64,000 nucleotides of DNA, taken from positions 1 through 64,000 of the IMG/VR virus record IMGVR_UViG_3300023180_000050; one strand, written 5' to 3'. The position numbers were made by a program, and so were the translations under genes. Positions 1 through 64,000 of the stretch are shown one piece after another; positions within the stretch are counted from its first letter, which is position 1; every line of letters begins with the position of its first letter. Under the pieces are notes generated by a model. It was not told the origin of the DNA. It saw only the letters and a list, made by a program, of their open reading frames with translations, and searched no databases. The DNA is from a virus.

Positions 1-1
1 T

Positions 2-313
2 CAGGGAGCACAAGGTGCTAAAGGATCTCAAGGAGCACAAGGAGCACAAGGAGCACAAGGAGCACAAGGAGCCCAAGGAGCACAAGGAGCACAAGGTGCT
101 AAAGGTTCCCAAGGAGCACAAGGAGCTCAAGGATCAGCTGGACCTTCTTCCCTCCCGTGTGAGTATAACTGTGATCCTACACCAGAGGGTAATCCATTCT
201 TTTACTATGGACTCAATGGTGATAATTACCTGGGACAGCCTCACACGTGGTTTCAAGTCCTTTGTTCAACTAACGAGACAAACTATTTAATCCCCGGATA
301 CCTCTGTGGCTAA
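2..313 (+). CDS. Collagen-like fibre protein, C-terminal end (5' truncated)
   Basis: The frame enters from the left edge and ends at TAA 311-313. The first ~50 residues are Gly-X-Y triplets, mostly GAQ with GAK and GSQ interspersed. A non-repetitive tail of ~55 residues follows, with four cysteines (PCEYNC, VLC, YLC) and aromatic residues. Collagen-like repeats are common in phage tail fibres, where they form trimeric stalks, and the Cys-containing end would be the distal tip or trimerisation cap. Lysines occur in the Y position but prolines do not. The gene is followed by an oxygenase and several glycosyltransferases, which suggests, but does not show, that the fibre is modified. The start lies outside the window. 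Confidence 0.75.
   Translation, partial: QGAQGAKGSQGAQGAQGAQGAQGAQGAQGAQGAKGSQGAQGAQGSAGPSSLPCEYNCDPTPEGNPFFYYGLNGDNYLGQPHTWFQVLCSTNETNYLIPGYLCG
5..142 (+). repeat. 9-base direct repeats (unit GGAGCACAA) coding for Gly-Ala-Gln
   Basis: Near-perfect tandem copies of GGAGCACAA, with variants GGTGCTAAA and GGATCTCAA, encode the collagen triplets. Two blocks carry the same GAK-GSQ insertion (near 11-31 and 92-112), which indicates duplication of a longer unit. Such repeats readily change copy number and so fibre length. Confidence 0.85.
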
Positions 314-325
314 CAATCTGATCCT

Positions 326-595
326 ATGATTGATGTAAATAATACTCCAATCCAAAATATGTCCCTTCTGGATCTTGCTATGCAGGTTACTGGGAGAAGG
401 GATATAAAGAGTATTGATCTTATTGAAAATGGCGAAATCGTAGCCACTGAAAGCTTTTATGTGGATGATTTGGATCTATTGCCTAGTGTTCCCTTTTCCC
501 TATCTGATGTAGTAGAAACCTCTGATACTATTTCTTATCCAAGCAAGGATTTTATTGAGAGTGTATACGTTAAAAAGTTTCCTGGTTTGGTATAA
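326..595 (+). CDS. Small protein with a LysM-like look, function unknown
   Basis: An 89-residue protein that starts 12 bases after the fibre gene. The segment SLLDLAMQVTGR, followed by IDLIENGEIVATES, resembles the short LysM-like modules (SLLDIALQ..G, then LA..NG) found in small baseplate or tail proteins of Bacteroidota phages. There is no signal peptide or membrane segment. Its place after the fibre gene fits a fibre-associated or tail protein. The family assignment is weak and could be chance similarity over a short stretch. Confidence 0.5.
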   Translation: MIDVNNTPIQNMSLLDLAMQVTGRRDIKSIDLIENGEIVATESFYVDDLDLLPSVPFSLSDVVETSDTISYPSKDFIESVYVKKFPGLV

Positions 596-600
596 TTCCC

Positions 601-631
601 GAAAACATTTGGGTGTTAGTGTCTATAATGG
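601..631 (+). promoter_or_regulatory. Candidate promoter, GAAAA-N18-TATAATGG
   Basis: GAAAA at 601-605 and TATAATGG at 624-631 have the same 23-base start-to-start distance as the G[AG]AAC-N18-TATAAT sites elsewhere in the window; the fifth base of the first box differs. It precedes the oxygenase and glycosyltransferase operon that begins at 654. Confidence 0.4.
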
Positions 632-642
632 TAAACCATTAT
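625..642. promoter_or_regulatory. 18-base inverted repeat at the -10 box
   Basis: ATAATGGT and ACCATTAT are perfect inverted copies separated by AA, 12 bases before the start of the oxygenase gene. The repeat overlaps the putative -10 box. It could be an operator or a hairpin in the 5' leader. Confidence 0.4.
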
Positions 643-653
643 TGTAGATACTT

Positions 654-1232
654 ATGAAGGTTCAGACTATTATTATCGATGAATTTTACAAGAATCCTAA
701 TGATGTTAGGGCCTTTGCTCTTGCCCAGGATTTCAGTGTGCATGGAAACTACCCTGGACAAAGAACGGCCTCATTCCTTGCGGAAAATGTCAAAAATTCT
801 ATCCAAGAAATTATTAGACCCTATGGTGGTGAAGTAACTTGGTGGGGTGACGATTCTACAGGTTCTTTCCAATATACTCTTGCTTCTGATAGATCCTGGA
901 TTCATAGCGACGACACTACAGACTGGGCTGGAGTTCTTTATCTAACTCCAGATGCTCCACTTTCTGCTGGTACTGGTCTATTTAAACACAAAGAAACCGG
1001 CTTAAGACGATGGAGAAATTCCGAGCATCCGGAGGACGTTGTAAATAGTGCTCCAGTAAATATAGAGTCCCAGGATATGACTAAATGGGAGATGGTTGAT
1101 AGGATTGGTAATGTTTATAATAGATTGGTTATTTATAGAGGGGACCTTTTCCACGTATCACTTGATTACTTTGGACAGAATAAGGAAGACGGTAGGCTTT
1201 TCCAAGTTTTCTTTTTCAACACCGAGAAATAA
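654..1232 (+). CDS. 2OG-Fe(II) oxygenase (DUF6445-type, prolyl-hydroxylase-like)
   Basis: The 192-residue protein has the double-stranded beta-helix signature of 2-oxoglutarate/Fe(II) dioxygenases. His84-x-Asp86 (SWIHSD) and distal His167 (GDLFH) would bind iron, and Arg181 lies where the 2-oxoglutarate carboxylate is usually held. The N-terminal FYKNPNDVRAFAL and the segment WAGVLYLTPDAPLSAGTG are typical of the DUF6445 group seen in phages and marine bacteria. Known relatives hydroxylate proteins or small molecules; the substrate here is unknown. It sits between a collagen-like fibre gene and glycosyltransferases, and its stop abuts the next start (1233), so the genes are probably co-transcribed. 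Hydroxylation of the fibre is an inference. Confidence 0.8.
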   Translation: MKVQTIIIDEFYKNPNDVRAFALAQDFSVHGNYPGQRTASFLAENVKNSIQEIIRPYGGEVTWWGDDSTGSFQYTLASDRSWIHSDDTTDWAGVLYLTPDAPLSAGTGLFKHKETGLRRWRNSEHPEDVVNSAPVNIESQDMTKWEMVDRIGNVYNRLVIYRGDLFHVSLDYFGQNKEDGRLFQVFFFNTEK

Positions 1233-2519
1233 ATGCTCATAGTTAGAAGACCCACTGCATTAATTTTTGGCTGGGATAAGAGTGGTAGTAAATACGAATT
1301 TATTTCTACTACATATTCGGCAAACGAGAATAATATGTATTGGGTTGATCTTATTCCAATAGAGGGTGGTTTAGATTATCAATCTCTTTCAGACCTTGAG
1401 AGGGAGTATAAGGCTGATGTAATTATGGTTTTTGGTAGGGGCGAGAAAAAGATTCATCCCTTTTTTGATTTTAAAACAATTTTTTTACCTGAAATAATAC
1501 CAGATGATGACTTAGCAAATATTGTTGCTAAGGCTTATGTTGAAAATCACGCAACCCCATATAGGCCTCAATTTTCTGTTTTCACCCCAGCTTATATGAC
1601 TGGGGATAGAATTAAAAGAACTTATGAAGGATTAAAAAATCAATCCTTTCAAGATTGGGAGTGGGTTGTTGTTGATGATTCTCCACAGGATCATTACGAA
1701 CTTTGGAATACATTAAATGAATTATCGGATAGTGATTTTAGGGTCAAACCATACAGGATTAACCCAAACACAAAAGGAAGGGTTGGGCTGGCAAAAAATA
1801 GAGCTTGCTCGCTTGCTTCTGGTCTATGGTTGGTAGAACTTGATCATGATGATTACCTACTAGAGCAATGTCTACAAAGACTTTTTGATGCTAGCAAAAA
1901 ATTCCCCGACGCTGGTTTTATTTACAGTGATGTGACTGAAATGAGGGAGGATGGAAAATTCATTATGTTCGATGAAAGGGTCGACTGGGATTTTTATGGC
2001 ACCCCTGGTAATAATTTTAATTTTGGCTATTCCGGTCACAGCTGGGTTGATGTAAAAGGTAAAAAATACCTACGACACCACTACCCTTCAGTTAATCCAA
2101 TTACCATAAGATTCAATATTTCTATGCCTAATCATGTTCGTGCATGGAGAAGTGACGTATATTATAAGATTGGTGGCCACCGAGGATCCTTACCTCTTGC
2201 AGATGACTTTGAGTTAATTATAAGAACATTTTTGGAAACGAGAATTGTCCATATCAAAGAGTTGCTCTATATACAATATAGTAACCAAAGAAGCACCATG
2301 AATTATAATTCTTTCGAGATCAACAGAATTGCCAGGATTATTAAGGAAAAGTACAATAAGGCTATTCACGAAAGAATCGTTGAATTAGGCTTCCATGATT
2401 GGGAATGGGATGAAAAAAATGAAACGAATTATCACCAAGAAGCTTTTATGCAAAATGACTTAAGCGATATGAGATTCTGGGAGGAAGAACAGGTTTTAAA
2501 TTATGAATATGAACAATAA
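1233..2519 (+). CDS. Glycosyltransferase family 2 with extra N-terminal domain
   Basis: Residues ~112-330 form a GT-A domain. It has the strand FSVFTPAYMTGDRIKRTYEG, the nucleotide-sugar segment VVVDDSP (Asp148-Asp149) and the metal-binding ELDHDD (Asp204/Asp206). About 105 residues precede it, a small alpha/beta domain I do not recognise. The enzyme would transfer a sugar from a nucleotide donor to an unknown acceptor in the cytoplasm. No membrane segment is visible, unlike enzymes that build lipid-linked glycans. The start directly follows the oxygenase stop, and the end overlaps the next glycosyltransferase by 17 bases, so translation is probably coupled. Confidence 0.85.
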   Translation: MLIVRRPTALIFGWDKSGSKYEFISTTYSANENNMYWVDLIPIEGGLDYQSLSDLEREYKADVIMVFGRGEKKIHPFFDFKTIFLPEIIPDDDLANIVAKAYVENHATPYRPQFSVFTPAYMTGDRIKRTYEGLKNQSFQDWEWVVVDDSPQDHYELWNTLNELSDSDFRVKPYRINPNTKGRVGLAKNRACSLASGLWLVELDHDDYLLEQCLQRLFDASKKFPDAGFIYSDVTEMREDGKFIMFDERVDWDFYGTPGNNFNFGYSGHSWVDVKGKKYLRHHYPSVNPITIRFNISMPNHVRAWRSDVYYKIGGHRGSLPLADDFELIIRTFLETRIVHIKELLYIQYSNQRSTMNYNSFEINRIARIIKEKYNKAIHERIVELGFHDWEWDEKNETNYHQEAFMQNDLSDMRFWEEEQVLNYEYEQ

Positions 2520-3699
2520 GAGAACCAAAATATGTATGAATGCCATGGTAGCAAACGAATCCAAGGTCATACTAAGAATGCTGGAATCTTGCTATCAATA
2601 CATTGACTATTGGGTCGTACAGGATAATGGGTCTACTGATGGAACACAAGATCTAATTCGCAACTTCTTTGCAGAAAAGGGAATTCCAGGTTATCTTTAC
2701 GAGACTGAATGGCATTATCCTGGCTATAACAGAGATCATGCTTTGCAGGAATGTTTAAAAGCCGATCACGGGTGCGATTGGATTCTAAGGATGGATGCTG
2801 ATGAGCAACTTGTTGTTGATGATGATTTTGATTGGGAGGTATTAAACGATACTTCAATCCAGAGCTTTAATATTACTGCCCAAGACCCAGGTGGGATTTA
2901 TTTTAGGACTTGGTTGTGGAATGCTAAACTTGACTGGTATTTTAGACACGATAAAAGACATGAGATAATCTTTTTGCCAGGTGCTGGTGAAAATGAGGAT
3001 CAGTTCCAGATCGTAAATCTTCCTAGAGGTTTTAGACACATCATTACAAATGATGGACAAACCTGGGATGCTTCGTTTAAGTTCTTAAAGGATGCTTTAG
3101 AACTTGAAGCTGATCAGGTTTGTACTGGAAAAATATTAGAGGATGACTACCATTTATTTTACATTGGTAAAAGTTATTCCGACACCTACGAGGATCATAG
3201 ATTTCCCTTTGGTAAAAATCACGGAGATGAATATGCTCGAAGAACTATATACTACCTAGAGCATTACGCTACTCGAAGGTTCCCTAGCTATGCTGATAGC
3301 TCTGATCCTGGTCATTGGGACGAGATGACTTATTATGCTATAGTACTCATAGCAAAAGCTCATCGATTTATTGGTAATCGGGAAATTGCATACCAAAAAT
3401 TGGATGAGGCAGATTGGTATTGCCCATTTAGAAACGAGCATTTGGTTGTAAAAGCTGAAATGCTTAATGAGGATGAAAGAAACCAAGAGATGTATGATAT
3501 AACATCAAGACTTATGGGGGATGACAGACTTTGTCCTTTCCCCGATTGGCATTTTTTACTTTGGACTGGTTGCTACAAGGATACCGGGGACTATGTTCAG
3601 TTTTTACACAATATTGCTATGGAAAAGCTTGGACTAATAGATAAAAAAACTGAGGAAAATGATGTATCTAACTTTGCATCGTTTCCTGGAGAAATCTAA
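2503..3699 (+). CDS. Glycosyltransferase family 2
   Basis: The N-terminal ~230 residues are a GT-A domain: MNAMVANESKVILRMLESC, the donor-binding DNGSTDGTQ at residues 41-49 and the metal motif MDADEQ at 97-102. This is the arrangement of the WaaE/KdtX-like branch of GT2. The C-terminal ~160 residues are helical and rich in aromatics, perhaps TPR-like (GNREIAYQKLDEADWY). The ATG at 2503 overlaps the end of the upstream GT2 gene by 17 bases. Donor and acceptor are unknown. It is probably part of the same modification cassette as its neighbours. Confidence 0.85.
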   Translation: MNMNNKRTKICMNAMVANESKVILRMLESCYQYIDYWVVQDNGSTDGTQDLIRNFFAEKGIPGYLYETEWHYPGYNRDHALQECLKADHGCDWILRMDADEQLVVDDDFDWEVLNDTSIQSFNITAQDPGGIYFRTWLWNAKLDWYFRHDKRHEIIFLPGAGENEDQFQIVNLPRGFRHIITNDGQTWDASFKFLKDALELEADQVCTGKILEDDYHLFYIGKSYSDTYEDHRFPFGKNHGDEYARRTIYYLEHYATRRFPSYADSSDPGHWDEMTYYAIVLIAKAHRFIGNREIAYQKLDEADWYCPFRNEHLVVKAEMLNEDERNQEMYDITSRLMGDDRLCPFPDWHFLLWTGCYKDTGDYVQFLHNIAMEKLGLIDKKTEENDVSNFASFPGEI

Positions 3700-3709
3700 T
3701 AAAAGAAAA

Positions 3710-3982
3710 ATGGAAAACAATTTAAAAATTACACCTGAAGAGTTAGAAAAAATTAACTCCTTGAGAAGAGAGATAGCTACTAACGTTGAAAACATCGGAC
3801 GGTTCAATATCAAGAAGCACTTTCTGGTGAAGGATCTTGAGTCTGTTGATCTTGAGATTTTTAATCTTTATCAAAAATCTGAAGATCTTGATAAACAGGA
3901 GAAAGATATAATTGACCAGATTGTTGGAAAATACGGCGAAGGACAGCTTAATTTCGAAACGGGAGAGTACACTGTAGAATGA
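3710..3982 (+). CDS. Small coiled-coil protein
   Basis: A 90-residue protein, start chosen at ATG 3710 just after the preceding stop; an upstream in-frame start at 3659 would overlap the glycosyltransferase by 41 bases. The sequence is almost entirely charged helix (heptad-like spacing through residues ~10-75) and ends FETGEYTVE. It overlaps the next gene by 4 bases (ATGA). It may be a small partner of the glycosyltransferases. Function unknown. Confidence 0.6.
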   Translation: MENNLKITPEELEKINSLRREIATNVENIGRFNIKKHFLVKDLESVDLEIFNLYQKSEDLDKQEKDIIDQIVGKYGEGQLNFETGEYTVE

Positions 3983-5040
3983 TGAAAGAAATCGAGGCAC
4001 TCCGAAAAACTAAATATGAATTAATTAGAACTATTAATTCAATCCAAGAAACCCTTGACGAGAAGACTGGGGGTAAGCCTCGTATTCTTTTTGTTGCTCC
4101 CCATTTATCTACTGGTGGAATGCCTCAGTACCTCTATAAAAAGATAGAAGCATTTAATAATGATGCTGAAGTATATTGTATACAGTACAATAATACGTCC
4201 GAGGAGTATGTAGTACAAAGGGATCGAATTAAGGAAAAGATAGGTTCAAAGTTCTATTGCTTGGGAAGTAATAAATGGCAGATTATCGATTTAATCGAAG
4301 AGATTTGCCCTGATGTGATACATTTTGATGATTTTGTTGAATTTTTTATTGACGGTGAAATCATTGAAAAAATCTACGATCCTAAAAGACCTTATTTCAT
4401 TGCTGAAACCTGTCACAGTTCAAACATATCAACAAGGGATAAGGTTTATTGCCCAGATAAGTTAATCATGGTTAATGAATGGATGTGTGATAAGTTTGAG
4501 GACTTAGGAATTCCTTTGGATATTTTAGAATATCCGATAGAAGATCATAAAAGACCAGAGAGGGATAAGTCGTTGATCTCTTTGGGACTTGATCCTACTA
4601 AAAAACATATCATCAATATAGGTCTTTTTACCCCTGGTAAAAACCAAGGGGAATTAATGGAATATGCTAGAGCTCTACTTAATTATCCTGTACAATTCCA
4701 TTTCATAGGAAACACTGCTCCTAATTTCCAACATTATTGGCAACCTCTGTTGGAGAATTTACCAGAGAATTGTAAAATCTGGGGAGAGAGGGATGATACC
4801 GACGATTTTTATAAAGCTGCGGACCTTTTCGTCTTTACTTCAAATTGGGAGCTTAATCCAATCGTTATTAAAGAAACATTATCCTGGAAGCTTCCTATTC
4901 TAATGAGAAGACTTGAACCGTACAAGGATACCTATGACCAAAATCCTCTTGTAAGCTATTTAACACCAAGTGGAGTTTTCGAGGATCGTGATGCTAATAT
5001 TTTAAAAATTAAAGAAATACTTGAGTTAGATGAAAAATAG
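3979..5040 (+). CDS. GT-B glycosyltransferase (GT4-like)
   Basis: After a ~30-residue N-terminal helix, PRILFVAPHLSTGGMPQYLY is the classic start of a GT4/GT1-type Rossmann domain with the glycine-rich acceptor-side loop. The C-terminal domain has HIINIGLFTPGKNQ and the donor-binding end ADLFVFTSNWELNPIVIKE, a version of the E-x7-E motif. At 353 residues it has normal length for the family. It would be a retaining, soluble, metal-independent enzyme. Its ATG overlaps the upstream stop and its end overlaps the next gene by 11 bases, so the cassette is tightly coupled. Specificity cannot be read from sequence. Confidence 0.8.
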   Translation: MMKEIEALRKTKYELIRTINSIQETLDEKTGGKPRILFVAPHLSTGGMPQYLYKKIEAFNNDAEVYCIQYNNTSEEYVVQRDRIKEKIGSKFYCLGSNKWQIIDLIEEICPDVIHFDDFVEFFIDGEIIEKIYDPKRPYFIAETCHSSNISTRDKVYCPDKLIMVNEWMCDKFEDLGIPLDILEYPIEDHKRPERDKSLISLGLDPTKKHIINIGLFTPGKNQGELMEYARALLNYPVQFHFIGNTAPNFQHYWQPLLENLPENCKIWGERDDTDDFYKAADLFVFTSNWELNPIVIKETLSWKLPILMRRLEPYKDTYDQNPLVSYLTPSGVFEDRDANILKIKEILELDEK

Positions 5041-6211
5041 GGGTATCAAGGTTTATGAGAATATGGTTAAGTCTAAGTCGGTTAGGTTTAGACATCCATA
5101 TACTTTTGATTTTTATTTCGATTACGGACCAAAGGCTGATTGTATAGGACCAAGTAATACAAAACCGTGTACCATAAAGTTTAAGGATCTGGACAAGAAC
5201 TCTTATGCCTACACCGGTGAGACTTCTTCCGGATTGTTCACCCAACTTTTTAGAAAATGGTACACCAATTGGAAGTTTGAAGCATATGACGGTGAGGAGT
5301 TGATCCAAGAGGGTACTTTGGGTGATATGATGACTGGCGGGAAGGTTGGAATATCGATCGATAGTAGCTCCTTAGGTGATACCCTCGCATGGATGCCTGT
5401 AATAGAAAAATTTAGGGTAAAATATAACTGTGACCTATATGTGACAAGTTTTTGGAACGAGCTTCTTTCACTATATTATCCTAATATAAGATTCTTCCAA
5501 CCTGGATATCGTGAGCCTAAATCCGTAGCAATATTTGGTGTTGGATGGTATGAAGAGACTGATCGGGATAGACATAAAAGAGATCCTAGATCTATTTCTT
5601 TACAAGAGGTTGCTGGGGATATACTAGGAATAGAGATGGATGGGGATATTCTAAACGAGACTGTTCCTGATTTAATAGCTAATTCCAAACCAACCATAGA
5701 TGGTAAATATGTCTGTATCGCTATGGATTCAACAGCTAATGCCAAACATTGGCACTATCCTGGTGGATGGCAGGAAATCGTCGATTACTTAAACCATATT
5801 GGATATAAAGTGGTTGTAGTCCAAAAGCAACCTTCTGGTCTTGAGAATGTCATAAATAAAACTGGTGACATCGATATCATCCAAAGGGCTATTGACATTT
5901 ACCATGCTGATTTCTTTGTTGGGATTGGAAGCGGATTGAGCTGGTTGGCTTGGTCCTTGCATAAACCCGTGGTAATGATATCTGGATTTTCCGATCCTAA
6001 GTGTGAGTTCCAAACTAAAAACTATAGAGTTATAGAAAGGGATGTTTGTCATGGTTGTTTTAGTGATCCTTCGATCAAGTTTGATAAAGGGGACTGGAAT
6101 TGGTGTCCTAGGCTAAAGGATACAGATCGGATGTTTGAGTGTACCAAATCTATTACACCATCCACGGTGGTAGATCACATACAGAATCTTATTAAGGACA
6201 ACCTTTCCTAA
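5030..6211 (+). CDS. BAHT-type protein O-heptosyltransferase (GT9-like)
   Basis: The 393-residue protein resembles the autotransporter heptosyltransferases TibC/AAH. The GT-B C-terminal half contains KHWHYPGGWQEIVDYL, GIGSGLSWLAWSLHKPVVMI and SGFSDPKCEFQT. A four-cysteine segment follows: Cys340-x2-Cys343, Cys359 in WNWCPR and Cys371 in DRMFEC, matching the iron-finger region of that family. Family members transfer heptose from ADP-heptose to serines in repetitive beta-structured proteins, often as large oligomers. The natural guess here is a repetitive virion protein such as the adjacent fibre. A heptose-7-phosphate kinase gene is found at 31925. It overlaps the preceding glycosyltransferase by 11 bases. 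Confidence 0.75.
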   Translation: MKNRGIKVYENMVKSKSVRFRHPYTFDFYFDYGPKADCIGPSNTKPCTIKFKDLDKNSYAYTGETSSGLFTQLFRKWYTNWKFEAYDGEELIQEGTLGDMMTGGKVGISIDSSSLGDTLAWMPVIEKFRVKYNCDLYVTSFWNELLSLYYPNIRFFQPGYREPKSVAIFGVGWYEETDRDRHKRDPRSISLQEVAGDILGIEMDGDILNETVPDLIANSKPTIDGKYVCIAMDSTANAKHWHYPGGWQEIVDYLNHIGYKVVVVQKQPSGLENVINKTGDIDIIQRAIDIYHADFFVGIGSGLSWLAWSLHKPVVMISGFSDPKCEFQTKNYRVIERDVCHGCFSDPSIKFDKGDWNWCPRLKDTDRMFECTKSITPSTVVDHIQNLIKDNLS

Positions 6212-6227
6212 CCTCTTTTATTCTACA

Positions 6228-6237
6228 GATATATAAA
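6228..6237 (+). promoter_or_regulatory. Late promoter motif GATATATAAA
   Basis: The octamer GATATATA lies 43 bases before the neck gene start, as at many structural operons in this window. It resembles the T4 late -10 element TATAAATA, which needs no -35 box. Confidence 0.65.
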
Positions 6238-6279
6238 AGGAAGCTAGTAGAAGCTTCGCTGAATAATATCTTGTAGATA

Positions 6280-8832
6280 ATGGCTTTTTACCCAGAAAAT
6301 AGATTTCCAAAAAAAGGTTCTCCGGTTTACGACGGTAACGGGGATCAAAGGAACCTTTCGGATCCACGATTCAGATATCAAGATGAATTGGAAAATACCA
6401 CAAAGGTTTTCCATCAAAGTACGGATAACTATTTTGGAACTACTGGTGCTGCAATGGCCAGGGCTGAACAATTAGGTTGTAATGGGTATCACACTGCACT
6501 TGCTGATGATGGAGTTTATTACTATCTTCCATGTTCTGATGCTACTTGGTATGCTGAAAGAATGGAGCAGTTTGAAAGTGCCCTTAATTTTACCTACATT
6601 GGAAATTATAGGGTTCTTACTTGGGATTCCCCGTTTAAATACGTTCAATCGTTTAACGGGTGGCTGATAGAAACAGCTGGAGCGGTTCTTAACGACCCTG
6701 TTAAGCTAGGAGATCCTTCTGCTGCAACACCAAATGATATTGCTATCGATTTTAGATATTCCGTAGATGGGCAGAGCTGGTCTCTATGGGCAAATGTTGG
6801 TACAGCATTAACTGGATTTTCACAAGGGTACACATCTAATAACGATTCAACTATATTTTCTATACCCCTAGATCCAGCTAAACCCTTTTATCCTGAGTTT
6901 AGATTTACCTCTGTAGTTGTTAACCCTGATGGAAGTTTAGCATATGAAAGCCAAGAACCTATAGATCCTTCCGTAGTAATTCTGGACTTTCAGCTCGAAT
7001 TAACATACGCTACTGGTCCTAGTGGTCCTTCTGGTGCTATTGATACCTTGGTGATAAACAGACCAGTTCCTAACTGCTCAAATGAAAAATCAAATAGACC
7101 TGTAGTTTTTGATGACTGTAACTACACTTTTGATCCTTACGCTATCAATAAAGCTGTTAACCTTTATAAGGATTTAAGTTTAGTAGTCAATAAGGTATTT
7201 GGTTTTGAAACCAACTATTATTCTGTGCAGCCACAAGCCAGAGGTAAAGACGTTGTATTGAAAGAGTACACCTTATTCGATGTTGTCGATGAGCAATGTG
7301 TAAAGGTAATGGTACCTTCGAACCAATTCCCAGATAACCGGGTTAATTACGATCCTTTTGGGATTCAATTTGACGAGCCTTTCGAGATACACATAGACAA
7401 AACTTATTTTGAGAGTATTTTTGGTAGGGGATCACAGCCAAGAAAAAGGGACATCATTTATTTCCCTCTAACAAACAGGATATATGAGATCAATTCGACG
7501 TATCTGTTTAGGGACTTCATGTATTCCCCTGTTTACTATAAAATAGAACTGAAGAAATACAGTCAGAAATCGAATACTTATTTCAAGGACCCTGCTTACA
7601 AGGAAGAATTAGACGGGATAGCACTAACTACCGAGAAGCTATTTGGTGCTGAGGTTGAAGCAGAGGAGCAAAAAATCTCTAAACCTAAGCAGTATAACGA
7701 TAGTACACAAAGGAGACAAGAGGATCCAACTAGATCTTACATCTATGAAAAACTTCCTATTGTAGGGTATGACCTGAACAATAACTGGACAATAGTATTC
7801 AACAATTACTATGATATGTCCGATGCATTTGTTACCGACTCTGAGTTTGTATATCAGCCAAATAAATACAGGGAAGCTTTGAGATATAAGAGCAGTCCGT
7901 ATTTAGCGGAAGAGGGTGAACTTTCATATACATGTTGGTTTAGTTTGAAAAACTATGTGAATGAAAACAGCTTAGCTAAAAAACCCTTTTCACCTGCACC
8001 AATAGTTAAGGTGTCTGAGGATGCTAACCAAATAGTTTATAATTCTCACCCGTATAAGCATAACTTATCCCCGTTCAGAAATTTCTCTGACAACCCTGAG
8101 GGATATGTAGCAATAAGTACCGATGCCAATCATTCGGGTGGATTCAAGGTACTTACAACCCCTGATGAATATAGATTCTCGGTTGCTAACCCAAACCTTC
8201 CATATGCAAAAAATACTGCGAATTGGAGGATGCAAAAGGCTCAGGCAAGGAATTTGATCGATGGAACCTATTTTGATATTAACAGCGAGTTAAAGGGATT
8301 AAGGATAGACCTGGTTCATTCTGGTTCAAACGATCCTGCAAACAATAACTATGTTCAGCAGGGTAGTGTTGAGATAATCTTAAACGATCTCACCTACGAT
8401 TCTAGATTACAGTTTGTCCCTGAACAGGGTGAATGGTATGGACTTGTTGTGAATGTGAGTAACAAATACAGACAAATGGGAGTTAACATTTGGAAGATGT
8501 CTTATGATCCAACAAACCCTTCTCAGCAAAGCTCAGATCTCATAAAAGTTCACGAAGATTATAGAACACTAACGAAAGCTTACACTTTTGATGCACCGAG
8601 GGATATGGAGACTAATGTTAATAATCCTTTCTATGGTACTAACAATAACTCCTATAAAATCTATACCTCTCCATTACTTCTTTCCAATGTTAGATTATTT
8701 AAGAACATGATAGATATTGATAAGCAATCTATTGTTTTAAACCAGAATACTGTTAGGGACGAACAACTTGCTTATATTATAGATAACGCTAAACCTCAAT
8801 TAATATTGCCTAAATTCGCAAGAAATAGGTAG
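6280..8832 (+). CDS. Neck protein with gp14-like domain, enlarged
   Basis: An 850-residue structural protein. Residues ~275-445 resemble the T4 neck protein gp14, including FGRGSQPRKRDIIYFPLTNR followed by IYEINSTYLFRDFMYSPVYY. T4 gp14 has the equivalent PKEGDLIYFPMDNSLFEI stretch and is only ~256 residues. The N-terminal 270 residues and the C-terminal part (~540-810, with ELSYTCWFSLKNY and beta-rich sequence, perhaps concanavalin/LamG-like) are additions. gp14 sits at the head-tail junction. Position just before the terminase genes matches T4 order (14-15-16-17). The extra domains may be neck decorations or whiskers; that part is inference. Confidence 0.65.
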   Translation: MAFYPENRFPKKGSPVYDGNGDQRNLSDPRFRYQDELENTTKVFHQSTDNYFGTTGAAMARAEQLGCNGYHTALADDGVYYYLPCSDATWYAERMEQFESALNFTYIGNYRVLTWDSPFKYVQSFNGWLIETAGAVLNDPVKLGDPSAATPNDIAIDFRYSVDGQSWSLWANVGTALTGFSQGYTSNNDSTIFSIPLDPAKPFYPEFRFTSVVVNPDGSLAYESQEPIDPSVVILDFQLELTYATGPSGPSGAIDTLVINRPVPNCSNEKSNRPVVFDDCNYTFDPYAINKAVNLYKDLSLVVNKVFGFETNYYSVQPQARGKDVVLKEYTLFDVVDEQCVKVMVPSNQFPDNRVNYDPFGIQFDEPFEIHIDKTYFESIFGRGSQPRKRDIIYFPLTNRIYEINSTYLFRDFMYSPVYYKIELKKYSQKSNTYFKDPAYKEELDGIALTTEKLFGAEVEAEEQKISKPKQYNDSTQRRQEDPTRSYIYEKLPIVGYDLNNNWTIVFNNYYDMSDAFVTDSEFVYQPNKYREALRYKSSPYLAEEGELSYTCWFSLKNYVNENSLAKKPFSPAPIVKVSEDANQIVYNSHPYKHNLSPFRNFSDNPEGYVAISTDANHSGGFKVLTTPDEYRFSVANPNLPYAKNTANWRMQKAQARNLIDGTYFDINSELKGLRIDLVHSGSNDPANNNYVQQGSVEIILNDLTYDSRLQFVPEQGEWYGLVVNVSNKYRQMGVNIWKMSYDPTNPSQQSSDLIKVHEDYRTLTKAYTFDAPRDMETNVNNPFYGTNNNSYKIYTSPLLLSNVRLFKNMIDIDKQSIVLNQNTVRDEQLAYIIDNAKPQLILPKFARNR

Positions 8833-8845
8833 ATAAAAATCATTT

Positions 8846-9619
8846 ATGCCTAGAAGAAAACCAAAACCGGAAAGGGTTGTCGAGGAAAAGATAAAGGAAA
8901 GCCTTGATTCAATTCTACAGGACGAGAACCTAGATTTTGATGCTGTTCAGCCGGACGAGCTTCCGAGGCTGAAAACTACCGAATTGATGAACTTTACAGA
9001 AGCAACCCAAACTACCGGGTCTGATGCTAAAGGTGTTCTTGATTCTATAGTTAAGTTTTATCTGGATGAGAATTTCATTGATCAAACAGATTATATCGAG
9101 TATAAGAAAAAGATAGACTCGATGAACCTTGCATCTATGATGCTTCAACTTAAGACGGCTCAGCATGCTATCACAAAACTCCTGGAAGAAATCGACCTAG
9201 GTAATGCTAATCCAAGAATGTTTGAGGTATTAGCTCAGCTTCAGTCTCAAATTATGCAAATGCCTAAGGACTATCAGACCTATGTCCAAAAGATGGAGGA
9301 TGGTTATAAAGCCCTTGGTACACAGCTAGAGGATAAGAGTAATGCAGGATCGTTTCAACTAGAACCTGGTGAGGATGGAAAGAATGTTTACAATCCCTCA
9401 TCAACAGAAACTGGAGGAATCAAGGTAAGGGGTACAAAAGGTCTTATGGAAGGACTAAGAGATATCATTGGTGCTGAAATAGAGGACGTAAGGGTTGAAG
9501 ACGTTGATGACAATGCTGTAGTTAATGCTAAGAAGAAAGCTGAAATAGACGCTAGCAGGAATATCTCTCTCGATGACGAAGATGCTGACTTAGAAGTCGA
9601 GGACGATTTATTTGATTAA
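8846..9619 (+). CDS. Small terminase subunit (gp16-like)
   Basis: A 257-residue, mostly helical protein directly upstream of the large terminase. The central region (~residues 75-165) has DYIEYKKKIDSMNLASMMLQ and NPRMFEVLAQLQSQIMQMPK, recalling T4 gp16, where a conserved PRAFEVVGQL segment lies in the central oligomerising coiled coil. The C-terminus is very acidic. gp16 forms a ring that recognises concatemeric DNA and regulates gp17. Both position and motif support the call, though sequence similarity is modest. The end overlaps no coding sequence; the next ATG is at 9621. Confidence 0.65.
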   Translation: MPRRKPKPERVVEEKIKESLDSILQDENLDFDAVQPDELPRLKTTELMNFTEATQTTGSDAKGVLDSIVKFYLDENFIDQTDYIEYKKKIDSMNLASMMLQLKTAQHAITKLLEEIDLGNANPRMFEVLAQLQSQIMQMPKDYQTYVQKMEDGYKALGTQLEDKSNAGSFQLEPGEDGKNVYNPSSTETGGIKVRGTKGLMEGLRDIIGAEIEDVRVEDVDDNAVVNAKKKAEIDASRNISLDDEDADLEVEDDLFD

Positions 9620-9620
9620 T

Positions 9621-11408
9621 ATGGAAGAAAAGGAATCAAATTATTGGAGTACCAAAAAAATAGACGAGCTTCTTTTTAAGGTAGAGGAGGAAGGACTTGA
9701 TTACAAATCTGTAGATAATCCTTTCCATGACGGAGATCCTGAATTGAAAAGAGCAAACCTACTTTACGAATATACCCAGGATGAAATCCTAGAGATGGAA
9801 AGGTGCGCTAAGGATGTGGTATACTTTTCCCAATATTGTAGGGTAATGACCGATGATGGTTTATTTTATGTAAAGTTAAGGGATTATCAAGAATCGGTAT
9901 TAAGAGAATACCAGGCTAGTAGATTTAATATTTTCCTGGCACCTAGACAGGTTGGTAAATCTATTACTTCAGCTATTGTCTTAGTGTGGTATCTTCTTTT
10001 TAACCATGATAAAAATGCAATGATTCTAGCTAACGTTGGATCTACTGCAGAGGAGCTAATGGATAAGATCAAGGCTATAGTTCGGGGTCTTCCTTGGTTT
10101 TTAAAACCAGGAATGGTTGTAAACAATGTAATGTCTATGAAGTTTGACAACGGGTGTAGAGCAATTGCAAAAACCACTACAAAAACATCCGCAATTGGAT
10201 TTACTATTCACTTCCTTTATATGGATGAGTTTGCACACATTCATCCGAACTTTATTGAGTCTTTCTTTAGATCTACTTATCCTACTGTTTCTTCCTCTAA
10301 GGTCTCTAGAATTATTATCACATCCACACCAAATGGAATGAATAAATTCTATGAGATATACAGGGATGCAGTAAATGGCGATAACAGCTTCAACCCCATT
10401 AGGGTTGATTGGTGGCAAGTTCCTGGTAGGGATGAAGAATGGAAGAAAAAGGAAATTTCGAACTTAGGATCCCAGGAATTGTTCAATCAGGAATACGGAA
10501 ATCAATTTTTAAGCTCTTCCACTCTTTTGTTAGGATCTAATGAGCTTAAAAAAATAAAAGCCAATGAGGTAGAATATGAGTGGAGAGAAATTGATATAAT
10601 GGAAGATCTTGGTTTACCCTATGACAACTTTAGGTGGCATCCAAAATTCCAGCTGAATGATGATACCTTACAAAGAAATAGGTTTGTACTTTCTGTAGAT
10701 CTTGCCGGTGGTGGAAAAGGTGATTTCACTGTACTTAATATTTTCAAAGTAGTTCCGTTGCCAAAAAAAGTCATAGAAGTTATGGACGATTTCCAGGATG
10801 AATCTGATTTCTTCGGCCTTTTGCAGGTTGGTATTTATAGGGACAATGAAATAGAAGTTGAGGATTTCAAAAAGATTCTGGAATCTGTAGTAGTAAAGTT
10901 GTTTAACCCGGAGAACGTAAGGGTTTTATTGGAAATAAACTTTAAGGGAGAGCTGCTGATTGATAAACTAACAAGCAATGACGAATTTCCTATGGAAATC
11001 TTCGTACATACTAAACACACAGAATCCGCAAGGATGAGAAAACCTGGTATTAAGTATAACGAGAAGAATAAGATGAAATATTGTGAGATTCTTAGATCTC
11101 AGATGAGACTAAATAGGGTAATAGTAAACGAGTCTTCTTGGACTATACCTGAATTATTTTCTTTTGGTCTTAATGGTAGGGGAACTTATTCTAGTCAATC
11201 GGGTCATGATGACGTGGCTATGAGTATAGTTAATTTATCTGGGATGTTTGAGTCTTCTGATTTTTATGAGCTTGTTGGTGAATTGTATGATGATCTTGGT
11301 GAATCCGCTTATAGAGATTTGATTGATATTAAGCTAGAAGAAATGAGCGGGGAAGGCGATGTCACAAAAGAGGGAGGATTCTATAGTTCTTTCAGCCAAT
11401 TGCTCTAA
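9621..11408 (+). CDS. Large terminase subunit, ATPase-nuclease (gp17)
   Basis: A 595-residue packaging motor. The ATPase domain has Walker A APRQVGKS (residues 107-114) and Walker B FLYMDE (Asp202, catalytic Glu203), then the coupling motif ITSTPNG. The C-terminal nuclease domain starts near RFVLSVDLAGGGKGDF, whose Asp is an RNase H-like metal ligand, and continues to GHDDVAMS. Length is close to T4 gp17 (610). I chose ATG 9621, two bases after the upstream stop; a TTG at 9612 would overlap it. It acts at the portal, cutting and translocating DNA, with the upstream gp16-like protein as partner. Confidence 0.97.
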   Translation: MEEKESNYWSTKKIDELLFKVEEEGLDYKSVDNPFHDGDPELKRANLLYEYTQDEILEMERCAKDVVYFSQYCRVMTDDGLFYVKLRDYQESVLREYQASRFNIFLAPRQVGKSITSAIVLVWYLLFNHDKNAMILANVGSTAEELMDKIKAIVRGLPWFLKPGMVVNNVMSMKFDNGCRAIAKTTTKTSAIGFTIHFLYMDEFAHIHPNFIESFFRSTYPTVSSSKVSRIIITSTPNGMNKFYEIYRDAVNGDNSFNPIRVDWWQVPGRDEEWKKKEISNLGSQELFNQEYGNQFLSSSTLLLGSNELKKIKANEVEYEWREIDIMEDLGLPYDNFRWHPKFQLNDDTLQRNRFVLSVDLAGGGKGDFTVLNIFKVVPLPKKVIEVMDDFQDESDFFGLLQVGIYRDNEIEVEDFKKILESVVVKLFNPENVRVLLEINFKGELLIDKLTSNDEFPMEIFVHTKHTESARMRKPGIKYNEKNKMKYCEILRSQMRLNRVIVNESSWTIPELFSFGLNGRGTYSSQSGHDDVAMSIVNLSGMFESSDFYELVGELYDDLGESAYRDLIDIKLEEMSGEGDVTKEGGFYSSFSQLL

Positions 11409-11424
11409 TAAGTTTACAAGCCTT

Positions 11425-11435
11425 GATATATAGTA
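11425..11435 (+). promoter_or_regulatory. Late promoter motif GATATATAGTA (upstream copy)
   Basis: First of two identical 11-base copies in the 103-base gap before the sheath gene. The second copy is 52 bases further on. Confidence 0.6.
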
Positions 11436-11442
11436 TTACTAT

Positions 11443-11472
11443 CCGAGGAGCATACAAAAATGCTCGTTTCGG
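11443..11472 (+). terminator. Hairpin between the two late promoter copies
   Basis: GAGCAT (11448-11453) pairs with ATGCTC (11460-11465). CCGA and TCGG extend the stem across a bulge. There is no T-run, so it may be a weak terminator for the terminase transcript or a 5' leader structure for transcripts from 11425. Confidence 0.4.
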
Positions 11473-11476
11473 TTTA

Positions 11477-11487
11477 GATATATAGTA
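11477..11487 (+). promoter_or_regulatory. Late promoter motif GATATATAGTA (proximal copy)
   Basis: Lies 35 bases before the sheath ATG. Tandem late promoters fit the high sheath demand. Confidence 0.7.
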
Positions 11488-11511
11488 GGCAAAAATATCT
11501 CTTGTACAATA

Positions 11512-14500
11512 ATGGCAAAGAAAATCAAACTGGATTTATCCCAATTTAAAGCATCAGGAGTCTATACGCTGGAATTTGACGCATCGGAAAATGTAATTCT
11601 AACGTCACAGACTATCCGACTGGTGGTGGGATTTTCTAATAAAGGACCTTTTAATGCTCCTGTGTATTTACCGGATGTAACTACAGCAGTAGCAGTTTTT
11701 GGAGAAATAGATAAAACATTAGAGGCTAAAGGATCATACTTCCACAGATCAATATTCGCTTGTTTAAATACTGGCCCGGTGTTCGCACTTAACCTCTTAA
11801 GCTTAAATGATAACGTTGACAGCCCAACTGCTGACGTGGTAAATTATTTTGGATATTCTATTGATACTGAGCAATCTAATGGTGTATTGACTTCAAGATT
11901 GTATTCGTCCTTCTATAATAAAGAGAGATTTTGGTTTGCCGACACTAACTATTTCTTAGCAACCCTTTCAGCGGTCGACACTGGTAGATTATTCAACCTA
12001 GTTAATCTTGGAAAGGAAGCTTTAAGTGTCATCGTTAGGAAATCTACCGATGCTAACCCACCATTACAAGGTTTTGATGTTTTTGCACTTGATTGGTATG
12101 GAGCAGACAACGTTCCAAGTTTTATGCATCCTTATGATTATATCTCTGATTACTTCATAGACGTAATATCAGTATCTGGTGATTGGACCGATTATGAGAC
12201 ACTCTCGTTAGATCCTAAATGGAGTTCTTACTTTACCAGGAATGGTTTTATAAAAAGTCAGATTAACAACTTCCTTTCGCAGCCAGATGTAAACATTTTA
12301 ACATCTACTACAGGGTGTTTAATCCCAGATTTCGTGGATTTGAATGGAAATAACCAGTATATCCAAACCCTCATAAACAACAATACACCTTCTACAGGTC
12401 TATTCTGTGCAGTTGATGAGGATGCTATGGATGATATCTGTACTAATCCATATAAGATCGATCTTGTTGGGCACCACTTAATTGATGAGCTTACTGCTGA
12501 TAGAGATATAGTTGATGCAAGATTAAATTTCTTGAGCTATGATCAGAACTTAACTGCTGATTACCTATACACAAAGAATACTAACACCTTAGTAGACAAC
12601 GCTACTGGTCCTTCTGGATCTACCCCAGATTCTATCAGAACTGGATCTTTATTTAGCTACTATTCTGCAACTGGTGCTACTGCTGGTGTTGAAGCTTCTG
12701 AGTTTGATGCTTATGATTCAAGTCTTAAGTATGGTGGTTTACACTACCTCGTAACTAAAGGAGGTACTGCTGGAACCTTAACTTCAACGCAGAAAACTGA
12801 ACTTAGAGAGTTTGCAACTCCTTCTGCCACAAGCAGCCCATACATCTTGGGTAAAGTGACCGGACTAAGTGGTTTAACTGGTTCCCTTATAAATCAATTC
12901 TCTGAGGGAGATCTTGTTAAACTAAGGATTGCCGGAATAACACAAACTTCTGGAAATCTATTATTTACCTGGACACACCCGCTCGATACTACTTCATATG
13001 CAGCTCAAGGCGTATCTGTAGTACCTTATTCAGATATGGTTGGTGCTACTGCATCCCCTTACATTGGTGCTACCGGATATTACCAATTCGTTGCTTCAGA
13101 TTTTCTTGATATAACTCAGGTTAATCCAGCAACCGGAGGTACAGCAGGAACCCCTAATAATGTACTTACTGGCCAACTTTCTACAAACTTCTACCAAGAC
13201 CTTTTATATGGTGAATTGGAAGACGGAGATCAGATTTGGTTAAATGACACAGGAAGTTCTGTTAACTACCTTTCATACCAATCTACTGTTGATAGAGATC
13301 AATACCAAGTTTCTTATGCTAGAACCTTTAATAATATCTCTAGACAAAGCCCAGACCAGTTAACAAACTACCCTGCATTTGGTACTGTGTATGCATCTGA
13401 CAATATTGGTGCTCCTGTAAGTTCTGATAGAACTGATATTATTTCATCGGTTGGATCGATCAACCAGTTTATTAGCGTGGTAACCCAAATTGATCCTACA
13501 AACTTTACAATATCATCTACTCCTTCATCCCCTATATCAGTTGGTGATTTGGTAGTATCTACGGATCTTGATATTTGTGAAACGGTCGGAAGTAATAGAC
13601 AAAACAGATTGACAAAGGTAACTGCAGTCGCTCAAACTACTACTGCTAATGTAGTTCAGGTGACTACTGCTAGGCCAGTTTACTACTATGCTGGAAGCCC
13701 AATCCAAGTACAGAAGTTTAAATCAATACCTCAATTTACAAGGTCTTTTGATTTTACTTACCTGCAAGGATTTACCATGAGAGATTCTCATAGGCCAAAT
13801 GGAACTGATGCTAGAGTTTCTGAATTGCTTGATGTAATGTACAATACAAACATTGCAGCAACCCTTGCTGCTAAGGATGTTATCTCCTTCAGATACATTG
13901 TAGATACGTTTAGCGGTCAAATCCTACCTAACTCAAAATACCAGTTAAGTAAACTTGCAATGATGAGACAAAAGGCTTTGGCCCTTATCAATGCTCCTTC
14001 TATGAGTCAGTTTAGGGCATCAACAGATCCTAGGTTTACAGATGCACCTACACAAACTAACCCATATCCATCGCTGAAAGCACAATACATTGCAGAAGGT
14101 GGTAACCTTTCTCTGAATCCTTCTTACACATTCAGTTTACCAACGGAGGATCAGGGTGCTAAGTACGCAGCTTTCTATACTCCTTATTTGACATTAAGGG
14201 AAAACAATAGAAATATAAACGTACCTCCAGCAGCTTACATCTCTAACAACTTTGTGAGGAAGTTTGCTAATGGTGAGCCTTACAGCATTATTGCTGGTCA
14301 GAAAAGAGGGGTCATTTCGGGACAAAACTTAGTAGGGCTTGAATATGACTTTACCGACACAGATAGAGGCTGGTTAGAGCCAGTAGGTCTTAACCCTATT
14401 ATTAAGAAGAGAGGCCTTGGCGTGGTTGTGTTTGGAAACCAAACAGCATACCAAACAGTTAACTCAGCATTTAATCTTGTACACGTTAGGGACCTTCTCA

Positions 14501-14808
14501 TAAGTGTAGAGAACGATGTTGAAGAAATCATGGCTAACTACCTATTCGACTTCAACGAGGATTCAATTAGGCTAGAGATTAAGACTCTGGTAGATAATTA
14601 TCTCGATGGAGTTAGAGCCGGTGGTGGTATTTATGCTTATCAGGTAATTATGGATTCTTCAAACAATCCTCCGTCAATCATCGACCAGAACATTGGTATA
14701 ATTGATGTGATTATAGAACCTGCTAGAGGTATCCAGAAGTTCATTAACAGAATTACTGTTACTAGAACTGGTGGTATCGCTGCTGGAGGCTTTATCCAAT
14801 TTGCTTAA
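11512..14808 (+). CDS. Contractile tail sheath protein (gp18)
   Basis: A 1098-residue protein. The N-terminal ~100 residues (VVGFSNKGPFNAPVYLPD, then VFGEID) and the C-terminal ~200 residues (LEPVGLNPIIKKRGLGVVVF, VHVRDLLISVENDVEEI, then VDVIIEPARGIQKFINRITV-type sequence) are the conserved sheath core. T4 gp18 has 659 residues, so ~400 residues are extra, mainly in the middle, which is Ser/Thr/Gly-rich and probably forms surface domains on the sheath. The C-terminal strand hands over to neighbouring subunits in known sheaths. Two late promoter motifs precede it and the tube genes follow, as in T4. Confidence 0.93.
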   Translation: MAKKIKLDLSQFKASGVYTLEFDASENVILTSQTIRLVVGFSNKGPFNAPVYLPDVTTAVAVFGEIDKTLEAKGSYFHRSIFACLNTGPVFALNLLSLNDNVDSPTADVVNYFGYSIDTEQSNGVLTSRLYSSFYNKERFWFADTNYFLATLSAVDTGRLFNLVNLGKEALSVIVRKSTDANPPLQGFDVFALDWYGADNVPSFMHPYDYISDYFIDVISVSGDWTDYETLSLDPKWSSYFTRNGFIKSQINNFLSQPDVNILTSTTGCLIPDFVDLNGNNQYIQTLINNNTPSTGLFCAVDEDAMDDICTNPYKIDLVGHHLIDELTADRDIVDARLNFLSYDQNLTADYLYTKNTNTLVDNATGPSGSTPDSIRTGSLFSYYSATGATAGVEASEFDAYDSSLKYGGLHYLVTKGGTAGTLTSTQKTELREFATPSATSSPYILGKVTGLSGLTGSLINQFSEGDLVKLRIAGITQTSGNLLFTWTHPLDTTSYAAQGVSVVPYSDMVGATASPYIGATGYYQFVASDFLDITQVNPATGGTAGTPNNVLTGQLSTNFYQDLLYGELEDGDQIWLNDTGSSVNYLSYQSTVDRDQYQVSYARTFNNISRQSPDQLTNYPAFGTVYASDNIGAPVSSDRTDIISSVGSINQFISVVTQIDPTNFTISSTPSSPISVGDLVVSTDLDICETVGSNRQNRLTKVTAVAQTTTANVVQVTTARPVYYYAGSPIQVQKFKSIPQFTRSFDFTYLQGFTMRDSHRPNGTDARVSELLDVMYNTNIAATLAAKDVISFRYIVDTFSGQILPNSKYQLSKLAMMRQKALALINAPSMSQFRASTDPRFTDAPTQTNPYPSLKAQYIAEGGNLSLNPSYTFSLPTEDQGAKYAAFYTPYLTLRENNRNINVPPAAYISNNFVRKFANGEPYSIIAGQKRGVISGQNLVGLEYDFTDTDRGWLEPVGLNPIIKKRGLGVVVFGNQTAYQTVNSAFNLVHVRDLLISVENDVEEIMANYLFDFNEDSIRLEIKTLVDNYLDGVRAGGGIYAYQVIMDSSNNPPSIIDQNIGIIDVIIEPARGIQKFINRITVTRTGGIAAGGFIQFA

Positions 14809-14829
14809 TTTGACAAAATAGAAAATTCG

Positions 14830-14841
14830 GATAAATATAAA
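14830..14841 (+). promoter_or_regulatory. Weak late promoter-like site GATAAATATAAA
   Basis: An AT-rich variant of the late motif 17 bases before the tube start. It contains AAATATAAA rather than the exact octamer, so it may be only leader sequence. Confidence 0.35.
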
Positions 14842-14857
14842 AAAAGGATAGAACTAA

Positions 14858-15412
14858 ATGGCTGGTTTACCCCATTATCAGAACTCAATAAACTCGGTAA
14901 ATAAGTTTGAACCGGTTTTCCTCAATCAATTTGAGGTAAACGTTATACCTCCCGCAGCAGTTGCTGGTGGTCCGGTTCTTCTTGAGCACGTGATTTCTGT
15001 TGATGGATTAGAGGTTGATAAAAACCCAAATTTCGTTGCACAGAAGTACAAGTTTGCCAAAAGGAATTATGCTGGAGGTAAGCCCGACACAACTACTCTT
15101 GACCTTGGATTGAAATTCACTGTCAACCTTGATGATGCTAACTCCATGTATGTTTTTAAAACACTTAGGCAGTGGACGGATTTAATATACAATCCACTAA
15201 CCGGTGCACAAGGTATCAAGGCAGATTATACCGGAACAATTGTAGTTTCTGTCTTTAACAAAAATGGAGAAGTTTTTAGAAGGATTACTTTAAAAGATTG
15301 CTTCCCGCTAAAAGCAATCGACCCAATGGAATTAACATACATCGACGGAAGTACTCTGTACGAGATCAGCATGGTTTGGGCGGTTGATTACTGGGATGAT
15401 CTTTTCTTATAA
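14858..15412 (+). CDS. Tail tube protein, first paralogue (gp19)
   Basis: A 184-residue tube protein of gp19 type: MAGLPHYQNS, FEPVFLNQFEV, KFAKRNYAGGKPDT, LRQWTDLIYNPLTGAQG and the C-terminal WAVDYWDDLFL. T4 gp19 has 163 residues. Stacked hexameric rings of this protein form the inner tube through which DNA passes. It is immediately followed by a close paralogue of similar length, so the tube may be mixed or the second copy may have a specialised position. Directly after the sheath gene, as in T4. Confidence 0.93.
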   Translation: MAGLPHYQNSINSVNKFEPVFLNQFEVNVIPPAAVAGGPVLLEHVISVDGLEVDKNPNFVAQKYKFAKRNYAGGKPDTTTLDLGLKFTVNLDDANSMYVFKTLRQWTDLIYNPLTGAQGIKADYTGTIVVSVFNKNGEVFRRITLKDCFPLKAIDPMELTYIDGSTLYEISMVWAVDYWDDLFL

Positions 15413-15426
15413 AATAAAAAAAGTAG

Positions 15427-16005
15427 ATGGCAGGTTTACCACATTTTAATAATTCAAAGGCAGCAAGAAATAACTACGAGCCGGTTTTCTTAAACCAGTT
15501 TGAAGTCTTGATTACTCCTCCAAATGGTATAAATCTAGCGAACACTACCTTCAAGGGGGAAAACATCCTTACACAACAGGTAAAGAACATTTCTGCTTTG
15601 CAAGTAGATCTACAGCCTGCAGATGCGGTTACACAATACTACAAGTTTGCTGAGAGAAGGTATGCTGGAGGTGAGCCTTCAACTTCGGATGTTCAGTTTA
15701 CTATGGATTTTGAAGTAAACCTTGATGACGACAATTCTATGACCCTTTATAAAATCTTAAGACAATGGTCAGATCTGATTTACAACCCACTCACTGGGGC
15801 TATGGGTCTGAAAAGGGATTATGTTGGTTCTATGGTGGTTTCTATATTTAATAAACAGGGTGATGTGTTTAGAAGAATTACTTTGAATAATTGCTTCCTG
15901 GTTGAAGCTATCAATCCGATGCCACTATCTTATGATTCTGGAGACGCTCTTTACACCATTTCTACAACTTGGAAGTCTGATTACTGGAACGATCTGTTCT
16001 TATAA
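15427..16005 (+). CDS. Tail tube protein, second paralogue (gp19-like)
   Basis: 192 residues and clearly homologous to the previous gene over its whole length (MAGLPHFNNS, YEPVFLNQFEV, AERRYAGGEPSTSD, LRQWSDLIYNPLTGAMG, KSDYWNDLFL). An insertion lies near residues 38-60. The 14-base gap between the two genes and their conserved ends indicate tandem duplication. Likely roles are alternating tube subunits, a tube-initiating ring on the baseplate, or a terminal ring. Which of these applies cannot be decided from sequence. Confidence 0.9.
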   Translation: MAGLPHFNNSKAARNNYEPVFLNQFEVLITPPNGINLANTTFKGENILTQQVKNISALQVDLQPADAVTQYYKFAERRYAGGEPSTSDVQFTMDFEVNLDDDNSMTLYKILRQWSDLIYNPLTGAMGLKRDYVGSMVVSIFNKQGDVFRRITLNNCFLVEAINPMPLSYDSGDALYTISTTWKSDYWNDLFL

Positions 16006-16007
16006 TC

Positions 16008-16038
16008 GGAACTTAATTCCTTCTATTTTCTATAATTT
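16008..16038 (+). promoter_or_regulatory. Candidate promoter GGAAC-N18-TATAATTT
   Basis: GGAAC at 16008-16012 and TATAATTT at 16031-16038 with 18 bases between, immediately after the second tube gene. It is one of the clearest members of the ECF-like promoter set and lies upstream of the hub chaperone gene. Confidence 0.55.
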
Positions 16039-16057
16039 ATGGTTTTTGTACCCTTGT

Positions 16058-16068
16058 GGTATATAAAG
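16058..16068 (+). promoter_or_regulatory. Late promoter motif variant GGTATATAAAG
   Basis: A one-base variant of GATATATAAAG 13 bases before ATG 16081. It makes an upstream in-frame start at 16039 unlikely. Confidence 0.5.
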
Positions 16069-16080
16069 AAAATTGTGAAC

Positions 16081-17106
16081 ATGTCGGATAAAAATCTATC
16101 GCCCGAAGAAATACTAAGAGAAAAAGAGATCGCTGGTGGAATTGTTTATGATGACCCTAGCGGGTTGAATTTAGATACTGATCTTTCTGATAACGTGTAC
16201 AACGAAACAGTAAAGGAATCTACACCAAACAATCAGCAAACTCCTTCTATTGAACCTGAAGAAACAAAGCCATTAGAGCTTGGTTGGAAAAATTTACCAG
16301 TTGGCATGCTTCCTTCAAAAGGTCTTTTTTATCCGGATGGCTCTAGGATAGCGATCAGACCTGCTGAGGTTAAAGAAATCAGACAATTCTCAACGATTGA
16401 TGAGGACGATATGCTCGATATAGATGATAAGTTAAACTTTATATTGGACTCTTGCTGTCGTATTAAATTTGGCGAGGGTGTTGTTTCTTACAAAGATCTC
16501 AAGCAGGAAGATAGGTTTTTTATAATTATGGCAATAAGGGATTTAACTTTTGTCAAAGGTGAGAATCGGATCATTGTTAGTCCAGAGGGCGGATGTAGCA
16601 CTAGAGGATGTGATGGGATGGAAGGTATCGAACTTAGGACCGGCGTTTTAAGTAACTATGAAATTCTTGAGGAGCTTACGAAATTCTATTCGCACTCTGA
16701 AAGATGTTTTATCTTTCCTATTAAAAGGATTGGTAAAACAATTAAGATGTCTCCTCCCTCTATAGGAGTGACCAAAGCTATATCTTCCTTTGTAAGAGAT
16801 GCTGTAAAGAAAGGGGATGAGGTAGATCAAAGCTTCATTAAGATTGCACCATTTTATTTAGAAGAGTGGCGAGGTCTTGACTATTTTAAAATCAAGGAAG
16901 CCATGATAACTTCTTCGGAGGAATGGACCAAGGAGGAGTTTTCTGCATACTTTGAGCTTGCTGAAAGGATAAAGATTGGTACTAACCTAAAAATTAAAGT
17001 CAGGTGTGACGCTTGCGGTGATGGGGAGGTCACCGCCCCAATCTACTTTCCCTCCGGGTTCAGATCTCTTTTCGTTATTTCAGATATCTTTAGAGAATTA
17101 TTTTGA
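16081..17106 (+). CDS. Baseplate hub assembly protein (gp26-like), zero-frame product
   Basis: 341 residues. The segment NLPVGMLPSKGLFYPDGSRI with the following AEVKEIRQFSTIDEDD matches the start of the T4 gp26/gp51 family of hub assembly proteins. Two cysteine pairs (CSTRGC and CDAC) could form a zinc site. About 60 acidic residues precede the domain. ATG 16081 is preferred because a late promoter motif lies at 16058-16068. The conserved helical C-terminus expected for the family is missing before the stop but continues in the +1 frame (to 17278). The last codons TTT TGA T allow a +1 slip. The next gene is tape-measure-like, the usual neighbour of frameshifted tail chaperones. Confidence 0.75.
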   Translation: MSDKNLSPEEILREKEIAGGIVYDDPSGLNLDTDLSDNVYNETVKESTPNNQQTPSIEPEETKPLELGWKNLPVGMLPSKGLFYPDGSRIAIRPAEVKEIRQFSTIDEDDMLDIDDKLNFILDSCCRIKFGEGVVSYKDLKQEDRFFIIMAIRDLTFVKGENRIIVSPEGGCSTRGCDGMEGIELRTGVLSNYEILEELTKFYSHSERCFIFPIKRIGKTIKMSPPSIGVTKAISSFVRDAVKKGDEVDQSFIKIAPFYLEEWRGLDYFKIKEAMITSSEEWTKEEFSAYFELAERIKIGTNLKIKVRCDACGDGEVTAPIYFPSGFRSLFVISDIFRELF

Positions 17107-17278
17107 TCTTAAATTTAGAATGTGGAAAGAGCATGGACTCGATCCAGCTTGGATAGAATCCATTCCTTTTTATGAATATCAAATTTGGCTTGATAAGCTA
17201 AATGATGCTGTAGAAAAACAAAACAAGAAAAATCTAGAAGATAGCGGACAGACGGAGGTCTTTAGCTTTAGTAAGTGA
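17006..17278 (+). CDS. gp26 C-terminal part in the +1 frame (candidate frameshift extension)
   Basis: This frame is open from 16991 and, after the stop of the preceding gene, encodes DLKFRMWKEHGLDPAWIES, then PFYEYQIWLDKLNDAVE, the helical end expected for gp26-type proteins. If the ribosome slips +1 at TTT TGA (17101-17106), Phe-tRNA re-pairs with TTT at 17102-17104 and continues with GAT. The fusion would be ~398 residues. Alternatives are an independent small gene (ATG near 17126 or GTG 17006) or a sequencing indel in the source. Confidence 0.55.
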   Translation: MTLAVMGRSPPQSTFPPGSDLFSLFQISLENYFDLKFRMWKEHGLDPAWIESIPFYEYQIWLDKLNDAVEKQNKKNLEDSGQTEVFSFSK

Positions 17279-17292
17279 TTTTAGTTTTCTGG

Positions 17293-17300
17293 GATATATA
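17293..17300 (+). promoter_or_regulatory. Late promoter motif GATATATA
   Basis: Lies just before the tape-measure-like gene. A TTG at 17302 would overlap the expected transcription start, which makes the in-frame GTG at 17323 a reasonable alternative start for transcripts from this site. Confidence 0.55.
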
Positions 17301-17301
17301 A

Positions 17302-18630
17302 TTGGAAATAAAATATCCCTCTGTGGCTGATTCTAATAAACTACTTAAAGAACTTAGTAATCTAAGTAGCAACTTTGATTCCCTTTACCAGGAACTAAAA
17401 GCTTCTACCCAAGCAAATACCGATTCATCAAATGAGGTGAAGAATCTTATTGCTGAGGTGAGGAAGGGAAATTCTTTGGGAGATGGCGATCTGAAGGGAG
17501 TATTTGAGGGTTTTACAAAATCCCTTTCCAAAACAATTGCTGACCAAAACGATCAAATACTTAACGGTTTAACTGATAAGATATCTCAATCCTTTTCTGG
17601 CTCTGTTTCAAATTTTCTTGGTAAAGTCCCACAACAGATAGCTCAAGTAAAAGCTGGTAATATGCCAGATTTCAAATCCATATTAGGTGGTAATTCTATA
17701 AAAGGGATAGTATCTAATGCAGCTTCCCGCATACCTGGTTTGGCAGATGGTGGAACTGTAGAGAGTAGCGGTATAGCAGTTGTTGGTGAGAAGGGACCTG
17801 AATTGGTAGAATTGAAATCAGGGGACAAGGTAAGAACCAAAGAAGAGCAACTGATGGAGATGCTACTTGAGGAGGAAAGGGCAAAAAACGAAAAACTAGG
17901 TCGTGTAAGAAGGACTGGTCCAACCGAAGAAGAGGTAGAAGCTTATCGCCAGGAACTATTGGCTGAGGATCCTGAATTTTTTTCAGATCCTGTAGAATTA
18001 CAGGAGGAGCTAGATTGGTTTAGGTCCCAACAAGGTTATGAACTAGAAACCAGAGAGACATTTAGTCCTGCTGATCTTAAAAAACTTAGTGAACCCGTAA
18101 TACCAAAAGAAGCTAGTGTTACAAAGAACACTCCTGAATTGAGCCAGGTGAAGGAAGTTAAGGAAACCCCAGATTTAAAAGAGGAGGACAAAAAGGAAAA
18201 ATCTGGTAAGTTTAAGGATTTTTTGTCTGGAGTAACTAGCAAAGCTAAGGAAAAATTAGAAGAAGCTAAGGCTAAGGGAAAAGCAAACCTTCAAAGCAGT
18301 GTTGCAGAGTTAAAGGAAAAGAATCCAATTAACCAGCTTAAATCTGACGCTGAAAACATCAAGTCACAGATACAAGAAAGCGTTGCTTCCATAAAAGGAA
18401 TGTCTGGAAATTCCACTTCCAAACCCGTTGAGCAAAAAGTAACTGCAGTTAAAGAGCCAAAGAAGACAAGAGGTTCGTCTTCTAGTTCTAATGCTAGCGG
18501 GGATTCTTCTATGTCATCGTCTGACATAAAAGAGATGAAAGGACTTTTAGCAGCTATATACCAGGCATTAAGATCTCCTCTAACAATTGCCAATGATGTG
18601 CCTTTTAGGCCAAACTCCAACAATTTCTAA
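17302..18630 (+). CDS. Tape-measure-like tail protein
   Basis: 442 residues from TTG 17302 (435 from GTG 17323); no ATG is available near the 5' end. Residues ~145-175 read GLADGGTVESSGIAVVGEKG then PELVELKSGDKV, the motif found near the C-terminus of many tape-measure proteins (ADGG..., VGE.GPE). The first ~120 residues are coiled-coil-like. The second half is highly charged, Lys/Glu-rich and then Ser-rich (GSSSSSNASGDSSMSSS). It is short for a tape measure and lacks transmembrane helices. It follows the putative frameshifted chaperone, which supports a tail-length or hub role. Confidence 0.55.
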   Translation: MEIKYPSVADSNKLLKELSNLSSNFDSLYQELKASTQANTDSSNEVKNLIAEVRKGNSLGDGDLKGVFEGFTKSLSKTIADQNDQILNGLTDKISQSFSGSVSNFLGKVPQQIAQVKAGNMPDFKSILGGNSIKGIVSNAASRIPGLADGGTVESSGIAVVGEKGPELVELKSGDKVRTKEEQLMEMLLEEERAKNEKLGRVRRTGPTEEEVEAYRQELLAEDPEFFSDPVELQEELDWFRSQQGYELETRETFSPADLKKLSEPVIPKEASVTKNTPELSQVKEVKETPDLKEEDKKEKSGKFKDFLSGVTSKAKEKLEEAKAKGKANLQSSVAELKEKNPINQLKSDAENIKSQIQESVASIKGMSGNSTSKPVEQKVTAVKEPKKTRGSSSSSNASGDSSMSSSDIKEMKGLLAAIYQALRSPLTIANDVPFRPNSNNF

Positions 18631-18648
18631 CAATTGTTTATAAGTTCA

Positions 18649-18680
18649 TTTTTTCCCAACGCCGGGAAATCTTATATTTG
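18649..18680 (+). promoter_or_regulatory. Host-type promoter, T-rich box and TATATTTG
   Basis: TATATTTG at 18673-18680 matches the Bacteroidota -7 element TAnnTTTG. A T6 run at 18649-18654 lies 18 bases upstream, near the -33 region. It precedes the dCMP deaminase/sigma factor operon, as expected for early or middle genes read by host polymerase. Confidence 0.5.
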
Positions 18681-18713
18681 TTTCACAACTACCTTTTTAA
18701 GCCGGAACTGTCC

Positions 18714-19274
18714 ATGGAAGAAACGTTTATAAATTCTGAATTATTCTTTTCGCAAGAGTCTTCAGCACAAGGGGATTATTGGATTGCCAAACCCTCTCTT
18801 AACAAAGTTGCAACCTCAGAAAACAATTTTGATGAAATAAGCGAAACCTTTTATTCTTTAAAGGATAGGAAGATGGACAGGGTCTATCTAGAAATGGCAA
18901 AGGTGTGGGCAACAAATTCTTACTGTGAGCGAATGAAGGTAGGTAGCTTAATAGTAAAGGATAAGTCAATCATCTCTGACGGGTATAACGGAGCTCCTAC
19001 TGGATTTCCTAATATTTGCGAAGATGCTTCCCACGTAACGCTTCCACATGTACTCCATGCAGAAGCTAATGCAATTACTAAATTGGCCAAGAGCACACAA
19101 AGCTCGGACGGATCTACACTTTATGTTACGGTCTCTCCGTGTTTTGAATGCTCTAAACTGATTATACAGAGCGGAATAAAAAGGTTAGTATTTAAGGAGT
19201 TATATAGAAAACTTGAATCACTCAAGTTTTTATTTGACGCCGGTATTGAGCTTGTTAGGTTAAATAATAAATAG
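18714..19274 (+). CDS. dCMP deaminase
   Basis: 186 residues from ATG 18714; an in-frame TTG at 18678 falls inside the promoter box. The zinc-binding cytidine deaminase motif is complete: HAEANAI (His115, catalytic Glu117) and SPCFECSKL (Cys143, Cys146). SYCERMKVGSLIVKDKSIIS and DGYNGAPTGFPNIC are typical of dCMP deaminases rather than tRNA or cytidine deaminases. It converts dCMP to dUMP to feed dTMP synthesis, as T4 Cd does. About 50 N-terminal residues are extra. It heads the operon that includes the sigma factor. Confidence 0.92.
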   Translation: MEETFINSELFFSQESSAQGDYWIAKPSLNKVATSENNFDEISETFYSLKDRKMDRVYLEMAKVWATNSYCERMKVGSLIVKDKSIISDGYNGAPTGFPNICEDASHVTLPHVLHAEANAITKLAKSTQSSDGSTLYVTVSPCFECSKLIIQSGIKRLVFKELYRKLESLKFLFDAGIELVRLNNK

Positions 19275-19306
19275 GAGGTTAAAAAGGGAAATTACAAAGG
19301 GGAAAA

Positions 19307-19924
19307 ATGGCAAAAGAAAAAAATATACAAGTCTTGGCTGAAAGCTTCATTCAGACCAGGGGCGAAAGAGAGTTCAGACCTCTCTACGAAAGAGTAAAAC
19401 CAGGGGTATTAAATCATTGTTACGGGATTCTTAAAGATTTTGAATTGGCAGAAGATGCCTTTTTGAATGCAATGTCAAAGGTCTGGCAGAAGATTGACCA
19501 ATATGACAGCAGCAGGGGTAATTTTTCAACGTGGTGTTATAATATTGCTAGAAATGAATCTCTTCTGCTTCTAAAAAGTAGGAAAAGGTATATTTCTCAG
19601 ACATCCGAAGAAATGGAATACACCTCAGCAAAGGCCGAGGAAAAAAATCCATCGTATGATATAGAGGATGATCCTCTTTGGGAATTTTTATGTGGCGGAA
19701 ATGATATTGATGACGTGTATGAGCAAGTTATTGATGAGATAAAGGAACTTCCTGATATCTATAGGGATATAATGATTGATCGCGAGATTAATGGTATGAA
19801 ATACAAAGATATCGCAGACAAGTACAATATTAAAAAGAGATCTATTGCTACTAGAATACGTAGGGCCAGGACCAAAATTCGTAAGAAAATGGAGGATGCA
19901 ATGGGAAAATCTGATTTTAAGTGA
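19307..19924 (+). CDS. Sigma70-family (ECF-like) sigma factor
   Basis: 205 residues with sigma region 2 (EDAFLNAMSKVWQKIDQYDS, then RGNFSTWCYNIARNESL; residues ~45-90) and region 4 (LPDIYRDIMIDREINGMKYK, then DIADKYNIKKRSIATRIRRA; ~145-195) joined by an acidic linker, as in group 4 factors. Regions 1 and 3 are absent. Region 4 suggests it reads a -35 box, unlike T4 gp55. GAGGT occurs ~30 bases upstream, too far for a usual ribosome site. It overlaps the next gene (TGATG). I propose that it recognises the G[AG]AAC-N18-TATAA sites; this is inference. Confidence 0.85.
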   Translation: MAKEKNIQVLAESFIQTRGEREFRPLYERVKPGVLNHCYGILKDFELAEDAFLNAMSKVWQKIDQYDSSRGNFSTWCYNIARNESLLLLKSRKRYISQTSEEMEYTSAKAEEKNPSYDIEDDPLWEFLCGGNDIDDVYEQVIDEIKELPDIYRDIMIDREINGMKYKDIADKYNIKKRSIATRIRRARTKIRKKMEDAMGKSDFK

Positions 19925-20385
19925 TGTGGAATATATTAGCAATATTTAGAATTTTCAAAGTTCTCAAGGAGCTGAGAATCTATTCGCAGTATAGGTCTAC
20001 CGTGAAAGAGGAAAGCATGAATTCCCCCTTTTGGACAAGGCTTAGACTTAGATATGATTGGTTTAGAAGAATTTATACTGTGGTTAATTTACCACCCGAG
20101 GTTACAATGTCTCGTGAGTTTCCGGTAGATGCTAGGCCTGCATACGTTTTTGAAGAGCTTAAAGGAGTAAATGATTATCTTACCAAACTAAATCTCCAGG
20201 AGGTAATTACACCAGTCCTTAAGCCAATCCCAGAAACAAATGGGGATTCTTATTTGGTTGTATATTATTTCTTTTTCCGATACCTTTCATGGATATGGAT
20301 ATTTAGATTTATTCTAGAGGTGGTTGGAATTATATTGTTGGTTGTTAAGTGGAATTTTTTGATAAGCTATTTTGGATTTGGATAA
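19924..20385 (+). CDS. Putative membrane protein, function unknown
   Basis: 153 residues from ATG 19924, which overlaps the sigma stop; GTG 19921 is also possible. The N-terminal part is basic and amphipathic (ILAIFRIFKVLKELRIYSQY). The C-terminal ~50 residues are strongly hydrophobic (YLVVYYFFFRYLSWIWIFRF, then ILEVVGIILLVVKWNFLISY) and would form one or two membrane helices. There is no recognisable family. It lies in the operon with the sigma factor and a nuclease and could act at the host inner membrane early in infection. Confidence 0.55.
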   Translation: MWNILAIFRIFKVLKELRIYSQYRSTVKEESMNSPFWTRLRLRYDWFRRIYTVVNLPPEVTMSREFPVDARPAYVFEELKGVNDYLTKLNLQEVITPVLKPIPETNGDSYLVVYYFFFRYLSWIWIFRFILEVVGIILLVVKWNFLISYFGFG

Positions 20386-21184
20386 TATAGAGAAAGTAAA
20401 AGAAGACTACCAGAGAAAGCTAGACATATTCAAGGATCCCAAATTCATATTTAACGAGTCAGCTCACACGTATCATTTTGATGGTATAAAATATGACTCG
20501 GTTACAACGTTTCTAAGGATATTCAAAACCCCCTTTGACCGGATGTACTGGGCTAAAAGGAAGGCTAGGGAGAGGGGAATAGAAGTTGACGAGATACTAA
20601 ATGAATGGCAGGAGAAAGCAAACATAGCTAATTCTCTGGGAACGGAGGTCCATAAATGGATTGAAGACTACTGGTCTGGACTAGATCCTGAAATTCCGGA
20701 AGATGACGACGTTAGAGATAGGGTTGAAAAATTCCTGCTTTTAAAGGAGGAGAGGTTTAGTGATCTTGTTCCCCTTGAATCGGAGCTTAAGTTATTTTCC
20801 AAAAAATGGAGACTTGCTGGAACAGCCGACCAACCTTTCCTCATGTGGGACAAGAAGCAAGATAAAATTTTATTTTTAATCGGGGACTGGAAAACTAATA
20901 AGGAATTTAAGGATGATAAACACCCAAAGGGTAGATTCAAAAAGCTTCTACATCCATTTGCTGACCTTTATGAAAATTCGCATAATGAGTATTCCATACA
21001 GATTAGTTTGTATAGATTGATCATAGAGGAAGAAACCGGTTTGGAAACGCACGGGGGTTTTCTTTGTCATATCGGACCCCAGGATAAACCTAAGTTATAT
21101 CCAGTAAAAGATTTGCGGGAAAGACTCAAGATATATTTACAGCATAACAGGGAAGAATTCGATGTTTTCGACATCTCTGAGTGA
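20372..21184 (+). CDS. PD-(D/E)XK nuclease, RecB-like
   Basis: 270 residues; the only plausible start is TTG 20372 (or TTG 20378). All RecB-family nuclease motifs are present in order: GTEVH (His94), GTAD (Asp153), IGDWKTN (Asp172-x-Lys174) and QISLY (Gln210, Tyr214). The N-terminal HTYHFDGIKYDSVTTFL is typical of phage exonucleases of this group. There is no Cas4-type cysteine cluster. Likely roles are DNA degradation or recombination during replication. It overlaps the membrane protein gene by 14 bases. Confidence 0.8.
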   Translation: MDLDNIEKVKEDYQRKLDIFKDPKFIFNESAHTYHFDGIKYDSVTTFLRIFKTPFDRMYWAKRKARERGIEVDEILNEWQEKANIANSLGTEVHKWIEDYWSGLDPEIPEDDDVRDRVEKFLLLKEERFSDLVPLESELKLFSKKWRLAGTADQPFLMWDKKQDKILFLIGDWKTNKEFKDDKHPKGRFKKLLHPFADLYENSHNEYSIQISLYRLIIEEETGLETHGGFLCHIGPQDKPKLYPVKDLRERLKIYLQHNREEFDVFDISE

Positions 21185-21212
21185 AACATTATTGTTTAAG
21201 CAACTAAAAAAT
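21183..21212 (+). promoter_or_regulatory. Weak G[AG]AAC-type promoter candidate
   Basis: GAAAC at 21183-21187 is followed, after 17 rather than 18 bases, by TAAAAAAT. It is the least convincing member of the set. Confidence 0.25.
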
Positions 21213-21225
21213 AAAAAGAAATCAA

Positions 21226-21741
21226 ATGGCAAAGAAAAAAACAGAAGGCAAGGTAGTAGAACTTGATGCAAATCAACTTGCAGACGCTGTAGGCGAGGAA
21301 GCACTTTCTCGTTTAAACGAAGGAAGAATCAAAGCAGCCGAGGAAAACTTGGAAAATGCAAAAAAGAGGGTATCCACAAAAGTTTATGCAGTCCAATTTG
21401 ATTCTATGGATCATATTGATAGGTTTGTAACCTTCATGGAAAACGATGCAGAGTGGAAGGAAAAGGAATCCCTTGGTGTAATTGAGATTTGTAAGGTTTT
21501 AGACAAACTCAAATCTGATGGCATTAAAAATAACATTCTTTACTTGCAAGCTTTGCCTTTAGAAGCAAGCCACTACTTTATCTCTAAGCAGAGTGGTAAA
21601 GGTCTTAAAGAGGCTAAAGAATTTATCTCCTTATTGAAGCCCTTTGAACAAGGACTTGAATCTGCAAAAGCTGATGCAAGGGAGATTCAGGATTTGGAAA
21701 AAGAACTCGCTGCAGCTCAACAAGGGCTTGAATTAGCCTAA
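21226..21741 (+). CDS. Conserved-looking soluble protein, function unknown
   Basis: 171 residues. Charged helical ends flank a compact middle (STKVYAVQFDSMDHIDRFVT, then FMENDAEWKEKES) that may be a small alpha/beta fold. The last 40 residues are a coiled coil ending AAAQQGLELA. A strong rho-independent terminator follows 26 bases later, so this gene is probably a single unit. I do not recognise a family. Confidence 0.6.
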   Translation: MAKKKTEGKVVELDANQLADAVGEEALSRLNEGRIKAAEENLENAKKRVSTKVYAVQFDSMDHIDRFVTFMENDAEWKEKESLGVIEICKVLDKLKSDGIKNNILYLQALPLEASHYFISKQSGKGLKEAKEFISLLKPFEQGLESAKADAREIQDLEKELAAAQQGLELA

Positions 21742-21767
21742 GAGCACATTAACAAAACCATAGTTTT

Positions 21768-21800
21768 AAATAGGCTCCAGGTGATTGGGGCCTATTTTTT
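21768..21800 (+). terminator. Rho-independent terminator
   Basis: AAATAGGC (21768-21775) pairs with GCCTATTT (21790-21797), followed by T residues. It separates the preceding gene from the late promoter at 21822. Confidence 0.75.
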
Positions 21801-21821
21801 AGTGTATATGGTTTTGGGTTA

Positions 21822-21830
21822 GATATATAG
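21822..21830 (+). promoter_or_regulatory. Late promoter motif GATATATAG
   Basis: Lies between a terminator and the start at 21854, 32 bases before the ATG. The clean context makes this one of the best examples of the motif. Confidence 0.7.
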
Positions 21831-21853
21831 TAAAACTAAAATTGTAAATAATC

Positions 21854-22147
21854 ATGGTACAAAAGATTAAAGACAACTTCCAATTTATAGTATTGGGGTT
21901 CCTAGTATTGGTTTTTTTCAGACAATGCGGAGTAAACAGAGATATTGACCGTATCGAAAAGGAGCTTAAAGCTTCTAACACTGAATTAAATACTAAGCTT
22001 GACTCGATCAACACTCTTACAAAAGCAGAGATCAGACACGAAATGAATCAGGTAATGTTCCAATTTCTTATTTATGAAGATGATTTTGATAAGAAAAGAA
22101 TTTCCTTGTCTGAGATTAAAAATAAGATAGAAGCAAGTGAAGAGTAA
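21854..22147 (+). CDS. Small single-pass membrane protein with coiled coil
   Basis: 97 residues: one N-terminal membrane helix (FQFIVLGFLVLVFFRQ, residues ~9-24), then a coiled coil of ~45 residues and a charged end. No lipobox-type signal is evident, although a Cys follows the helix. The arrangement recalls i-spanins or small holin-accessory proteins, but no lysis genes are nearby. It overlaps the next gene by 11 bases. Confidence 0.55.
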   Translation: MVQKIKDNFQFIVLGFLVLVFFRQCGVNRDIDRIEKELKASNTELNTKLDSINTLTKAEIRHEMNQVMFQFLIYEDDFDKKRISLSEIKNKIEASEE

Positions 22148-22907
22148 ATCAAAACTGGTTAACGGTTTCATCATAAGCACCTTTGTATCTCTGTATTTGA
22201 TGGTGTCTGTGATTTCCACTATCCACGTAATTGACTTCTTTAAACTATCTAACCCAACTTGGTTAGCTATATCTCTTGCTATAGCATTTGAGGTGGGTGC
22301 AGCTGCATCCCTTGCTTCATTAATAGCTATGGAAAAAATGAACAAGTCACTGGTGTGGTTCTTGTTTATCCTTTTAACTGCAATGCAAGCAATGGGTAAT
22401 ACCTATTATGCCTTTGTAAATCTTGGTGATTATACCTCTTGGTCTGAGCTTTTCGGTCTGATTGAGGAAGAGGAAATATTCCAAAAGAGAGTCCTTTCTA
22501 TAGTTTCTGGTGCTATTCTACCGATAGTGGCTTTGGGCTTTATTAAGTCATTGGTTGATTACATAAAACCTGAAGGGAATGAAGTTTCCAATTCTAAAGA
22601 ACACGAAACTACTGAAATCGATTCACAGGATGAAGATTCTCACGAGAGTGAACTTCAGGATATAAGTGAACCTTTAATTTATGACTCGCATTTGAGCTTA
22701 ATAAATTTACAAGGGGAAACACTCCAATCTGAAGATGCTGCTGAATCTGATAAAGTAGAGGAGGACAAAGAAGCAGAAAAGAAACCGATAGTTCAGGATA
22801 ACGTTGAGGTAGTTAATGTGAATTCGAATAAGGAAACAGCCACTAGAAAAAGAACTCCTAGTGTTAAAACCCCAGATGATCCTAATTTAAACCCAACTAA
22901 GCTTTAA
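22137..22907 (+). CDS. Multi-pass membrane protein with acidic tail
   Basis: 256 residues from GTG 22137, overlapping the previous stop. Four hydrophobic segments lie in the first ~145 residues (for example FIISTFVSLYLMVSVISTIH, LVWFLFILLTAMQAMGNTYY, VLSIVSGAILPIVALGFI). An acidic Ser/Glu-rich cytoplasmic tail follows and ends KRTPSVKTPDDPNLNPTKL. The family is unknown to me. Its late promoter and virion-type neighbours suggest a late function, such as membrane attachment of assembly intermediates or superinfection exclusion. Confidence 0.55.
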   Translation: MKSKSKLVNGFIISTFVSLYLMVSVISTIHVIDFFKLSNPTWLAISLAIAFEVGAAASLASLIAMEKMNKSLVWFLFILLTAMQAMGNTYYAFVNLGDYTSWSELFGLIEEEEIFQKRVLSIVSGAILPIVALGFIKSLVDYIKPEGNEVSNSKEHETTEIDSQDEDSHESELQDISEPLIYDSHLSLINLQGETLQSEDAAESDKVEEDKEAEKKPIVQDNVEVVNVNSNKETATRKRTPSVKTPDDPNLNPTKL

Positions 22908-22908
22908 T

Positions 22909-23583
22909 ATGAGCGCAAACATAGGTGATAGCTTTGAAATATTTGGAGGCGGGTCCAGTAACGGAGGTACCGGATCTGGTACCCCCTTTGGTTATGGTGA
23001 TAGTAATCCTGCTTTAACAACAGGGCAGTCCGGTCCGTGGAATACTAAATACACATTAATTGCAAACGATCCTGGATCACTGAAGAGAGTAAACCTTACT
23101 TTCTCCAACTATAATGATCCTCATGAAGTTAGAATATTTCAAACCTCGCTAAACGTAACATATCAGGCTGAGATAGAGGAGAAATTGGATTTATCTGAGT
23201 ACTTCCACCCACTCCAGTCCTTTTCAAGCTACCAAAAGCAAACCTTTGTTATATCACCAGATGCTTCAATAAATTTGGATCCTGGTGATTTTGACACAAC
23301 ATTGGGTGAAGTAAGCTTATTGATGGCCAGGGCTCATTACAAAGCGGATGCAGTTGAGGACCAAAGGCTTTTATACTGGCATTACAATTCTGGGTATAGG
23401 AATATTATGTCTGATATGATGATGCTTACTGGGCAGGTAAAGCCAGATGCTGCATGGAAGGGATGGCAAACATTACCTAATATCGACGAGCAAGTCGGAT
23501 ATACTGGAGCAGCAACAGGCGGATTCGTTTTTTCAAATCCAACTGAATATCCAGTTAAACTTACAATATTAACTGCAAGCTAA
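22909..23583 (+). CDS. Virion-type protein with Gly-rich N-terminus (paralogue A)
   Basis: 224 residues. The N-terminal ~35 residues are Gly/Ser-rich. The C-terminal ~100 residues share a pattern with the next gene: LLYWHYNSGYRNIMSDMMML, TGQ, a Trp-rich stretch, GGFVFSNPTEYPVKLTILTA. It is probably a beta-rich structural protein. It abuts both neighbours (1-base gap before, 1-base overlap after). Function unknown. Confidence 0.6.
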   Translation: MSANIGDSFEIFGGGSSNGGTGSGTPFGYGDSNPALTTGQSGPWNTKYTLIANDPGSLKRVNLTFSNYNDPHEVRIFQTSLNVTYQAEIEEKLDLSEYFHPLQSFSSYQKQTFVISPDASINLDPGDFDTTLGEVSLLMARAHYKADAVEDQRLLYWHYNSGYRNIMSDMMMLTGQVKPDAAWKGWQTLPNIDEQVGYTGAATGGFVFSNPTEYPVKLTILTAS

Positions 23584-24128
23584 TGGCAACTAGACCTATT
23601 ATATGTCCACCGCAGCCGATAGACGGATTCCTTTTTAGAAAGGACAAATTTGTTCTTGAGGAAGACTACAACATCACGAACTTCTTTGATTTCAGTGACC
23701 TTCAGGATGAGGTCATTTCATATTCAAGGATGAAAGTAACATTAAAAAAGAACAAGAGTGTAAAGATTAGCCAGACTGATATAGGGGATGATAATGGCTT
23801 TGTTAAATGGGTAGCTGTTAAGGTAAAATACCCAGCACCAAAGAATCCTGTATTATATGGGGCTCAAACTCCTATTATACCTGGGGTACCAACACCAACT
23901 AACGGAACCCCTCAGGTTAAAAAATACATCTATTGGACATATAGGGGAAATACCTATAATATCGGGGAGATGATGATCTTGACCGGTGATAAATTGGGAT
24001 CTACTGATTCTGAAAAAAGCGGCTGGAATCTTAGCGAGGATTTTCTCCCATACGAAGATGGGGGAATAACCTTCAGCAACCCTCACACAGATATTGACGT
24101 AAAGCTTGAAATTATTATAGCTAGATAA
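23583..24128 (+). CDS. Virion-type protein (paralogue B)
   Basis: 181 residues. The C-terminal half matches the previous protein in order and spacing: YIYWTYRGNTYNIGEMMILT, GWNLSEDFLPYEDGGITFSN, then a final beta strand VKLEIIIAR. The middle has a Pro-rich loop (IPGVPTPTNGTPQ). The pair probably arose by duplication and may form a heteromeric complex in the tail or head. Function unknown. Confidence 0.6.
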   Translation: MATRPIICPPQPIDGFLFRKDKFVLEEDYNITNFFDFSDLQDEVISYSRMKVTLKKNKSVKISQTDIGDDNGFVKWVAVKVKYPAPKNPVLYGAQTPIIPGVPTPTNGTPQVKKYIYWTYRGNTYNIGEMMILTGDKLGSTDSEKSGWNLSEDFLPYEDGGITFSNPHTDIDVKLEIIIAR

Positions 24129-24155
24129 TTTTTTCTAAAATTTTGACTTTAACTG

Positions 24156-24166
24156 GAATATATAAT
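24156..24166 (+). promoter_or_regulatory. Late promoter motif variant GAATATATAAT
   Basis: An upstream copy, 36 bases before the exact motif at 24192. It would give tandem late promoters, as before the sheath gene. Confidence 0.4.
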
Positions 24167-24191
24167 GGAAAAGTTTCAATATCACAGGTGT

Positions 24192-24200
24192 GATATATAG
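24192..24200 (+). promoter_or_regulatory. Late promoter motif GATATATAG
   Basis: Lies 31 bases before ATG 24223 and rules out the upstream in-frame GTG 24190, which falls inside the motif. Confidence 0.65.
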
Positions 24201-24222
24201 AAAGCAAAAAAACACAAGTAGA

Positions 24223-26958
24223 ATGGACTTACTTAATCAATTAAAAACTCTTAGGGAAACAACCACTAACCCTGAAGTTAAATCTATTTGCGAATCCCAT
24301 ATTAATAAAATACAAAACGGGGAGAACGTAAATGAATCCGCGGTCCTTGAATCTGTTGATCAGGTTGTAAAGGAAAGCGAAGGTGAAAGCGCTGTAAATC
24401 CTATGGAGATGGTCAGGCAACAAGAAATTGAAAGATCTAAATCTGCAGCCCAGAGGTTGATGGAATCTTGGGGAGGTATTGGATCATCAACTTCTAGAAA
24501 TGCAGGATCTTACGTAGATGCTGAAAAGAATGAGAGCAATAATGAGGTAAGCAATATCTCAGAAAGCTTGAAAGAGGTTGCTGAAAAAGATCCAGCAGCT
24601 AAGGCTTTTATTGATTCTCAAGCGGTAAACAACTTAGGGGTTTACGAGTCTATTCTTTCACTTAAAGGAACTGGTATTTACGAACATCCTAATGTTAAGA
24701 TCCTATGTGAAAAATATACCCACTTGCTAAAAAGCAACAATGTGCCTGAGTTTTTGCTTGCTGAATCTTTTGTGCAAGAGCTTCAGAACTTTAACTGGGA
24801 TAATAAAGTTAAGTCTGCTGTAGAAGCTATTAGTGAAAAAGTCCAATCACACCTACCTGAAATTGAGGTATCTAAAGCTCTTTACTCTATTGAGAAAAGC
24901 GCTGGTGCTGATTTCTACTCACCAGTAACTGAATCTTTGAATAAGTGGTTGATTTCAGAGAACAAATCAGTTGCCTTGCTTTCGAAGGAACTATCAAGAT
25001 GGTCTTTTAACCCAACGGTTAGAAATCTTGTTAATTCACTTTCTTTGATGGAGTCATCAGAAAGTAAATTAAGTATTCCAGTTAATAACGGAAATTCTTC
25101 AGTTAAGAAAGTTTACTCTCCGGTACATGTAAGTGGAGGTAAAACTGTGTTTACCATTGGTAATAATGTCTTTGAAGGAAACTCCGAAGGAATTAAGAGG
25201 CTTAATAGAGCAGAATTTGAAGCTCTTCCAGCATCTTTCAGATCTTTACTAGAATCTTTCTATTCTTCTATGGTTAAGATTAACGAAAATGGTCTTAGCT
25301 TCTATGTTGGAAACAGCAGCTTTAAACTTGTTGAAGAAAACGATTCAGTTTCTATCTACTCGAAAGAAACAAAGATCAACTTCAGTGACCTTAATCAACT
25401 TGCTAAGCAAGTAGCTTTGGAGATTTCTGGTAGCTTAGGAGTTAATGAATCTAAAGCGGTTTCAGATCTTATTAACTTATATGAGAATTTCGAAAATATT
25501 GTTGAGTTAGATTTTGCTAAGAGATTGGAATCAAAGGTATTTGAAGGTGTATCTGTAAACCTTATTAAATGGAACTCAAACCTTTACCTTAATAGGATCA
25601 ACGAGGGAATGAATGAGAATTCTCTATTTAAGGTTAACGGATCACAAGCTACCAACATGGTTAAGGATTTGATGAAGTACGACATCTCTGAAGGATTAAC
25701 AGAATTCTTGGATGGCGAGAACAGAATCAAGTCTATTATGCTTAACGATAGAAAGCAAATCATTGATAACATTTCTATTGTCGAGAATGAAATCAATAAG
25801 ATTTCACATGCAATGGCTACAAACCCTCTTTACGAAAACTCAAAAGAAATGCACAGAGCCAAGCACATGCTTGAGCAAGAGCTTTCTTCATTGAGGAAAA
25901 AATGGGCGGCTGTTAACGAGGAGATTGAAAAGATTGAGTCAACTGCAACAGAGGTAAACGACTTGAACGAGGACGAGAAATTTACTGTAGGCGACTACGT
26001 GAAAGTAAAAGAGTCTGGTAATACTGGTAAGGTAATTTCAGTCGATAGCACTTCTGGATCTTATACAGTTCTTATGGACAACGGAAGAACTGGTGATTTC
26101 AGAATGGACGAGATCGTTGATATCGAAGAGGCATTAAAATCTGCTGGTGAAGAAAACCAAGAAGCAGACGAGACTCAGGAAGAAATTAAGGAGCAAGAAA
26201 TGGCAGTAGCTCCTGAAAAACAAACTGAATCTGCAAAAGATAAAACTCCTGCTGCTACACTTAAGGCTAATACTTCTGCAGCTCCTTCTGCTAAGGATCA
26301 AGAAGATGCTGGTAAAAAGGACATTGAAAAGGAAGATCATGCTAATTTAGAGGAAGCTCCAGAAGGTAGCGAGAAGGAAACCAAATATGACATAAAGTTA
26401 AAAGATTCTTTGGTTGACAAAATGGGATACAACGTGAATGAAAATTCTGAAGACGTTGAGTCTACTGAATCTGAAATGGCTGAGGCTCCTGCTGACGGTA
26501 ACACTGAGTTATCCGAAAGAGACGTTGAAAACACGGATCAAAACCTAGCAGAAGCACCAGGTGGAAGAGATCATGCAGATTATGATGTAAAAGCTGCTCA
26601 TGCAGAGGAGAATAATCCTGACATGGTTAAAACAGACCCTGAAATGGCTTCAGCTCCTGGTGATGGTACAGATAAAGAAATGCATCACGAGGTTGGTAAA
26701 GAAATGGGATACAATCTTGATGAAGCCAACGACGTTGAAAAGACAGATCAACAACTTGCAGTAGCACCAGGTGGTGAGCACAAAGCAGAATATGATGTTG
26801 AAGTTGCTAAAGCTGAAAAGGCAGTAGCAGATGTCATGAAGACAAACCAAGAATTGGCTGAAGCTCCTGCAGCAGGAACTGAAGCTGAAACTGATGTTGA
26901 GGTAAACCCAGAAATGGGATATAACATTGACGAAAGCGAAGAGTCAAAAAAAAACTAA
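24223..26958 (+). CDS. Large acidic virion-associated protein with C-terminal repeats
   Basis: 911 residues from ATG 24223. Helical N-terminal two thirds with many NES/NEN tripeptides, including VNE at residues 36-38. A small beta domain follows (FTVGDYVKVKESGNTGKVIS, then VLMDNGRTGDF), like a KOW/SH3 barrel. The last ~250 residues are acidic repeats built around [LM]A.AP..G and MGYN.[DN]E. It ends at TAA directly after nine A residues, and the -1 frame continues with similar AP..G sequence. The VNE tripeptides match the suspected head-protease signal, so it may be a head-internal or scaffold-like protein. No family is recognised. Confidence 0.65.
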   Translation: MDLLNQLKTLRETTTNPEVKSICESHINKIQNGENVNESAVLESVDQVVKESEGESAVNPMEMVRQQEIERSKSAAQRLMESWGGIGSSTSRNAGSYVDAEKNESNNEVSNISESLKEVAEKDPAAKAFIDSQAVNNLGVYESILSLKGTGIYEHPNVKILCEKYTHLLKSNNVPEFLLAESFVQELQNFNWDNKVKSAVEAISEKVQSHLPEIEVSKALYSIEKSAGADFYSPVTESLNKWLISENKSVALLSKELSRWSFNPTVRNLVNSLSLMESSESKLSIPVNNGNSSVKKVYSPVHVSGGKTVFTIGNNVFEGNSEGIKRLNRAEFEALPASFRSLLESFYSSMVKINENGLSFYVGNSSFKLVEENDSVSIYSKETKINFSDLNQLAKQVALEISGSLGVNESKAVSDLINLYENFENIVELDFAKRLESKVFEGVSVNLIKWNSNLYLNRINEGMNENSLFKVNGSQATNMVKDLMKYDISEGLTEFLDGENRIKSIMLNDRKQIIDNISIVENEINKISHAMATNPLYENSKEMHRAKHMLEQELSSLRKKWAAVNEEIEKIESTATEVNDLNEDEKFTVGDYVKVKESGNTGKVISVDSTSGSYTVLMDNGRTGDFRMDEIVDIEEALKSAGEENQEADETQEEIKEQEMAVAPEKQTESAKDKTPAATLKANTSAAPSAKDQEDAGKKDIEKEDHANLEEAPEGSEKETKYDIKLKDSLVDKMGYNVNENSEDVESTESEMAEAPADGNTELSERDVENTDQNLAEAPGGRDHADYDVKAAHAEENNPDMVKTDPEMASAPGDGTDKEMHHEVGKEMGYNLDEANDVEKTDQQLAVAPGGEHKAEYDVEVAKAEKAVADVMKTNQELAEAPAAGTEAETDVEVNPEMGYNIDESEESKKN
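26197..26955 (+). repeat. Degenerate coding repeats ([LM]A.AP..G ... MGYN.DE)
   Basis: About seven copies of an AP..G-centred motif and three of MGYN.[DN]E in an acidic context. The -1 frame segment to 27134 adds FAPTGKD and SVAPDGKE, which resemble the same unit. Confidence 0.6.
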
Positions 26959-27134
26959 GAAAAATACTTAGTAAAGTTTGGGCTTTTGCTCCAACGGGAA
27001 AGGATCAGTCTGAAACACCAGAGCCTTTCGTCGATGAGATAAAAGATAAAATGAGCGTCGCCCCAGATGGAAAAGAACCAACTGGAGACACGCTCATTTC
27101 TTCTGAAGATGGATCTGAAGAGGATAAGGTCTAG
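26949..27134 (+). CDS. Candidate -1 frameshift extension of the acidic repeat protein
   Basis: The zero frame reads TCA AAA AAA AAC TAA. The heptamer A AAA AAC (26949-26955) is a classic -1 slippery sequence placed right before the stop. After the slip the frame stays open for 59 codons (26955-27131) to TAG 27132-27134. It encodes KLRKILSKVWAFAPTGKDQS and MSVAPDGKEPTGDTLIS, which carry the same AP..G motif as the parent protein. A long-range stem (27049-27058 with 27090-27099) lies downstream. A homopolymer error in the source sequence would look the same. Confidence 0.5.
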   Translation, partial: KKLRKILSKVWAFAPTGKDQSETPEPFVDEIKDKMSVAPDGKEPTGDTLISSEDGSEEDKV

Positions 27135-27137
27135 GCC

Positions 27138-27168
27138 GAAACTAACCTCGAGGTTTAAACTAAAAATA
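27138..27168 (+). promoter_or_regulatory. Candidate promoter GAAAC-N18-TAAAAATA
   Basis: GAAAC at 27138-27142 and TAAAAATA at 27161-27168 with 18 bases between. It precedes the gp55-like gene by 20 bases. A 12-base palindrome AACCTCGAGGTT lies in the spacer. Confidence 0.4.
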
Positions 27169-27188
27169 ATATAAGTATTAATAAGGTT

Positions 27189-27548
27189 ATGGCAAAGGCT
27201 TATGTAAAAAATAAAGACCTGTTGGCTGCTATTCTAGAGTCAAAGGAAAAAGGTGAGCTAACACCAGAGACCATCGAGATGTTTGGTTTAATGGTTCAAG
27301 GCATTTCAAAAAAGATGGCTTACCGTGACCCAGACGATAAAGCTGATTGTATGGCTTTTGCTATGGAAGACCTTTGTAAATATTGGAACAGGTTCAATCC
27401 AGAAAAGTCGAATAATCCATTTGCATATTATACACAAATTGCAAAAAATGGGTTTGCAAAGGGGTGGAAGAAAATACATCCACCAAAGGCACCAAAAACG
27501 ATTCCATTCTCTTACATAACAGGCGATGACAATACATATAATGTATAA
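27189..27548 (+). CDS. Late sigma factor, gp55-like
   Basis: 119 residues. KNKDLLAAI near the N-terminus, GLMVQGISKKMAYRDPDDKA in the middle and RFNPEKSNNPFAYYTQIAKN follow the order and spacing of T4 gp55 (NKELLQAI, AEGLSKRFNF, NFDETKYKNPHAYITQA). This part is the sigma region 2 that contacts the late -10 box. T4 gp55 is 185 residues, so the C-terminal clamp-binding tail is shorter or lost. In T4, gp55 with gp33 and the sliding clamp directs RNA polymerase to TATAAATA. Here GATATATA motifs before structural genes are the likely targets. It is followed after two bases by the gp4 gene. Confidence 0.82.
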   Translation: MAKAYVKNKDLLAAILESKEKGELTPETIEMFGLMVQGISKKMAYRDPDDKADCMAFAMEDLCKYWNRFNPEKSNNPFAYYTQIAKNGFAKGWKKIHPPKAPKTIPFSYITGDDNTYNV

Positions 27549-27550
27549 TC

Positions 27551-28036
27551 ATGCCCGATATAAAGAAAATAAAACCCAATGGGGACTATAAGTCTGGCTT
27601 ATACGTTCCGCAAAACCCGGACAAGTACATTGGTGACGTCCATAACATAATCTGCAGATCTTCTTGGGAATTCAGGTTTTGTCGTTATTGCGATACTAAC
27701 GACAAAATACTTAAATGGAGTTCTGAACCAATCTCTATTCCTTATTACAATCCTTTGGATAAGAAAGAACACCAATATAATGTGGACTTTTATATGCAAG
27801 TTCTAAAGGACGATGAGCAAACTCAGGACTGGATAATAGAGGTCAAGCCAGAGAAGCACTTCAAGAAACCTATCCTTGAAGGAAATTCAACACTCAAGAA
27901 ACTTAAGTCCTACAACCATAAAATGCAGATTTGGATTACCAACCAAGCCAAGTTCAAAGCAGCACAAAGATGGGCAGATGCTAGAGGATACAAATTTGGT
28001 GTGGTTGATGAGAATTTTTTATTTAAAAGCAAGTGA
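27551..28036 (+). CDS. Head completion nuclease (gp4-like)
   Basis: 161 residues matching the T4 gp4 family: YKSGLYVPQNPDKYIGDVHN, IICRSSWEFRFCRYCDTNDK, KWSSEPISIPYYNPLDKKEH and NVDFYMQV, then WIIEVKP. The WSSE...VDFY...EVKP order suits a PD-(D/E)XK-like fold. T4 gp4 is 150 residues and is required to finish heads before tail joining. Just downstream of the gp55-like gene and overlapping the next start by 4 bases. Confidence 0.88.
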   Translation: MPDIKKIKPNGDYKSGLYVPQNPDKYIGDVHNIICRSSWEFRFCRYCDTNDKILKWSSEPISIPYYNPLDKKEHQYNVDFYMQVLKDDEQTQDWIIEVKPEKHFKKPILEGNSTLKKLKSYNHKMQIWITNQAKFKAAQRWADARGYKFGVVDENFLFKSK

Positions 28037-28638
28037 AACCTTTCGAAGAGCAAATTAAGGACCTAAGAAAGGAATCACAGTCGATTTCTAGCATTTCTAA
28101 GGAATCGAATGGTTTGTTTAAGAAAAAATATGGACCGAATGGTTCTGGTGGAAGACTAGAATTCAATGGAGATTTCATACCAGGTAAATTCTATACCTGC
28201 GAATATAAAACGAAAACCAAGATTTCTGATAAAGTTCCCTTTATTGATAGGGAGCCCGTTTTCATCTTTTTGAAAAAAGAGAAGTTCCAATCTGGATCTA
28301 TAGCGGTGTCTGTAGATCTTGGTGTCATCCCCCCTGATTATAGGGGTAATATTATGGTTAAGTTGTGGAACCAGTATTATAATATATTTAAGGATAATGA
28401 GTCCTTGCCATATACTTCCCAAATTCCCATACAAGGGATCAGTAGGGCATTTGATGCTTTATTAAACGGTACTGGGTGGAAAACTTCTCTTACCGGATTT
28501 AAGCTCGATTTTATGAATAATATAAAGGTTGTGGACTATACTGATCTTGTCAGAATCCCATATCTTTCTGATTTTATGATAGAGGGACAATCCATTAATG
28601 GGATATATAGTGATTATAGATCGAAATTAAATCTCTAA
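28033..28638 (+). CDS. Virion assembly protein of unknown role
   Basis: 201 residues from GTG 28033, overlapping the gp4 stop. Basic N-terminus, then a beta-rich core with GKFYTCEYKTKTKISDKVPF followed by IDREPVFIFL. This pattern (Y.YK.K....P..DR.P) occurs in a widespread T4-like phage family whose role I cannot name with certainty. Its position between gp4 and the portal suggests a head-completion or baseplate-wedge role. The end of the gene contains a late promoter motif for the portal genes. Confidence 0.55.
   Translation: MKPFEEQIKDLRKESQSISSISKESNGLFKKKYGPNGSGGRLEFNGDFIPGKFYTCEYKTKTKISDKVPFIDREPVFIFLKKEKFQSGSIAVSVDLGVIPPDYRGNIMVKLWNQYYNIFKDNESLPYTSQIPIQGISRAFDALLNGTGWKTSLTGFKLDFMNNIKVVDYTDLVRIPYLSDFMIEGQSINGIYSDYRSKLNL
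28602..28610 (+). promoter_or_regulatory. Late promoter motif GATATATAG inside the preceding gene
   Basis: Exact octamer in the 3' end of the upstream gene, 62 bases before the first portal start. Confidence 0.5.
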
Positions 28639-28671
28639 GATAAAGTACAAAAGACAGATCTTATTTTATAA

Positions 28672-30300
28672 ATGGCCGGATTTAACGAAACACCAGAAGG
28701 GAACCCGATATTCCAAAGGATTAGAGAGTCTGTAAAGTCTCTCAGTAATTTTGGTATGAGGTATGGTGATATGGTCATTAAAAATTCACAGGCCATTGGA
28801 TCGATAGAAGCTGATTTTATGAAAAAGCAATCTATCGATGATGAGAGCTTGCTTTATTCCCTCGGTAGACAAGACACGACCACAAGACAATTTATCAGCT
28901 ACTATGATAAGGATTATGCAGGAAAGAGAGATTATCTTAGGAAGTTTGCTCTGAATCCTGAGATAGAGTACATCTTGGATACTGTCTGTGACGAAGCGAT
29001 AACTTTTGACTCATACAACTTCTTTGCATATCCAGCATTTTTAAATCTTACCGATGTAAAGGATAAGATAAAAAACCGTCTGGACGAGAATTATAAGAAT
29101 TTGTATGACATGTTCGGCTTCGGCGATGATATCAGCGGGTGGCAATACTTTAGACAGCTAATGGTCGATGGCTTTCTTGCCTTTGAAATAGTTTATGATG
29201 ACAAAGGTAAGAAGATTATTGGATTTAAGGAATTAGATGCAACTACTCTAATGCCATCTGTTGAAAAGCAGCCTGATGGTACTTATTTGAGTGTTTGGTA
29301 TCAATACCCAAAGGATATCAATAAGAGGAGGATGCTATATGACTCCCAGGTGATTTACATATCATTTGCTAAGGGAAACACAGTTTCTAGGATTAGCTAT
29401 GTCGAAAGACTTATAAGGCCCTACAACATTCTTAGGATAATCGAGTACACTAGGGTGATATGGTCGGTTATGAACGCATCGTTCAGAATGAAAATGACTG
29501 TACCGATTGGATCGAGATCTCCACAGAAGTCTATGCAAACCTTGGGTGAGCTTATGAGTATCTATAAGGAAGATATTAGGTTCAATGATGAGAGTGGGGA
29601 GTTAACAGTAGATGGCAGACCTAAGATACAGTTTTATAAGAATTATCTAATGCCTTCTGGTGTTAATGGAACACCAACAATAGAACCTATTAATAATGCT
29701 GGTCCAAACTTAAACGATCCCCAGCCTCTTGCTTATTTCTACGATAAGCTAGTTCAGGAATCTAAAATTCCTTTTTCTAGGTTCCAAGGTCCTGATGGTG
29801 GATCTATAGGAAACTATTCGAATGGTGCAGAAGGATTGGATAAGGAGGAAATAAGGTTTGGTAAGTTTATTAGTAGGCTTAGATCTATCTTCCAGGATCT
29901 TTTGGTTAAGCCACTTTGGATTCAAATGTGTAAGGATTTTCCGGAGTTGGAGAAGGATTACTTATTTAAGAGTCAACTGGGGTTGGAATATGTTTCTGAT
30001 AATCCATTCAGGGTTAATCAAGAGATAGAAACCATGCTTAAAAAGAAAGAGCAAATTGATGGTATGTATGCTCTTACAGATGATAGCGGTGAGCCTTTCT
30101 TTTCATTGGCTTATCTAATTGAGTCTCATTTGGGAATGACTGACGATGATATAAAGGCAAATAAGGAAGCTATCAAGAAAAGGAAAGAGGAGGAAAAAAA
30201 GAAAGCTGACGAAGAGGCTAAATCTTCGGAGGAAGAACCCGCAGAGGAAGCTCCAGAAGAATCTCCGGAGGAAACCCCGGAAGAACCCCCACAAGAATAA
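28672..30300 (+). CDS. Portal protein, first paralogue (gp20)
   Basis: 542 residues of T4 gp20 type (T4: 524). Conserved stretches are YDKDYAGKRDYLRKFALNPE, DTVCDEAITF, LMVDGFLAFEIVYDDKGKKI, GNTVSRISYVERLIRPYN and RMKMTVPIGSRSPQKSMQTL. The last ~45 residues are a Glu/Pro-rich tail (EEEPAEEAPEESPEETPEEP). gp20 forms the dodecameric portal at one head vertex and nucleates head assembly. A second, equally complete portal gene follows after nine bases, which is unusual. Confidence 0.93.
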   Translation: MAGFNETPEGNPIFQRIRESVKSLSNFGMRYGDMVIKNSQAIGSIEADFMKKQSIDDESLLYSLGRQDTTTRQFISYYDKDYAGKRDYLRKFALNPEIEYILDTVCDEAITFDSYNFFAYPAFLNLTDVKDKIKNRLDENYKNLYDMFGFGDDISGWQYFRQLMVDGFLAFEIVYDDKGKKIIGFKELDATTLMPSVEKQPDGTYLSVWYQYPKDINKRRMLYDSQVIYISFAKGNTVSRISYVERLIRPYNILRIIEYTRVIWSVMNASFRMKMTVPIGSRSPQKSMQTLGELMSIYKEDIRFNDESGELTVDGRPKIQFYKNYLMPSGVNGTPTIEPINNAGPNLNDPQPLAYFYDKLVQESKIPFSRFQGPDGGSIGNYSNGAEGLDKEEIRFGKFISRLRSIFQDLLVKPLWIQMCKDFPELEKDYLFKSQLGLEYVSDNPFRVNQEIETMLKKKEQIDGMYALTDDSGEPFFSLAYLIESHLGMTDDDIKANKEAIKKRKEEEKKKADEEAKSSEEEPAEEAPEESPEETPEEPPQE

Positions 30301-30309
30301 TAATATAGA

Positions 30310-31914
30310 ATGGCAGGTTTTTTAGATTATGTAGCAGAAAGATCCTTCTTGGGTAACCTGTATAAGAATTTATCCAAGGTTGGAAGGTTTGGAATGGAAT
30401 ACGAAGATATGGTAATTCGTAATTCCCAAGCTGTTGGTGCTACTGAATCTAACTTTTTCAACGAACAGGGAAGTGGATTTACTGAAAACAACGCATTTTA
30501 TTGGACCCTTGGATATCAGGATACGAAGGTTAGAAAATATATTGCCTACTTCGACAAGGACTACATGGGTAAAAGAGACTTCCTTAGGAAATTCTCTTTG
30601 AATGGCGAAATTGATTTTATCCTGGATACACTTACTGATGATGCTATCAATTACGATGACAAAAATTTCTTTAGTTATCCGTCTTTAGCTAACATTGATC
30701 TAAAGCCTGATGTGCTTGATAAGGTAAACGAGACATATCAGAATTTGTATATGCTGTTTGGCTTTCAGCAAAGCATATTAGCTTGGCAATATTTTAAGCA
30801 GTTTTTGATTGATGGGTTTTTGGCTTTTGAGATTGTTTATTCTACTGATGGCAAGAAAATAGTTGGCTTTAAAGAATTAGATCCAACCTCCCTTCAACCC
30901 GCTACAGAACAGCAGCCAAATGGTGAATTCCAACAGATTTGGATACAATACCCAGAGGATAATAAAATGACAAGGAAGCTCAGAAGTGAGCAGATCATTT
31001 ATCTTTCGTATGCTAAAGGAAATACAATTTCTAGGGTAAGCTATGTGGAGAGACTTATAAGGTCTTATAACATTCTAAGAATCATGGAAAACACCAGGGT
31101 TATTTGGAATGTGATGAATGCTTCTTATAGACTTAAGTTTGTAATCCCTGTTGGTTCACAGTCTCAGCAAAAAGCAATGCAAACCCTTGGACAGCTAATG
31201 TCTATCTATAAAGAGGAAATGGAAATTAATGATTCCTCGGGTGAACTAACAGTAAACGGTAGACCTAAGGTTCAGTTTTATAAGAATTATCTTTTCCCTG
31301 AGAAAGATGGACAATCCCCACAGATTGAAACCCTTGATCCCAATGGACCAGACTTCAATGTTATGGATAATGTTATTTACTTCTATAACAAGCTTAAACT
31401 GGATTCGAAAATACCTTATGCAAGGTTTGCTTTCCGAAATGGTACCCCGGCTAACTATCAAATAAGTATAGATCAGCTAGAAAGGGATGAAATTAGGTTT
31501 GAGAAATTCTTAACAAGACTAAGATCGATCTTCCAAGAAATATTGGTCAAACCTCTTTACATACAAATGTGTTTGGACTTCCCAGAATTAGCTAAGGATA
31601 GATCATTCAAAGCAAATCTGGGCCTAAGTTATGTAAGAGAAAACCTTTTCGAGGAGTTTATTCAATTGCAAAATTATACAAAACGCACCCAGTTTATAAA
31701 TGACCTTGGTGAAATGAAGCAAAAGATTGGCGAGGAAGAGGAATCTTATTTTGACAAAGAATTCCTGATTAAAAGGTATCTCGGTTTAACTATGGACGAA
31801 TATAAGAAGAACGAGAAATATAAGGAAGCTGAAGCTAAGCTTGCTGAGGAAAAGGCTAAGGAAGCCGGATCTGAGGGCGGAGAGGAAGGCGGAGGCGAGT
31901 CATTCACCCTATAA
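30310..31914 (+). CDS. Portal protein, second paralogue (gp20-like)
   Basis: 534 residues, homologous to the preceding portal throughout: YDKDYAGKRDYLRKF becomes FDKDYMGKRDFLRKF, and LMVDGFLAFEIVY, GNTISRVSYVERLIRSYN and the MQTLGQLMSIYKEE helix are kept. Both copies look intact. The C-terminal ~60 residues are Lys/Glu/Gly-rich and unrelated to the Pro-rich tail of the first copy. Possible meanings are a mixed ring, two ring types, or one copy with another job at the vertex. Confidence 0.92.
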   Translation: MAGFLDYVAERSFLGNLYKNLSKVGRFGMEYEDMVIRNSQAVGATESNFFNEQGSGFTENNAFYWTLGYQDTKVRKYIAYFDKDYMGKRDFLRKFSLNGEIDFILDTLTDDAINYDDKNFFSYPSLANIDLKPDVLDKVNETYQNLYMLFGFQQSILAWQYFKQFLIDGFLAFEIVYSTDGKKIVGFKELDPTSLQPATEQQPNGEFQQIWIQYPEDNKMTRKLRSEQIIYLSYAKGNTISRVSYVERLIRSYNILRIMENTRVIWNVMNASYRLKFVIPVGSQSQQKAMQTLGQLMSIYKEEMEINDSSGELTVNGRPKVQFYKNYLFPEKDGQSPQIETLDPNGPDFNVMDNVIYFYNKLKLDSKIPYARFAFRNGTPANYQISIDQLERDEIRFEKFLTRLRSIFQEILVKPLYIQMCLDFPELAKDRSFKANLGLSYVRENLFEEFIQLQNYTKRTQFINDLGEMKQKIGEEEESYFDKEFLIKRYLGLTMDEYKKNEKYKEAEAKLAEEKAKEAGSEGGEEGGGESFTL

Positions 31915-31924
31915 TTTTATATAA

Positions 31925-32932
31925 ATGGATCTAAAGGATCTCCTGTCTTCAAAGAAAATTCTGGTAGTTGGTGATGTTATATTAGACCATTACATCTATG
32001 GTAAGGTTTATCGGGTTTCTCCGGAAGCACCAGTACCTGTAGTACTAAAATCAAATTCAGCATATTGTTTAGGTGGATCAGCAAATGTCGCCCAAAATGT
32101 TTCTTCTTTCGGGTCTGAATGCTGGCTTCTTGGTGTTTATGGCAGTGACCAGGGATCTGTAGAGATTGACAATCTTCTAGGGGAGAAGAACATACACTCA
32201 CTTATGATAACTGATAGCTCTAGACCAACTGTAGAAAAAACCAGAGTTATTGGGAATAGCCACCAGATTGTTAGAATAGATTCTGAGACAAGTGATCCAT
32301 TGGCATCTGATATCCAGGAGGAGGTATTGGAATCCTTTAAAAACATTATACACCAGATGGATGGTGTTATTATACAAGACTACGGAAAGGGAATGCTTAG
32401 TGATGAGCTTATAAGTAAGATAACTGATATCTGCACCGATCTGGAAATCCCTACTCTGACTGATCCTAAGGATAGAGATTTTTCCAAATATATTGGATCT
32501 ACCTGGATAAAACCAAATCTTAGTGAGTTTAAGTCATCCCTTGATATTCCACAGCCTGAAGCAATTGACTTAAAACGTACCACGAAACTTATGGATTCTT
32601 TGATGGACTCTTTTGGTTTTAGAGGAGTTTTGCTTACCCTTTCCGAAGATGGTATGATGTTAAAGACGAATTCAGATTTCGAACAGGTCGATGGAATCCA
32701 AATAGAGGTAACTGATGTTTCTGGAGCGGGTGATACAGTTAGTGCTGTTTTCATGCTTCTGCTAACAAATAACGTCTCTTATCTCGATTGCTTGAGAATA
32801 TCAAATCTTGCTGGTTCCCTGGTTTGCCAAGTATCCGGAGCAGTACCTGTAGATTCCAATAGCCTTTATATGACACTTCTTAAAAATTCTTGGGTTATCA
32901 CAAGCCGTTCTGGAGAGCCTATTTTGATTTAG
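31925..32932 (+). CDS. D-glycero-D-manno-heptose-7-phosphate kinase (HldE/RfaE kinase domain)
   Basis: 335 residues of the PfkB family. LVVGDVILDHYIYGKVYRVS and PEAPVPVVLK with GGSANVAQNV are the signature of the HldE kinase domain, and DVSGAGDTVSA (catalytic Asp270) is the second PfkB motif. DYGKGMLS and LTDPKDRDFSKY also match. HldE phosphorylates heptose 7-phosphate to the 1,7-bisphosphate on the way to ADP-heptose. The adenylyltransferase domain is absent, and no GmhA or GmhB is present in the window. The gene may boost ADP-heptose for the heptosyltransferase at 5030. It follows the portal genes by 10 bases. Confidence 0.85.
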   Translation: MDLKDLLSSKKILVVGDVILDHYIYGKVYRVSPEAPVPVVLKSNSAYCLGGSANVAQNVSSFGSECWLLGVYGSDQGSVEIDNLLGEKNIHSLMITDSSRPTVEKTRVIGNSHQIVRIDSETSDPLASDIQEEVLESFKNIIHQMDGVIIQDYGKGMLSDELISKITDICTDLEIPTLTDPKDRDFSKYIGSTWIKPNLSEFKSSLDIPQPEAIDLKRTTKLMDSLMDSFGFRGVLLTLSEDGMMLKTNSDFEQVDGIQIEVTDVSGAGDTVSAVFMLLLTNNVSYLDCLRISNLAGSLVCQVSGAVPVDSNSLYMTLLKNSWVITSRSGEPILI

Positions 32933-32935
32933 ATC

Positions 32936-32968
32936 ATTTTTTTAGTACGTTTTGGTTTCTTAGATTTG
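32936..32968 (+). promoter_or_regulatory. Host-type promoter, T-rich box and TAGATTTG
   Basis: TAGATTTG at 32961-32968 fits TAnnTTTG. A T run ending at 32942 lies 18 bases before it. It precedes the DNA ligase and the replication genes. Confidence 0.5.
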
Positions 32969-32985
32969 TATTATAATAAAAGCAT

Positions 32986-34332
32986 ATGAAGAAGGAACTG
33001 GAGATATTTATGGAGATAGAAAGCCTTTCTGGTAATGGATCTCAGAAGGTAAAGCAAACACTCATTTCAGAGAATTTGTCTAATGAAATGGAATACCTTT
33101 TGGATGTTTGTTTCAATCCATTTATTACAACAAAGCTCCACAAGCTGAATCTTAATACACATACTCCTGGAAGAAAATACCAGAGAGACCCTGAGGAGTT
33201 TTGGAACACATTTAAAACCTTGGTGGAAGAGCTTAAAGCTGCACCTGCTGCAAATGATTCCCTTAGACAAAGGGCTGAGGATCTTCTTGAACACACTTTT
33301 GATCCCGACAGCGATGTTGATCTGGGTATAAGGAAGATGCTCATGAAAGTCCTAACTAAAAGGATGAATATCGGACTAGGTGCTAAGTTGATCAATAAAG
33401 CAGTTGGGTCTGAGATTATCCCGGATCCGTCTTTAATGCTTGCAACTGACAAGCAGGAGGAGATTGAAACCTGGGACAAAATCTATTGTGAAGAGAAGTA
33501 TGACGGTGTTAGGGTTATAGCTATGATGAATCCTGACAGGTCATTCTCTTTTTATACACGTGCATTCAATGAGCTAGACTCTTCCAAATTAAGCAAGATT
33601 GCGAAGGACCTTTCCACAATCTCAGATAAGGCTGGTCACACTAATGTATTTTATGATGGTGAGCTAACAGATTTCGATAGAAAGTCAGTTTCTGGAAAGG
33701 TAACTCAGATTTTAAAAGGAACAGCCCCTGATAATATAGATGACAATTTCCTTTTTAATGTGTTTGACTTGGAGGACAATGCAACACTTGAAAAAGGCAA
33801 GGGCTCTGTACTGTATACAGAGAGAAGAAGGTCTCTTGCAGAGACGTTGAACTTTCTACCTGAGGATTCCAACATTAGGCTCGGTCAGATGTGGGAGGTA
33901 GATTCTATGGAGGATACCCTGATAATCTATAAGGATATCGTTTCTAAAGGTGGTGAGGGGGTTATTTGCAAGAATGATCATTTATATGAGTGCAAAAGAA
34001 GCAAAAGCTGGATTAAGCTTAAAGAAGTAAATGATTGCGACTTAGTGGTAGTTGGATGGTATCCAGGAGAGGGTAAAAGAGAGGGATTCATAGGAGGACT
34101 TATTTGTACTGACCAATCAAAAACACTAAACGTAAAAATTGGTGCAGGATTTACAGATCTCGATCTTGAGACATTGAGCCAAAACCCAGATGATTTGATC
34201 GGTAGAATTGCTGCTGTTCAATACAATGTGCCTATTACGGATAAGCATCAAAATCGAAGCTTATTCCTGCCAAGATTTATTGAGATTAGGACTGATAAGA
34301 TGTTCCCCGACGACCTCTCTAACTTGTTCTAA
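32986..34332 (+). CDS. ATP-dependent DNA ligase
   Basis: 448 residues. The nucleotidyltransferase motif I CEEKYDGVR (adenylated Lys171), motif III FYDGELTDF, motif IV GGEGVICKN and motif V SKSWIKLKE are all present, followed by the OB-fold domain. T4 gp30 has 487 residues. The N-terminal ~150 residues resemble the helical DNA-binding part of T4-type ligases. It seals Okazaki fragments and repair nicks. Nothing appears to be missing. A host-type promoter precedes it and a terminator-like hairpin follows. Confidence 0.95.
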   Translation: MKKELEIFMEIESLSGNGSQKVKQTLISENLSNEMEYLLDVCFNPFITTKLHKLNLNTHTPGRKYQRDPEEFWNTFKTLVEELKAAPAANDSLRQRAEDLLEHTFDPDSDVDLGIRKMLMKVLTKRMNIGLGAKLINKAVGSEIIPDPSLMLATDKQEEIETWDKIYCEEKYDGVRVIAMMNPDRSFSFYTRAFNELDSSKLSKIAKDLSTISDKAGHTNVFYDGELTDFDRKSVSGKVTQILKGTAPDNIDDNFLFNVFDLEDNATLEKGKGSVLYTERRRSLAETLNFLPEDSNIRLGQMWEVDSMEDTLIIYKDIVSKGGEGVICKNDHLYECKRSKSWIKLKEVNDCDLVVVGWYPGEGKREGFIGGLICTDQSKTLNVKIGAGFTDLDLETLSQNPDDLIGRIAAVQYNVPITDKHQNRSLFLPRFIEIRTDKMFPDDLSNLF

Positions 34333-34336
34333 ATGG

Positions 34337-34367
34337 GAAACTTAAGGCTCTTTTTTCTGTACAAGAA
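34337..34367 (+). promoter_or_regulatory. Candidate promoter GAAAC-N18-TACAAGAA
   Basis: GAAAC at 34337-34341 and TACAAGAA at 34360-34367, exactly 18 bases apart. It is interleaved with a terminator hairpin and lies just before the clamp loader gene. Confidence 0.4.
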
Positions 34368-34382
34368 TAAAGAGCTTTTTTA
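34351..34382 (+). terminator. Terminator-like hairpin after the ligase gene
   Basis: GCTCTTT pairs with AAAGAGC across a 15-base loop and is followed by six T residues. The next gene starts on the last T-run base, so it may attenuate rather than end transcription. Confidence 0.6.
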
Positions 34383-35329
34383 TGATAGACCAACTCCTCA
34401 CAGAGAAGTTAAGACCCAAACAAATCAAGCATATGATCCTTCCAGACAGGATCAGAAAATTGTTCGATGAAAAGGGACTTAACCATAATGTTTTATTAGC
34501 AGGATCTCCTGGGTGTGGAAAGACAACTTTAGCAAAGATTCTTTCCAACGATCTCCCACACATTTTTATAAATGTATCTGACGAGAGCTCTGTTGATACC
34601 ATCAGGACCAAGATAAATGAATTCTGTTCCACCATGAGTATCATGGATGGGAAGTCATCTAAAAAAGTGGTTGTACTGGATGAGTTTGATGGTGCTTCTG
34701 ATCAATTCTATAAGGCATTAAGGGGAACAATCGAAAAGTTTGCTTCCAATACTAGGTTTATTGCAACCTGTAATTGGCTGAATAAAGTACCAGAAGCTAT
34801 TCAAAGTAGGTTTGAGGTTATCAATTTCGATCCGATAAACCAAGCAGAGGAGGAGTTTTTACGAAATGAATGGAGAAGTAGGATCAAGCTAATTCTTGGG
34901 AAGTTGAGCATCTCTATTGACGATGCATCTCTTGATGAGTTTGAGAAGGAGTACTTCCCAGATCTTAGATCTTCCCTAAACCGAATCCAATCCTGGGTTA
35001 TCGAAGGAGTTCAAACAATTGATATTTCTAGGGTAAGGGATTCTGGCTGGTCGTATGATGATCTCTACAATATGATCTTTTCTTCTAAGGATCCGATTGG
35101 TAATTACCAGGTGATAGTTGGTCAATATTCATCTAAGGTCGATGATGTTATGGCTGCTTTAGGTGAGGAGTTTATACAATGGATCATGAAGAATAAATCT
35201 ACGTACGCTAAGATTATTCCAGCAGTAGTAGTTGAGGTTGCTCATCACCAGGCACAGAGACAACTGGTTATTGATCCAGTAGTGAGTTTGTTGTCTCTGA
35301 TTTTTAAGATACAAAAACTAGTAGACTAA
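34382..35329 (+). CDS. Clamp loader ATPase (gp44)
   Basis: 315 residues, AAA+ ATPase. Walker A GSPGCGKTT (41-49), Walker B VVVLDEFD (Asp100), sensor ATCNWLNK and the SRF arginine finger are all present. T4 gp44 has 319 residues. Four copies with one gp62 load the sliding clamp onto primer-template junctions, and in T4 the clamp also activates late transcription. A gp62-like gene is found at 37610. The stop overlaps the next ATG by one base. Confidence 0.95.
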   Translation: MIDQLLTEKLRPKQIKHMILPDRIRKLFDEKGLNHNVLLAGSPGCGKTTLAKILSNDLPHIFINVSDESSVDTIRTKINEFCSTMSIMDGKSSKKVVVLDEFDGASDQFYKALRGTIEKFASNTRFIATCNWLNKVPEAIQSRFEVINFDPINQAEEEFLRNEWRSRIKLILGKLSISIDDASLDEFEKEYFPDLRSSLNRIQSWVIEGVQTIDISRVRDSGWSYDDLYNMIFSSKDPIGNYQVIVGQYSSKVDDVMAALGEEFIQWIMKNKSTYAKIIPAVVVEVAHHQAQRQLVIDPVVSLLSLIFKIQKLVD

Positions 35330-35619
35330 TGGATTTATTACCTGAAGAAATAAGAAAGAACACTTACCTCTACAAATTTTATAAAAGAGGTGAAAGAGCA
35401 ATGATGTATGAACAAATAGAGCCAAGCACTGGACAAACAGTAGGGTTTGAGATATTTAAGAGAAAGATAGACAAACCAAAGGTAGTATTTGGTATCCAAT
35501 TGAATGAGAGAGAAATCTTTCCAGGAAACGAGGATTTTGGTAAATGGGCATGGTCCATTACTGATGAGGTGAGAGCTTTAGAAAGATTTAACCTAATTGA
35601 GGGTCAAACCGATGAATAA
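35329..35619 (+). CDS. Small conserved phage protein, function unknown
   Basis: 96 residues, no membrane helix. The sequence LYKFYKRGERAMMYEQIEPS, GFEIFKRKIDKPKVVFGIQL and FPGNEDFGKWAWSITDEVRA looks like a compact alpha/beta protein of the kind often found in replication regions of Bacteroidota phages. No function is known to me. It overlaps the clamp loader gene by one base and the next gene by 8. Confidence 0.6.
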   Translation: MDLLPEEIRKNTYLYKFYKRGERAMMYEQIEPSTGQTVGFEIFKRKIDKPKVVFGIQLNEREIFPGNEDFGKWAWSITDEVRALERFNLIEGQTDE

Positions 35620-35956
35620 GCAGGGATTAGTATTTTTCTTAATTATAGCCCTTGCCCAATCTGGTGCATGGTTTCAGCAGTTCTCCCAAGTGAGATGGGA
35701 ATGGTTTAAAAACAACACCTGGTTTAATATTGGTATCCTTGGAATTCTCCTTTCTATACTTTTTGTGTATGGTGCAAGAATCGGGTACACTGCCTGGGAA
35801 AGTGTTTGGAAAGTTCGATTGATACAATTTTCAATTGGAGCATTTGTCGTATCCTTTTGGAGTTGGATAATTTTAGGAGAGGGGGTCAACTTGAAAACCT
35901 TTGTTTGTTTGCTACTAGCATTAATGATTATCCTTATTCAGGTTTTTTGGAAATAG
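35612..35956 (+). CDS. Multi-pass membrane protein (small EamA/DMT-like)
   Basis: 114 residues from ATG 35612, overlapping the previous stop; TTG 35597 is less likely. Four hydrophobic segments: LVFFLIIALAQSGAWF, FNIGILGILLSILFVYGARI, FSIGAFVVSFWSWIILG and FVCLLLALMIILIQVF. The pattern with a W.R.IQF.IG core and a final QVFWK is shared by small membrane proteins of T4-like marine phages. The role is unknown. Confidence 0.6.
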   Translation: MNKQGLVFFLIIALAQSGAWFQQFSQVRWEWFKNNTWFNIGILGILLSILFVYGARIGYTAWESVWKVRLIQFSIGAFVVSFWSWIILGEGVNLKTFVCLLLALMIILIQVFWK

Positions 35957-35959
35957 CAT

Positions 35960-36481
35960 ATGAAAAGGCTTATTATAGTAGGTAAAGGGGGTTCAGGTAA
36001 AGATCATCTTAGGAAAAAACTAGAAGACAGAGGATTTAAATATTGTGTATCCCACACAAGCAGGCCACCGCGCCACGGAGAAATTGACGGGAAGGATTAT
36101 CACTTTATATCCCTGGATACTGCAATCCATGAATTTATTGAAACCAATAGATTCTATGAGCATGTTATTTTCAATGGCTGGGTTTACGGTACTTCTCTTG
36201 ACGAATTTAACTCGAGTAATCTTTTTATTATGACACCCTCTGGTTTGTCTTCTATGAAACCCAGAGATAGGGAAGAGTCTTTTGTGGTTTATTTGGATAT
36301 AGCCGAGGATGTAAGAAGGTCTCGATTATCTAAAAGAAACGATGCTGATAAGCTTGAAAGAAGGCTTCAAGCAGACTATGATGACTTTAGGAACTTTTTT
36401 GATTATGACGAGAGAATTACTGATCCTTTATTTGACAGTGTAGGTGATTGGGGAAATTTAAAATTTTATAGCAATGATTAA
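35960..36481 (+). CDS. Guanylate kinase-like nucleoside monophosphate kinase
   Basis: 173 residues with P-loop GKGGSGKD (8-15) and the GMP-binding segment SHTSRPPRHGEIDGKDYHFI, followed by FYEHVIFNGWVYGT, all characteristic of guanylate kinases. It is slightly shorter than bacterial Gmk (~207). It would phosphorylate GMP/dGMP for phage DNA synthesis. The gene overlaps the 5'-nuclease gene by 8 bases and lies 3 bases after the membrane protein gene. Confidence 0.85.
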   Translation: MKRLIIVGKGGSGKDHLRKKLEDRGFKYCVSHTSRPPRHGEIDGKDYHFISLDTAIHEFIETNRFYEHVIFNGWVYGTSLDEFNSSNLFIMTPSGLSSMKPRDREESFVVYLDIAEDVRRSRLSKRNDADKLERRLQADYDDFRNFFDYDERITDPLFDSVGDWGNLKFYSND

Positions 36482-37610
36482 CGTACTTATTGACGGAAAC
36501 TACATATTTCATAAAACATTTGGTGTTTTTGGCGGATATGGGAATAAAAACCCTGGCGATATCTTAGGAACCCAAAATGAGCAGTCAATGTTTATTAGAA
36601 AAATATCGACTGACCTAACATCATCCCTCAGATCTATTCCTATTGGTGGAAAGCTAGTTTTTACTGTTGACAGTAGAAGTTGGAGAAAGGATGTTGAAAT
36701 TGAAGGTGGAGGTTATAAATCCAACAGGGTGAAGGATGAGGAAGTTGATTGGAGTGTTTTCTTTAACCTCCTTACTTCTTACGGGGAACACCTTGAAAAA
36801 ATGGGATTTATATTTTCCAAAGTAAATGGAGCTGAAGGTGATGATTTGCTTTATTTCTGGGCTGATTACCTAAATACCAAGGGTGAAAATTGTATCATCA
36901 TTTCGGGGGATAAGGATTTACATCAGCTGGCTAGATGGAAAAAAGATAATTGGACCATAGTTTGGAACGCAAATTCTAAAAACAATATTCTCTCTGTGCC
37001 CGAAGGCTGGGAGGATAACTGGCTTAATAAAAACACAGAGGCAAGTGTATTTGATATGGGCAGTGTAATGGACCCAGATAAAGATAAGCTTAAGGAATTT
37101 ATTAAGAAGGTTGAAGTAAATGAAATTAATCCTAGAGATTTCATTTTCATTAAAATGCTTGTTGGTGATAAGGGAGATGCTGTCCCAGGTATATGGGAGG
37201 TACAAGCAGGATCAAAAACCCAAAGAGTTACTCCCAAGAAAGCTGAGACTGTTATGGAATCCTTGCAATCAACACAATGGGCTAAACTTCCCTTTGCTGA
37301 ACTTATTGAAGACGACCAATTCCTGGAGTGGACTGCAGGCTATTGTATTAGACTTCTCAAGGATATAGACAGCAAGGATAATCGGGAAAAAGCTGCTGAG
37401 AATCTAAAAAGAAATTATAAACTCATGTGGTTGGACAAGACCGTAATCCCACAGGAGGTAATTCAAGGAACCGTAGAGGAATTAAAAAGGGGAATATCCT
37501 TGCCTAAAAAATCTATTACCCTCGATAGGGTGAAGATTCTTGAGGGAACAAGCTGGATAAGCTCACAAAATGCTCCTAGTCAATTTGACCCCTTTAAAAA
37601 CTTTGGATAA
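36474..37610 (+). CDS. 5'-3' exonuclease/RNase H (FEN family, T4 Rnh-like)
   Basis: 378 residues. Metal-binding Asp motifs occur in the usual order: LIDGNYIFHKTF, VFTVDSRSWRK, GAEGDDLLYFWADY, IISGDKDLHQL and MLVGDKGDAVPGI (helix-three-turn-helix). T4 Rnh has 305 residues. The enzyme removes RNA primers and 5' flaps on the lagging strand before ligation. It is flanked by GMP kinase and the gp62-like gene with 1-8 base overlaps, so the replication genes form one operon. Confidence 0.9.
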   Translation: MINVLIDGNYIFHKTFGVFGGYGNKNPGDILGTQNEQSMFIRKISTDLTSSLRSIPIGGKLVFTVDSRSWRKDVEIEGGGYKSNRVKDEEVDWSVFFNLLTSYGEHLEKMGFIFSKVNGAEGDDLLYFWADYLNTKGENCIIISGDKDLHQLARWKKDNWTIVWNANSKNNILSVPEGWEDNWLNKNTEASVFDMGSVMDPDKDKLKEFIKKVEVNEINPRDFIFIKMLVGDKGDAVPGIWEVQAGSKTQRVTPKKAETVMESLQSTQWAKLPFAELIEDDQFLEWTAGYCIRLLKDIDSKDNREKAAENLKRNYKLMWLDKTVIPQEVIQGTVEELKRGISLPKKSITLDRVKILEGTSWISSQNAPSQFDPFKNFG

Positions 37611-38035
37611 TGGAATTATTTGATGTAGTTAAAACAATTTTCAAGAAGGATAAAGACTGGGATAAGGTTTCCAGGAACGATAAGGTTAGAAATTTCTTTA
37701 TGATTAACCGGATAATGTCCATCCAATTTCCTATCCAGGCGGATCAGTTCAACCACACAAAGATTTTACCAAGGCCTGTTGTGGATTGGTGGCACGACAC
37801 GCTGAGCAAGCATTATACCAGAATTCCTGGTTGGATCTTCACAAAAACCAAAAAATCCAAAAATAAGACAGCCCCAACCTCCGATATTGAGATCGATAAA
37901 TCTATCGAGGAGTTTGTAGCAAACAAGTACGAGGTATCATTAAGAGACCTTTCTGATCTGAAAAGATTCTATCCGGAAAAATACGAGAATTGGATGAGAT
38001 CTATAGGGGAACAAGTCACTATGATGAAAAAGTGA
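37610..38035 (+). CDS. Probable clamp loader small subunit (gp62-like)
   Basis: 141 residues, starting on the last base of the previous stop. The order of elements fits gp62 of T4-like phages: a short N-terminal helix (MELFDVVKTIF), FFMINRIMSIQFPIQADQFN, then WWHDTLSKHYTRIPGWIF and a C-terminal segment EEFVANKYEVSLRDLSDLKR. gp62 is poorly conserved; T4 gp62 has 187 residues. The replication-operon context and the presence of gp44 support the call. No enzymatic motif is expected. Confidence 0.5.
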   Translation: MELFDVVKTIFKKDKDWDKVSRNDKVRNFFMINRIMSIQFPIQADQFNHTKILPRPVVDWWHDTLSKHYTRIPGWIFTKTKKSKNKTAPTSDIEIDKSIEEFVANKYEVSLRDLSDLKRFYPEKYENWMRSIGEQVTMMKK

Positions 38036-38041
38036 TTGTGT

Positions 38042-38051
38042 GATATATAAG
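38042..38051 (+). promoter_or_regulatory. Late promoter motif GATATATAAG
   Basis: Lies 32 bases before ATG 38074, in the 38-base gap that ends the replication operon. Confidence 0.65.
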
Positions 38052-38073
38052 ATGTTCCCTAATTAGATTTTTT

Positions 38074-38613
38074 ATGAGAAAGGATTTCAGGAAATTAATA
38101 GAAAAGGTATTGTCTAGTTTAGATTGGGATACCATTTTTGAAATACACAAAGTTTTTAAATTCGGAGTTGGTGAGGGTAGCGAAGTAATTCCTGGGCTGA
38201 AAAGAAAGATCTATAGCGAGGATCTTACTAAGAATGATGTTAAAAACGAACTCAAGTCCCTACTTAGATTTGTAATCAATAACGACGTTTCTAAATTTGG
38301 ATATGGACCGTGGATGATTACCTGGTTTAATCAGGATTGGGATATTATTTTCAACAATGAGTCTGAGGATGATTTTGTTGATGACGAGTTGGATGATATC
38401 CAATTCGATTCAAGACTAGAGGTTGTTTATGCTCCACAGCGTATTTGTCTCACTGTTAATGCCGCTCCTGATGCTAAGGAAGAGATTTCTTCGGAGGAAA
38501 GTGTGCTAAACAAAATGCTCAAAAAAGCTCTTAAGTCCGAAAATTATGAACTTGCTGGAAAAATCCAGGAAATCTTAGATGAAAAGAAATCTAAGGAGAG
38601 TTCAGATAAATAG
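38074..38613 (+). CDS. Soluble protein with UVR-motif-like C-terminus
   Basis: 179 residues. N-terminal FRKLIEKVLSSLDWDTIFEI, then FGYGPWMITWFNQDWDIIFN and a strongly acidic stretch. The last 45 residues (LNKMLKKALKSENYELAGKI, then QEILDEKKSK) resemble the helical UVR motif seen in UvrB/UvrC and some chaperone adaptors. Behind a late promoter. No family is recognised beyond that short motif, which could be chance. Confidence 0.55.
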   Translation: MRKDFRKLIEKVLSSLDWDTIFEIHKVFKFGVGEGSEVIPGLKRKIYSEDLTKNDVKNELKSLLRFVINNDVSKFGYGPWMITWFNQDWDIIFNNESEDDFVDDELDDIQFDSRLEVVYAPQRICLTVNAAPDAKEEISSEESVLNKMLKKALKSENYELAGKIQEILDEKKSKESSDK

Positions 38614-38621
38614 TATAAATA
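38614..38621 (+). promoter_or_regulatory. Exact T4-type late box TATAAATA
   Basis: TATAAATA lies 10 bases before the TTG start at 38631. The leader would be very short, so transcripts may come mainly from 38042. Confidence 0.4.
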
Positions 38622-38630
38622 AATTTATCC

Positions 38631-39113
38631 TTGAGGTACATTAAAACCATAAATGAATTTTTTGACGTTGGTGTTTTTGGGGACACCTACGGATATGGTG
38701 GGGCAAATGGTATATTCAAGGTTCAATATAAGCCTTATAAGGATCTTTCCGTTTCTGTTGGTCCTGATCCAAATGTAAAGAGGAATGTAAGAGGATCACA
38801 ATTTCAGGTTGGTGATATTGTTATTGGACAGCCTGTAGATTCTGAAAAGAAAGTTGCTGGAATGATCGTTAGAGCTGAAAGAGCCCCTGACAACAAATCC
38901 TATAAGTATTTCGTTCAGGTTCACACTAAAGGAAAGGACACAGAGGAGGTATTAGAGCTTATCCCGGATTCGGTTGAATTCGTTGACAATGGCGATAAAG
39001 GGCATAAGGAAATTATCTCTCACTTTAAACTGGATACCATGCCGGGTGGGGTTTACAATTCTCCTACTGTTTACAACAACACAAAACTTGGCATCGAGGC
39101 TATAGGAAGTTAG
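38631..39113 (+). CDS. Head-associated protein with INE motif
   Basis: 160 residues from TTG 38631; no ATG is available until deep in the gene. The first residues, RYIKTINEFF, carry the aromatic peptide and [ILV]NE tripeptide (residues 7-9) shared by the head genes further right. The rest is Gly-rich with a beta-barrel look (FQVGDIVIGQPVDSEKKVAG). Probably a small packaged or head-surface protein; inference from the motif only. Confidence 0.5.
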   Translation: MRYIKTINEFFDVGVFGDTYGYGGANGIFKVQYKPYKDLSVSVGPDPNVKRNVRGSQFQVGDIVIGQPVDSEKKVAGMIVRAERAPDNKSYKYFVQVHTKGKDTEEVLELIPDSVEFVDNGDKGHKEIISHFKLDTMPGGVYNSPTVYNNTKLGIEAIGS

Positions 39114-39143
39114 AAACTTTCACTCTTTTTACTGCTAAGATGT
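39113..39143 (+). promoter_or_regulatory. Weak candidate promoter GAAAC-N18-TAAGATGT
   Basis: GAAAC overlaps the preceding stop codon (39112-39114); TAAGATGT at 39136-39143 matches the -10 box only partly. It sits right before the UvsE-like gene. Confidence 0.3.
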
Positions 39144-39147
39144 ATTG

Positions 39148-40026
39148 ATGATTCTAAGCAGGAACTTAAACAAAATAGGCTACATTAACAGGGAGATACC
39201 TCAATCCCTGGCAGGTGTTTCGCAGTTCCTATCTTTGATCCTAGATAACCTAAAACTTGATAGTGATAGAGGTATTCCTGTATCGTGCTTTGAGGTTCCT
39301 CAGGGATTCCAAGTTTTGGATTTTTCATCTATTGAAGAAGGGTCTGACGAGTCTTCTAAGGTGTGGGAGATTTTCCAATTTCTTAAAAGTAGTAAGCAAA
39401 GAATTTTCTTTTACTTGCCTAATTACTATTTCTTAGGTAGCCAAATACCAGAAGTGGTTGAAACTACCAGAGGAATGATTTCATCACTTTGCTCTTTTTT
39501 GGAGCAGGTTGGTGTCAGGGAAACCTCGGTTGTTATTAGAATTGGTAGTGCTTATGGTGCAAGAAAAGCTACCATGGATAGATTTTGTAGCGAGATTAGA
39601 TCCTTCGATAAAACAACAATTGCAAAGCTTTCTGTTTGTAATGATGAAAAACCAAGTCTCTTCTCGGTAACAGACCTTTTAAGTGGAGTCTTCTATCAGG
39701 TTGGAATACCTATCGCCTTTAGATTTCTACCGCATCAGTTTAATAATGGTGGACTTTCGGTTAGGGAGGCTTATTTTCTTGCTGTCTCGACGTGGGATAA
39801 AAACCAAGTCCCCGTTTTCTTTCACTCAGAGTCCGAAGAAGTTGATGAGAACGGTTATTCTCTATCTCCATCTCCCTCTTTGAAGCTAAGACACCGAATA
39901 CCCACTTTTGGACTTGAGATTGATGTTATCTTGGATTCTTCTGACGGTCTTTCCACTTGTGCAAATTACTTAGGGAATTATCTTTCTCTTAAGCCTATGG
40001 TAATTAATAAAGTTAGTAAGAAATAA
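39148..40026 (+). CDS. UV-damage endonuclease-like TIM barrel (UvsE-like), probably altered active site
   Basis: 292 residues from ATG 39148. The order of segments follows UvsE/UVDE: the IGYINREIPQSLAG start, a strand ending RIGSAYGARKATMDRF, LSVCNDEKPSLFSVTDLL, PIAFRFLPHQFNNGGL, STWDKNQVPVFFHSES. In active enzymes the corresponding positions read HPGS.YG, LEND and FD..HH. Here His is Arg, Glu is Cys and Asp is Arg at three places that usually bind metal. It may be a non-catalytic DNA-binding relative or use other residues. It lies next to an Fpg-like glycosylase, so a repair context is clear. Confidence 0.65.
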   Translation: MILSRNLNKIGYINREIPQSLAGVSQFLSLILDNLKLDSDRGIPVSCFEVPQGFQVLDFSSIEEGSDESSKVWEIFQFLKSSKQRIFFYLPNYYFLGSQIPEVVETTRGMISSLCSFLEQVGVRETSVVIRIGSAYGARKATMDRFCSEIRSFDKTTIAKLSVCNDEKPSLFSVTDLLSGVFYQVGIPIAFRFLPHQFNNGGLSVREAYFLAVSTWDKNQVPVFFHSESEEVDENGYSLSPSPSLKLRHRIPTFGLEIDVILDSSDGLSTCANYLGNYLSLKPMVINKVSKK

Positions 40027-40057
40027 TTTTTATTAGCGTTTGTTTTCCTTAGTTTTG
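40027..40057 (+). promoter_or_regulatory. Host-type promoter, T-rich box and TAGTTTTG
   Basis: TAGTTTTG at 40050-40057 fits TAnnTTTG. A T-rich run near 40027-40032 lies ~18 bases upstream. It precedes the Fpg-like gene by 15 bases. Confidence 0.5.
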
Positions 40058-40071
40058 TGTAAAACGAGAAT

Positions 40072-40851
40072 ATGCCTGAGTTAGCGGAGCTTAAACTTAC
40101 TTCTGATTTTGTCAATGGAGTTGTAAAGGATAAGGTGTTTACGCACATATCTAAAAATCCAGAGCACAAATGGATTGAGGTTGATTTTGGTGAACCCTTT
40201 GCTTTGAGGTCTTTCAGCAGGGGTAAAGAGATTAAACTGGTTCTTGAATCTGCAGAAACTGACAAGGTCGATAATCTTATGATGACCATGGGCATGGGAG
40301 GTCATTTCCAATGGGCTTCTCGGGGAGAGACCATAAAACATACCCACCTTTTCTTTCACTGTAATGACGGTGGACATTTGGCCTTTGTTGATGTGAGGAG
40401 ATTTGGTAAATGGAAGTGGGGAGATTGGAACAAAGATAGAGGTCCAGATCCAACCACTGAATATTTCCTCTTTTGTAATAACATTTTGCAAAATCTACAC
40501 AAGAGAGCTTTTGATAAACCCATCTATGAGGTGCTAATGAACCAGAGGTACTTCAATGGAATTGGAAATTATCTGAGAGCAGAGATTTTAATCAGAATTC
40601 CTGATGAGGATCCTTTCCAATCTGCCAGAGAATTTATCAACAAAAGAAAATGGGAACTTTTTGAATTGTGTAAGGATATACCAATTCTTGTTTATGAAAT
40701 AGGAGGTGGGACATTAAAAGATTGGAAGAATCCCTTTGGTGAAGTATCATCAGTTCGGGACTTTATGAAGTGTTACGGAAATCCACTAATGGAAAAAATA
40801 GAAGATCGTGGCGGAAGAATGTTCTGGTACGACCCAAAATGGAAAAATTAA
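40072..40851 (+). CDS. Fpg/Nei-type DNA glycosylase-lyase, zincless
   Basis: 259 residues. MPELAELKLTSDF supplies the catalytic N-terminal Pro and Glu of the family, RGKEIKL the beta-hairpin lysine, and NQRYFNGIGNYLRAEIL the helix-two-turn-helix. The C-terminal finger keeps the loop arginine (DRGGRMFWYDPKW), but only one Cys remains (KCYG), so it would be a zincless finger as in some viral and eukaryotic Nei-like proteins. It removes oxidised bases and cleaves the abasic site. It follows a host-type promoter. Confidence 0.88.
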   Translation: MPELAELKLTSDFVNGVVKDKVFTHISKNPEHKWIEVDFGEPFALRSFSRGKEIKLVLESAETDKVDNLMMTMGMGGHFQWASRGETIKHTHLFFHCNDGGHLAFVDVRRFGKWKWGDWNKDRGPDPTTEYFLFCNNILQNLHKRAFDKPIYEVLMNQRYFNGIGNYLRAEILIRIPDEDPFQSAREFINKRKWELFELCKDIPILVYEIGGGTLKDWKNPFGEVSSVRDFMKCYGNPLMEKIEDRGGRMFWYDPKWKN

Positions 40852-40855
40852 AAAT

Positions 40856-41563
40856 ATGGTAGATAAAAGAATTTTAGAAAATTGTCTCTTCCTTGACGTT
40901 GAAACAGCTACGGGATACAGATCCTTTGAAGATCTGGAGACTGAAAATCCAAGACTAGCAGATCTTTGGTCAAAAAGAGCAAAGTACTACAGAACAGTAT
41001 ATGAAGACATGAATGGTCTTTCGGATTCTGAGATCTATAAGGAAAAAGCTACACTCGAACCTGAATTTTCTAGAGTTGTATGTGTATCCTTTGGTGTACT
41101 ACAAGAAAGTGGACAAGTGAGAATGACCTCTTTTTATGGAGACGATGAGGAAGAAATATTAACCAAGTGTGCTAAGGTCTTTAATAATGCACACGTAAAG
41201 GGTATGAAGCTTGCTGGTCATAATATTAAGGGATTTGATATTCCATGCTTGGGTAAAAGCATGATCTATAAGTTAAGCTCACCAGAATTACCTCCAAATT
41301 TGGTTATCTGGGATAAGAAACCTTGGGAAATACCTTACCTAGATACCTCCGAGGTTTTTTCTTTTGGTAGCTGGTCTCACCAAAAATATCTTTCTCTTGA
41401 CCTATTAGCATGCTCGCTTGGTATCCAGTCTCCTAAGGATGATATGGATGGCTCTAAGGTAAGTGAACACTTTTGGGCAACTGGAGATTGCGAGAAAATT
41501 AAAGAGTATTGTGAGAGAGACGTACAAACGGTAATTGATGTTTTGCTAAAGGTGGCTAAATAA
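40856..41563 (+). CDS. DnaQ-like 3'-5' exonuclease (PolB exo2 type)
   Basis: 235 residues from ATG 40856, right after the Fpg stop; an upstream start at 40808 would overlap that gene. LFLDVETATG holds exonuclease motif I (Asp14, Glu16). VVCVSFGVL, GHNIKGFDIPCLGKSMI (motif II) and EYCERDVQTVIDVL (motif III) complete a DEDD-type nuclease. DLLACSLGIQSPKDDMDGSK is typical of the predicted PolB-like 3'-5' exonuclease family. It is likely a proofreading or repair exonuclease. Confidence 0.85.
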   Translation: MVDKRILENCLFLDVETATGYRSFEDLETENPRLADLWSKRAKYYRTVYEDMNGLSDSEIYKEKATLEPEFSRVVCVSFGVLQESGQVRMTSFYGDDEEEILTKCAKVFNNAHVKGMKLAGHNIKGFDIPCLGKSMIYKLSSPELPPNLVIWDKKPWEIPYLDTSEVFSFGSWSHQKYLSLDLLACSLGIQSPKDDMDGSKVSEHFWATGDCEKIKEYCERDVQTVIDVLLKVAK

Positions 41564-41599
41564 GATTACCCTTTATTTAAATCCTCCTGGGATTGTTTG

Positions 41600-41609
41600 G
41601 ATATATAAG
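41600..41609 (+). promoter_or_regulatory. Late promoter motif GATATATAAG
   Basis: Lies 30 bases before the GTG start of the nucleotidyltransferase gene and marks the switch from repair to head genes. Confidence 0.65.
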
Positions 41610-41629
41610 ATTCAAATAATCCCTTTTTT

Positions 41630-42421
41630 GTGAGCGTAGTTAAAGGCTTTAGTGATTTTGTTCTAAACGAAGACAAGGTAGGTTCCTTTTATAACGATGA
41701 GCTTAATCCCAAGTTTTGGGATAAGTACAAAACTAAAGACGGAAAGGAAGAATGGGTCTTTGATAGAATAGTAAGGAAAAAACTTCTTAAGATTGCTGAA
41801 GACTTCTATGAAAAGTATGAGGATCTTCTGGGAGATCTCCCTATATCAGATATACAGCTCACTGGATCCTTAGCTAATTTTAACTACACCGATAAATCGG
41901 ACCTTGATGTACACGTCTTGGTAGATTTTAATAAGATAAAATCCAAAAGGGATATTGTTAAAGCTGCAGTGGATGGAGTAAGGTTCGTTTGGAACCTCAG
42001 ACATGATGTTATCATTAGAGGTCATGACGTAGAACTTTATCTTCAGGATGTTCACGAACCACATACAGCTTCTGGTTTATATTCTCTTATGGATGATAAG
42101 TGGATACGTAAACCAAAGTTTGATCCACCAGAAGTTGACGAGCATGATGTTAGGAAGAAGTTCGATGGATTTGCTTCTGAAATCAACCAAATGGAATCTA
42201 AACTTGTTACATCCTCTGCTTTGCCTGACAATGCAAAAGAGATGTACAAGCGTCTCTTGAGGATCAAGGAGAAGATTCAAAAGATGAGAAAAGATGATCT
42301 TGCCAAGGATGGTGAGTTCTCTGTGGGTAACCTAGCCTTTAAAATGCTCAGGAATGAGGGATATATAGGTAAAATAATAGATCTTATTTCTAAAGCTTAC
42401 TCTAGGATCTATTCAGAATAA
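41630..42421 (+). CDS. Nucleotidyltransferase with head-targeting peptide
   Basis: 263 residues from GTG 41630. The first 14 residues, SVVKGFSDF then VLNE (LNE at 12-14), match the presumed capsid-targeting and cleavage signal of neighbouring head proteins. QLTGSLANF (Gly79-Ser80), DKSDLDVHVLVDF (Asp91, Asp93) and HDVELYL (Glu125) are the three parts of a Pol-beta-type nucleotidyltransferase active site. The C-terminal GEFSVGNLAFKMLRNEGYIG is a helical tail common in such phage enzymes. If packaged and injected, it could modify host RNA or protein at once, as T4 Alt does with ADP-ribose. Confidence 0.72.
   Translation: MSVVKGFSDFVLNEDKVGSFYNDELNPKFWDKYKTKDGKEEWVFDRIVRKKLLKIAEDFYEKYEDLLGDLPISDIQLTGSLANFNYTDKSDLDVHVLVDFNKIKSKRDIVKAAVDGVRFVWNLRHDVIIRGHDVELYLQDVHEPHTASGLYSLMDDKWIRKPKFDPPEVDEHDVRKKFDGFASEINQMESKLVTSSALPDNAKEMYKRLLRIKEKIQKMRKDDLAKDGEFSVGNLAFKMLRNEGYIGKIIDLISKAYSRIYSE
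42360..42370 (+). promoter_or_regulatory. Late promoter motif GATATATAGGT inside the preceding gene
   Basis: Exact octamer 76 bases before the start of the large head protein at 42436. Confidence 0.45.
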
Positions 42422-42435
42422 TAAAAAGAAAGACA

Positions 42436-45177
42436 ATGTTATTAGTATTCAGAAAAGGATTGGAATATGATGGTAGCATGAACGGCGAACCGTCGGACAA
42501 AGAAGCCAATATATTTCCACTAATGTCTTTGCCTCTAGATATGGAGGGAGAAGAAACAGATTTAAATGATTTCCAGTGGTGGGCATATTCCGATAAATGG
42601 AAAGAGTGGCTAGAAGATAATCCTAGAGAATGGCAAGCAGAATCTAAAGCCTCTGACTTCGATAAAGCTGAAGCTATGCTGGAGAGCATGGTTACTTCTA
42701 AAGGGGGTATTACTGAATATGTCTCAAGTCAGATTAAGAATATCTGGAATAATGGTAAGGTATCTTCATTTAGTGATTATGTGAAGCTTTTGGAAGCAGA
42801 GGGTGAATCAGGATCCTCTGAGTCATTCAAAAAGTTTGTAAAGCTCGGGTTTGCTCTTGAAAAACTTGCTAAAGATGGCAAGCTGAAAGACAAACTAAAA
42901 ATGGAAGATCTTGAGGAAGACAAGGAATATTCAATTGTTATAGATCCTATGACAGAAGCAGGAGAGCCTATCCAAGAAGCAAGACAAGCTATTAGAATTA
43001 AAAAACTGGACGAGTCCGCAGGTTTTATCCTTGCAGATTTCGATTACAGCATTCCTGTTGGAGAAGTTAAAGATACTGAAAGTTATCTCGATAAGGTTTC
43101 TGAGTTTGCGAAGGATGTTGCTATAGCAGGAGCAGGATTTGCAGGTCTTTATGCTGTTGCTTACATTGGCGGGGGTCTATTATCATCTTGGGTCCTAATG
43201 AAGTCAGCACGTGGCGTTTATAGAACCTTTTCAAGAGGTAGAAGAATATATGGCGCGGTCCAAGCAGCTAGAGGCTCGTCTGCTATTAGAGGTGGATTTT
43301 CAGCTGTAAAAAACTTTGCAACTAGAGCCTTTGGTAGAAGAGCAGCTCAAGGAGCTTTAACTAATGCCGCAAGAATAACTTTGCCCTCTGGTGCTTTTGT
43401 TGAGGGTGGACTTGCTTATTCGACAAGGGCTACTGGTAATGTTCTTTTAAAGGGAGCAGCAGAACAATCGGTTAAAGCTGCAGCATCAAGAGCAGTTGCA
43501 CAAGGCGGTGCTCGTGCAGCAACCGCTATAGGTGCAAGGGCAGCAGCCGGAGCAGGAGCAGGTGCCCTTGCTGCAGAAGCATCTAATCCTGTTGGCTGGA
43601 TTATGTTAGCTGTTCAGGTTGTAGGTTCTGGAATAAACCAGCTTTGGAATTGGTACAGTGATAAACAGGCACCTAGATATGAAGAGGTTGAAGATTTTGC
43701 TTATGGTACATTTAAGCCTAAAAATATTCCTATTGGAAAGTCAATCACTGTTTGTTGGACAAGCGACGGAGGAGCAGGCTGGGGCGAATACATCTTGGAT
43801 ATAATAACCATGAGCAAGGATGACACAAGGACTACTATGGAGATAGTTAAGATTGGTGAATTTGACGGTAGATCTATTTTCATGGTTTTGCAGATTAATT
43901 CGGAAAGGTTCCAGAAAGCTTTGCAAGATAACGATCTAATGCTTATGTCATTTAGCAATAGTGATTCGTTTGAAAGGGATTGGTATGATAATGAAGATTT
44001 GGAGTTCCAAACAATCCTAATACCAGACATTACTGAGCTTACAATCGCTACTTCATTTGTTGGTTATTCAACCTGGGACGAAATGGAGGAGGCTTATAAT
44101 AAAGCTCCAGACAATCCAATATATGTTCCAAAGGATGCTAAGAAAACTTACGAATTCCATTATGTGGATTCTGAGGGCAGGGATGTAAATGTAACTGGTA
44201 CACTAGTTAGTGAAAGTGAACTTGAAGGAAGTGTATTGAAAGAGCTTATACCTGGTGAAGCTGATGTTGTTGAAGAATCTTTTGACGGCGCAAGAGAATT
44301 TGAGGATCTCTTAAACGAAAGTAAAGTGGTTTCATTCTCTGATTTTTCTATGAGAACCTCTAATTTAATAAAAGAGGAAGAAAACGAAGATCCTGCACAA
44401 GCAGAAGAAAAACCAGCAGAGCAGGCAGAAGAGAAACCAACAGGGCAGACAGAAGAAACCCCAGCTGAAGACGAAAACGAGGAACTAGAAGGATATGAGG
44501 CTGAACTTGATGAAGTGATCAATTCTGGGGCTGGCTTAAAGAAAACATCTTATTCTAGAATTCCGATTGTTTCTTATGAGGTAAATACAATCAATTTTGT
44601 AGATCCTAATATCAATGAATCTCCTGATGAATTTAAGGAATTTTCATACTTCTTAGTTGGCGACCAAAGTTTAAATCCTAAACCAAACCAACCTATTTTG
44701 GTAGAGTCTGCTTCTGAGGATCTAATTGGAGAACCAAGATTCGGTTTGAAAAAATACGTACCACCTACTGAGGAAGATAGAGAAGGTACTATTGTAGAAC
44801 CAGATGAGGAAGAAATTGATATAGAGGATGTTGATAAGGAAAGAACTAAAATTTCTACCAATCGTGCTGATGTACAGATAAAGAGCGGTTCTAGATCTCT
44901 TTCGATTAAAGATAGAGATATCGAAGGCGGTATAAGCATCCTCGACGAGTTTGGAAACGATGCTCTCAAGAGGGATCTTAATATTGAAGATTGGAAAGAA
45001 GTTTCTAGTGTCAAGGTAAGGGAAGATAGTGATGGCGAACCGATCAAAGTAATACTTAAGAATAGGTTTGCAAAAATGGGTAATAGAAGAAGGGTTCTTA
45101 GAAAAGGAGAACAAGGATTCAACACTGCACTGAAATTTGCTAACTCAGTTGAGGATGGTATATCTTTCTCTGGATAA
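42436..45177 (+). CDS. Large head-internal protein, probable polyprotein
   Basis: 913 residues. After an acidic N-terminal part, residues 109-122 read VSSFSDYVKLLEAE, and residues 625-637 read LLNESKVVSFSDF. Both look like the N-terminal targeting peptides of other head proteins, but here they are internal. Residues ~215-400 are Ala/Gly-rich and hydrophobic (VAIAGAGFAGLYAVAYIGGG, then basic Ala-rich helices), suited to membrane insertion during DNA entry. A beta-rich region and an acidic linker follow. I infer cleavage by the prohead protease into at least three pieces. It may be an ejection protein. No homologue is recognised. Confidence 0.6.
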   Translation: MLLVFRKGLEYDGSMNGEPSDKEANIFPLMSLPLDMEGEETDLNDFQWWAYSDKWKEWLEDNPREWQAESKASDFDKAEAMLESMVTSKGGITEYVSSQIKNIWNNGKVSSFSDYVKLLEAEGESGSSESFKKFVKLGFALEKLAKDGKLKDKLKMEDLEEDKEYSIVIDPMTEAGEPIQEARQAIRIKKLDESAGFILADFDYSIPVGEVKDTESYLDKVSEFAKDVAIAGAGFAGLYAVAYIGGGLLSSWVLMKSARGVYRTFSRGRRIYGAVQAARGSSAIRGGFSAVKNFATRAFGRRAAQGALTNAARITLPSGAFVEGGLAYSTRATGNVLLKGAAEQSVKAAASRAVAQGGARAATAIGARAAAGAGAGALAAEASNPVGWIMLAVQVVGSGINQLWNWYSDKQAPRYEEVEDFAYGTFKPKNIPIGKSITVCWTSDGGAGWGEYILDIITMSKDDTRTTMEIVKIGEFDGRSIFMVLQINSERFQKALQDNDLMLMSFSNSDSFERDWYDNEDLEFQTILIPDITELTIATSFVGYSTWDEMEEAYNKAPDNPIYVPKDAKKTYEFHYVDSEGRDVNVTGTLVSESELEGSVLKELIPGEADVVEESFDGAREFEDLLNESKVVSFSDFSMRTSNLIKEEENEDPAQAEEKPAEQAEEKPTGQTEETPAEDENEELEGYEAELDEVINSGAGLKKTSYSRIPIVSYEVNTINFVDPNINESPDEFKEFSYFLVGDQSLNPKPNQPILVESASEDLIGEPRFGLKKYVPPTEEDREGTIVEPDEEEIDIEDVDKERTKISTNRADVQIKSGSRSLSIKDRDIEGGISILDEFGNDALKRDLNIEDWKEVSSVKVREDSDGEPIKVILKNRFAKMGNRRRVLRKGEQGFNTALKFANSVEDGISFSG

Positions 45178-45208
45178 AAAAACGTCAATTTTTCTGAAAA
45201 AGGAAATC

Positions 45209-45219
45209 GATATATAAAG
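45209..45219 (+). promoter_or_regulatory. Late promoter motif GATATATAAAG
   Basis: Lies 34 bases before the protease-scaffold gene. The same 13 bases GATATATAAAGTT recur inside that gene at 45869. Confidence 0.7.
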
Positions 45220-45242
45220 TTAAATAATAGTAAAGTCAAGAA

Positions 45243-47249
45243 ATGAACGAGTCTTTATTGAATGAAAACCTCCTTTTTATTCTTGAAAAACAAGATAATA
45301 ATCTTGATGTTTCAAAGGATGGTGCTGAAAACGGCTACGTACTGAAAGGTATAGCAGCTCAATTTGGCAAGGAGAACAATAACAATAGAATATACGAGGA
45401 AGGTGAATACTTACCTCACCTTGAGTATCTAAAGGATAAGATAGGACAAAAGAGATTGGTTGGTGAATTAGATCACCCCGAAAAATTCGATGTCTCTCTT
45501 AGAAACATTTCTCACGTTGTTGAGGATCTAGTTTATGATAAAGACGGAAGGGTATTAAACATTAAAGTTCGTTTGCTTGACACTCCAGCAGGACAAATCG
45601 CTAAAAAGCTTGTTGATGCTGGTATACCACTTTCTATTTCATCTAGAGCAGCTGGAAATGTTGGTCCGGATAAGAAAGTCCAGATCAAAAAAATCTTTAC
45701 ATATGATCTAGTAGCTGATCCTGGTTTTCAGGATGCTCAGCTTGAGAGGGTTTATGAAAGTGCTGGTTTTGATGCTTTTGAATTTGAAGAAAGATCAAAA
45801 AAGTCCGTAGTAAACAACTTAGAGTGTGTAAACGAATCGCTAGGGCTAGAAAATGAATCTAGGGTAAAGATATATAAAGTTGAAAATAGCGAAGAATTCG
45901 AAAAAATCCTTAATCAAGACAAAAATAAATCCAACATTATGGAGGCCAACAAAGAATATGTTACTGCTGACGAGCTTAACAAGTATTCTATCTTTTTGAA
46001 AAATAAGATGGATGAGCTGGAAACGCAGATTTCTGAAATGAAACAACAAGAAGCTCAGGTATCTGAGAGTGAAACTGACAGTGTAGACTGTAAAGCTCTA
46101 GAGGAAAGAGTTGCTAAACTTGAAAAGTATTCAGAATATCTTGCTGAAAACCTAGAGAGTGCTATTAAGTACGGTGAGTACCTAGCAGAAAATCTAGATA
46201 GCAGCATTACTTATTCGAAGTATTTAGCTGAAAACCTAGATAAGACTATTTCTTATTCTAAGTATTTGGCTGAAAATGTTGATAAGGGTATTTCATATTC
46301 AGAGTACGTGGCTGAAAATGTTGATAAGGCAATCGATTATTCTAAGTATCTTGCTGAAAAGCTAGATGATGGAATTCAATACACAGAGTATGTTGCTGAG
46401 AATCTTGATAAGAACATCGCTTATTCAGAGTATCTAGCAGAGAATGTTGATAAGAACATTGCTTACTCTGAGTATTTGGCTGAGAATCTTGATAAAGGAA
46501 TTTCTTATTCTGAATATCTTGCAGAAAACCTTGATAAAGGTATTGCTTATTCTGAGTACATCGCAGAAAAGCTTGATCAAGGTATCAACTACACAGAGTA
46601 CCTAGCAGAAAACCTAAACAAAGGAATTGCTTACTCTGACTATTTGGCTGAAAAGCTAAATGGTAATATAGCTCAAACTGAAGCTATTCACGAAAGTGCT
46701 AAAACTCAAGTTTCTCCTTCTCTAAATGAGAACGCAAGAGAAACTGCTGAAAGCGCTTCAAAAACTGAATTGGTCGAATCAGGATTTGCTGGAGATTACG
46801 AAAATCTCGGAAGCAAAATTGATTCTCTAATTGAATCGGTCAAGACACAAAAGACTGAGGAAAATATAAACGAGGCTAATACGAAAGTACAGCCAACTGC
46901 TCAAACACAAAAAGCAGATGAGGCAATCAACGAAGCCGAAGAAACTGTGGTAGAATCATCAGGTCACAAATTTATTGATGAAATGCCAGAAGATTACGCT
47001 CCGATTTGGGAGTCACTAAATGAAAGCCAAAAGCAATCAATCATTGCACAATCAGCTTTCTATAATTTAGAGACAAACTATCAGATCAAGAATTTCTGGT
47101 CAACTCGTCAGCTTGGTGCTAAGCCAGTAGGTTTACAGAAACTTCAAGAAAGCCAAGAAACACCAGAGCCTAAGACGGCTTCAAACCCTCAGGGGTACTC
47201 AAATGATTACCTTAATTGGGTCGCTAAGTCGCTCGAAGGTAAGTTTTAA
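45243..47249 (+). CDS. Prohead protease fused to scaffold protein (gp21-gp22)
   Basis: 668 residues. Residues ~20-185 are the T4 gp21-type serine protease: LVGELDHPEK (His78), LLDTPAGQIA and IPLSISSRAAG (Ser133/134 region). The rest is a scaffold: a helical stretch, then 13 exact-length 14-residue repeats (consensus YSEYLAENLDKGIA) and an acidic, NE-rich end. In T4 these are separate proteins. An internal late promoter motif (45869) and in-frame ATG 45939 could give a scaffold-only product of 436 residues. Self-cleavage sites such as LNE (6-8) are present. It lies directly before the capsid gene, as in T4. Confidence 0.88.
   Translation: MNESLLNENLLFILEKQDNNLDVSKDGAENGYVLKGIAAQFGKENNNNRIYEEGEYLPHLEYLKDKIGQKRLVGELDHPEKFDVSLRNISHVVEDLVYDKDGRVLNIKVRLLDTPAGQIAKKLVDAGIPLSISSRAAGNVGPDKKVQIKKIFTYDLVADPGFQDAQLERVYESAGFDAFEFEERSKKSVVNNLECVNESLGLENESRVKIYKVENSEEFEKILNQDKNKSNIMEANKEYVTADELNKYSIFLKNKMDELETQISEMKQQEAQVSESETDSVDCKALEERVAKLEKYSEYLAENLESAIKYGEYLAENLDSSITYSKYLAENLDKTISYSKYLAENVDKGISYSEYVAENVDKAIDYSKYLAEKLDDGIQYTEYVAENLDKNIAYSEYLAENVDKNIAYSEYLAENLDKGISYSEYLAENLDKGIAYSEYIAEKLDQGINYTEYLAENLNKGIAYSDYLAEKLNGNIAQTEAIHESAKTQVSPSLNENARETAESASKTELVESGFAGDYENLGSKIDSLIESVKTQKTEENINEANTKVQPTAQTQKADEAINEAEETVVESSGHKFIDEMPEDYAPIWESLNESQKQSIIAQSAFYNLETNYQIKNFWSTRQLGAKPVGLQKLQESQETPEPKTASNPQGYSNDYLNWVAKSLEGKF
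45869..45881 (+). promoter_or_regulatory. Internal late promoter motif GATATATAAAGTT
   Basis: Identical over 13 bases to the promoter before the gene (45209-45221). It is followed 58 bases later by an in-frame ATG (45939, residue 233, MEANKEYVTADEL) in an AT-rich context. It would allow extra expression of the scaffold part alone. Confidence 0.5.
46125..46670 (+). repeat. Thirteen 42-base coding repeats in the scaffold
   Basis: 13 uninterrupted units of 42 bases (546 bases in all) encode the 14-residue pattern [YK]-x-x-Y-[LVI]-A-E-[NK]-[LV]-[DEN]-x-x-I. The third and fourth bases of codons vary freely, so selection is on the protein. The periodicity suits a long coiled coil. Confidence 0.92.
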
Positions 47250-47272
47250 AATCTAAAAAATATCTAAAAAAG

Positions 47273-48994
47273 ATGAAACTAATCAACGAAGCAGAAATCT
47301 TCGAAACCTGGTCTCCTATCATCGAGCAGAAGGCTGGAATTCAAGATGCTGAGAAAAAAGGATGGTTGAGCAAGTACTGCCACTACCATTCATTAAACGA
47401 GTCTGCTGGAGCTTACCAGTCTCTAGCAACTGTAAACGGTATGGGTGCCGTACAACCACCCGCATACCCAGGTGGGTATAACTCAACTGGTTCTGCAGTA
47501 GGTACGCAAGCTAACGCAGCTTTCTACAACTCTGCTAACCAAGGTTCAGGAGATAAGTTTCCTTCACTTCTTCCTTTGGCAATTCAGGTTGCTGCGAAGA
47601 CTGTTGGATTCGATATCGTTCCTGTAATTCCTATGTCAGGTCCTACTGGCGTACTTTCTTACCTAGATTACGTATACTCAGGTGGTAAAATCAGCCCAGC
47701 ATCAGCTGGTACAACTGCAGCAGATGCTCTTGCAACTGCACCATCTATGATCAAGGTACAATTGACTAACCCAGCTGCTGGATATCCTGGAGATTTTGCA
47801 GTAGGTACTACTTACTACATTACTAATGCTTCTTCAGCTGGTGCATACATCACTACTGAGTTTGTTGGTCTATCTAGAATTGATGCATTCCCAATCTTTA
47901 GAGTTTTGGGATTAACTGCTGGTGAGACTATCTCTGACGTTCTTGATGGTGGTGCTACTAAAATTGGTACAGCAGTAGACGGTGCTCAAGCAGGTACTAC
48001 AACTGCAAGAGCAGAATTGGTAAAAGCTCTTGAGGATCACATCCAAGGATTCTCTGGTGCTGGTTTCAACAACGACCAAGACTGGCAAGGTCCATTCGTA
48101 GATGGTACTAAGACTTACAACCCAATGCTAAGAGGTGTTGGTGAGAGCACTTACTACCAATCAATGGGTCTTTCAACGTTCACTAAGTTCGTTGAAGCTG
48201 ATACTTTCCAAGTAGCTGCTTCAGTAACTACTGAGCAAATCCAAGACTTGAACAAGCAGTTTGGTATCGACGTTATCTCAATGATCGAAAATGCATTGGT
48301 TAACGAAGTATCACAAGCTATCAACAAGCACATCCTTTCTAGAGCATTTGCTCTTGGATGGTCTAACCACGACGAATTCTTAACTACAGAAGGACAAAAC
48401 TTGAACCTAAACCTCGTTATCGGTGGTACTGCAGGTTCTTACACTATCCCTTCTTACGTAGGTAAGTCTGATACTGGTATTTCTATCGCTTCTGTTGCAG
48501 GTCCTGCTTCAGGTGGTTACGAGAACTTGTCAACTCTACAGAGAAGACTATTCTCTAGAATCTTAGCTTCTGCTAACGTAGTAGCTAACAGAGGAAGAAG
48601 AGGTCCTGCTAACTTCATCGTTACTAACGCTAACGTTGCAAGTGCATTGCAAGACATCTCTCAGTTCACTTTTGCTCCTTTCTCTAACACTCTTACTCAA
48701 AACAACGGAACACTTTACCCAGTAGGTTCTCTTGCAGGTATGACCGTTTATGTTGATCAGAACATGAAGTTCGGTGATAACAGAGTACTAGTTGGAAGAA
48801 AAGGTGGTGACGACGAACCAGGACTTAAGTTCATGCCTTACATGATGGCTGAGTCTATCCAAACAATCTCTGAAGGTACTATGTCACCTAAGATTGCGGT
48901 TAAGTCTCGTTACGCTCTAGTAGAAGCTGGTTTCCACCCAGAAACTATGTACTTCTGTTTCCACGTGAACGTTCCTACTGGAGGTCTATCCTAA
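47273..48994 (+). CDS. Major capsid protein (gp23)
   Basis: 573 residues with the HK97-type gp23 fold signatures: LLPLAIQVAAKTVGFDIVPV, IPMSGPTGV, VTTEQIQDLNKQFGIDVISM, NFIVTNANVASALQ and VYVDQNMKFGDNRVLVGRKG. T4 gp23 has 521 residues. The N-terminal 43 residues up to LNE (41-43) are probably removed by the protease; INE also occurs at 4-6. Codon choice is strongly uniform, as expected for the most abundant protein. A strong terminator follows 27 bases after the stop. Confidence 0.96.
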   Translation: MKLINEAEIFETWSPIIEQKAGIQDAEKKGWLSKYCHYHSLNESAGAYQSLATVNGMGAVQPPAYPGGYNSTGSAVGTQANAAFYNSANQGSGDKFPSLLPLAIQVAAKTVGFDIVPVIPMSGPTGVLSYLDYVYSGGKISPASAGTTAADALATAPSMIKVQLTNPAAGYPGDFAVGTTYYITNASSAGAYITTEFVGLSRIDAFPIFRVLGLTAGETISDVLDGGATKIGTAVDGAQAGTTTARAELVKALEDHIQGFSGAGFNNDQDWQGPFVDGTKTYNPMLRGVGESTYYQSMGLSTFTKFVEADTFQVAASVTTEQIQDLNKQFGIDVISMIENALVNEVSQAINKHILSRAFALGWSNHDEFLTTEGQNLNLNLVIGGTAGSYTIPSYVGKSDTGISIASVAGPASGGYENLSTLQRRLFSRILASANVVANRGRRGPANFIVTNANVASALQDISQFTFAPFSNTLTQNNGTLYPVGSLAGMTVYVDQNMKFGDNRVLVGRKGGDDEPGLKFMPYMMAESIQTISEGTMSPKIAVKSRYALVEAGFHPETMYFCFHVNVPTGGLS

Positions 48995-49017
48995 TCAGTA
49001 GTTAGTACACACTAATA

Positions 49018-49049
49018 CTAAACCCCAGGTTTTTGCCTGGGGTTTTTTT
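49018..49049 (+). terminator. Strong rho-independent terminator after the capsid gene
   Basis: AACCCCAGG (49021-49029) pairs with CCTGGGGTT (49036-49044) around a TTTTTG loop, followed by T7. Confidence 0.92.
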
Positions 49050-49059
49050 ATTGCTAGGG

Positions 49060-49070
49060 GATATATAGTA
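49060..49070 (+). promoter_or_regulatory. Late promoter motif GATATATAGTA
   Basis: Right after the capsid terminator and 30 bases before ATG 49090. It separates the internal head protein operon from the capsid operon. Confidence 0.72.
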
Positions 49071-49089
49071 TAAATGTGGTCGTTGCATA

Positions 49090-50190
49090 ATGAGTAGAAT
49101 TAAATCACATAAGCAATTTTTAATCGAGAGAGATCTTTCACAAGAGGTTGATCAGGTTGTTCTTGCTGAGATGCTCTTAGAATATTACAATATTAATGAG
49201 GGTAAGGCTTTGGATACCCTTAAAAATAGTGTATCTAAAGCTCTATTAGGGCCCTTTTCGAGATTGTCAGTTATTGATACTATTAGAAAGGGAAATCTAG
49301 ATATCCAAAAAGAAATCATAACCAAGCAATACGACGTTGAAGATGAGGTTCTTGATCTAGAAGGTAAGATAGATGACCTTAGGAGCAAAGGTGCATCAAG
49401 GAATGATATTGCCAGAATTCGTACCCAAATCGAGAGGAAGAATAAGGAATTCCGTTCTTTTGTCAAAATGAAGAGGGAACAGATGAATAAAGGGATGAAA
49501 CTCCTGGAAAAAACCATTGGTAAAAACCCTAGGAGAAAGGAATATTACGAGGCAGGTTTCATCGACGATAAGTATGACCTTGCTAAATTTGAATATGAGT
49601 TAGCTCAAAAGAAATCTAGCGACCAAGATAGCATTAAAAAGCTAAAATCCGATTTGGAAACAGCATCGAAGAAGGCAGAGTCTTTTGCTTCTAAAACTAA
49701 GGAATCCTCTAAGAGAGAAGCTTCTATTAAAGATGCAGATCTTGGGGATCTTTCGCAGATTAGAAAAAATGTTGGCAGCAAGGATCTTGGAGTGGTTGTC
49801 TCATTAAGGGAAAAATCAAGAGCAAAGATTAAGGATTTGAAGTCTAGCATGTCAAAAGTTCTTTCTGACATTAAGTCTTTTATGTCAAAGTCTCCCTCTT
49901 ACGATGAGGTTCAGAAATCCGGAAAGATCTCTAATGGTATAAAAGATTTGGAGGAAAGTGCTAACGAGCTTGATTCACTGGAGAATTTAGTATCTGTTTA
50001 TAGCAATGTAATTAGTAATAAGGGAAAGGATCTTTCCAATGAATCTTCTTTGACCTCCCTTTTTTCTAAAATTAATAATGCAATTAATGACGGAAACGAT
50101 GCGGGGTCTGGAATAACCAAGGAGGTGATTGATCTTAAATCAGATATAACCCTTAAAAAGGTCGGTAATCTAATAAAAAAATTAGCCTAA
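49090..50190 (+). CDS. Coiled-coil head-internal protein
   Basis: 366 residues. It begins SRIKSHKQFLIERDL, the targeting-type peptide, with LIE at 11-13 and INE at 35-37 as likely protease sites. The rest is almost entirely charged helix with coiled-coil heptads (EVLDLEGKIDDLRSKG, FEYELAQKKSSDQDSIKKLK). It resembles the internal or core proteins packaged inside T4-like heads. No enzyme motif is seen. The next gene starts 2 bases after its stop. Confidence 0.65.
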   Translation: MSRIKSHKQFLIERDLSQEVDQVVLAEMLLEYYNINEGKALDTLKNSVSKALLGPFSRLSVIDTIRKGNLDIQKEIITKQYDVEDEVLDLEGKIDDLRSKGASRNDIARIRTQIERKNKEFRSFVKMKREQMNKGMKLLEKTIGKNPRRKEYYEAGFIDDKYDLAKFEYELAQKKSSDQDSIKKLKSDLETASKKAESFASKTKESSKREASIKDADLGDLSQIRKNVGSKDLGVVVSLREKSRAKIKDLKSSMSKVLSDIKSFMSKSPSYDEVQKSGKISNGIKDLEESANELDSLENLVSVYSNVISNKGKDLSNESSLTSLFSKINNAINDGNDAGSGITKEVIDLKSDITLKKVGNLIKKLA

Positions 50191-50191
50191 C

Positions 50192-51085
50192 ATGTTGTTA
50201 AGTTTTAAACAGTGGGAGTCACAAAATATAAATGAAAAAGATGGTGGTCTGGATAAGATCATGAATTGGCTGAGTTCTAATTTTGGTGGCACTATTTCTA
50301 AGATTGATTCATTGCTTTCTGATATCAATGCTATCGAAACGCAGTATTCGAAAGAATGGAATGATATACAAACTGATATAGATGCTTTAGAGGTTAAAAA
50401 GGCACAAACCAAAAGTGATCCTGCCGAAGCTAAAAAATTGGAAAGGATGATTGATAGGAATCAAAAACTTCTTTCAGCTTTAGGCAAGAAAAGGAAAGCT
50501 GATATAGAAAAGATTGATAATAAAGTCGAGAAACTTACTAAGGGTAAACAAAGACTTATTTCTTATTGGAATCTTAAGAAATCTGAACTTGAAGCAGACT
50601 TAGCAGAGAAGCTATATAAGATGGCTAAAAGTTTAACCGACGATTCAATTGCTGATGAGTTATATGATAAGTATAAAAAGGCAGCTTTAGATGCTAAGAG
50701 TAAGGATGAGAAATTTAGGGAAAAATTTGGTAAGCTAGATCTTGCTAAGCCATCTACTCTAAAATCAGATGCTGAATCAAGAGTAATCTCGAGTGCTAAT
50801 TTTTCAATGGATCCTATATTTTCTATGAATGCACCACAGTTTACCAAATTTGTGCAAGATCTAGAAAAAAGCCAAGTGGGTGCATTAATTAAAGCTATGC
50901 AATCTGAAAGGAATGAAAGATATGCCACTTTAGATACCGAAAGGGATAGACTGGAAGCTCAAGCTAAAAAGAAAGGATTGTCTGCTGATAGTGTCAAAAA
51001 GGATATGTCTGATTTAAGAGAAACCTTAATGAGGCAAATTAGAGATCTCAGAACTAAAATAACTATTGCTAGAAGATATGCTTAA
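50192..51085 (+). CDS. Coiled-coil head-internal protein
   Basis: 297 residues beginning LLSFKQWESQNINEKDGG: aromatic targeting-like peptide and INE at 13-15. Coiled coil from ~40 to ~150, then a less regular helical part (NAPQFTKFVQDLEKSQVGAL) and a basic end. Overlaps the next gene by 8 bases. Probably packaged together with its neighbours; function unknown. Confidence 0.62.
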   Translation: MLLSFKQWESQNINEKDGGLDKIMNWLSSNFGGTISKIDSLLSDINAIETQYSKEWNDIQTDIDALEVKKAQTKSDPAEAKKLERMIDRNQKLLSALGKKRKADIEKIDNKVEKLTKGKQRLISYWNLKKSELEADLAEKLYKMAKSLTDDSIADELYDKYKKAALDAKSKDEKFREKFGKLDLAKPSTLKSDAESRVISSANFSMDPIFSMNAPQFTKFVQDLEKSQVGALIKAMQSERNERYATLDTERDRLEAQAKKKGLSADSVKKDMSDLRETLMRQIRDLRTKITIARRYA

Positions 51086-51347
51086 GCACATTAAGAAACT
51101 TGAGGAATTCCCTTTGTTTGAGGGCGTAAATGAAGATCTGGTGAAAGCAAAAGCAGACGTTAATGCTAAGCAGGCGGAAATTGCTGAGGAAATTGCAAAG
51201 CAAAAGGAAACCACGGATTTGAAACAAAAAGCAGCTAGTATCAGGAACCAAGCAAGATTGGTTGGTCAAATGCCAGCTCTACTAAATGCTTTAGCTAATG
51301 CTATGGACGCAAAGGCTGACTCTGGCGATACAACAAATATTTATTAA
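51078..51347 (+). CDS. Small head-associated helical protein
   Basis: 89 residues from ATG 51078, which overlaps the previous stop; a TTG at 51066 is also in frame. It begins LKHIKKLEEFPLFEGVNEDL with VNE at 17-19. The remainder is an Ala-rich helix ending ADSGDTTNIY. After cleavage at VNE a 70-residue helical peptide would remain. Function unknown. Confidence 0.6.
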   Translation: MLKHIKKLEEFPLFEGVNEDLVKAKADVNAKQAEIAEEIAKQKETTDLKQKAASIRNQARLVGQMPALLNALANAMDAKADSGDTTNIY

Positions 51348-51349
51348 AG

Positions 51350-53734
51350 ATGTCAAACAATTATCTTAGAAATAACCCAGTAGCAAATCAATTATCCATA
51401 GATACTTTTAGACTCTATGAGAATAAGGATGTTGACGATGCTTTGAAAATATCAATCGACACTCTTTTAGCAGCGTGTAAGAAGATTATTTTCGATTTTG
51501 CTTCTGATGGGAACAGAACGTATGAGTCTTTTGCAAAGAAGATAGAAATGATTAGTGATACTTCTACTATCAAGGGATTGATTGCTAACATTAAAGATGT
51601 TTGTGAGGATACCGAATTGCGTGATTCTATTCTTGCAAAAAACAAAAAATCTTATTTGGATTCGATTGATCTAATTGGCGATGCAATCAAAAGAATGATT
51701 GAACTTGACCCATCACTCGAGTCAAAAGCTATCCAAAATTTTAAATCTGCTGGAAAAAGATTGGTTGAGAGTGTAAAGAGAACTGCTGATGAGTATCAGG
51801 AGAAACTGAATGAGTCTAATGAGATTGGAGTTCCTGGAAGAGTTCATAGATTGAAGAAAATGCTCATTAACCACATTGTCGATTCTAAAGGTAAGGATGC
51901 AAAGTCTGGATATGGTAGAGATTGGCACAGACTGTTTTCAACTTTAGCACAAAAGCTTTCTTCTATCAATAGTGGTAAAGCTACTTTCTCTGATAATGAC
52001 AGAAAAACACTTACCGAACTTGAAAAGAAAACCGATAACCTTGCACAGGAATATGCTCAGTACTCTGTTAAAGCGGTAGAGTCTATTATGTCAAAACTTA
52101 TGAAGGACGATGACTTGGAAGCCAAGTTTGCAGATTTCTTTGAGATGATGACTAACGCTTTGGACAAAGTTACTAAATCTAATACTGATGAAGGTCTAAT
52201 CGAAGTAAAGGTTAGAGAAGATCTGGAGGACAAGGAAACCAAAATGAATGATAGAGTTTTCCCTCTAAAGATTGGTGACAAGGACAATGATACAAAACTT
52301 AAAGGCTCTGGACTAATCTCTGCTGTTCAAAAAGCACTCATTGATGCATTTGTCCCAATTAAAAACCTAATGGATCCAAGAGGTGGTGCTAACGGTAAGT
52401 ATGAAACTGCAACTGAAGTAGCAGTGAAGTCAATCCAATCTACTTTAGGTAATAAAGATGTAAATGGAAAATTAGATAAGCCATTACTTGACATAATTCT
52501 TAAGCTGGATCAGGTATCAAAAGAAAATAAGGAGGCTATCAAGGAAGCGATCAGTCAACTTAGAGGTTCTTATTCTTCTGTGAGAGAGTCTAGTAATGCA
52601 TTATCAGCTGCAGATTTCATGAGGCTGATGGAGGCTATGACTTATATTGATCCTAATGAGATAGAGGCTAGTATCAAGAATTACAGTCAGGAGCTGGCCG
52701 AAGATGATGATTCGATGTCCCAACCAACAACCTCTGATTATTCTTTAGCTGAAGCCCTTGCTAAACTTTTAAGAACAAAGGACTATAACAAAAATGCAGA
52801 AGCTGAAGATTTCTTGAAAGAGGATGGAACTCTAAAAGGATCATGTCCTCACGATTATGTTGATTGCTGGACCAAGGCAGTTTCTGGGGATAAGCCAGTT
52901 TCTTTCTTTGTTATGGTTGATGATAATGACAACTGTTCTCTTTTCCCAACCAAAAGAATATCAGGCAGTGTAAACAAACCTTGCAACTGGAAAAGGTATA
53001 AATCTATTGCAGGTGACGATATAGAGGATGTACACAAATTTGGAAATTGGTACACTTCATACTGGAAAAACTTTGGTGGTGTTGGTTCTGAGATTAAATC
53101 AAAAGTCTTGGACGAGGTAATGTCATCGAATTGTAAGCTTGCTAAGGAAGAGAATCTAAGCGATGTTGCTGCTATTTATGAGGAGTTAGAGGGAGCTTTT
53201 GTTCCAAACAAGGACGAAGTTGCCGGTGGCTATATTAGACCAAATTCTATGAGATCTTTGGTATCTAGCATTAAAGGTATGGTTGGTAATGATGGTATAT
53301 CTAATCTCAGTCCTGGGGAGCTCAGAGCTTTGTACAACACAGTAATTGTGTGTTCACCTATGATAACTTATAATAGAGACAAAGATGAGTGGGTCCCAGC
53401 AGTAAAGATGCTATGTAACTCCTTGGACATAACTGAGGATGAGCTTATTTCTGATATAAGAAAGAACGGCTCACTTGGTAAGAGTGGAAAAATGTCTGTT
53501 GAAAAGGTAGCTTTGTTTGATACCAATTCTGGAGACAATGAAATATTAAAATCCACTATAATCGGAAGCACAGAAGATCCAGATAAGGTAAATGTTATGA
53601 AGGAGAGCCTGGGTAAGGTTAAGCCAATTATGAACAGTCTTTCTAAACACTGTAAAAGAATCGGTGTAGATAGAATGGATGATATTACTCCGGATATCTC
53701 TGACTCGATGATCGTTATAACAAGAGAGGGATAA
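51350..53734 (+). CDS. Large head-internal protein with a possible peptidoglycan-binding domain
   Basis: 794 residues. Mostly helical with LNE at ~153-155 (EKLNESNEIG). Residues ~305-386 (KGSGLISAVQKALIDAFVPI, then KYETATEVAVKSIQSTLG and DVNGKLDKPLLDIIL) follow the PG_binding_1 pattern: L..VQ..L ... G.Y...T..AVK..Q ... vnG....P. A later part has Cys/Trp-rich sequence (CPHDYVDCWTKAVSG). Such a domain would suit a protein ejected through the cell envelope. The similarity is by eye and may be coincidental. Confidence 0.55.
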   Translation: MSNNYLRNNPVANQLSIDTFRLYENKDVDDALKISIDTLLAACKKIIFDFASDGNRTYESFAKKIEMISDTSTIKGLIANIKDVCEDTELRDSILAKNKKSYLDSIDLIGDAIKRMIELDPSLESKAIQNFKSAGKRLVESVKRTADEYQEKLNESNEIGVPGRVHRLKKMLINHIVDSKGKDAKSGYGRDWHRLFSTLAQKLSSINSGKATFSDNDRKTLTELEKKTDNLAQEYAQYSVKAVESIMSKLMKDDDLEAKFADFFEMMTNALDKVTKSNTDEGLIEVKVREDLEDKETKMNDRVFPLKIGDKDNDTKLKGSGLISAVQKALIDAFVPIKNLMDPRGGANGKYETATEVAVKSIQSTLGNKDVNGKLDKPLLDIILKLDQVSKENKEAIKEAISQLRGSYSSVRESSNALSAADFMRLMEAMTYIDPNEIEASIKNYSQELAEDDDSMSQPTTSDYSLAEALAKLLRTKDYNKNAEAEDFLKEDGTLKGSCPHDYVDCWTKAVSGDKPVSFFVMVDDNDNCSLFPTKRISGSVNKPCNWKRYKSIAGDDIEDVHKFGNWYTSYWKNFGGVGSEIKSKVLDEVMSSNCKLAKEENLSDVAAIYEELEGAFVPNKDEVAGGYIRPNSMRSLVSSIKGMVGNDGISNLSPGELRALYNTVIVCSPMITYNRDKDEWVPAVKMLCNSLDITEDELISDIRKNGSLGKSGKMSVEKVALFDTNSGDNEILKSTIIGSTEDPDKVNVMKESLGKVKPIMNSLSKHCKRIGVDRMDDITPDISDSMIVITREG

Positions 53735-53756
53735 GCTAGAAACTTATCCCCCATTT
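53728..53756 (+). terminator. Hairpin overlapping the stop codon, possible terminator
   Basis: GGGATAAG (53728-53735) pairs with CTTATCCC (53743-53750). Only a mixed C/T tract follows. The loop region contains GAAAC of the next promoter. Confidence 0.45.
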
Positions 53757-53769
53757 CTTCCTATAATTC
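53739..53769 (+). promoter_or_regulatory. Candidate promoter GAAAC-N18-TATAATTC
   Basis: GAAAC at 53739-53743 and TATAATTC at 53762-53769. The -10 box is identical to that at 60682. It precedes the glycosyltransferase, kinase and asparagine synthetase operon. Confidence 0.55.
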
Positions 53770-53786
53770 ATTGAAAATCTTTTTTA

Positions 53787-54722
53787 GTGAATAACCTTGG
53801 TAAGTTTTATTTTCTAACTTTCTGTAGTCTAGGTCCACCCCATGATTCTGGACAGGATTTAAGTAAAAATATTTCCAACATCAAGACACTCCTTGGTCAC
53901 TACTTTGACGATATAATTTTTTACACCCCGTCAAAACTTAAAGAGTGTGATGGTAGTGATGACTTCTGCAATGTCCTTGATGGTGTTTTCCCGCTCAACC
54001 CTGGTATCAATTCCAATGGATGTGGGGATTTTAAATCTTTTATTATTGACAAGACCTTGTCCGAGATTGACGAGAATGATGTACTGTTTTACCACGACTG
54101 TAACTTCGAGAAGTATACACAATATTGGCAGACGGACTGGGAAAATATTAGGGAATCTATCGATTTTTTGCTGACCCAAAATAAATCTGATTTTTTCATT
54201 CCTTTTGAAAGTGAAGCTTTTGGTCAAATTCCACAAGTAAGATTACACGGAAAAAGATATACAACCGAAGCTATTTTAGAAGATCCTGTGGAATCTGATA
54301 TAGTTTCTAGATGCTGGGAAATAGCTTCGAATCGGATGATTATAAAAAACACCCAAGCATCCAGGGATTTCTTTGCTGATTATAAAAATCTTTGTGGAAG
54401 GAAGGATCTGCTCATGAAATATCCAAACCCAGATCCATACCCTCAATTCACACACAGCTGCCCTGAACAGCATGTTCTAAATTGTCTAATCTACAAATAT
54501 ATTTTGGATGGAAAACTAGATCCTGAGTTTCCAAGATTTTCTTTCCCGAATAGAAAATTTATCTTAAATTCTGGTGTTGAAGTAAGAGTAAACTCTGAAT
54601 TGTCGAAATATATGCAAACCAAGTCGATAAAAGAGTTTGAAAGAAGAAAAACAACTAATGGGATCAAAGATCAAGATATTCGAGGGACCAAGGAATTCGG
54701 GCAAGACCTTTTTAGCACGTAA
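53787..54722 (+). CDS. Glycosyltransferase-like protein
   Basis: 311 residues from GTG 53787. KFYFLTFCSLGPP, ENDVLFYHDCNFEKYTQYW (metal-motif-like acidic residues) and SNRMIIKNTQASRDFFADYK with FTHSCPEQHVLNCLIYKYI follow the layout of sugar transferases of the capsular-polysaccharide type (a D-rich loop, an acceptor segment, then H..DQ..L-like sequence). No clear DxD is present, so the call is tentative. It heads an operon with a P-loop kinase and an asparagine synthetase; its 3' end overlaps the kinase gene by 65 bases. Confidence 0.45.
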   Translation: MNNLGKFYFLTFCSLGPPHDSGQDLSKNISNIKTLLGHYFDDIIFYTPSKLKECDGSDDFCNVLDGVFPLNPGINSNGCGDFKSFIIDKTLSEIDENDVLFYHDCNFEKYTQYWQTDWENIRESIDFLLTQNKSDFFIPFESEAFGQIPQVRLHGKRYTTEAILEDPVESDIVSRCWEIASNRMIIKNTQASRDFFADYKNLCGRKDLLMKYPNPDPYPQFTHSCPEQHVLNCLIYKYILDGKLDPEFPRFSFPNRKFILNSGVEVRVNSELSKYMQTKSIKEFERRKTTNGIKDQDIRGTKEFGQDLFST

Positions 54723-55206
54723 GTATTCTGAGGTACATAACATTCCTATCTTTAAGTTCGATTTTGTTGGTTGGTTCAACAGACTTGCTTTGGATGACCA
54801 ATCACACGAGACCCACAGCTTTGCTCTAGGCAAAGAGTTAATGCTATTGCAATTGTGTCGAGATGGGTTGCTACCTACTTTTATATTAGATCGTGGATTT
54901 CTAACAGTTCTTACTTGGGGAATACTCTCTGGCCGTATTACCGAAGATGAGGCAATGAATCAATTGAAAATGATTGCTGAAGAGGGATTGCTTAAAGATT
55001 GTGAAATCTATTTTGTAACTGGTGACAATCCAAATAAGGGGGACAGAAACAAGGATAATTGGGATTTTCGGGATGGGGATTCAAAGGAGCAAGAGATTAT
55101 GGAAAATCTGAGAGACTATGTTATGAATCAACCATACAATGTTTATGTCCATCGGATATTCAACAGCTTTGATAATAAAACAGTAAACGACTTAAGTCAT
55201 ATCTAA
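54658..55206 (+). CDS. P-loop kinase (thymidylate/nucleotide kinase-like)
   Basis: 182 residues from ATG 54658 (TTG 54637 is also in frame). KIKIFEGPRNSGKTFLARKY is a Walker A loop of the thymidylate kinase type, and PTFILDRGFLTVLTWGIL is the LID/substrate region with the DR(G/S) motif of dTMP and deoxynucleoside kinases. ATG 54658 gives a 65-base overlap with the previous gene. Substrate unknown. It abuts the asparagine synthetase start. Confidence 0.7.
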   Translation: MGSKIKIFEGPRNSGKTFLARKYSEVHNIPIFKFDFVGWFNRLALDDQSHETHSFALGKELMLLQLCRDGLLPTFILDRGFLTVLTWGILSGRITEDEAMNQLKMIAEEGLLKDCEIYFVTGDNPNKGDRNKDNWDFRDGDSKEQEIMENLRDYVMNQPYNVYVHRIFNSFDNKTVNDLSHI

Positions 55207-56607
55207 ATGTGTGGAATAGTAATCACAAAAACACCAGGTGAAGAAATACTGGATACCATAAAACATCGTGGTATTGAAAAAACCGTTGTTGAAAAAAACG
55301 GTCTTAGTATTTGTCACCACAGGCTTCCAATCCAGACAGTTGATGGTGATGATTGGAATCAACCAATAGAGATAGCAGACGGTATCTATTTGCTTTTTAA
55401 CGGGGAGATTTTTAATTATGACCGCGAAAGATTCGATTCTGACGTAGAATATCTTACTAATATTTTCGGTAGGTATCGAGGAGGGAGCTTTGAAATGTTT
55501 TGCTCCTTGTTCATACCGGAAATCCAAACTTGGGATGGATTTTGGGCAATAACGATATATGATGCAAACACTAATGATGTTATTGCTTTTACCGACCCTC
55601 TAGGACGTAAATGTCTTTATTATAATTCTCTTGGTGATATTGCTTCGGAGATAAAACCCCTTGTGTATGAAAATTCTCAGATAGACGAGACCTTTATCAG
55701 CACGGTAAGAAAATGGGGGTACAACACGGATGAAAGGACATCTTATAGTGATATCAAAAGGATACTACCAAATAACATATACAGTTTTAATTTAGATGCC
55801 CCTGAATTTAAGAATGTGTATAGCACCTATTATAGAGGCTTTGATTTCCCGATCCAAGAATTGGTTGGTAAAAGCTACGAAGAGCACATGGAGTGGCTTT
55901 GGTCTAAAATGTTCGAATCAGTAAGGAACAGATTGGTTTCTAAGGATTATCCTATATCTCTTCTTATTTCAGGTGGACTAGACTCCTCTATTATTGCATC
56001 CGTTTTAAATGAAATTGGAGCTGATGTTAGATGGTTTAGTATTGAAAATGGGGAAAAAGAGTTTGTAGACATTCTCTCTGAAAGACTTGGTAAGGAGGTT
56101 TCTTTTTTAGATTACAACATGGATGAATCTATGAATGAGGAGATTTATAAAAAATGGAACGAGTCACCAATAGACCTTGGATCTGTTATACCACAGTATC
56201 ATTTGTTTGATGCTGTTAAGAGGTTTGGTGGTTACAGAATAGTTCTCTCTGGAGATGGAGCTGACGAGCTTTTCGGTGGGTATAAAAGAATCCACGAATA
56301 TGATTCACAAAAGTCAGATGTATTTGACGAGTTAACTTACTACCATTTGCCAAGATTGGATAAGATGTCTATGGCTCACACCTTGGAACTTAGGAGTCCC
56401 TTCTTGAATCTAGATCTTGTAAGATTTGCTTTGCATTTACCTATAGAGTGGAGGACTGATAAGAAAATCCTTAAGGACACATTTTCACCACTGCTTCCTG
56501 ATGAAATAGTAAACCGGAAAAAAGCACCTCTTAAAAACCCTAAGATTAAGGAGGATAAAATTGCTTACCGGTATAAAGCAGTAGATCTTTTTCTGAGGAA
56601 TAGATAA
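55207..56607 (+). CDS. Asparagine synthetase, glutamine-hydrolysing (AsnB-like)
   Basis: 466 residues. MCGIVI supplies the N-terminal Cys2 nucleophile of a class II glutamine amidotransferase. YLLFNGEIFNYDRERF is the glutaminase core, and LISGGLDSSIIA (PP-loop, residues 255-261) with LSGDGADELFGGYKRI is the ATP pyrophosphatase domain. E. coli AsnB is 554 residues, so the C-terminus is shorter. Related enzymes amidate sugars or proteins instead of making free asparagine. With a glycosyltransferase-like neighbour, amidation of a glycan is possible but unproven. Confidence 0.9.
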   Translation: MCGIVITKTPGEEILDTIKHRGIEKTVVEKNGLSICHHRLPIQTVDGDDWNQPIEIADGIYLLFNGEIFNYDRERFDSDVEYLTNIFGRYRGGSFEMFCSLFIPEIQTWDGFWAITIYDANTNDVIAFTDPLGRKCLYYNSLGDIASEIKPLVYENSQIDETFISTVRKWGYNTDERTSYSDIKRILPNNIYSFNLDAPEFKNVYSTYYRGFDFPIQELVGKSYEEHMEWLWSKMFESVRNRLVSKDYPISLLISGGLDSSIIASVLNEIGADVRWFSIENGEKEFVDILSERLGKEVSFLDYNMDESMNEEIYKKWNESPIDLGSVIPQYHLFDAVKRFGGYRIVLSGDGADELFGGYKRIHEYDSQKSDVFDELTYYHLPRLDKMSMAHTLELRSPFLNLDLVRFALHLPIEWRTDKKILKDTFSPLLPDEIVNRKKAPLKNPKIKEDKIAYRYKAVDLFLRNR

Positions 56608-56622
56608 ATTCGTCTAAGGAGC

Positions 56623-56633
56623 GATATATAAAG
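56623..56633 (+). promoter_or_regulatory. Late promoter motif GATATATAAAG
   Basis: Lies 24 bases before ATG 56647, in the gap after the asparagine synthetase gene. Confidence 0.7.
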
Positions 56634-56646
56634 AAAAAAGCTCCAA

Positions 56647-57327
56647 ATGGCAAATAATATTAAGTCCTTTGAGGATTTTAAATCTGAGTCTGTTAATGAG
56701 AATTGGTTCAGTGATAGTCTAAGTGGTTTACTTGGCTATGCTGGAAATGCTTTCTCTGACGTTTTAAAGGGAAAAGCCTCTGCATATCTTTTAAGCTTCT
56801 TTGGAATTGGTGAACAATCAATCTTCAGTAAGCTTGTACAAAACTTTGTTGAACAAATCCCAGTTGCTGATTTAACTAAAATTATTTTTGCAGGAAAGGC
56901 TAATTCCGCTTACCTTGCCCCTAAGATGGCTGATGCATCAATTGAATTCTTGACTGAAAAAGGTTTGGATGGTATCGCTCAGGATCTTGGTATTGAGCAA
57001 GATGGGTGGATTTATAGAACAATCTCTGAAATGCTTACTAACCAAGTTAGAAGGGAGAACTTTAGAAATTCTTTGGAAGAATTTTATTTACAGGCTTTTA
57101 ACGGGTTTGAAGGTGCTTCGGACAAGGAAGATTTTATGAGATCCCTTTCATCAACAGAGGAAAGAACACTAAGGAGTGGAATCGATAGAGTGGTAGGTGC
57201 TAAAGGTGAAGATGTAGATGTAGATAGGTCTTCTGGAGACTTTGTATCCGATTTTCTTTCTAGCTTATCTGGAAATGGGCAATCACTGCAATCTTTAGGA
57301 TTAAGCTCTGGTGGAACTATACAATAA
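56647..57327 (+). CDS. Head-associated protein with targeting peptide
   Basis: 226 residues. It begins ANNIKSFEDFKSESVNENWF, the clearest form of the shared peptide (IKSFEDF, VNE at 16-18). Residues ~25-60 are hydrophobic with Gly (LSGLLGYAGNAFSDVL), then a soluble helical domain and a Ser/Gly-rich end. Likely packaged in the head. Function unknown. Confidence 0.62.
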   Translation: MANNIKSFEDFKSESVNENWFSDSLSGLLGYAGNAFSDVLKGKASAYLLSFFGIGEQSIFSKLVQNFVEQIPVADLTKIIFAGKANSAYLAPKMADASIEFLTEKGLDGIAQDLGIEQDGWIYRTISEMLTNQVRRENFRNSLEEFYLQAFNGFEGASDKEDFMRSLSSTEERTLRSGIDRVVGAKGEDVDVDRSSGDFVSDFLSSLSGNGQSLQSLGLSSGGTIQ

Positions 57328-57340
57328 AAATTTTTAGATC

Positions 57341-57709
57341 ATGAATATAAATGACGTTTCGAAGAGGGAAGTTTTAGACTTCGATCAATTTAAGAAAAAA
57401 GTACACGATGAGACATTTAAGCCTTTTGCTGCTGAAAATCAAGAGGGCGGTGAAGGTAAAACTGGCTTGCATAAGATAAAAAGAGAACCTGCTTATGATT
57501 GGGTTGGCTATGCAGATGCAGTATTTAGCCCAGAGAAAGCTGGTATTGAGGTACCTGGTTACAATGCTGATGGAGATAGAGAGTACAACATTGCTAATGC
57601 AGGTCCATCTATTGTGAATGCACCAAATTCTGCTCAAACTCTTTCTAGTGCACTTGGTGAATCTGAGATCAATGAATCTTTTTCCATAAAGAGACTAGAG
57701 GATTTTTAG
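57341..57709 (+). CDS. Small acidic protein with C-terminal INE motif
   Basis: 122 residues. An aromatic stretch near the N-terminus (REVLDFDQFKKKVHDETF) recalls the targeting peptides. The last residues, ESEINESFSIKRLEDF, contain INE followed by another F..K.LEDF element, as if the order were reversed. Gly/Asn/Tyr-rich in between. Function unknown. A terminator follows. Confidence 0.52.
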   Translation: MNINDVSKREVLDFDQFKKKVHDETFKPFAAENQEGGEGKTGLHKIKREPAYDWVGYADAVFSPEKAGIEVPGYNADGDREYNIANAGPSIVNAPNSAQTLSSALGESEINESFSIKRLEDF

Positions 57710-57734
57710 TAATATCTTTTAAAGAGTCTATAAA

Positions 57735-57766
57735 GACAAGTTTCTTTTGAAACTTGTCTTTTTTTG
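57735..57766 (+). terminator. Rho-independent terminator
   Basis: GACAAGTTTC (57735-57744) pairs with GAAACTTGTC (57749-57758) around TTTT, followed by a T-run. The 3' arm includes the -35-like GAAAC of the next promoter. Confidence 0.85.
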
Positions 57767-57779
57767 TGTGATATAAAAA
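57749..57779 (+). promoter_or_regulatory. Candidate promoter GAAAC-N18-TATAAAAA
   Basis: GAAAC at 57749-57753 and TATAAAAA at 57772-57779, 18 bases apart, before the gene at 57800. It overlaps the terminator above. Confidence 0.5.
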
Positions 57780-57799
57780 ACAAAGATTCGGAGCACATA

Positions 57800-58468
57800 A
57801 TGAATATTAAATTAGTACATATACTTACAGAGCCTGAAACCAGAAGAGAACAAGCTTCTATAAACTCGTTATCTCCTCTTGGTGAAATGGGCTTAACTTA
57901 TCAACAACAGGTTAATGAGAGATATAAGGGGGAAGAGTGGAAGGAAGTTCCTGCTCTTTCCCAATCCCCTGCTACCAATCACGGACCTGGCCATTACGGG
58001 GCATTCCAATCTTTTAAAAAGGCAATGCTAGACAATTTTACTGGGGATCTTGATGCTTTGGTACTTTGTGAGTGTGATTGTGTATTGGAGACCTCACATG
58101 AAAACTTCATGAAAACTCTAAGAGGTGGTATTGAATTTTGCAATGAGAATGATCTTAAATACCTTTCATTAGGTTCTAGGTTTGTAAAGGGGGTTTTACA
58201 GTCCCCCGAGACTGATTCTGACCCTAATTTCCCAGATTTCTATGTTACTAATAAGGTAATTTTGGCTCACTGTGTTGTGCTACCAGCAATATCTAGAGAT
58301 ATCATATTAGATTCTTTGGATAAGTTTAGCTGGGATAGCCCAGATATCTGGTTTAATGAGGCACTTTGGCGCAGTGGACACAACAGGTTTGGGATAGTAA
58401 AAGAAAGACTTGCCAGACAACACGAAGGTGTTTCGTTGATAGACAATGTTTGGAAGGAGTCTCAGTAA
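57800..58468 (+). CDS. Glycosyltransferase-like protein (GT-A)
   Basis: 222 residues from ATG 57800; a GTG at 57764 falls in the terminator/promoter. KLVHILTEPETRREQASINS starts like a nucleotide-sugar transferase; ALVLCECDCVLE resembles the metal-binding acidic cluster after a beta strand. GPGHYGAFQSFKKAMLDNF also fits GT-A proteins acting on lipopolysaccharide. No database-level assignment can be made by eye. Its stop is adjacent to the stop of the convergent gene. Confidence 0.55.
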   Translation: MNIKLVHILTEPETRREQASINSLSPLGEMGLTYQQQVNERYKGEEWKEVPALSQSPATNHGPGHYGAFQSFKKAMLDNFTGDLDALVLCECDCVLETSHENFMKTLRGGIEFCNENDLKYLSLGSRFVKGVLQSPETDSDPNFPDFYVTNKVILAHCVVLPAISRDIILDSLDKFSWDSPDIWFNEALWRSGHNRFGIVKERLARQHEGVSLIDNVWKESQ

Positions 58469-59197
58469 TTACTTCTTTTCCCTCTGCTCATTGTTTATTT
58501 CCCTAACAAACAGTTCTTTAGCAATTTTAAGAATAACCGAATCCTCGTTAAAATCTTCGTATATCTCCATGATATCAATCTCAGGGTCTACGTTTGGTTT
58601 TAAGTCTATGGTTTCTATCGCCTCGTGTGCAATAAATTCATAAGAAAGAGAAAAATGTGGATTTCTTAACGGAATCTTCTTAAGCATAGTGGCATCAGAT
58701 CCCTTATTTGTTTTTCCACATTGCCACCAATAGCAAACTACATTATCTGAGGACATGTTTCTAAAAATAAGAATACCACACTCTCTGTTCTCCTTTCTAC
58801 CAAACCTTTCTAGATTAAAAGCTCTAATTCTACCTTCTAGATTTTTCCACAAGTCCATTCCAAGATCTGCGTATTTGTAAAGAATACTTAGGGAGTTGTC
58901 AATTATGGACAAGATCTCATCTATCTCCGGTTGGTTAAAATCACTCTGTTTGAAGTATGTGATAATGTCGCTGATCTGCTTAGGTAATTCTCCAGGTGGA
59001 TCTTGAAATTCATTTTCGATCCAAACTTTAAGAGAGGTTAGCTCCTTTATCATGGAGAAGATTCTCTTAATAGGATAGTAGATATCCTCATCCTCGATGT
59101 CTTTGTTAACAGTGGATAAAAAATCCAATAAGATGTACTGTTTGTATTCTTGATCGATTGGATACTCGATGAACCATGTGGGTTTGATGTCTTTCAT
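58469..59197 (-). CDS. Only minus-strand gene, conserved-looking protein of unknown function
   Basis: 242 residues from the ATG at 59197; an upstream in-frame start at 59293 would cross the promoter. It begins MKDIKPTWFIEYPIDQEYKQ and is a soluble alpha-helical protein with an aromatic middle (VVCYWWQCGKTNKG) and acidic C-terminus. There is no plus-strand frame over this region, so it is real. Zero bases separate it from the convergent gene. It has its own late-type motif upstream (59231-59223). Function unknown. Confidence 0.7.
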   Translation of the reverse strand: MKDIKPTWFIEYPIDQEYKQYILLDFLSTVNKDIEDEDIYYPIKRIFSMIKELTSLKVWIENEFQDPPGELPKQISDIITYFKQSDFNQPEIDEILSIIDNSLSILYKYADLGMDLWKNLEGRIRAFNLERFGRKENRECGILIFRNMSSDNVVCYWWQCGKTNKGSDATMLKKIPLRNPHFSLSYEFIAHEAIETIDLKPNVDPEIDIMEIYEDFNEDSVILKIAKELFVREINNEQREKK

Positions 59198-59222
59198 GGT
59201 AAGAAGAATTATGTTTAATACT

Positions 59223-59231
59223 CTATATATT
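59223..59231 (-). promoter_or_regulatory. Minus-strand late promoter motif AATATATAG
   Basis: Read on the minus strand, AATATATAG lies 25 bases before the start of the minus-strand gene. Confidence 0.5.
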
Positions 59232-59279
59232 ATCCCCCCGCCGATCTTCTTGACTTTTAAAGAACTGGTTTTGGATTGC

Positions 59280-59290
59280 GATATATAATA
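59280..59290 (+). promoter_or_regulatory. Late promoter motif GATATATAATA
   Basis: Lies 32 bases before ATG 59312 and excludes the in-frame TTG 59276. It forms a divergent pair with the minus-strand site. Confidence 0.68.
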
Positions 59291-59311
59291 CATAAAAAAA
59301 GTGGTTTCCGA

Positions 59312-59749
59312 ATGCCAAGAATAGACGACTATATTTCTTTTAGCTCAAATAAGAAAAACAGGGTTTCAAATGAATTTTCTTTTTCAGCTGAGCTTGGAAT
59401 GCTGGATGTAGAGATAGTGAACAGACCTCCTGAGATTTCTGATGTTGATTCTTTGGAGTGCGAAATAGATTACAAGGCTGGTATAGAAAGAAAAAAAGAG
59501 GGGATCCAGGATTTGGCATTCTCTGTTGATAGCATTGAATTAGAGATTAAAGTTGATGACTATCCGAACGGCCAAAAGGAATTCGAATTTGATATAGTTC
59601 CTGATGCAACGATTCCGCTTACCTCCGTTATAATCCAGAAGGGAACTAGATTGGTTCCGACAGATCCAACTTTTGTAAGAGTTGATATGAGAAAATCTAT
59701 GAACCCAAAGGACTTTAAGGTACAAATCCTTTTTGGAACCAATGAGTAA
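59312..59749 (+). CDS. Small structural-type protein, function unknown
   Basis: 145 residues from ATG 59312. RIDDYISFSSNKKNRVSNEF is followed by a beta-rich, acidic body (ELEIKVDDYPNGQKEFEFDI) and ends VQILFGTNE. No membrane helix or known motif. It overlaps the next gene by 8 bases and is late-expressed judging by its promoter, so a virion or assembly role is likely. Confidence 0.55.
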   Translation: MPRIDDYISFSSNKKNRVSNEFSFSAELGMLDVEIVNRPPEISDVDSLECEIDYKAGIERKKEGIQDLAFSVDSIELEIKVDDYPNGQKEFEFDIVPDATIPLTSVIIQKGTRLVPTDPTFVRVDMRKSMNPKDFKVQILFGTNE

Positions 59750-60653
59750 GGCACTTACTTTTCAGCTATTTGGAAAAATTAACGAATCGAAATCTATCTC
59801 GAAGGGGGATATTGGTGTAATCGGGCCAAACCTGCAGGGTGAGATTAAGATCAGGGTTGAAAATCCAGGCCTGGTTTTGAAGAGAGTCGAGGAGGGTGAT
59901 GATTATGTTTTCAGGGTTGGTGAAAAATCTTGCTCTATTCCTAAAAAGTATGTTAGTCTATCTACCCAACCAGGATACGATGTGATTACATTTGATACTA
60001 ACATGAATTGGTTTAAGCAAGGTGAAAATAAAGATGTCTTTGACGATGTTATCGACGAATACGTTTCATTGCAATTCTCAAAAATGGGCAAATCCTTCAA
60101 TCCCATGGAGGAAGATGCAAACATGATCTTGGATATTTTGGGTATAGATTCGGACATCAAATCCTGCAATCAGTCTTCACCTCTTTCTTTGGAGGCTGAA
60201 ATTTCCAACGGGATGGAGATGGAAATGGTAAAGGAAACAGATAAGGACATTTTCAAAAAGGTCTTTATCTATAAGAATTCTGATGACATACACCCTTTAT
60301 TATCAATTAGGAGAAAGGGCAATCGATATAATTGTGAATATAAAACTCCAAAAGGTAAGTTTGAATGCAAGCATGACTCTGTTGCTGAAATGCTCGAAAA
60401 TCCCATTGACAATTATCTTTTGTGTGTTTCCACAGGTAGAGATTTGGAAAGTCCTCAGAGGGATTTGGTAGATCATCTAATGAAGTTATTTAAGTACCAT
60501 TCTTGGTCAAACCCGGACCAAAAAAGTCCAAAGCATATTCAGGAGAGGAAAGAGATTAAGAGAATAATGGAAATCCTTAAAAATTCTATTCCTGAAGCTC
60601 ATATCGAGGAAATGTATTCTGATGCTAGGACAAAATACTTTCCTAAGCAGTAA
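59742..60653 (+). CDS. Head-associated protein with INE motif
   Basis: 303 residues from ATG 59742 (overlapping the previous stop). SKALTFQLFGKINESKSISK has the aromatic peptide and INE at 13-15. A Gly/Val-rich beta region follows, then a soluble C-terminal half (FFCVST-like loops, RDLVDHLMKLFKYHSW). Function unknown; likely a packaged or structural protein. Confidence 0.55.
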   Translation: MSKALTFQLFGKINESKSISKGDIGVIGPNLQGEIKIRVENPGLVLKRVEEGDDYVFRVGEKSCSIPKKYVSLSTQPGYDVITFDTNMNWFKQGENKDVFDDVIDEYVSLQFSKMGKSFNPMEEDANMILDILGIDSDIKSCNQSSPLSLEAEISNGMEMEMVKETDKDIFKKVFIYKNSDDIHPLLSIRRKGNRYNCEYKTPKGKFECKHDSVAEMLENPIDNYLLCVSTGRDLESPQRDLVDHLMKLFKYHSWSNPDQKSPKHIQERKEIKRIMEILKNSIPEAHIEEMYSDARTKYFPKQ

Positions 60654-60658
60654 AAGTT

Positions 60659-60689
60659 GGAACACTTTACCTGGTTCACCATATAATTC
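60659..60689 (+). promoter_or_regulatory. Candidate promoter GGAAC-N18-TATAATTC
   Basis: GGAAC at 60659-60663 and TATAATTC at 60682-60689 in a 118-base gap without other features. A long leader of ~80 bases would precede ATG 60772. Confidence 0.55.
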
Positions 60690-60771
60690 TTGAATCTAGT
60701 AATGCTGTCCGGTGAATTGTTATCTTACATATCTTTTAGAGTTAAAGCTAAACTCCTAATATTTGAAAAAG

Positions 60772-61437
60772 ATGAGATGGCTGAGTCGACTATTCAAGAA
60801 AAAGAAAATGGATTTAAAGGAAAAAACTTTACCAGAATTAAAGGAAGAATTATCCCAGGTTGATTTCCAGTGGATTAAAGGGGATAAAATGGGAAATGTC
60901 GAAAAGTTTGAAGGCATTTTTCAGGACGAATCAACGGGAATGACCTTTGTAACTTTTATTGGCGGGGCAAGAATCAACATAGAATTGCTTGAGGAATATT
61001 TAGAAGCATTCCCTGCTTCAAAAGTTGATTATAACAATAATGCAGGTAATATTGACCTGACCCAACCAGATTCTCAGCCCCAACAGACACAACCACAAAA
61101 GAGTTCCCAGAAACCTGTTAGAAACACGGTTTCTTCTATTGAGCTTGAGGAATCTCCGATATATAAGTTACTGAAGCAGCAGAATGAGAATTGGGTAAAT
61201 GTGAACATCTCCCTAAAATTAAACCTGCCTTCAAAGAATTTGTATAATGTTTTGATTACTTCTTTTGATGGTGCCAACGAGGAGATCATAAACTACGTAA
61301 CGGAGGGTGTTGATATCGAAGACATCCGTTCTGCTTTAGCAGAATCGATTACAACATATTATGGAGCTACTCAAAAACCAACGAGTCAAAGAATTAAGAA
61401 AAAGCAGGAAACGAAATCAGTAGACGATGACGAATAA
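60772..61437 (+). CDS. Structural or assembly protein, function unknown
   Basis: 221 residues from ATG 60772 (TTG 60763 is in frame). Basic N-terminus (RWLSRLFKKKK), a small beta domain (FQWIKGDKMGNVEKFEGIF, TFVTFIGGARI), a Gln/Pro-rich linker and a helical C-terminal domain (ESPIYKLLKQQNENWVNVNI). No family recognised. It overlaps the Nudix gene by 11 bases. Confidence 0.55.
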   Translation: MRWLSRLFKKKKMDLKEKTLPELKEELSQVDFQWIKGDKMGNVEKFEGIFQDESTGMTFVTFIGGARINIELLEEYLEAFPASKVDYNNNAGNIDLTQPDSQPQQTQPQKSSQKPVRNTVSSIELEESPIYKLLKQQNENWVNVNISLKLNLPSKNLYNVLITSFDGANEEIINYVTEGVDIEDIRSALAESITTYYGATQKPTSQRIKKKQETKSVDDDE

Positions 61438-62002
61438 AGTATTATATGAAACTAAGGGATTAAATCTCGTTGAAAGAGATGGCAGGGTTGGAGTTGTGCC
61501 AACTTTCATGAATGTGGTTGTTATGCCCTTTGTTTCCGATGAGCAAGGACTACCCCTTGCTATAGGCGTTTTAAAAGAACCAAATCCATTTAGAGAAGGT
61601 GGCTTAACAGTTTCCCTAATAACCGGAACTAGTGATGATGAGGATCCGGATCTTCTAACTACAGCAAAGAGGGAGCTTTTGGAGGAGAGTGGTTTTGATG
61701 CACCTGAAAATGATAGATGGTATTATTTGGGATCTGTTACATCATCTAAATTTGTAGACCACGAGCAACCTTGCTTTGCTGTTGACGTCACTGGATTACA
61801 AAAGGGTGAAGCAATTACTGACGGTAGCAAGGAAGAGCAAGAAATGGAATTTAAATTCATACCAGCGAACGATGTTGTGAAGGCCAAGGATATTTTTATA
61901 CCTGGTCTTTTCTTGAAGTTGTTTAAATATGTCCTGGGAATTGATATCCAAGGTACCTCTACTGCCTCTGATGACGAGGCTTTTAAATTTTCTGCAGAAT
62001 GA
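61427..62002 (+). CDS. Nudix hydrolase
   Basis: 191 residues. The Nudix helix reads TTAKRELLEESGF, with the catalytic RE..EE.G core intact; the glycine before it is one residue further away than in the canonical G-x5-E-x7-RE pattern, and the first Glu is replaced. PDLLTTAKRELLEESGFDAP, GSVTSSKFVDHEQPCFAVDV fit ADP-ribose- or ADP-sugar-type Nudix enzymes. The substrate is unknown; ADP-heptose or NAD-derived compounds are conceivable. It overlaps the next gene by 4 bases (ATGA). Confidence 0.72.
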   Translation: MTNKVLYETKGLNLVERDGRVGVVPTFMNVVVMPFVSDEQGLPLAIGVLKEPNPFREGGLTVSLITGTSDDEDPDLLTTAKRELLEESGFDAPENDRWYYLGSVTSSKFVDHEQPCFAVDVTGLQKGEAITDGSKEEQEMEFKFIPANDVVKAKDIFIPGLFLKLFKYVLGIDIQGTSTASDDEAFKFSAE

Positions 62003-62337
62003 GCCAATCGAGAAGACAAAGAAGACAAATGGCCAAACAATTTGGTCTATTAGGAAAAAAGGAATCCTTTTCTGATATGAGGGAAAGGATCAGGAGGTCA
62101 CAACAGATGGGTAAACAAATCCATCTTAAAAATATGGAGGAGATTAGAAATAATCAAATCGAAGCGGATCAAAATCGCGAGAGGGAGATCAAAAATTCTT
62201 TAGCCAAAGAGATTTCTAGTAATATTCCACAGGAGGAGCCCGAAATTGAATTAAATGCTGGGTCCTTCGACTTTTTAAATGATGTAAAGAGTGGTCCTCA
62301 AGCTTCAGATGAAAATGTGAACGAGGATAATGCCTAA
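61999..62337 (+). CDS. Small highly charged helical protein
   Basis: 112 residues. Very basic N-terminus (SQSRRQRRQMAKQF), then a charged helix (RERIRRSQQMGKQIHLKNME) and an acidic end. Suggests nucleic-acid or capsid-interior binding. Function unknown. It overlaps both neighbours by 4-8 bases. Confidence 0.55.
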   Translation: MSQSRRQRRQMAKQFGLLGKKESFSDMRERIRRSQQMGKQIHLKNMEEIRNNQIEADQNREREIKNSLAKEISSNIPQEEPEIELNAGSFDFLNDVKSGPQASDENVNEDNA

Positions 62338-62665
62338 AGAAATACCAAATACAACATTTTTGCTTACCTCAAGGTCTTTGAAAGAGGCCAAAAGAAAGTA
62401 TTGTTCTGATAAAACTTACTATATTGTTGATATAGGAAAGATAATTAGAGAGCTTGGCTATGATACAGAAGAACTGACGCCAGAGTCAGAGTTTGTTATC
62501 AATTACGCCGTTCAGAAGAAAATAACCCAAGGAATATATAGTACAAGATGTAATGACATCTTGGTGGTGTACAAAAACATCTCCCAAAGATTCGCAGAAA
62601 ATTTAGAATATTTTCTAGACGAAGAAATGGAAGAGGATTTTGAGTTCACCATCACGGTAGAATAA
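62330..62665 (+). CDS. Small protein, function unknown
   Basis: 111 residues: PKEIPNTTFLLTSRSLKEAK with KTYYIVDIGKIIRELGYD, a charged core (ITQGIYSTRCNDILVVYKNI) and an acidic C-terminus ending EFTITVE. Not recognised. It is 17 bases from the following structural gene and probably co-transcribed with it. Confidence 0.52.
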   Translation: MPKEIPNTTFLLTSRSLKEAKRKYCSDKTYYIVDIGKIIRELGYDTEELTPESEFVINYAVQKKITQGIYSTRCNDILVVYKNISQRFAENLEYFLDEEMEEDFEFTITVE

Positions 62666-62682
62666 AAATCTTGACTATATAA

Positions 62683-64000
62683 ATGGCAGGAAATAATAGT
62701 AATTCCCAAACTGGGTCTGTATCAGTAACAGAAGGTCTAACTAACAGACTTTCCAGGTTTAATTTTGGTGCTTCTAATGCTGCCAATAATCCAGTTTACG
62801 GTTCAAGAGAAACACAAAAAGATGCTGCTTCTGCTCAATTAACTGGAAGACTTTCTAATCTTGGTTCTGTAAATCCTAATAAAGGTCCTACTGCAAGGAC
62901 TCTTTTTTATAATGGTGGATTTTACAGCACGGATGATGCTAAATACGGTCAATTTCTACTTTACTCGTTTGGTAATAACCAAAACAACTTTATACAAGAG
63001 TATTATAAGTCGGAAAACAGGGAGTTTAATTCAAATATCTCTTCAGTTTTAAGTGTAACTGGTAGAGGTGCTAGTAAAAATCCATCTGCAGGTCAATTAG
63101 TCAATCTAACCCAAACTACTCTTAGTTCCTTAAATTCGGATTCCGCTACAAGCGATAGCCCTACAAGTTTAGGAACACGTGGTAATAAATCTCTAATTAT
63201 CGGAGGAGCTTCAGCTCCTTATTATTGGAAGGATTTCCTGTATTGTAAATATTATGGAACCATTCCAAATAATTACATGATAACGCTTAGAAGGTTTCCT
63301 GCACCTATGAGGGATAATCTTTCTATTCCAGATCAGCTCTTAGCAAGTGATCTTTATAAAAATCAAGGTGCAGGTAGACCGGTTGCACAAGCAGTTACTT
63401 GGTGGGGTGGAGATACAGACAATACTCTAGATGATGTTATCGGATTTGCTGCTGGCCTTACATGGGATGAAAAAAACCAAAAGGACGTCCTCTATCAAAA
63501 AGGATTTGACCAAGGATTTTTCAAGAGCGTTCTCGGTAGAGCTTTTGCTGGAGCAGCTGCTGGTGCTGGTGCTGGAGAACTCTATTCCAAAATGGGCGAT
63601 GTTGCAAACCTTGCAGTAGCAGCTACAACTGGTGGAAGGGACGAAGTGACAATACCAAAGATTAACTTTGCTCTTAGGGATAAAATGCTAACAGACGGTG
63701 GACCATTGTCGGATTTCATCTTTGTTTCTGTTGATACCGTTGATAAGACCTGGGTTAGAGGAAGGGGCCTTAAATTTAATAGTGAGGATGTAATCCAATT
63801 AAAGTTCCATTATGAACTTACCTCAGTTGGTGAGGTAAACACCAAAGCTGCAATGCTTGATATTCTCGGCAATATGCTTGCCTTAGGTACAAATTATGGT
63901 AATTTTTTAACCCCAGATATCAGGTACGATAACACTTTCCCAGCTATTGGGTTTCCTGGGGGTGAGGACGGATTAAAGGCTTTCTATTCAGATCCAATTG
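62683..64000 (+). CDS. Large virion structural protein, 3' truncated
   Basis: An open frame from ATG 62683 to the right edge (439 codons). It starts AGNNSNSQTGSVSVTEGLTN and contains YYWKDFLYCKYYGTIPNNYM followed by ITLRRFPAPMRDNLSIPDQL, a pattern (FG..PNNY.ITLRRF..P..D) that I associate with large structural proteins of Bacteroidota phages. A Gly/Ala-rich hydrophobic segment (GRAFAGAAAGAGAGELYSKM) follows. The rest, including any receptor or baseplate domain, is outside the window. Confidence 0.65.
   Translation, partial: MAGNNSNSQTGSVSVTEGLTNRLSRFNFGASNAANNPVYGSRETQKDAASAQLTGRLSNLGSVNPNKGPTARTLFYNGGFYSTDDAKYGQFLLYSFGNNQNNFIQEYYKSENREFNSNISSVLSVTGRGASKNPSAGQLVNLTQTTLSSLNSDSATSDSPTSLGTRGNKSLIIGGASAPYYWKDFLYCKYYGTIPNNYMITLRRFPAPMRDNLSIPDQLLASDLYKNQGAGRPVAQAVTWWGGDTDNTLDDVIGFAAGLTWDEKNQKDVLYQKGFDQGFFKSVLGRAFAGAAAGAGAGELYSKMGDVANLAVAATTGGRDEVTIPKINFALRDKMLTDGGPLSDFIFVSVDTVDKTWVRGRGLKFNSEDVIQLKFHYELTSVGEVNTKAAMLDILGNMLALGTNYGNFLTPDIRYDNTFPAIGFPGGEDGLKAFYSDPI

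Follow-up and report, generated by a model that had tools for sequence, protein, structure and literature searches.

The window, a stretch of 64,000 nucleotides forming positions 1 to 64,000 of the IMG/VR virus record IMGVR_UViG_3300023180_000050, carries an ECF-type sigma gene and a gp55-like late sigma gene, and its genes run head to tail on a single strand. It belongs to a family of large phages, of which 159 further loci were found (the relatives used for comparison are not independent of one another). Both sigma genes are present in 102 of the 161 sequences examined, in constant order and about 6.5-9.4 kb apart, and the remaining 59 stop short of the expected position of the second one. 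Both sigmas also occur in 13/14 longer records, and 11/14 have exactly two region-2 genes (ECF and gp55-like). A megablast comparison of the 9-kb region with INPHARED phages gave no match, and a scan of genome contigs returned only two remote relatives, both in MAGs of Bacteroidota (34% across residues 2-104; 24%). The ECF gene lies in the following operon:

18649..18680, + strand: host-type (Bacteroidota sigmaA) promoter, by conservation; T run from 18649, TATATTTG at 18673-18680
18714..19274, + strand: dCMP deaminase gene, opening the ECF operon (phrog_174, E 3.5e-53)
19307..19924, + strand: ECF-type sigma gene (regions 2 and 4), the proposed middle sigma (Pfam, PDB matches, model fold)
19921..20385, + strand: overlapping gene directly 3' of the ECF gene, product with a hydrophobic C-terminal stretch (conserved in 27/27 sequences)
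20372..21184, + strand: exonuclease-like gene (phrog_298, E 1.6e-31)

The 205-aa product of 19307-19924 matches Pfam Sigma70_r2 (PF04542, E 2e-13) and Sigma70_r4_2 (PF08281, E 1.5e-10), both above the cut-off, which places it by its regions 2 and 4 among the ECF (group IV) sigmas; no r1 or r3 model that would indicate region 1.1 or region 3 appears among the 12 Pfam families listed at E up to 1. ECF chains are among its best PDB matches, SigW of Bacillus subtilis being the best. The product of 19921-20385 has a maximum 19-residue hydropathy of 1.39-2.54 across 27/27 sequences and no match in PHROG at E up to 1; from its sequence and position it is a possible candidate for an anti-sigma factor. 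The exonuclease-like gene probably closes the early operon.

The original prediction had placed the ECF gene in an operon behind a host-type TAnnTTTG promoter, and this element is indeed found upstream of the operon in 35 of 44 dereplicated sequences; nine lack it, and in 3/44 a GRAAC pattern (see below) stands there. In the window the ATG at 18714 is a likelier start of the deaminase than the listed TTG at 18678, which falls within the promoter. Bare TAnnTTTG is not distinctive in the window (36 on the + strand, 25 on the - strand) and becomes rarer with a preceding T run. Enrichment of all promoter classes was measured in 10 related records against 100 dinucleotide shuffles, over 2106 gene upstreams that are not independent cases because orthologous genes were counted one by one. 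T run plus TAnnTTTG occurs in 96/2106 upstreams versus 14.5 (SD 4.0) in shuffles and 31 in antisense. A scan with the sigma70 consensus gave 25 matches versus 27.6 (SD 5.4) in shuffles, a lack of excess to be expected with a host whose -10 element differs from this consensus. Two further host-type promoters were noted:

32937..32968, + strand: host-type promoter, DNA ligase gene downstream (motif)
40027..40057, + strand: host-type promoter, gene 40072 downstream (motif)

A second class of putative promoters combines a GRAAC element with a TATAA-like -10. GRAAC-N17/18-TA[AT]AA stands in 92/2106 upstreams versus 9.7 (SD 3.0, maximum 17) in shuffles and 7 in antisense, and at spacers 12-16/19-24 the excess is smaller (73 vs 46.2, SD 6.8). 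An unbiased scan of 5-mers by offset upstream of TATAAT returned GAACT, GGAAC, TGAAA and GAAAC in a single register with spacer 18. A-first elements are also in excess in the family (AAAAC, 19 vs 7.1 at spacer 17; AGAAC, 10 vs 2.0 at spacer 18). The window itself holds GRAAC-N17/19-TA[AT]AA[AT] ten times on the + strand (6 intergenic, 4 intragenic) and once on the - strand, and includes these middle-type sites:

16008..16036, + strand: GGAAC-N18-TATAAT, gene 16039 (baseplate-hub-like) downstream (motif)
21183..21210, + strand: GAAAC-N17-TAAAAA, gene 21226 downstream (site in 10/10 genomes)
21226..21741, + strand: gene for a 171-aa protein, function not assigned, with the most conserved middle-type promoter (10/10 genomes)
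53739..53767, + strand: GAAAC-N18-TATAAT, gene 53787 downstream (motif)
57749..57777, + strand: GAAAC-N18-TATAAA (motif), overlapping the listed TTG 57764, so that the true start is probably later
60659..60687, + strand: GGAAC-N18-TATAAT, genes 60763/60808 downstream (motif)

Two of the gene groups in this class resemble baseplate parts, therefore the class is not purely replicative, and in some genomes 5/17 groups also carry a site of the late or host class. A terminator overlaps the -35 element in only 2/96 sites, so such an arrangement is not general.

The second sigma gene lies behind a promoter of this class:

27049..27099, + strand: stable hairpin, flanked by the late gene upstream and the gp55 promoter downstream, without a long T tail (z -6.75)
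27138..27168, + strand: middle-type promoter of gp55, GAAAC-N18-TAAAAATA, with a palindrome within the spacer (conserved motif)
27189..27548, + strand: gp55-like late sigma gene, region 2 only, 119 aa (PHROG, profile, structure)

Its product matches the PHROG late sigma (E 1.6e-14), falls under the cut-off for Pfam Sigma70_r2 and has no Pfam match for region 4. The family profile recovers T4 gp55 (7d7c) with E 1e-7, and the structures superpose with Z 14.0 (rmsd 7.8 over 113), which identifies a gp55 homologue with a sigma region-2-like domain. The protein aligns only to residues 9-122 of T4 gp55, and thus the conserved segment 3 and the C-terminal, clamp-binding end of the T4 protein have no counterpart in the alignment. 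GRAAY-N17/18-TA precedes gp55 in 37/37 sequences, with constant spacing while the letters of the spacer vary, a count that rests on GRAAY and a looser -10, the strict pattern being found in 5/9 gp55 orthologues. The GAAAC-N18 site predicted for this gene is thus a conserved feature, and as a motif the arrangement is that of SPO1, with the late-sigma gene behind a middle-class promoter.

In a looser, two-step scheme gp55 would be expressed early by read-through and its GRAAC promoter would merely boost it, so that there would be no strict relay. The head-to-tail genes on one strand are compatible with this, as is the position of gp55 directly behind a gene that is part of a late unit; moreover, hairpin 27049-27099 lacks a long T run and is absent from the terminator-scan output for the region. 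However, hairpins that precede the gp55 promoter or span it were seen in the window and in 4/5 relatives folded. In two of the family's loci (L159 and L131) hairpins with T runs stand directly upstream of the promoter, and two others (L043 and L074) have one whose loop contains TATAAT; we regard the read-through scheme as unlikely.

The third class, GATATATA, stands in 316/2106 upstreams versus 16.7 (SD 3.8) in shuffles and 53 in antisense. In the window it occurs 16 times on the + strand and never on the - strand. Eight of these are 24-35 nt upstream of a listed start. Three (45869, 59280, 61158) fall within listed ORFs and have the next start more than 260 nt downstream, although the one at 59280 is 32 nt before the likelier start 59312. 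The sites before genes are:

6228..6235, + strand: late promoter, gene 6280 (head-closure-like) downstream (10/10 genomes)
11477..11484, + strand: late promoter, tail sheath gene downstream, second copy at 11425 (10/10 genomes)
21822..21829, + strand: late promoter, gene 21854 downstream (motif)
24192..24199, + strand: late promoter, gene from ATG 24223 downstream (motif)
28602..28609, + strand: late promoter, portal gene 28672 downstream (9/9 genomes)
38042..38049, + strand: late promoter, gene 38074 downstream (motif)
41600..41607, + strand: late promoter, gene 41630 downstream (motif)
45209..45216, + strand: late promoter, prohead protease gene 45243 and then major head gene 47273 (motif)
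49060..49067, + strand: late promoter, gene 49090 downstream (motif)
56623..56630, + strand: late promoter, gene 56647 downstream (motif)
59280..59287, + strand: late promoter, likelier start 59312 downstream (motif)

That structural genes lie behind gp55-suited sites, as had been proposed, is borne out by [GC]ATATATA upstream of the sheath (10/10 genomes), portal (9/9) and protease (9/9) genes. By homology with T4 there is a good case that gp55 would read GATATATA; late promoters of T4 are described without a -35 element in the relevant passages of PMC2988020.

For the second class, the -10 of SigW promoters is CGTA and that of the phage is TA[TA]AA, whereas the -35 element GAAAC is common to both. 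In SigW, R175 and R172 contact G-35, and T171 and T168 contact A-34, according to the relevant passages of PMC6713349. In the alignment the positions of R175, R172, T171 and T168 are R, R, T and S in the sigma4 helix of the phage protein; both arginines and the threonine are invariant among 27 phage sequences and the serine nearly so, whereas K170, which contacts G'-31, is an alanine. The modelled domain 4 superposes on sigmaE region 4 bound to -35 DNA with rmsd 1.2 over 69 residues. GRAAC was absent from T4 and from Chryseobacterium phage MA9V-2 (one phage each), in neither of which a relative of the phage ECF sigma was found; in the T4 control of the upstream-word search ATAAATA came out on top.

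Where distant huge phages have a different residue at the G contact, the element is mostly T- or A-first, so motif base and contact residue covary in part. LR756500 retains the arginine, yet TAAAC is as frequent there as GAAAC; LR745206 lacks it, yet shows a slight GAAAC excess. AAAAC is in excess at spacer 18 in LR756504 (23 vs 4.6), thus T is not its sole first base, and neither this phage nor LR756500 has such a site directly upstream of gp55. LR756501 lends no support: its AAAAC signal at spacer 18 is weak (8 vs 1.9), and in the frame read no recognition helix can be recognised in its sigma. In Lak-B1 the unbiased scan found TAAAC/AAAAC at spacer 18, and a reading of this phage as motif-less was dropped accordingly.

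The SigW contacts, the absence of the motif from T4 and MA9V-2 and the partial covariation together back the earlier guess of G[AG]AAC as the target of the first sigma, and make a strong case, at the level of sequence, that the ECF sigma would recognise GRAAC. Bacteroidota possess many ECF sigmas, and a host alternative sigma of this type might read GRAAC instead, the phage ECF protein having another role such as core sequestering; however, the motif is absent from MA9V-2, which has a Bacteroidota host, as well as from T4 (again one phage each, both with no sigma relative found), and its base covaries in part with the contact residue of the phage protein, which makes this quite unlikely. T4 middle promoters combine a phage box with a -10 element, and by analogy the ECF-like protein could bind the -35 like MotA while host sigma reads the -10; we consider this highly unlikely, because the phage protein also has a region 2 and an ECF fold, and the TATAA -10 differs from the host TAnnTTTG.

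A T4-type middle system, i.e. genes for both MotA and AsiA, was not found in the family. The MotA profile detected only T4, the positive control (1/11 records), as did the AsiA profile (1/10), in records that may be incomplete or hold unrecognisable homologues; a MotA search without T4 gave 0/14, with the controls silent too. Pfam profiles of gp33 and of the gp45 clamp likewise detected only T4 (1/10 each); a clamp loader gene is present in the phage, thus its clamp is likely too diverged for the profile.

We consider it probable, judging from these motifs and homologies, that the host RNA polymerase core is used by three sigmas in turn, host, ECF and gp55. Host sigmaA would act on TAnnTTTG to give the early operon of dCMP deaminase, ECF sigma, membrane protein and exonuclease. 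The ECF sigma would then join the host core, with domain 4 on the SigW-like G[A/G]AAC -35 and domain 2 on the TA[T/A]AA -10, 17-18 nt downstream, and turn on middle genes including the gp32-like SSB, the clamp loader, a UvdE-like endonuclease and gp55. The latter, with region 2 only, would finally bring the core to GATATATA before the sheath, portal, protease/head, tail and baseplate genes. As predicted anatomy this relay is well supported; from the observed genes, motifs, spacings, positions and conservation, and the promoter class found for each gene, we infer the temporal order of the three classes. A third sigma is present in 3/14 longer records, so the steps may exceed three.

T4 is the model of ordered phage transcription, with a middle step that requires an activator and a sigma remodeller. 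The present phage shares a gp55 homologue with T4, where the middle step depends on AsiA/MotA and the late step on gp55/gp33/gp45, whereas here, with MotA and AsiA not detected, the middle step would be made by the phage's own sigma. In Bacillus phage SPO1, gp34 acts with gp33 at the late stage, and sigma families, promoters and phage lineage are other than in the present phage. According to passages of PMC9429907, gp28 and gp34 of SPO1 regulate middle and late genes; in both phages the host core would thus be served first by the host's sigma and then by two phage sigmas, one for the middle and one for the late stage, but in the present phage the former is ECF-type and the latter gp55-type. 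The relay had been put forward as undescribed for T4; it appears to be new for T4 relatives but not in principle, since sigma cascades are known from SPO1. The sigma of phages phiEco32 and 7-11 is ECF-like. It works on host core, with promoters predicted from sequence, and as far as the relevant passages tell (PMC4331800) this single sigma serves middle and late genes, which the present phage would split between two. Group 2 jumbo phages, Lak included, carry two sigma types plus gp33, and thus resemble the present phage in having phage sigmas, and AsiA is reported in a subset of them, whereas it was not found in the present family; the passages concerned (PMC7824862) mention no promoters, order or relay. 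An ECF-then-gp55 relay is not described in the portions covered of the open-access literature, including PMC7824862, PMC6713349, PMC4331800, PMC2988020, PMC7162821, PMC9429907 and PMC10537231.

It is conceivable, if doubtful, that a single relay extends through Bacteroidota phages, from the window's family, with records of up to 373 kb, to Lak and the huge phages of 460-640 kb. In that case ECF domain 4 and the -35 element would co-evolve at one contact, where arginine goes with G (by itself or next to T) and other residues mostly with T or A. The ECF sigma would also be checked by a conserved membrane-anchored anti-sigma (19921-20385), which would gate the middle switch. If the host-ECF-gp55 relay is real, a broad set of T4-related phages, probably with Bacteroidota hosts, would use a sigma of their own for the middle step and then gp55. 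This would provide a clean and testable case of a sigma relay, together with a predicted promoter code for phages whose transcription is almost undocumented. It would also offer a natural series in which a sigma factor and its -35 element can be followed as they change together.

The original prediction was of a relay in which the host sigma, reading a TAnnTTTG promoter, leads to an ECF-like sigma factor, which leads in turn, through GAAAC-type sites, to a gp55-like late sigma serving the structural genes. The elements concerned in the window are:
18649-18680, a T run and TATATTTG, upstream of the deaminase/ECF operon
19307-19924, the ECF sigma gene
19921-20385, a gene overlapping the ECF gene at its 3' end
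21226-21741, a gene with a 171-aa product
27189-27548, the gp55-like late sigma gene

The IMG/VR record measures 66,654 bases in full, of which the window covers the first 64,000. PHROG matches in the window (terminase, contractile sheath, two portals, prohead protease, major head protein, head closure, DNA end protector and clamp loader) suggest a tailed, T4-related phage; the two portal-like genes, both matching phrog_213, stand side by side at 28672-31914. IMG/VR was scanned twice, and the best 80 of 200 and the best 80 of 244 confirmed relatives were taken, with many contigs common to both lists; 159 loci from these best matches, together with the window and one piece of the record it comes from, made up the 161 sequences examined. 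Both sigma genes occur in 102 of them, the ECF gene only in 30 and gp55 only in 29, and all 59 single-sigma sequences stop, as read from the table, short of the expected place of the other gene. The order and strand of the two genes are invariant across the family sequences examined, and the ECF gene is preceded by a dCMP deaminase and followed by an exonuclease wherever the piece extends that far. A search for sigma region 2 in 14 longer records recovered the ECF gene in all and gp55 in 13 (the remaining record, G004, ends before the gp55 place); exactly these two were present in 11, and three had a third sigma gene of 267-300 aa (L214:14532-15335; L176:11094-11990; G009:C1:279788-280690), RpoD-like by our reading. 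The third gene of G009 stands behind a host-type site.

The ECF gene encodes a small sigma factor that has regions 2 and 4; in the PDB it comes nearest to SigW, an ECF sigma from Bacillus subtilis (E 1.2e-11). An AlphaFold model of the protein (pTM 0.51, mean pLDDT 79) superimposes on two DNA-bound parts of sigmaE: region 2 with -10 DNA (4lup; rmsd 1.6 over 91 residues) and region 4 with -35 DNA (2h27; 1.2 over 69). The overlapping gene, present in 27 of 27 sequences, encodes a protein of about 150 aa with a hydrophobic C-terminal stretch, possibly a membrane anti-sigma. The 119-aa product of 27189-27548 is a relative of T4 gp55 containing region 2 only (best structural match gp55 in 7d7c, Z 14.0, rmsd 7.8 over 113); T4 gp55 has a conserved segment 3 and a clamp-binding end, whereas the alignment of the phage protein ends before both.

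The Bacteroidota promoter consensus is TAnnTTTG, which the TATATTTG site fits. The motif is kept in 35 of 44 dereplicated deaminase upstreams (-120 to +100); the nine others (L043, L044, L045, L047, L048, L053, L055, L056, L074) have, in those inspected, TCCGTATATT or similar, and a GRAAC-type pattern occurs in the same stretch in three of the 44 (L018, L044, L045). We infer that the host probably belongs to this phylum, given the -7 element and two remote relatives in Bacteroidota.

Upstream of gp55, GRAA[CT]-N17/18-TA[ATG][AG]A is found in all 37 dereplicated sequences (from 129); the stricter GRAAC-N17/18-TA[AT] is found in 24, the GAAAT variant adding 7, and spacer 18 is retained despite quite different spacer sequence (e.g., L079 and L043). 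Genome-wide counts covered 10 records (the window record and nine more) with 2106 genes called by a home-made caller, so that start codons are approximate, and orthologues were counted separately. GRAAC-N17/18-TA[AT]AA precedes 92 of the 2106 genes, whereas 100 dinucleotide shuffles give 9.7 (SD 3.0) and the antisense strand 7, and a scan presetting TATAAT only returned GAACT, GGAAC, TGAAA and GAAAC in one register at spacer 18.

Several other features lie near these sites. The gp55 promoter spacer contains the palindrome AACCTCGAGGTT (27144-27155), perhaps an operator, and CC[CT]CG[AG]GG occupies this position in 16 of 37 sequences. A hairpin (27049-27099, z -6.75) lies upstream of the promoter, and the stretch across the promoter itself folds poorly (z -0.65). 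In two relatives the hairpin before the promoter has T runs (L131, z -2.2; L159, z -3.6); in L043 and L074 it spans the promoter, its loop containing TATAAT (z -7.4 and -6.5), and L116 gave no signal (z -0.7), the tested piece being cut into its hairpin. In the late gene that ends at 26958 there is an A_AAA_AAC run (26946-26955), and the -1 frame remains open for about 60 further codons (26946-27134). Such an A run and overlapping frame recur in 29 of the 36 dereplicated sequences; L121 has a single open frame across the run, and six have another gene. This looks like conserved programmed frameshifting. At 57749-57777 inspection by eye places the GAAAC -35 in the downstream (3') arm of a short inverted repeat with T's behind it; a script found a -35 in a terminator-like repeat also at G002 61808 and G006 103232 (2 of 96 sites), and we read all three as putative terminators joined to promoters.

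For the late class, ATATATA topped the enriched upstream 7-mers in each of the 10 records, and GATATAT ranked near it. GATATATA precedes 316 of 2106 genes (16.7 in shuffles, 53 in antisense), and [GC]ATATATA lies most often 25-34 nt before the start codon. The identical script applied to T4 as a positive control ranked ATAAATA first, which forms part of the T4 late consensus TATAAATA. Sites were also counted for each orthologous group, taking [GC]ATATATA at 14-100 nt and the strict GRAAC pattern at 30-110 nt upstream of starts. Late sites stand before the sheath and head-closure-like genes in 10/10 genomes, the portal, protease, 41630 and 56647 in 9/9 each, and the tape-measure-like 42436 in 8/9. 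Middle sites precede the clamp loader (7/9), gp55 (5/9), the UvdE-like 39145 (Pfam; 5/9), SSB (3/6) and, in 10/10 genomes, 21226-21741, the best conserved middle gene, whose product had no Pfam match; host sites precede the ECF operon (8/10) and ligase (4/9). The classes seldom coincide on one gene (middle and late 6, middle and host 1, late and host 2, out of 91, 276 and 97). Against a tidy scheme, the baseplate-hub-like 16039 and G009 65966 carry middle sites, and five of the 17 groups with at least two middle sites also carry late or host sites (16039, 57764, SSB, G009_65, G009_162).

As to which sigma reads the middle class, SigW targets GAAACCT: it grips G-35 through R175 and R172 (base and backbone), A-34 through T171 and T168 (a purine contact and the backbone) and G'-31 through K170 (PMC6713349). 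Because the phage helix KKRSIATRIRRAR aligns with these contacts (S168, A170, T171, R172 and R175 in SigW numbering), it should read G and then a purine, which matches the GAAAC and GGAAC seen; the K170 contact, in contrast, is lost to alanine. Phage T182, R183 and R186 are invariant across 27 sequences. Neither GRAAC-N17/18 sites nor relatives of the ECF sigma were found in T4 or the Chryseobacterium phage MA9V-2, which carries another, long sigma gene. Helices of distant huge phages were aligned by eye; the analysis covered 350 kb of LR745206, 400 kb of LR756504 and 200 kb each of LR756502 and LR756501, and Lak-B1 was translated with TAG as sense.

Residue at SigW position 175 and counts of -35 variants (background in parentheses)
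Window family, R: at spacers 17 and 18, GAAAC 28 and 42 (4.8), GGAAC 8 and 17 (2.1), TAAAC 2 and 3 (4.2); at spacer 17, AAAAC 19 (7.1), departing from G first
LR756500, R: at spacer 17, GAAAC 13 (1.9), TAAAC 20 (4.0)
LR745206, N: TAAAC 15 and 11 (2.6), GAAAC 2 and 4 (0.8)
LR756502, N: TAAAC 9 at spacer 18 (2.1), GAAAC 0
LR756504, Q: TAAAC 19 at 17 (3.5), AAAAC 23 at 18 (4.6), GAAAC 1 (0.9)
Lak-B1, K: at spacer 18, TAAAC 36 (4.0), AAAAC 20 (3.2), GAAAC 2 (0.9)

The residue at 175 and the first -35 base seem to vary together in part across phages, which is suggestive and not proof because the distant phages may be related, are AT-rich and include the mixed LR756500. AAAAC-N18-TATAA lies upstream of gp55 in Lak-B1 and TAAAC-N17-TATAA in LR745206; LR756500 and LR756504 have no such element directly before gp55.

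T4 was the sole match to the Pfam MotA profile among 11 records, and to the AsiA, gp33 and gp45 profiles among 10; the narrowness of the profiles and other lineages have to be weighed here, because gp33 orthologues have been reported from group 2 jumbo phages and AsiA from some of these (PMC7824862), and AsiA-like proteins from some huge phages (PMC7162821). Sigma types occur in jumbo phages (PMC7824862), and in 7-11/phiEco32 the middle and the late genes share one phage sigma (PMC4331800). The portions of the open-access literature searched contained no account of a relay from an ECF sigma to gp55; the principle of a phage sigma cascade is already known from SPO1 (PMC9429907).
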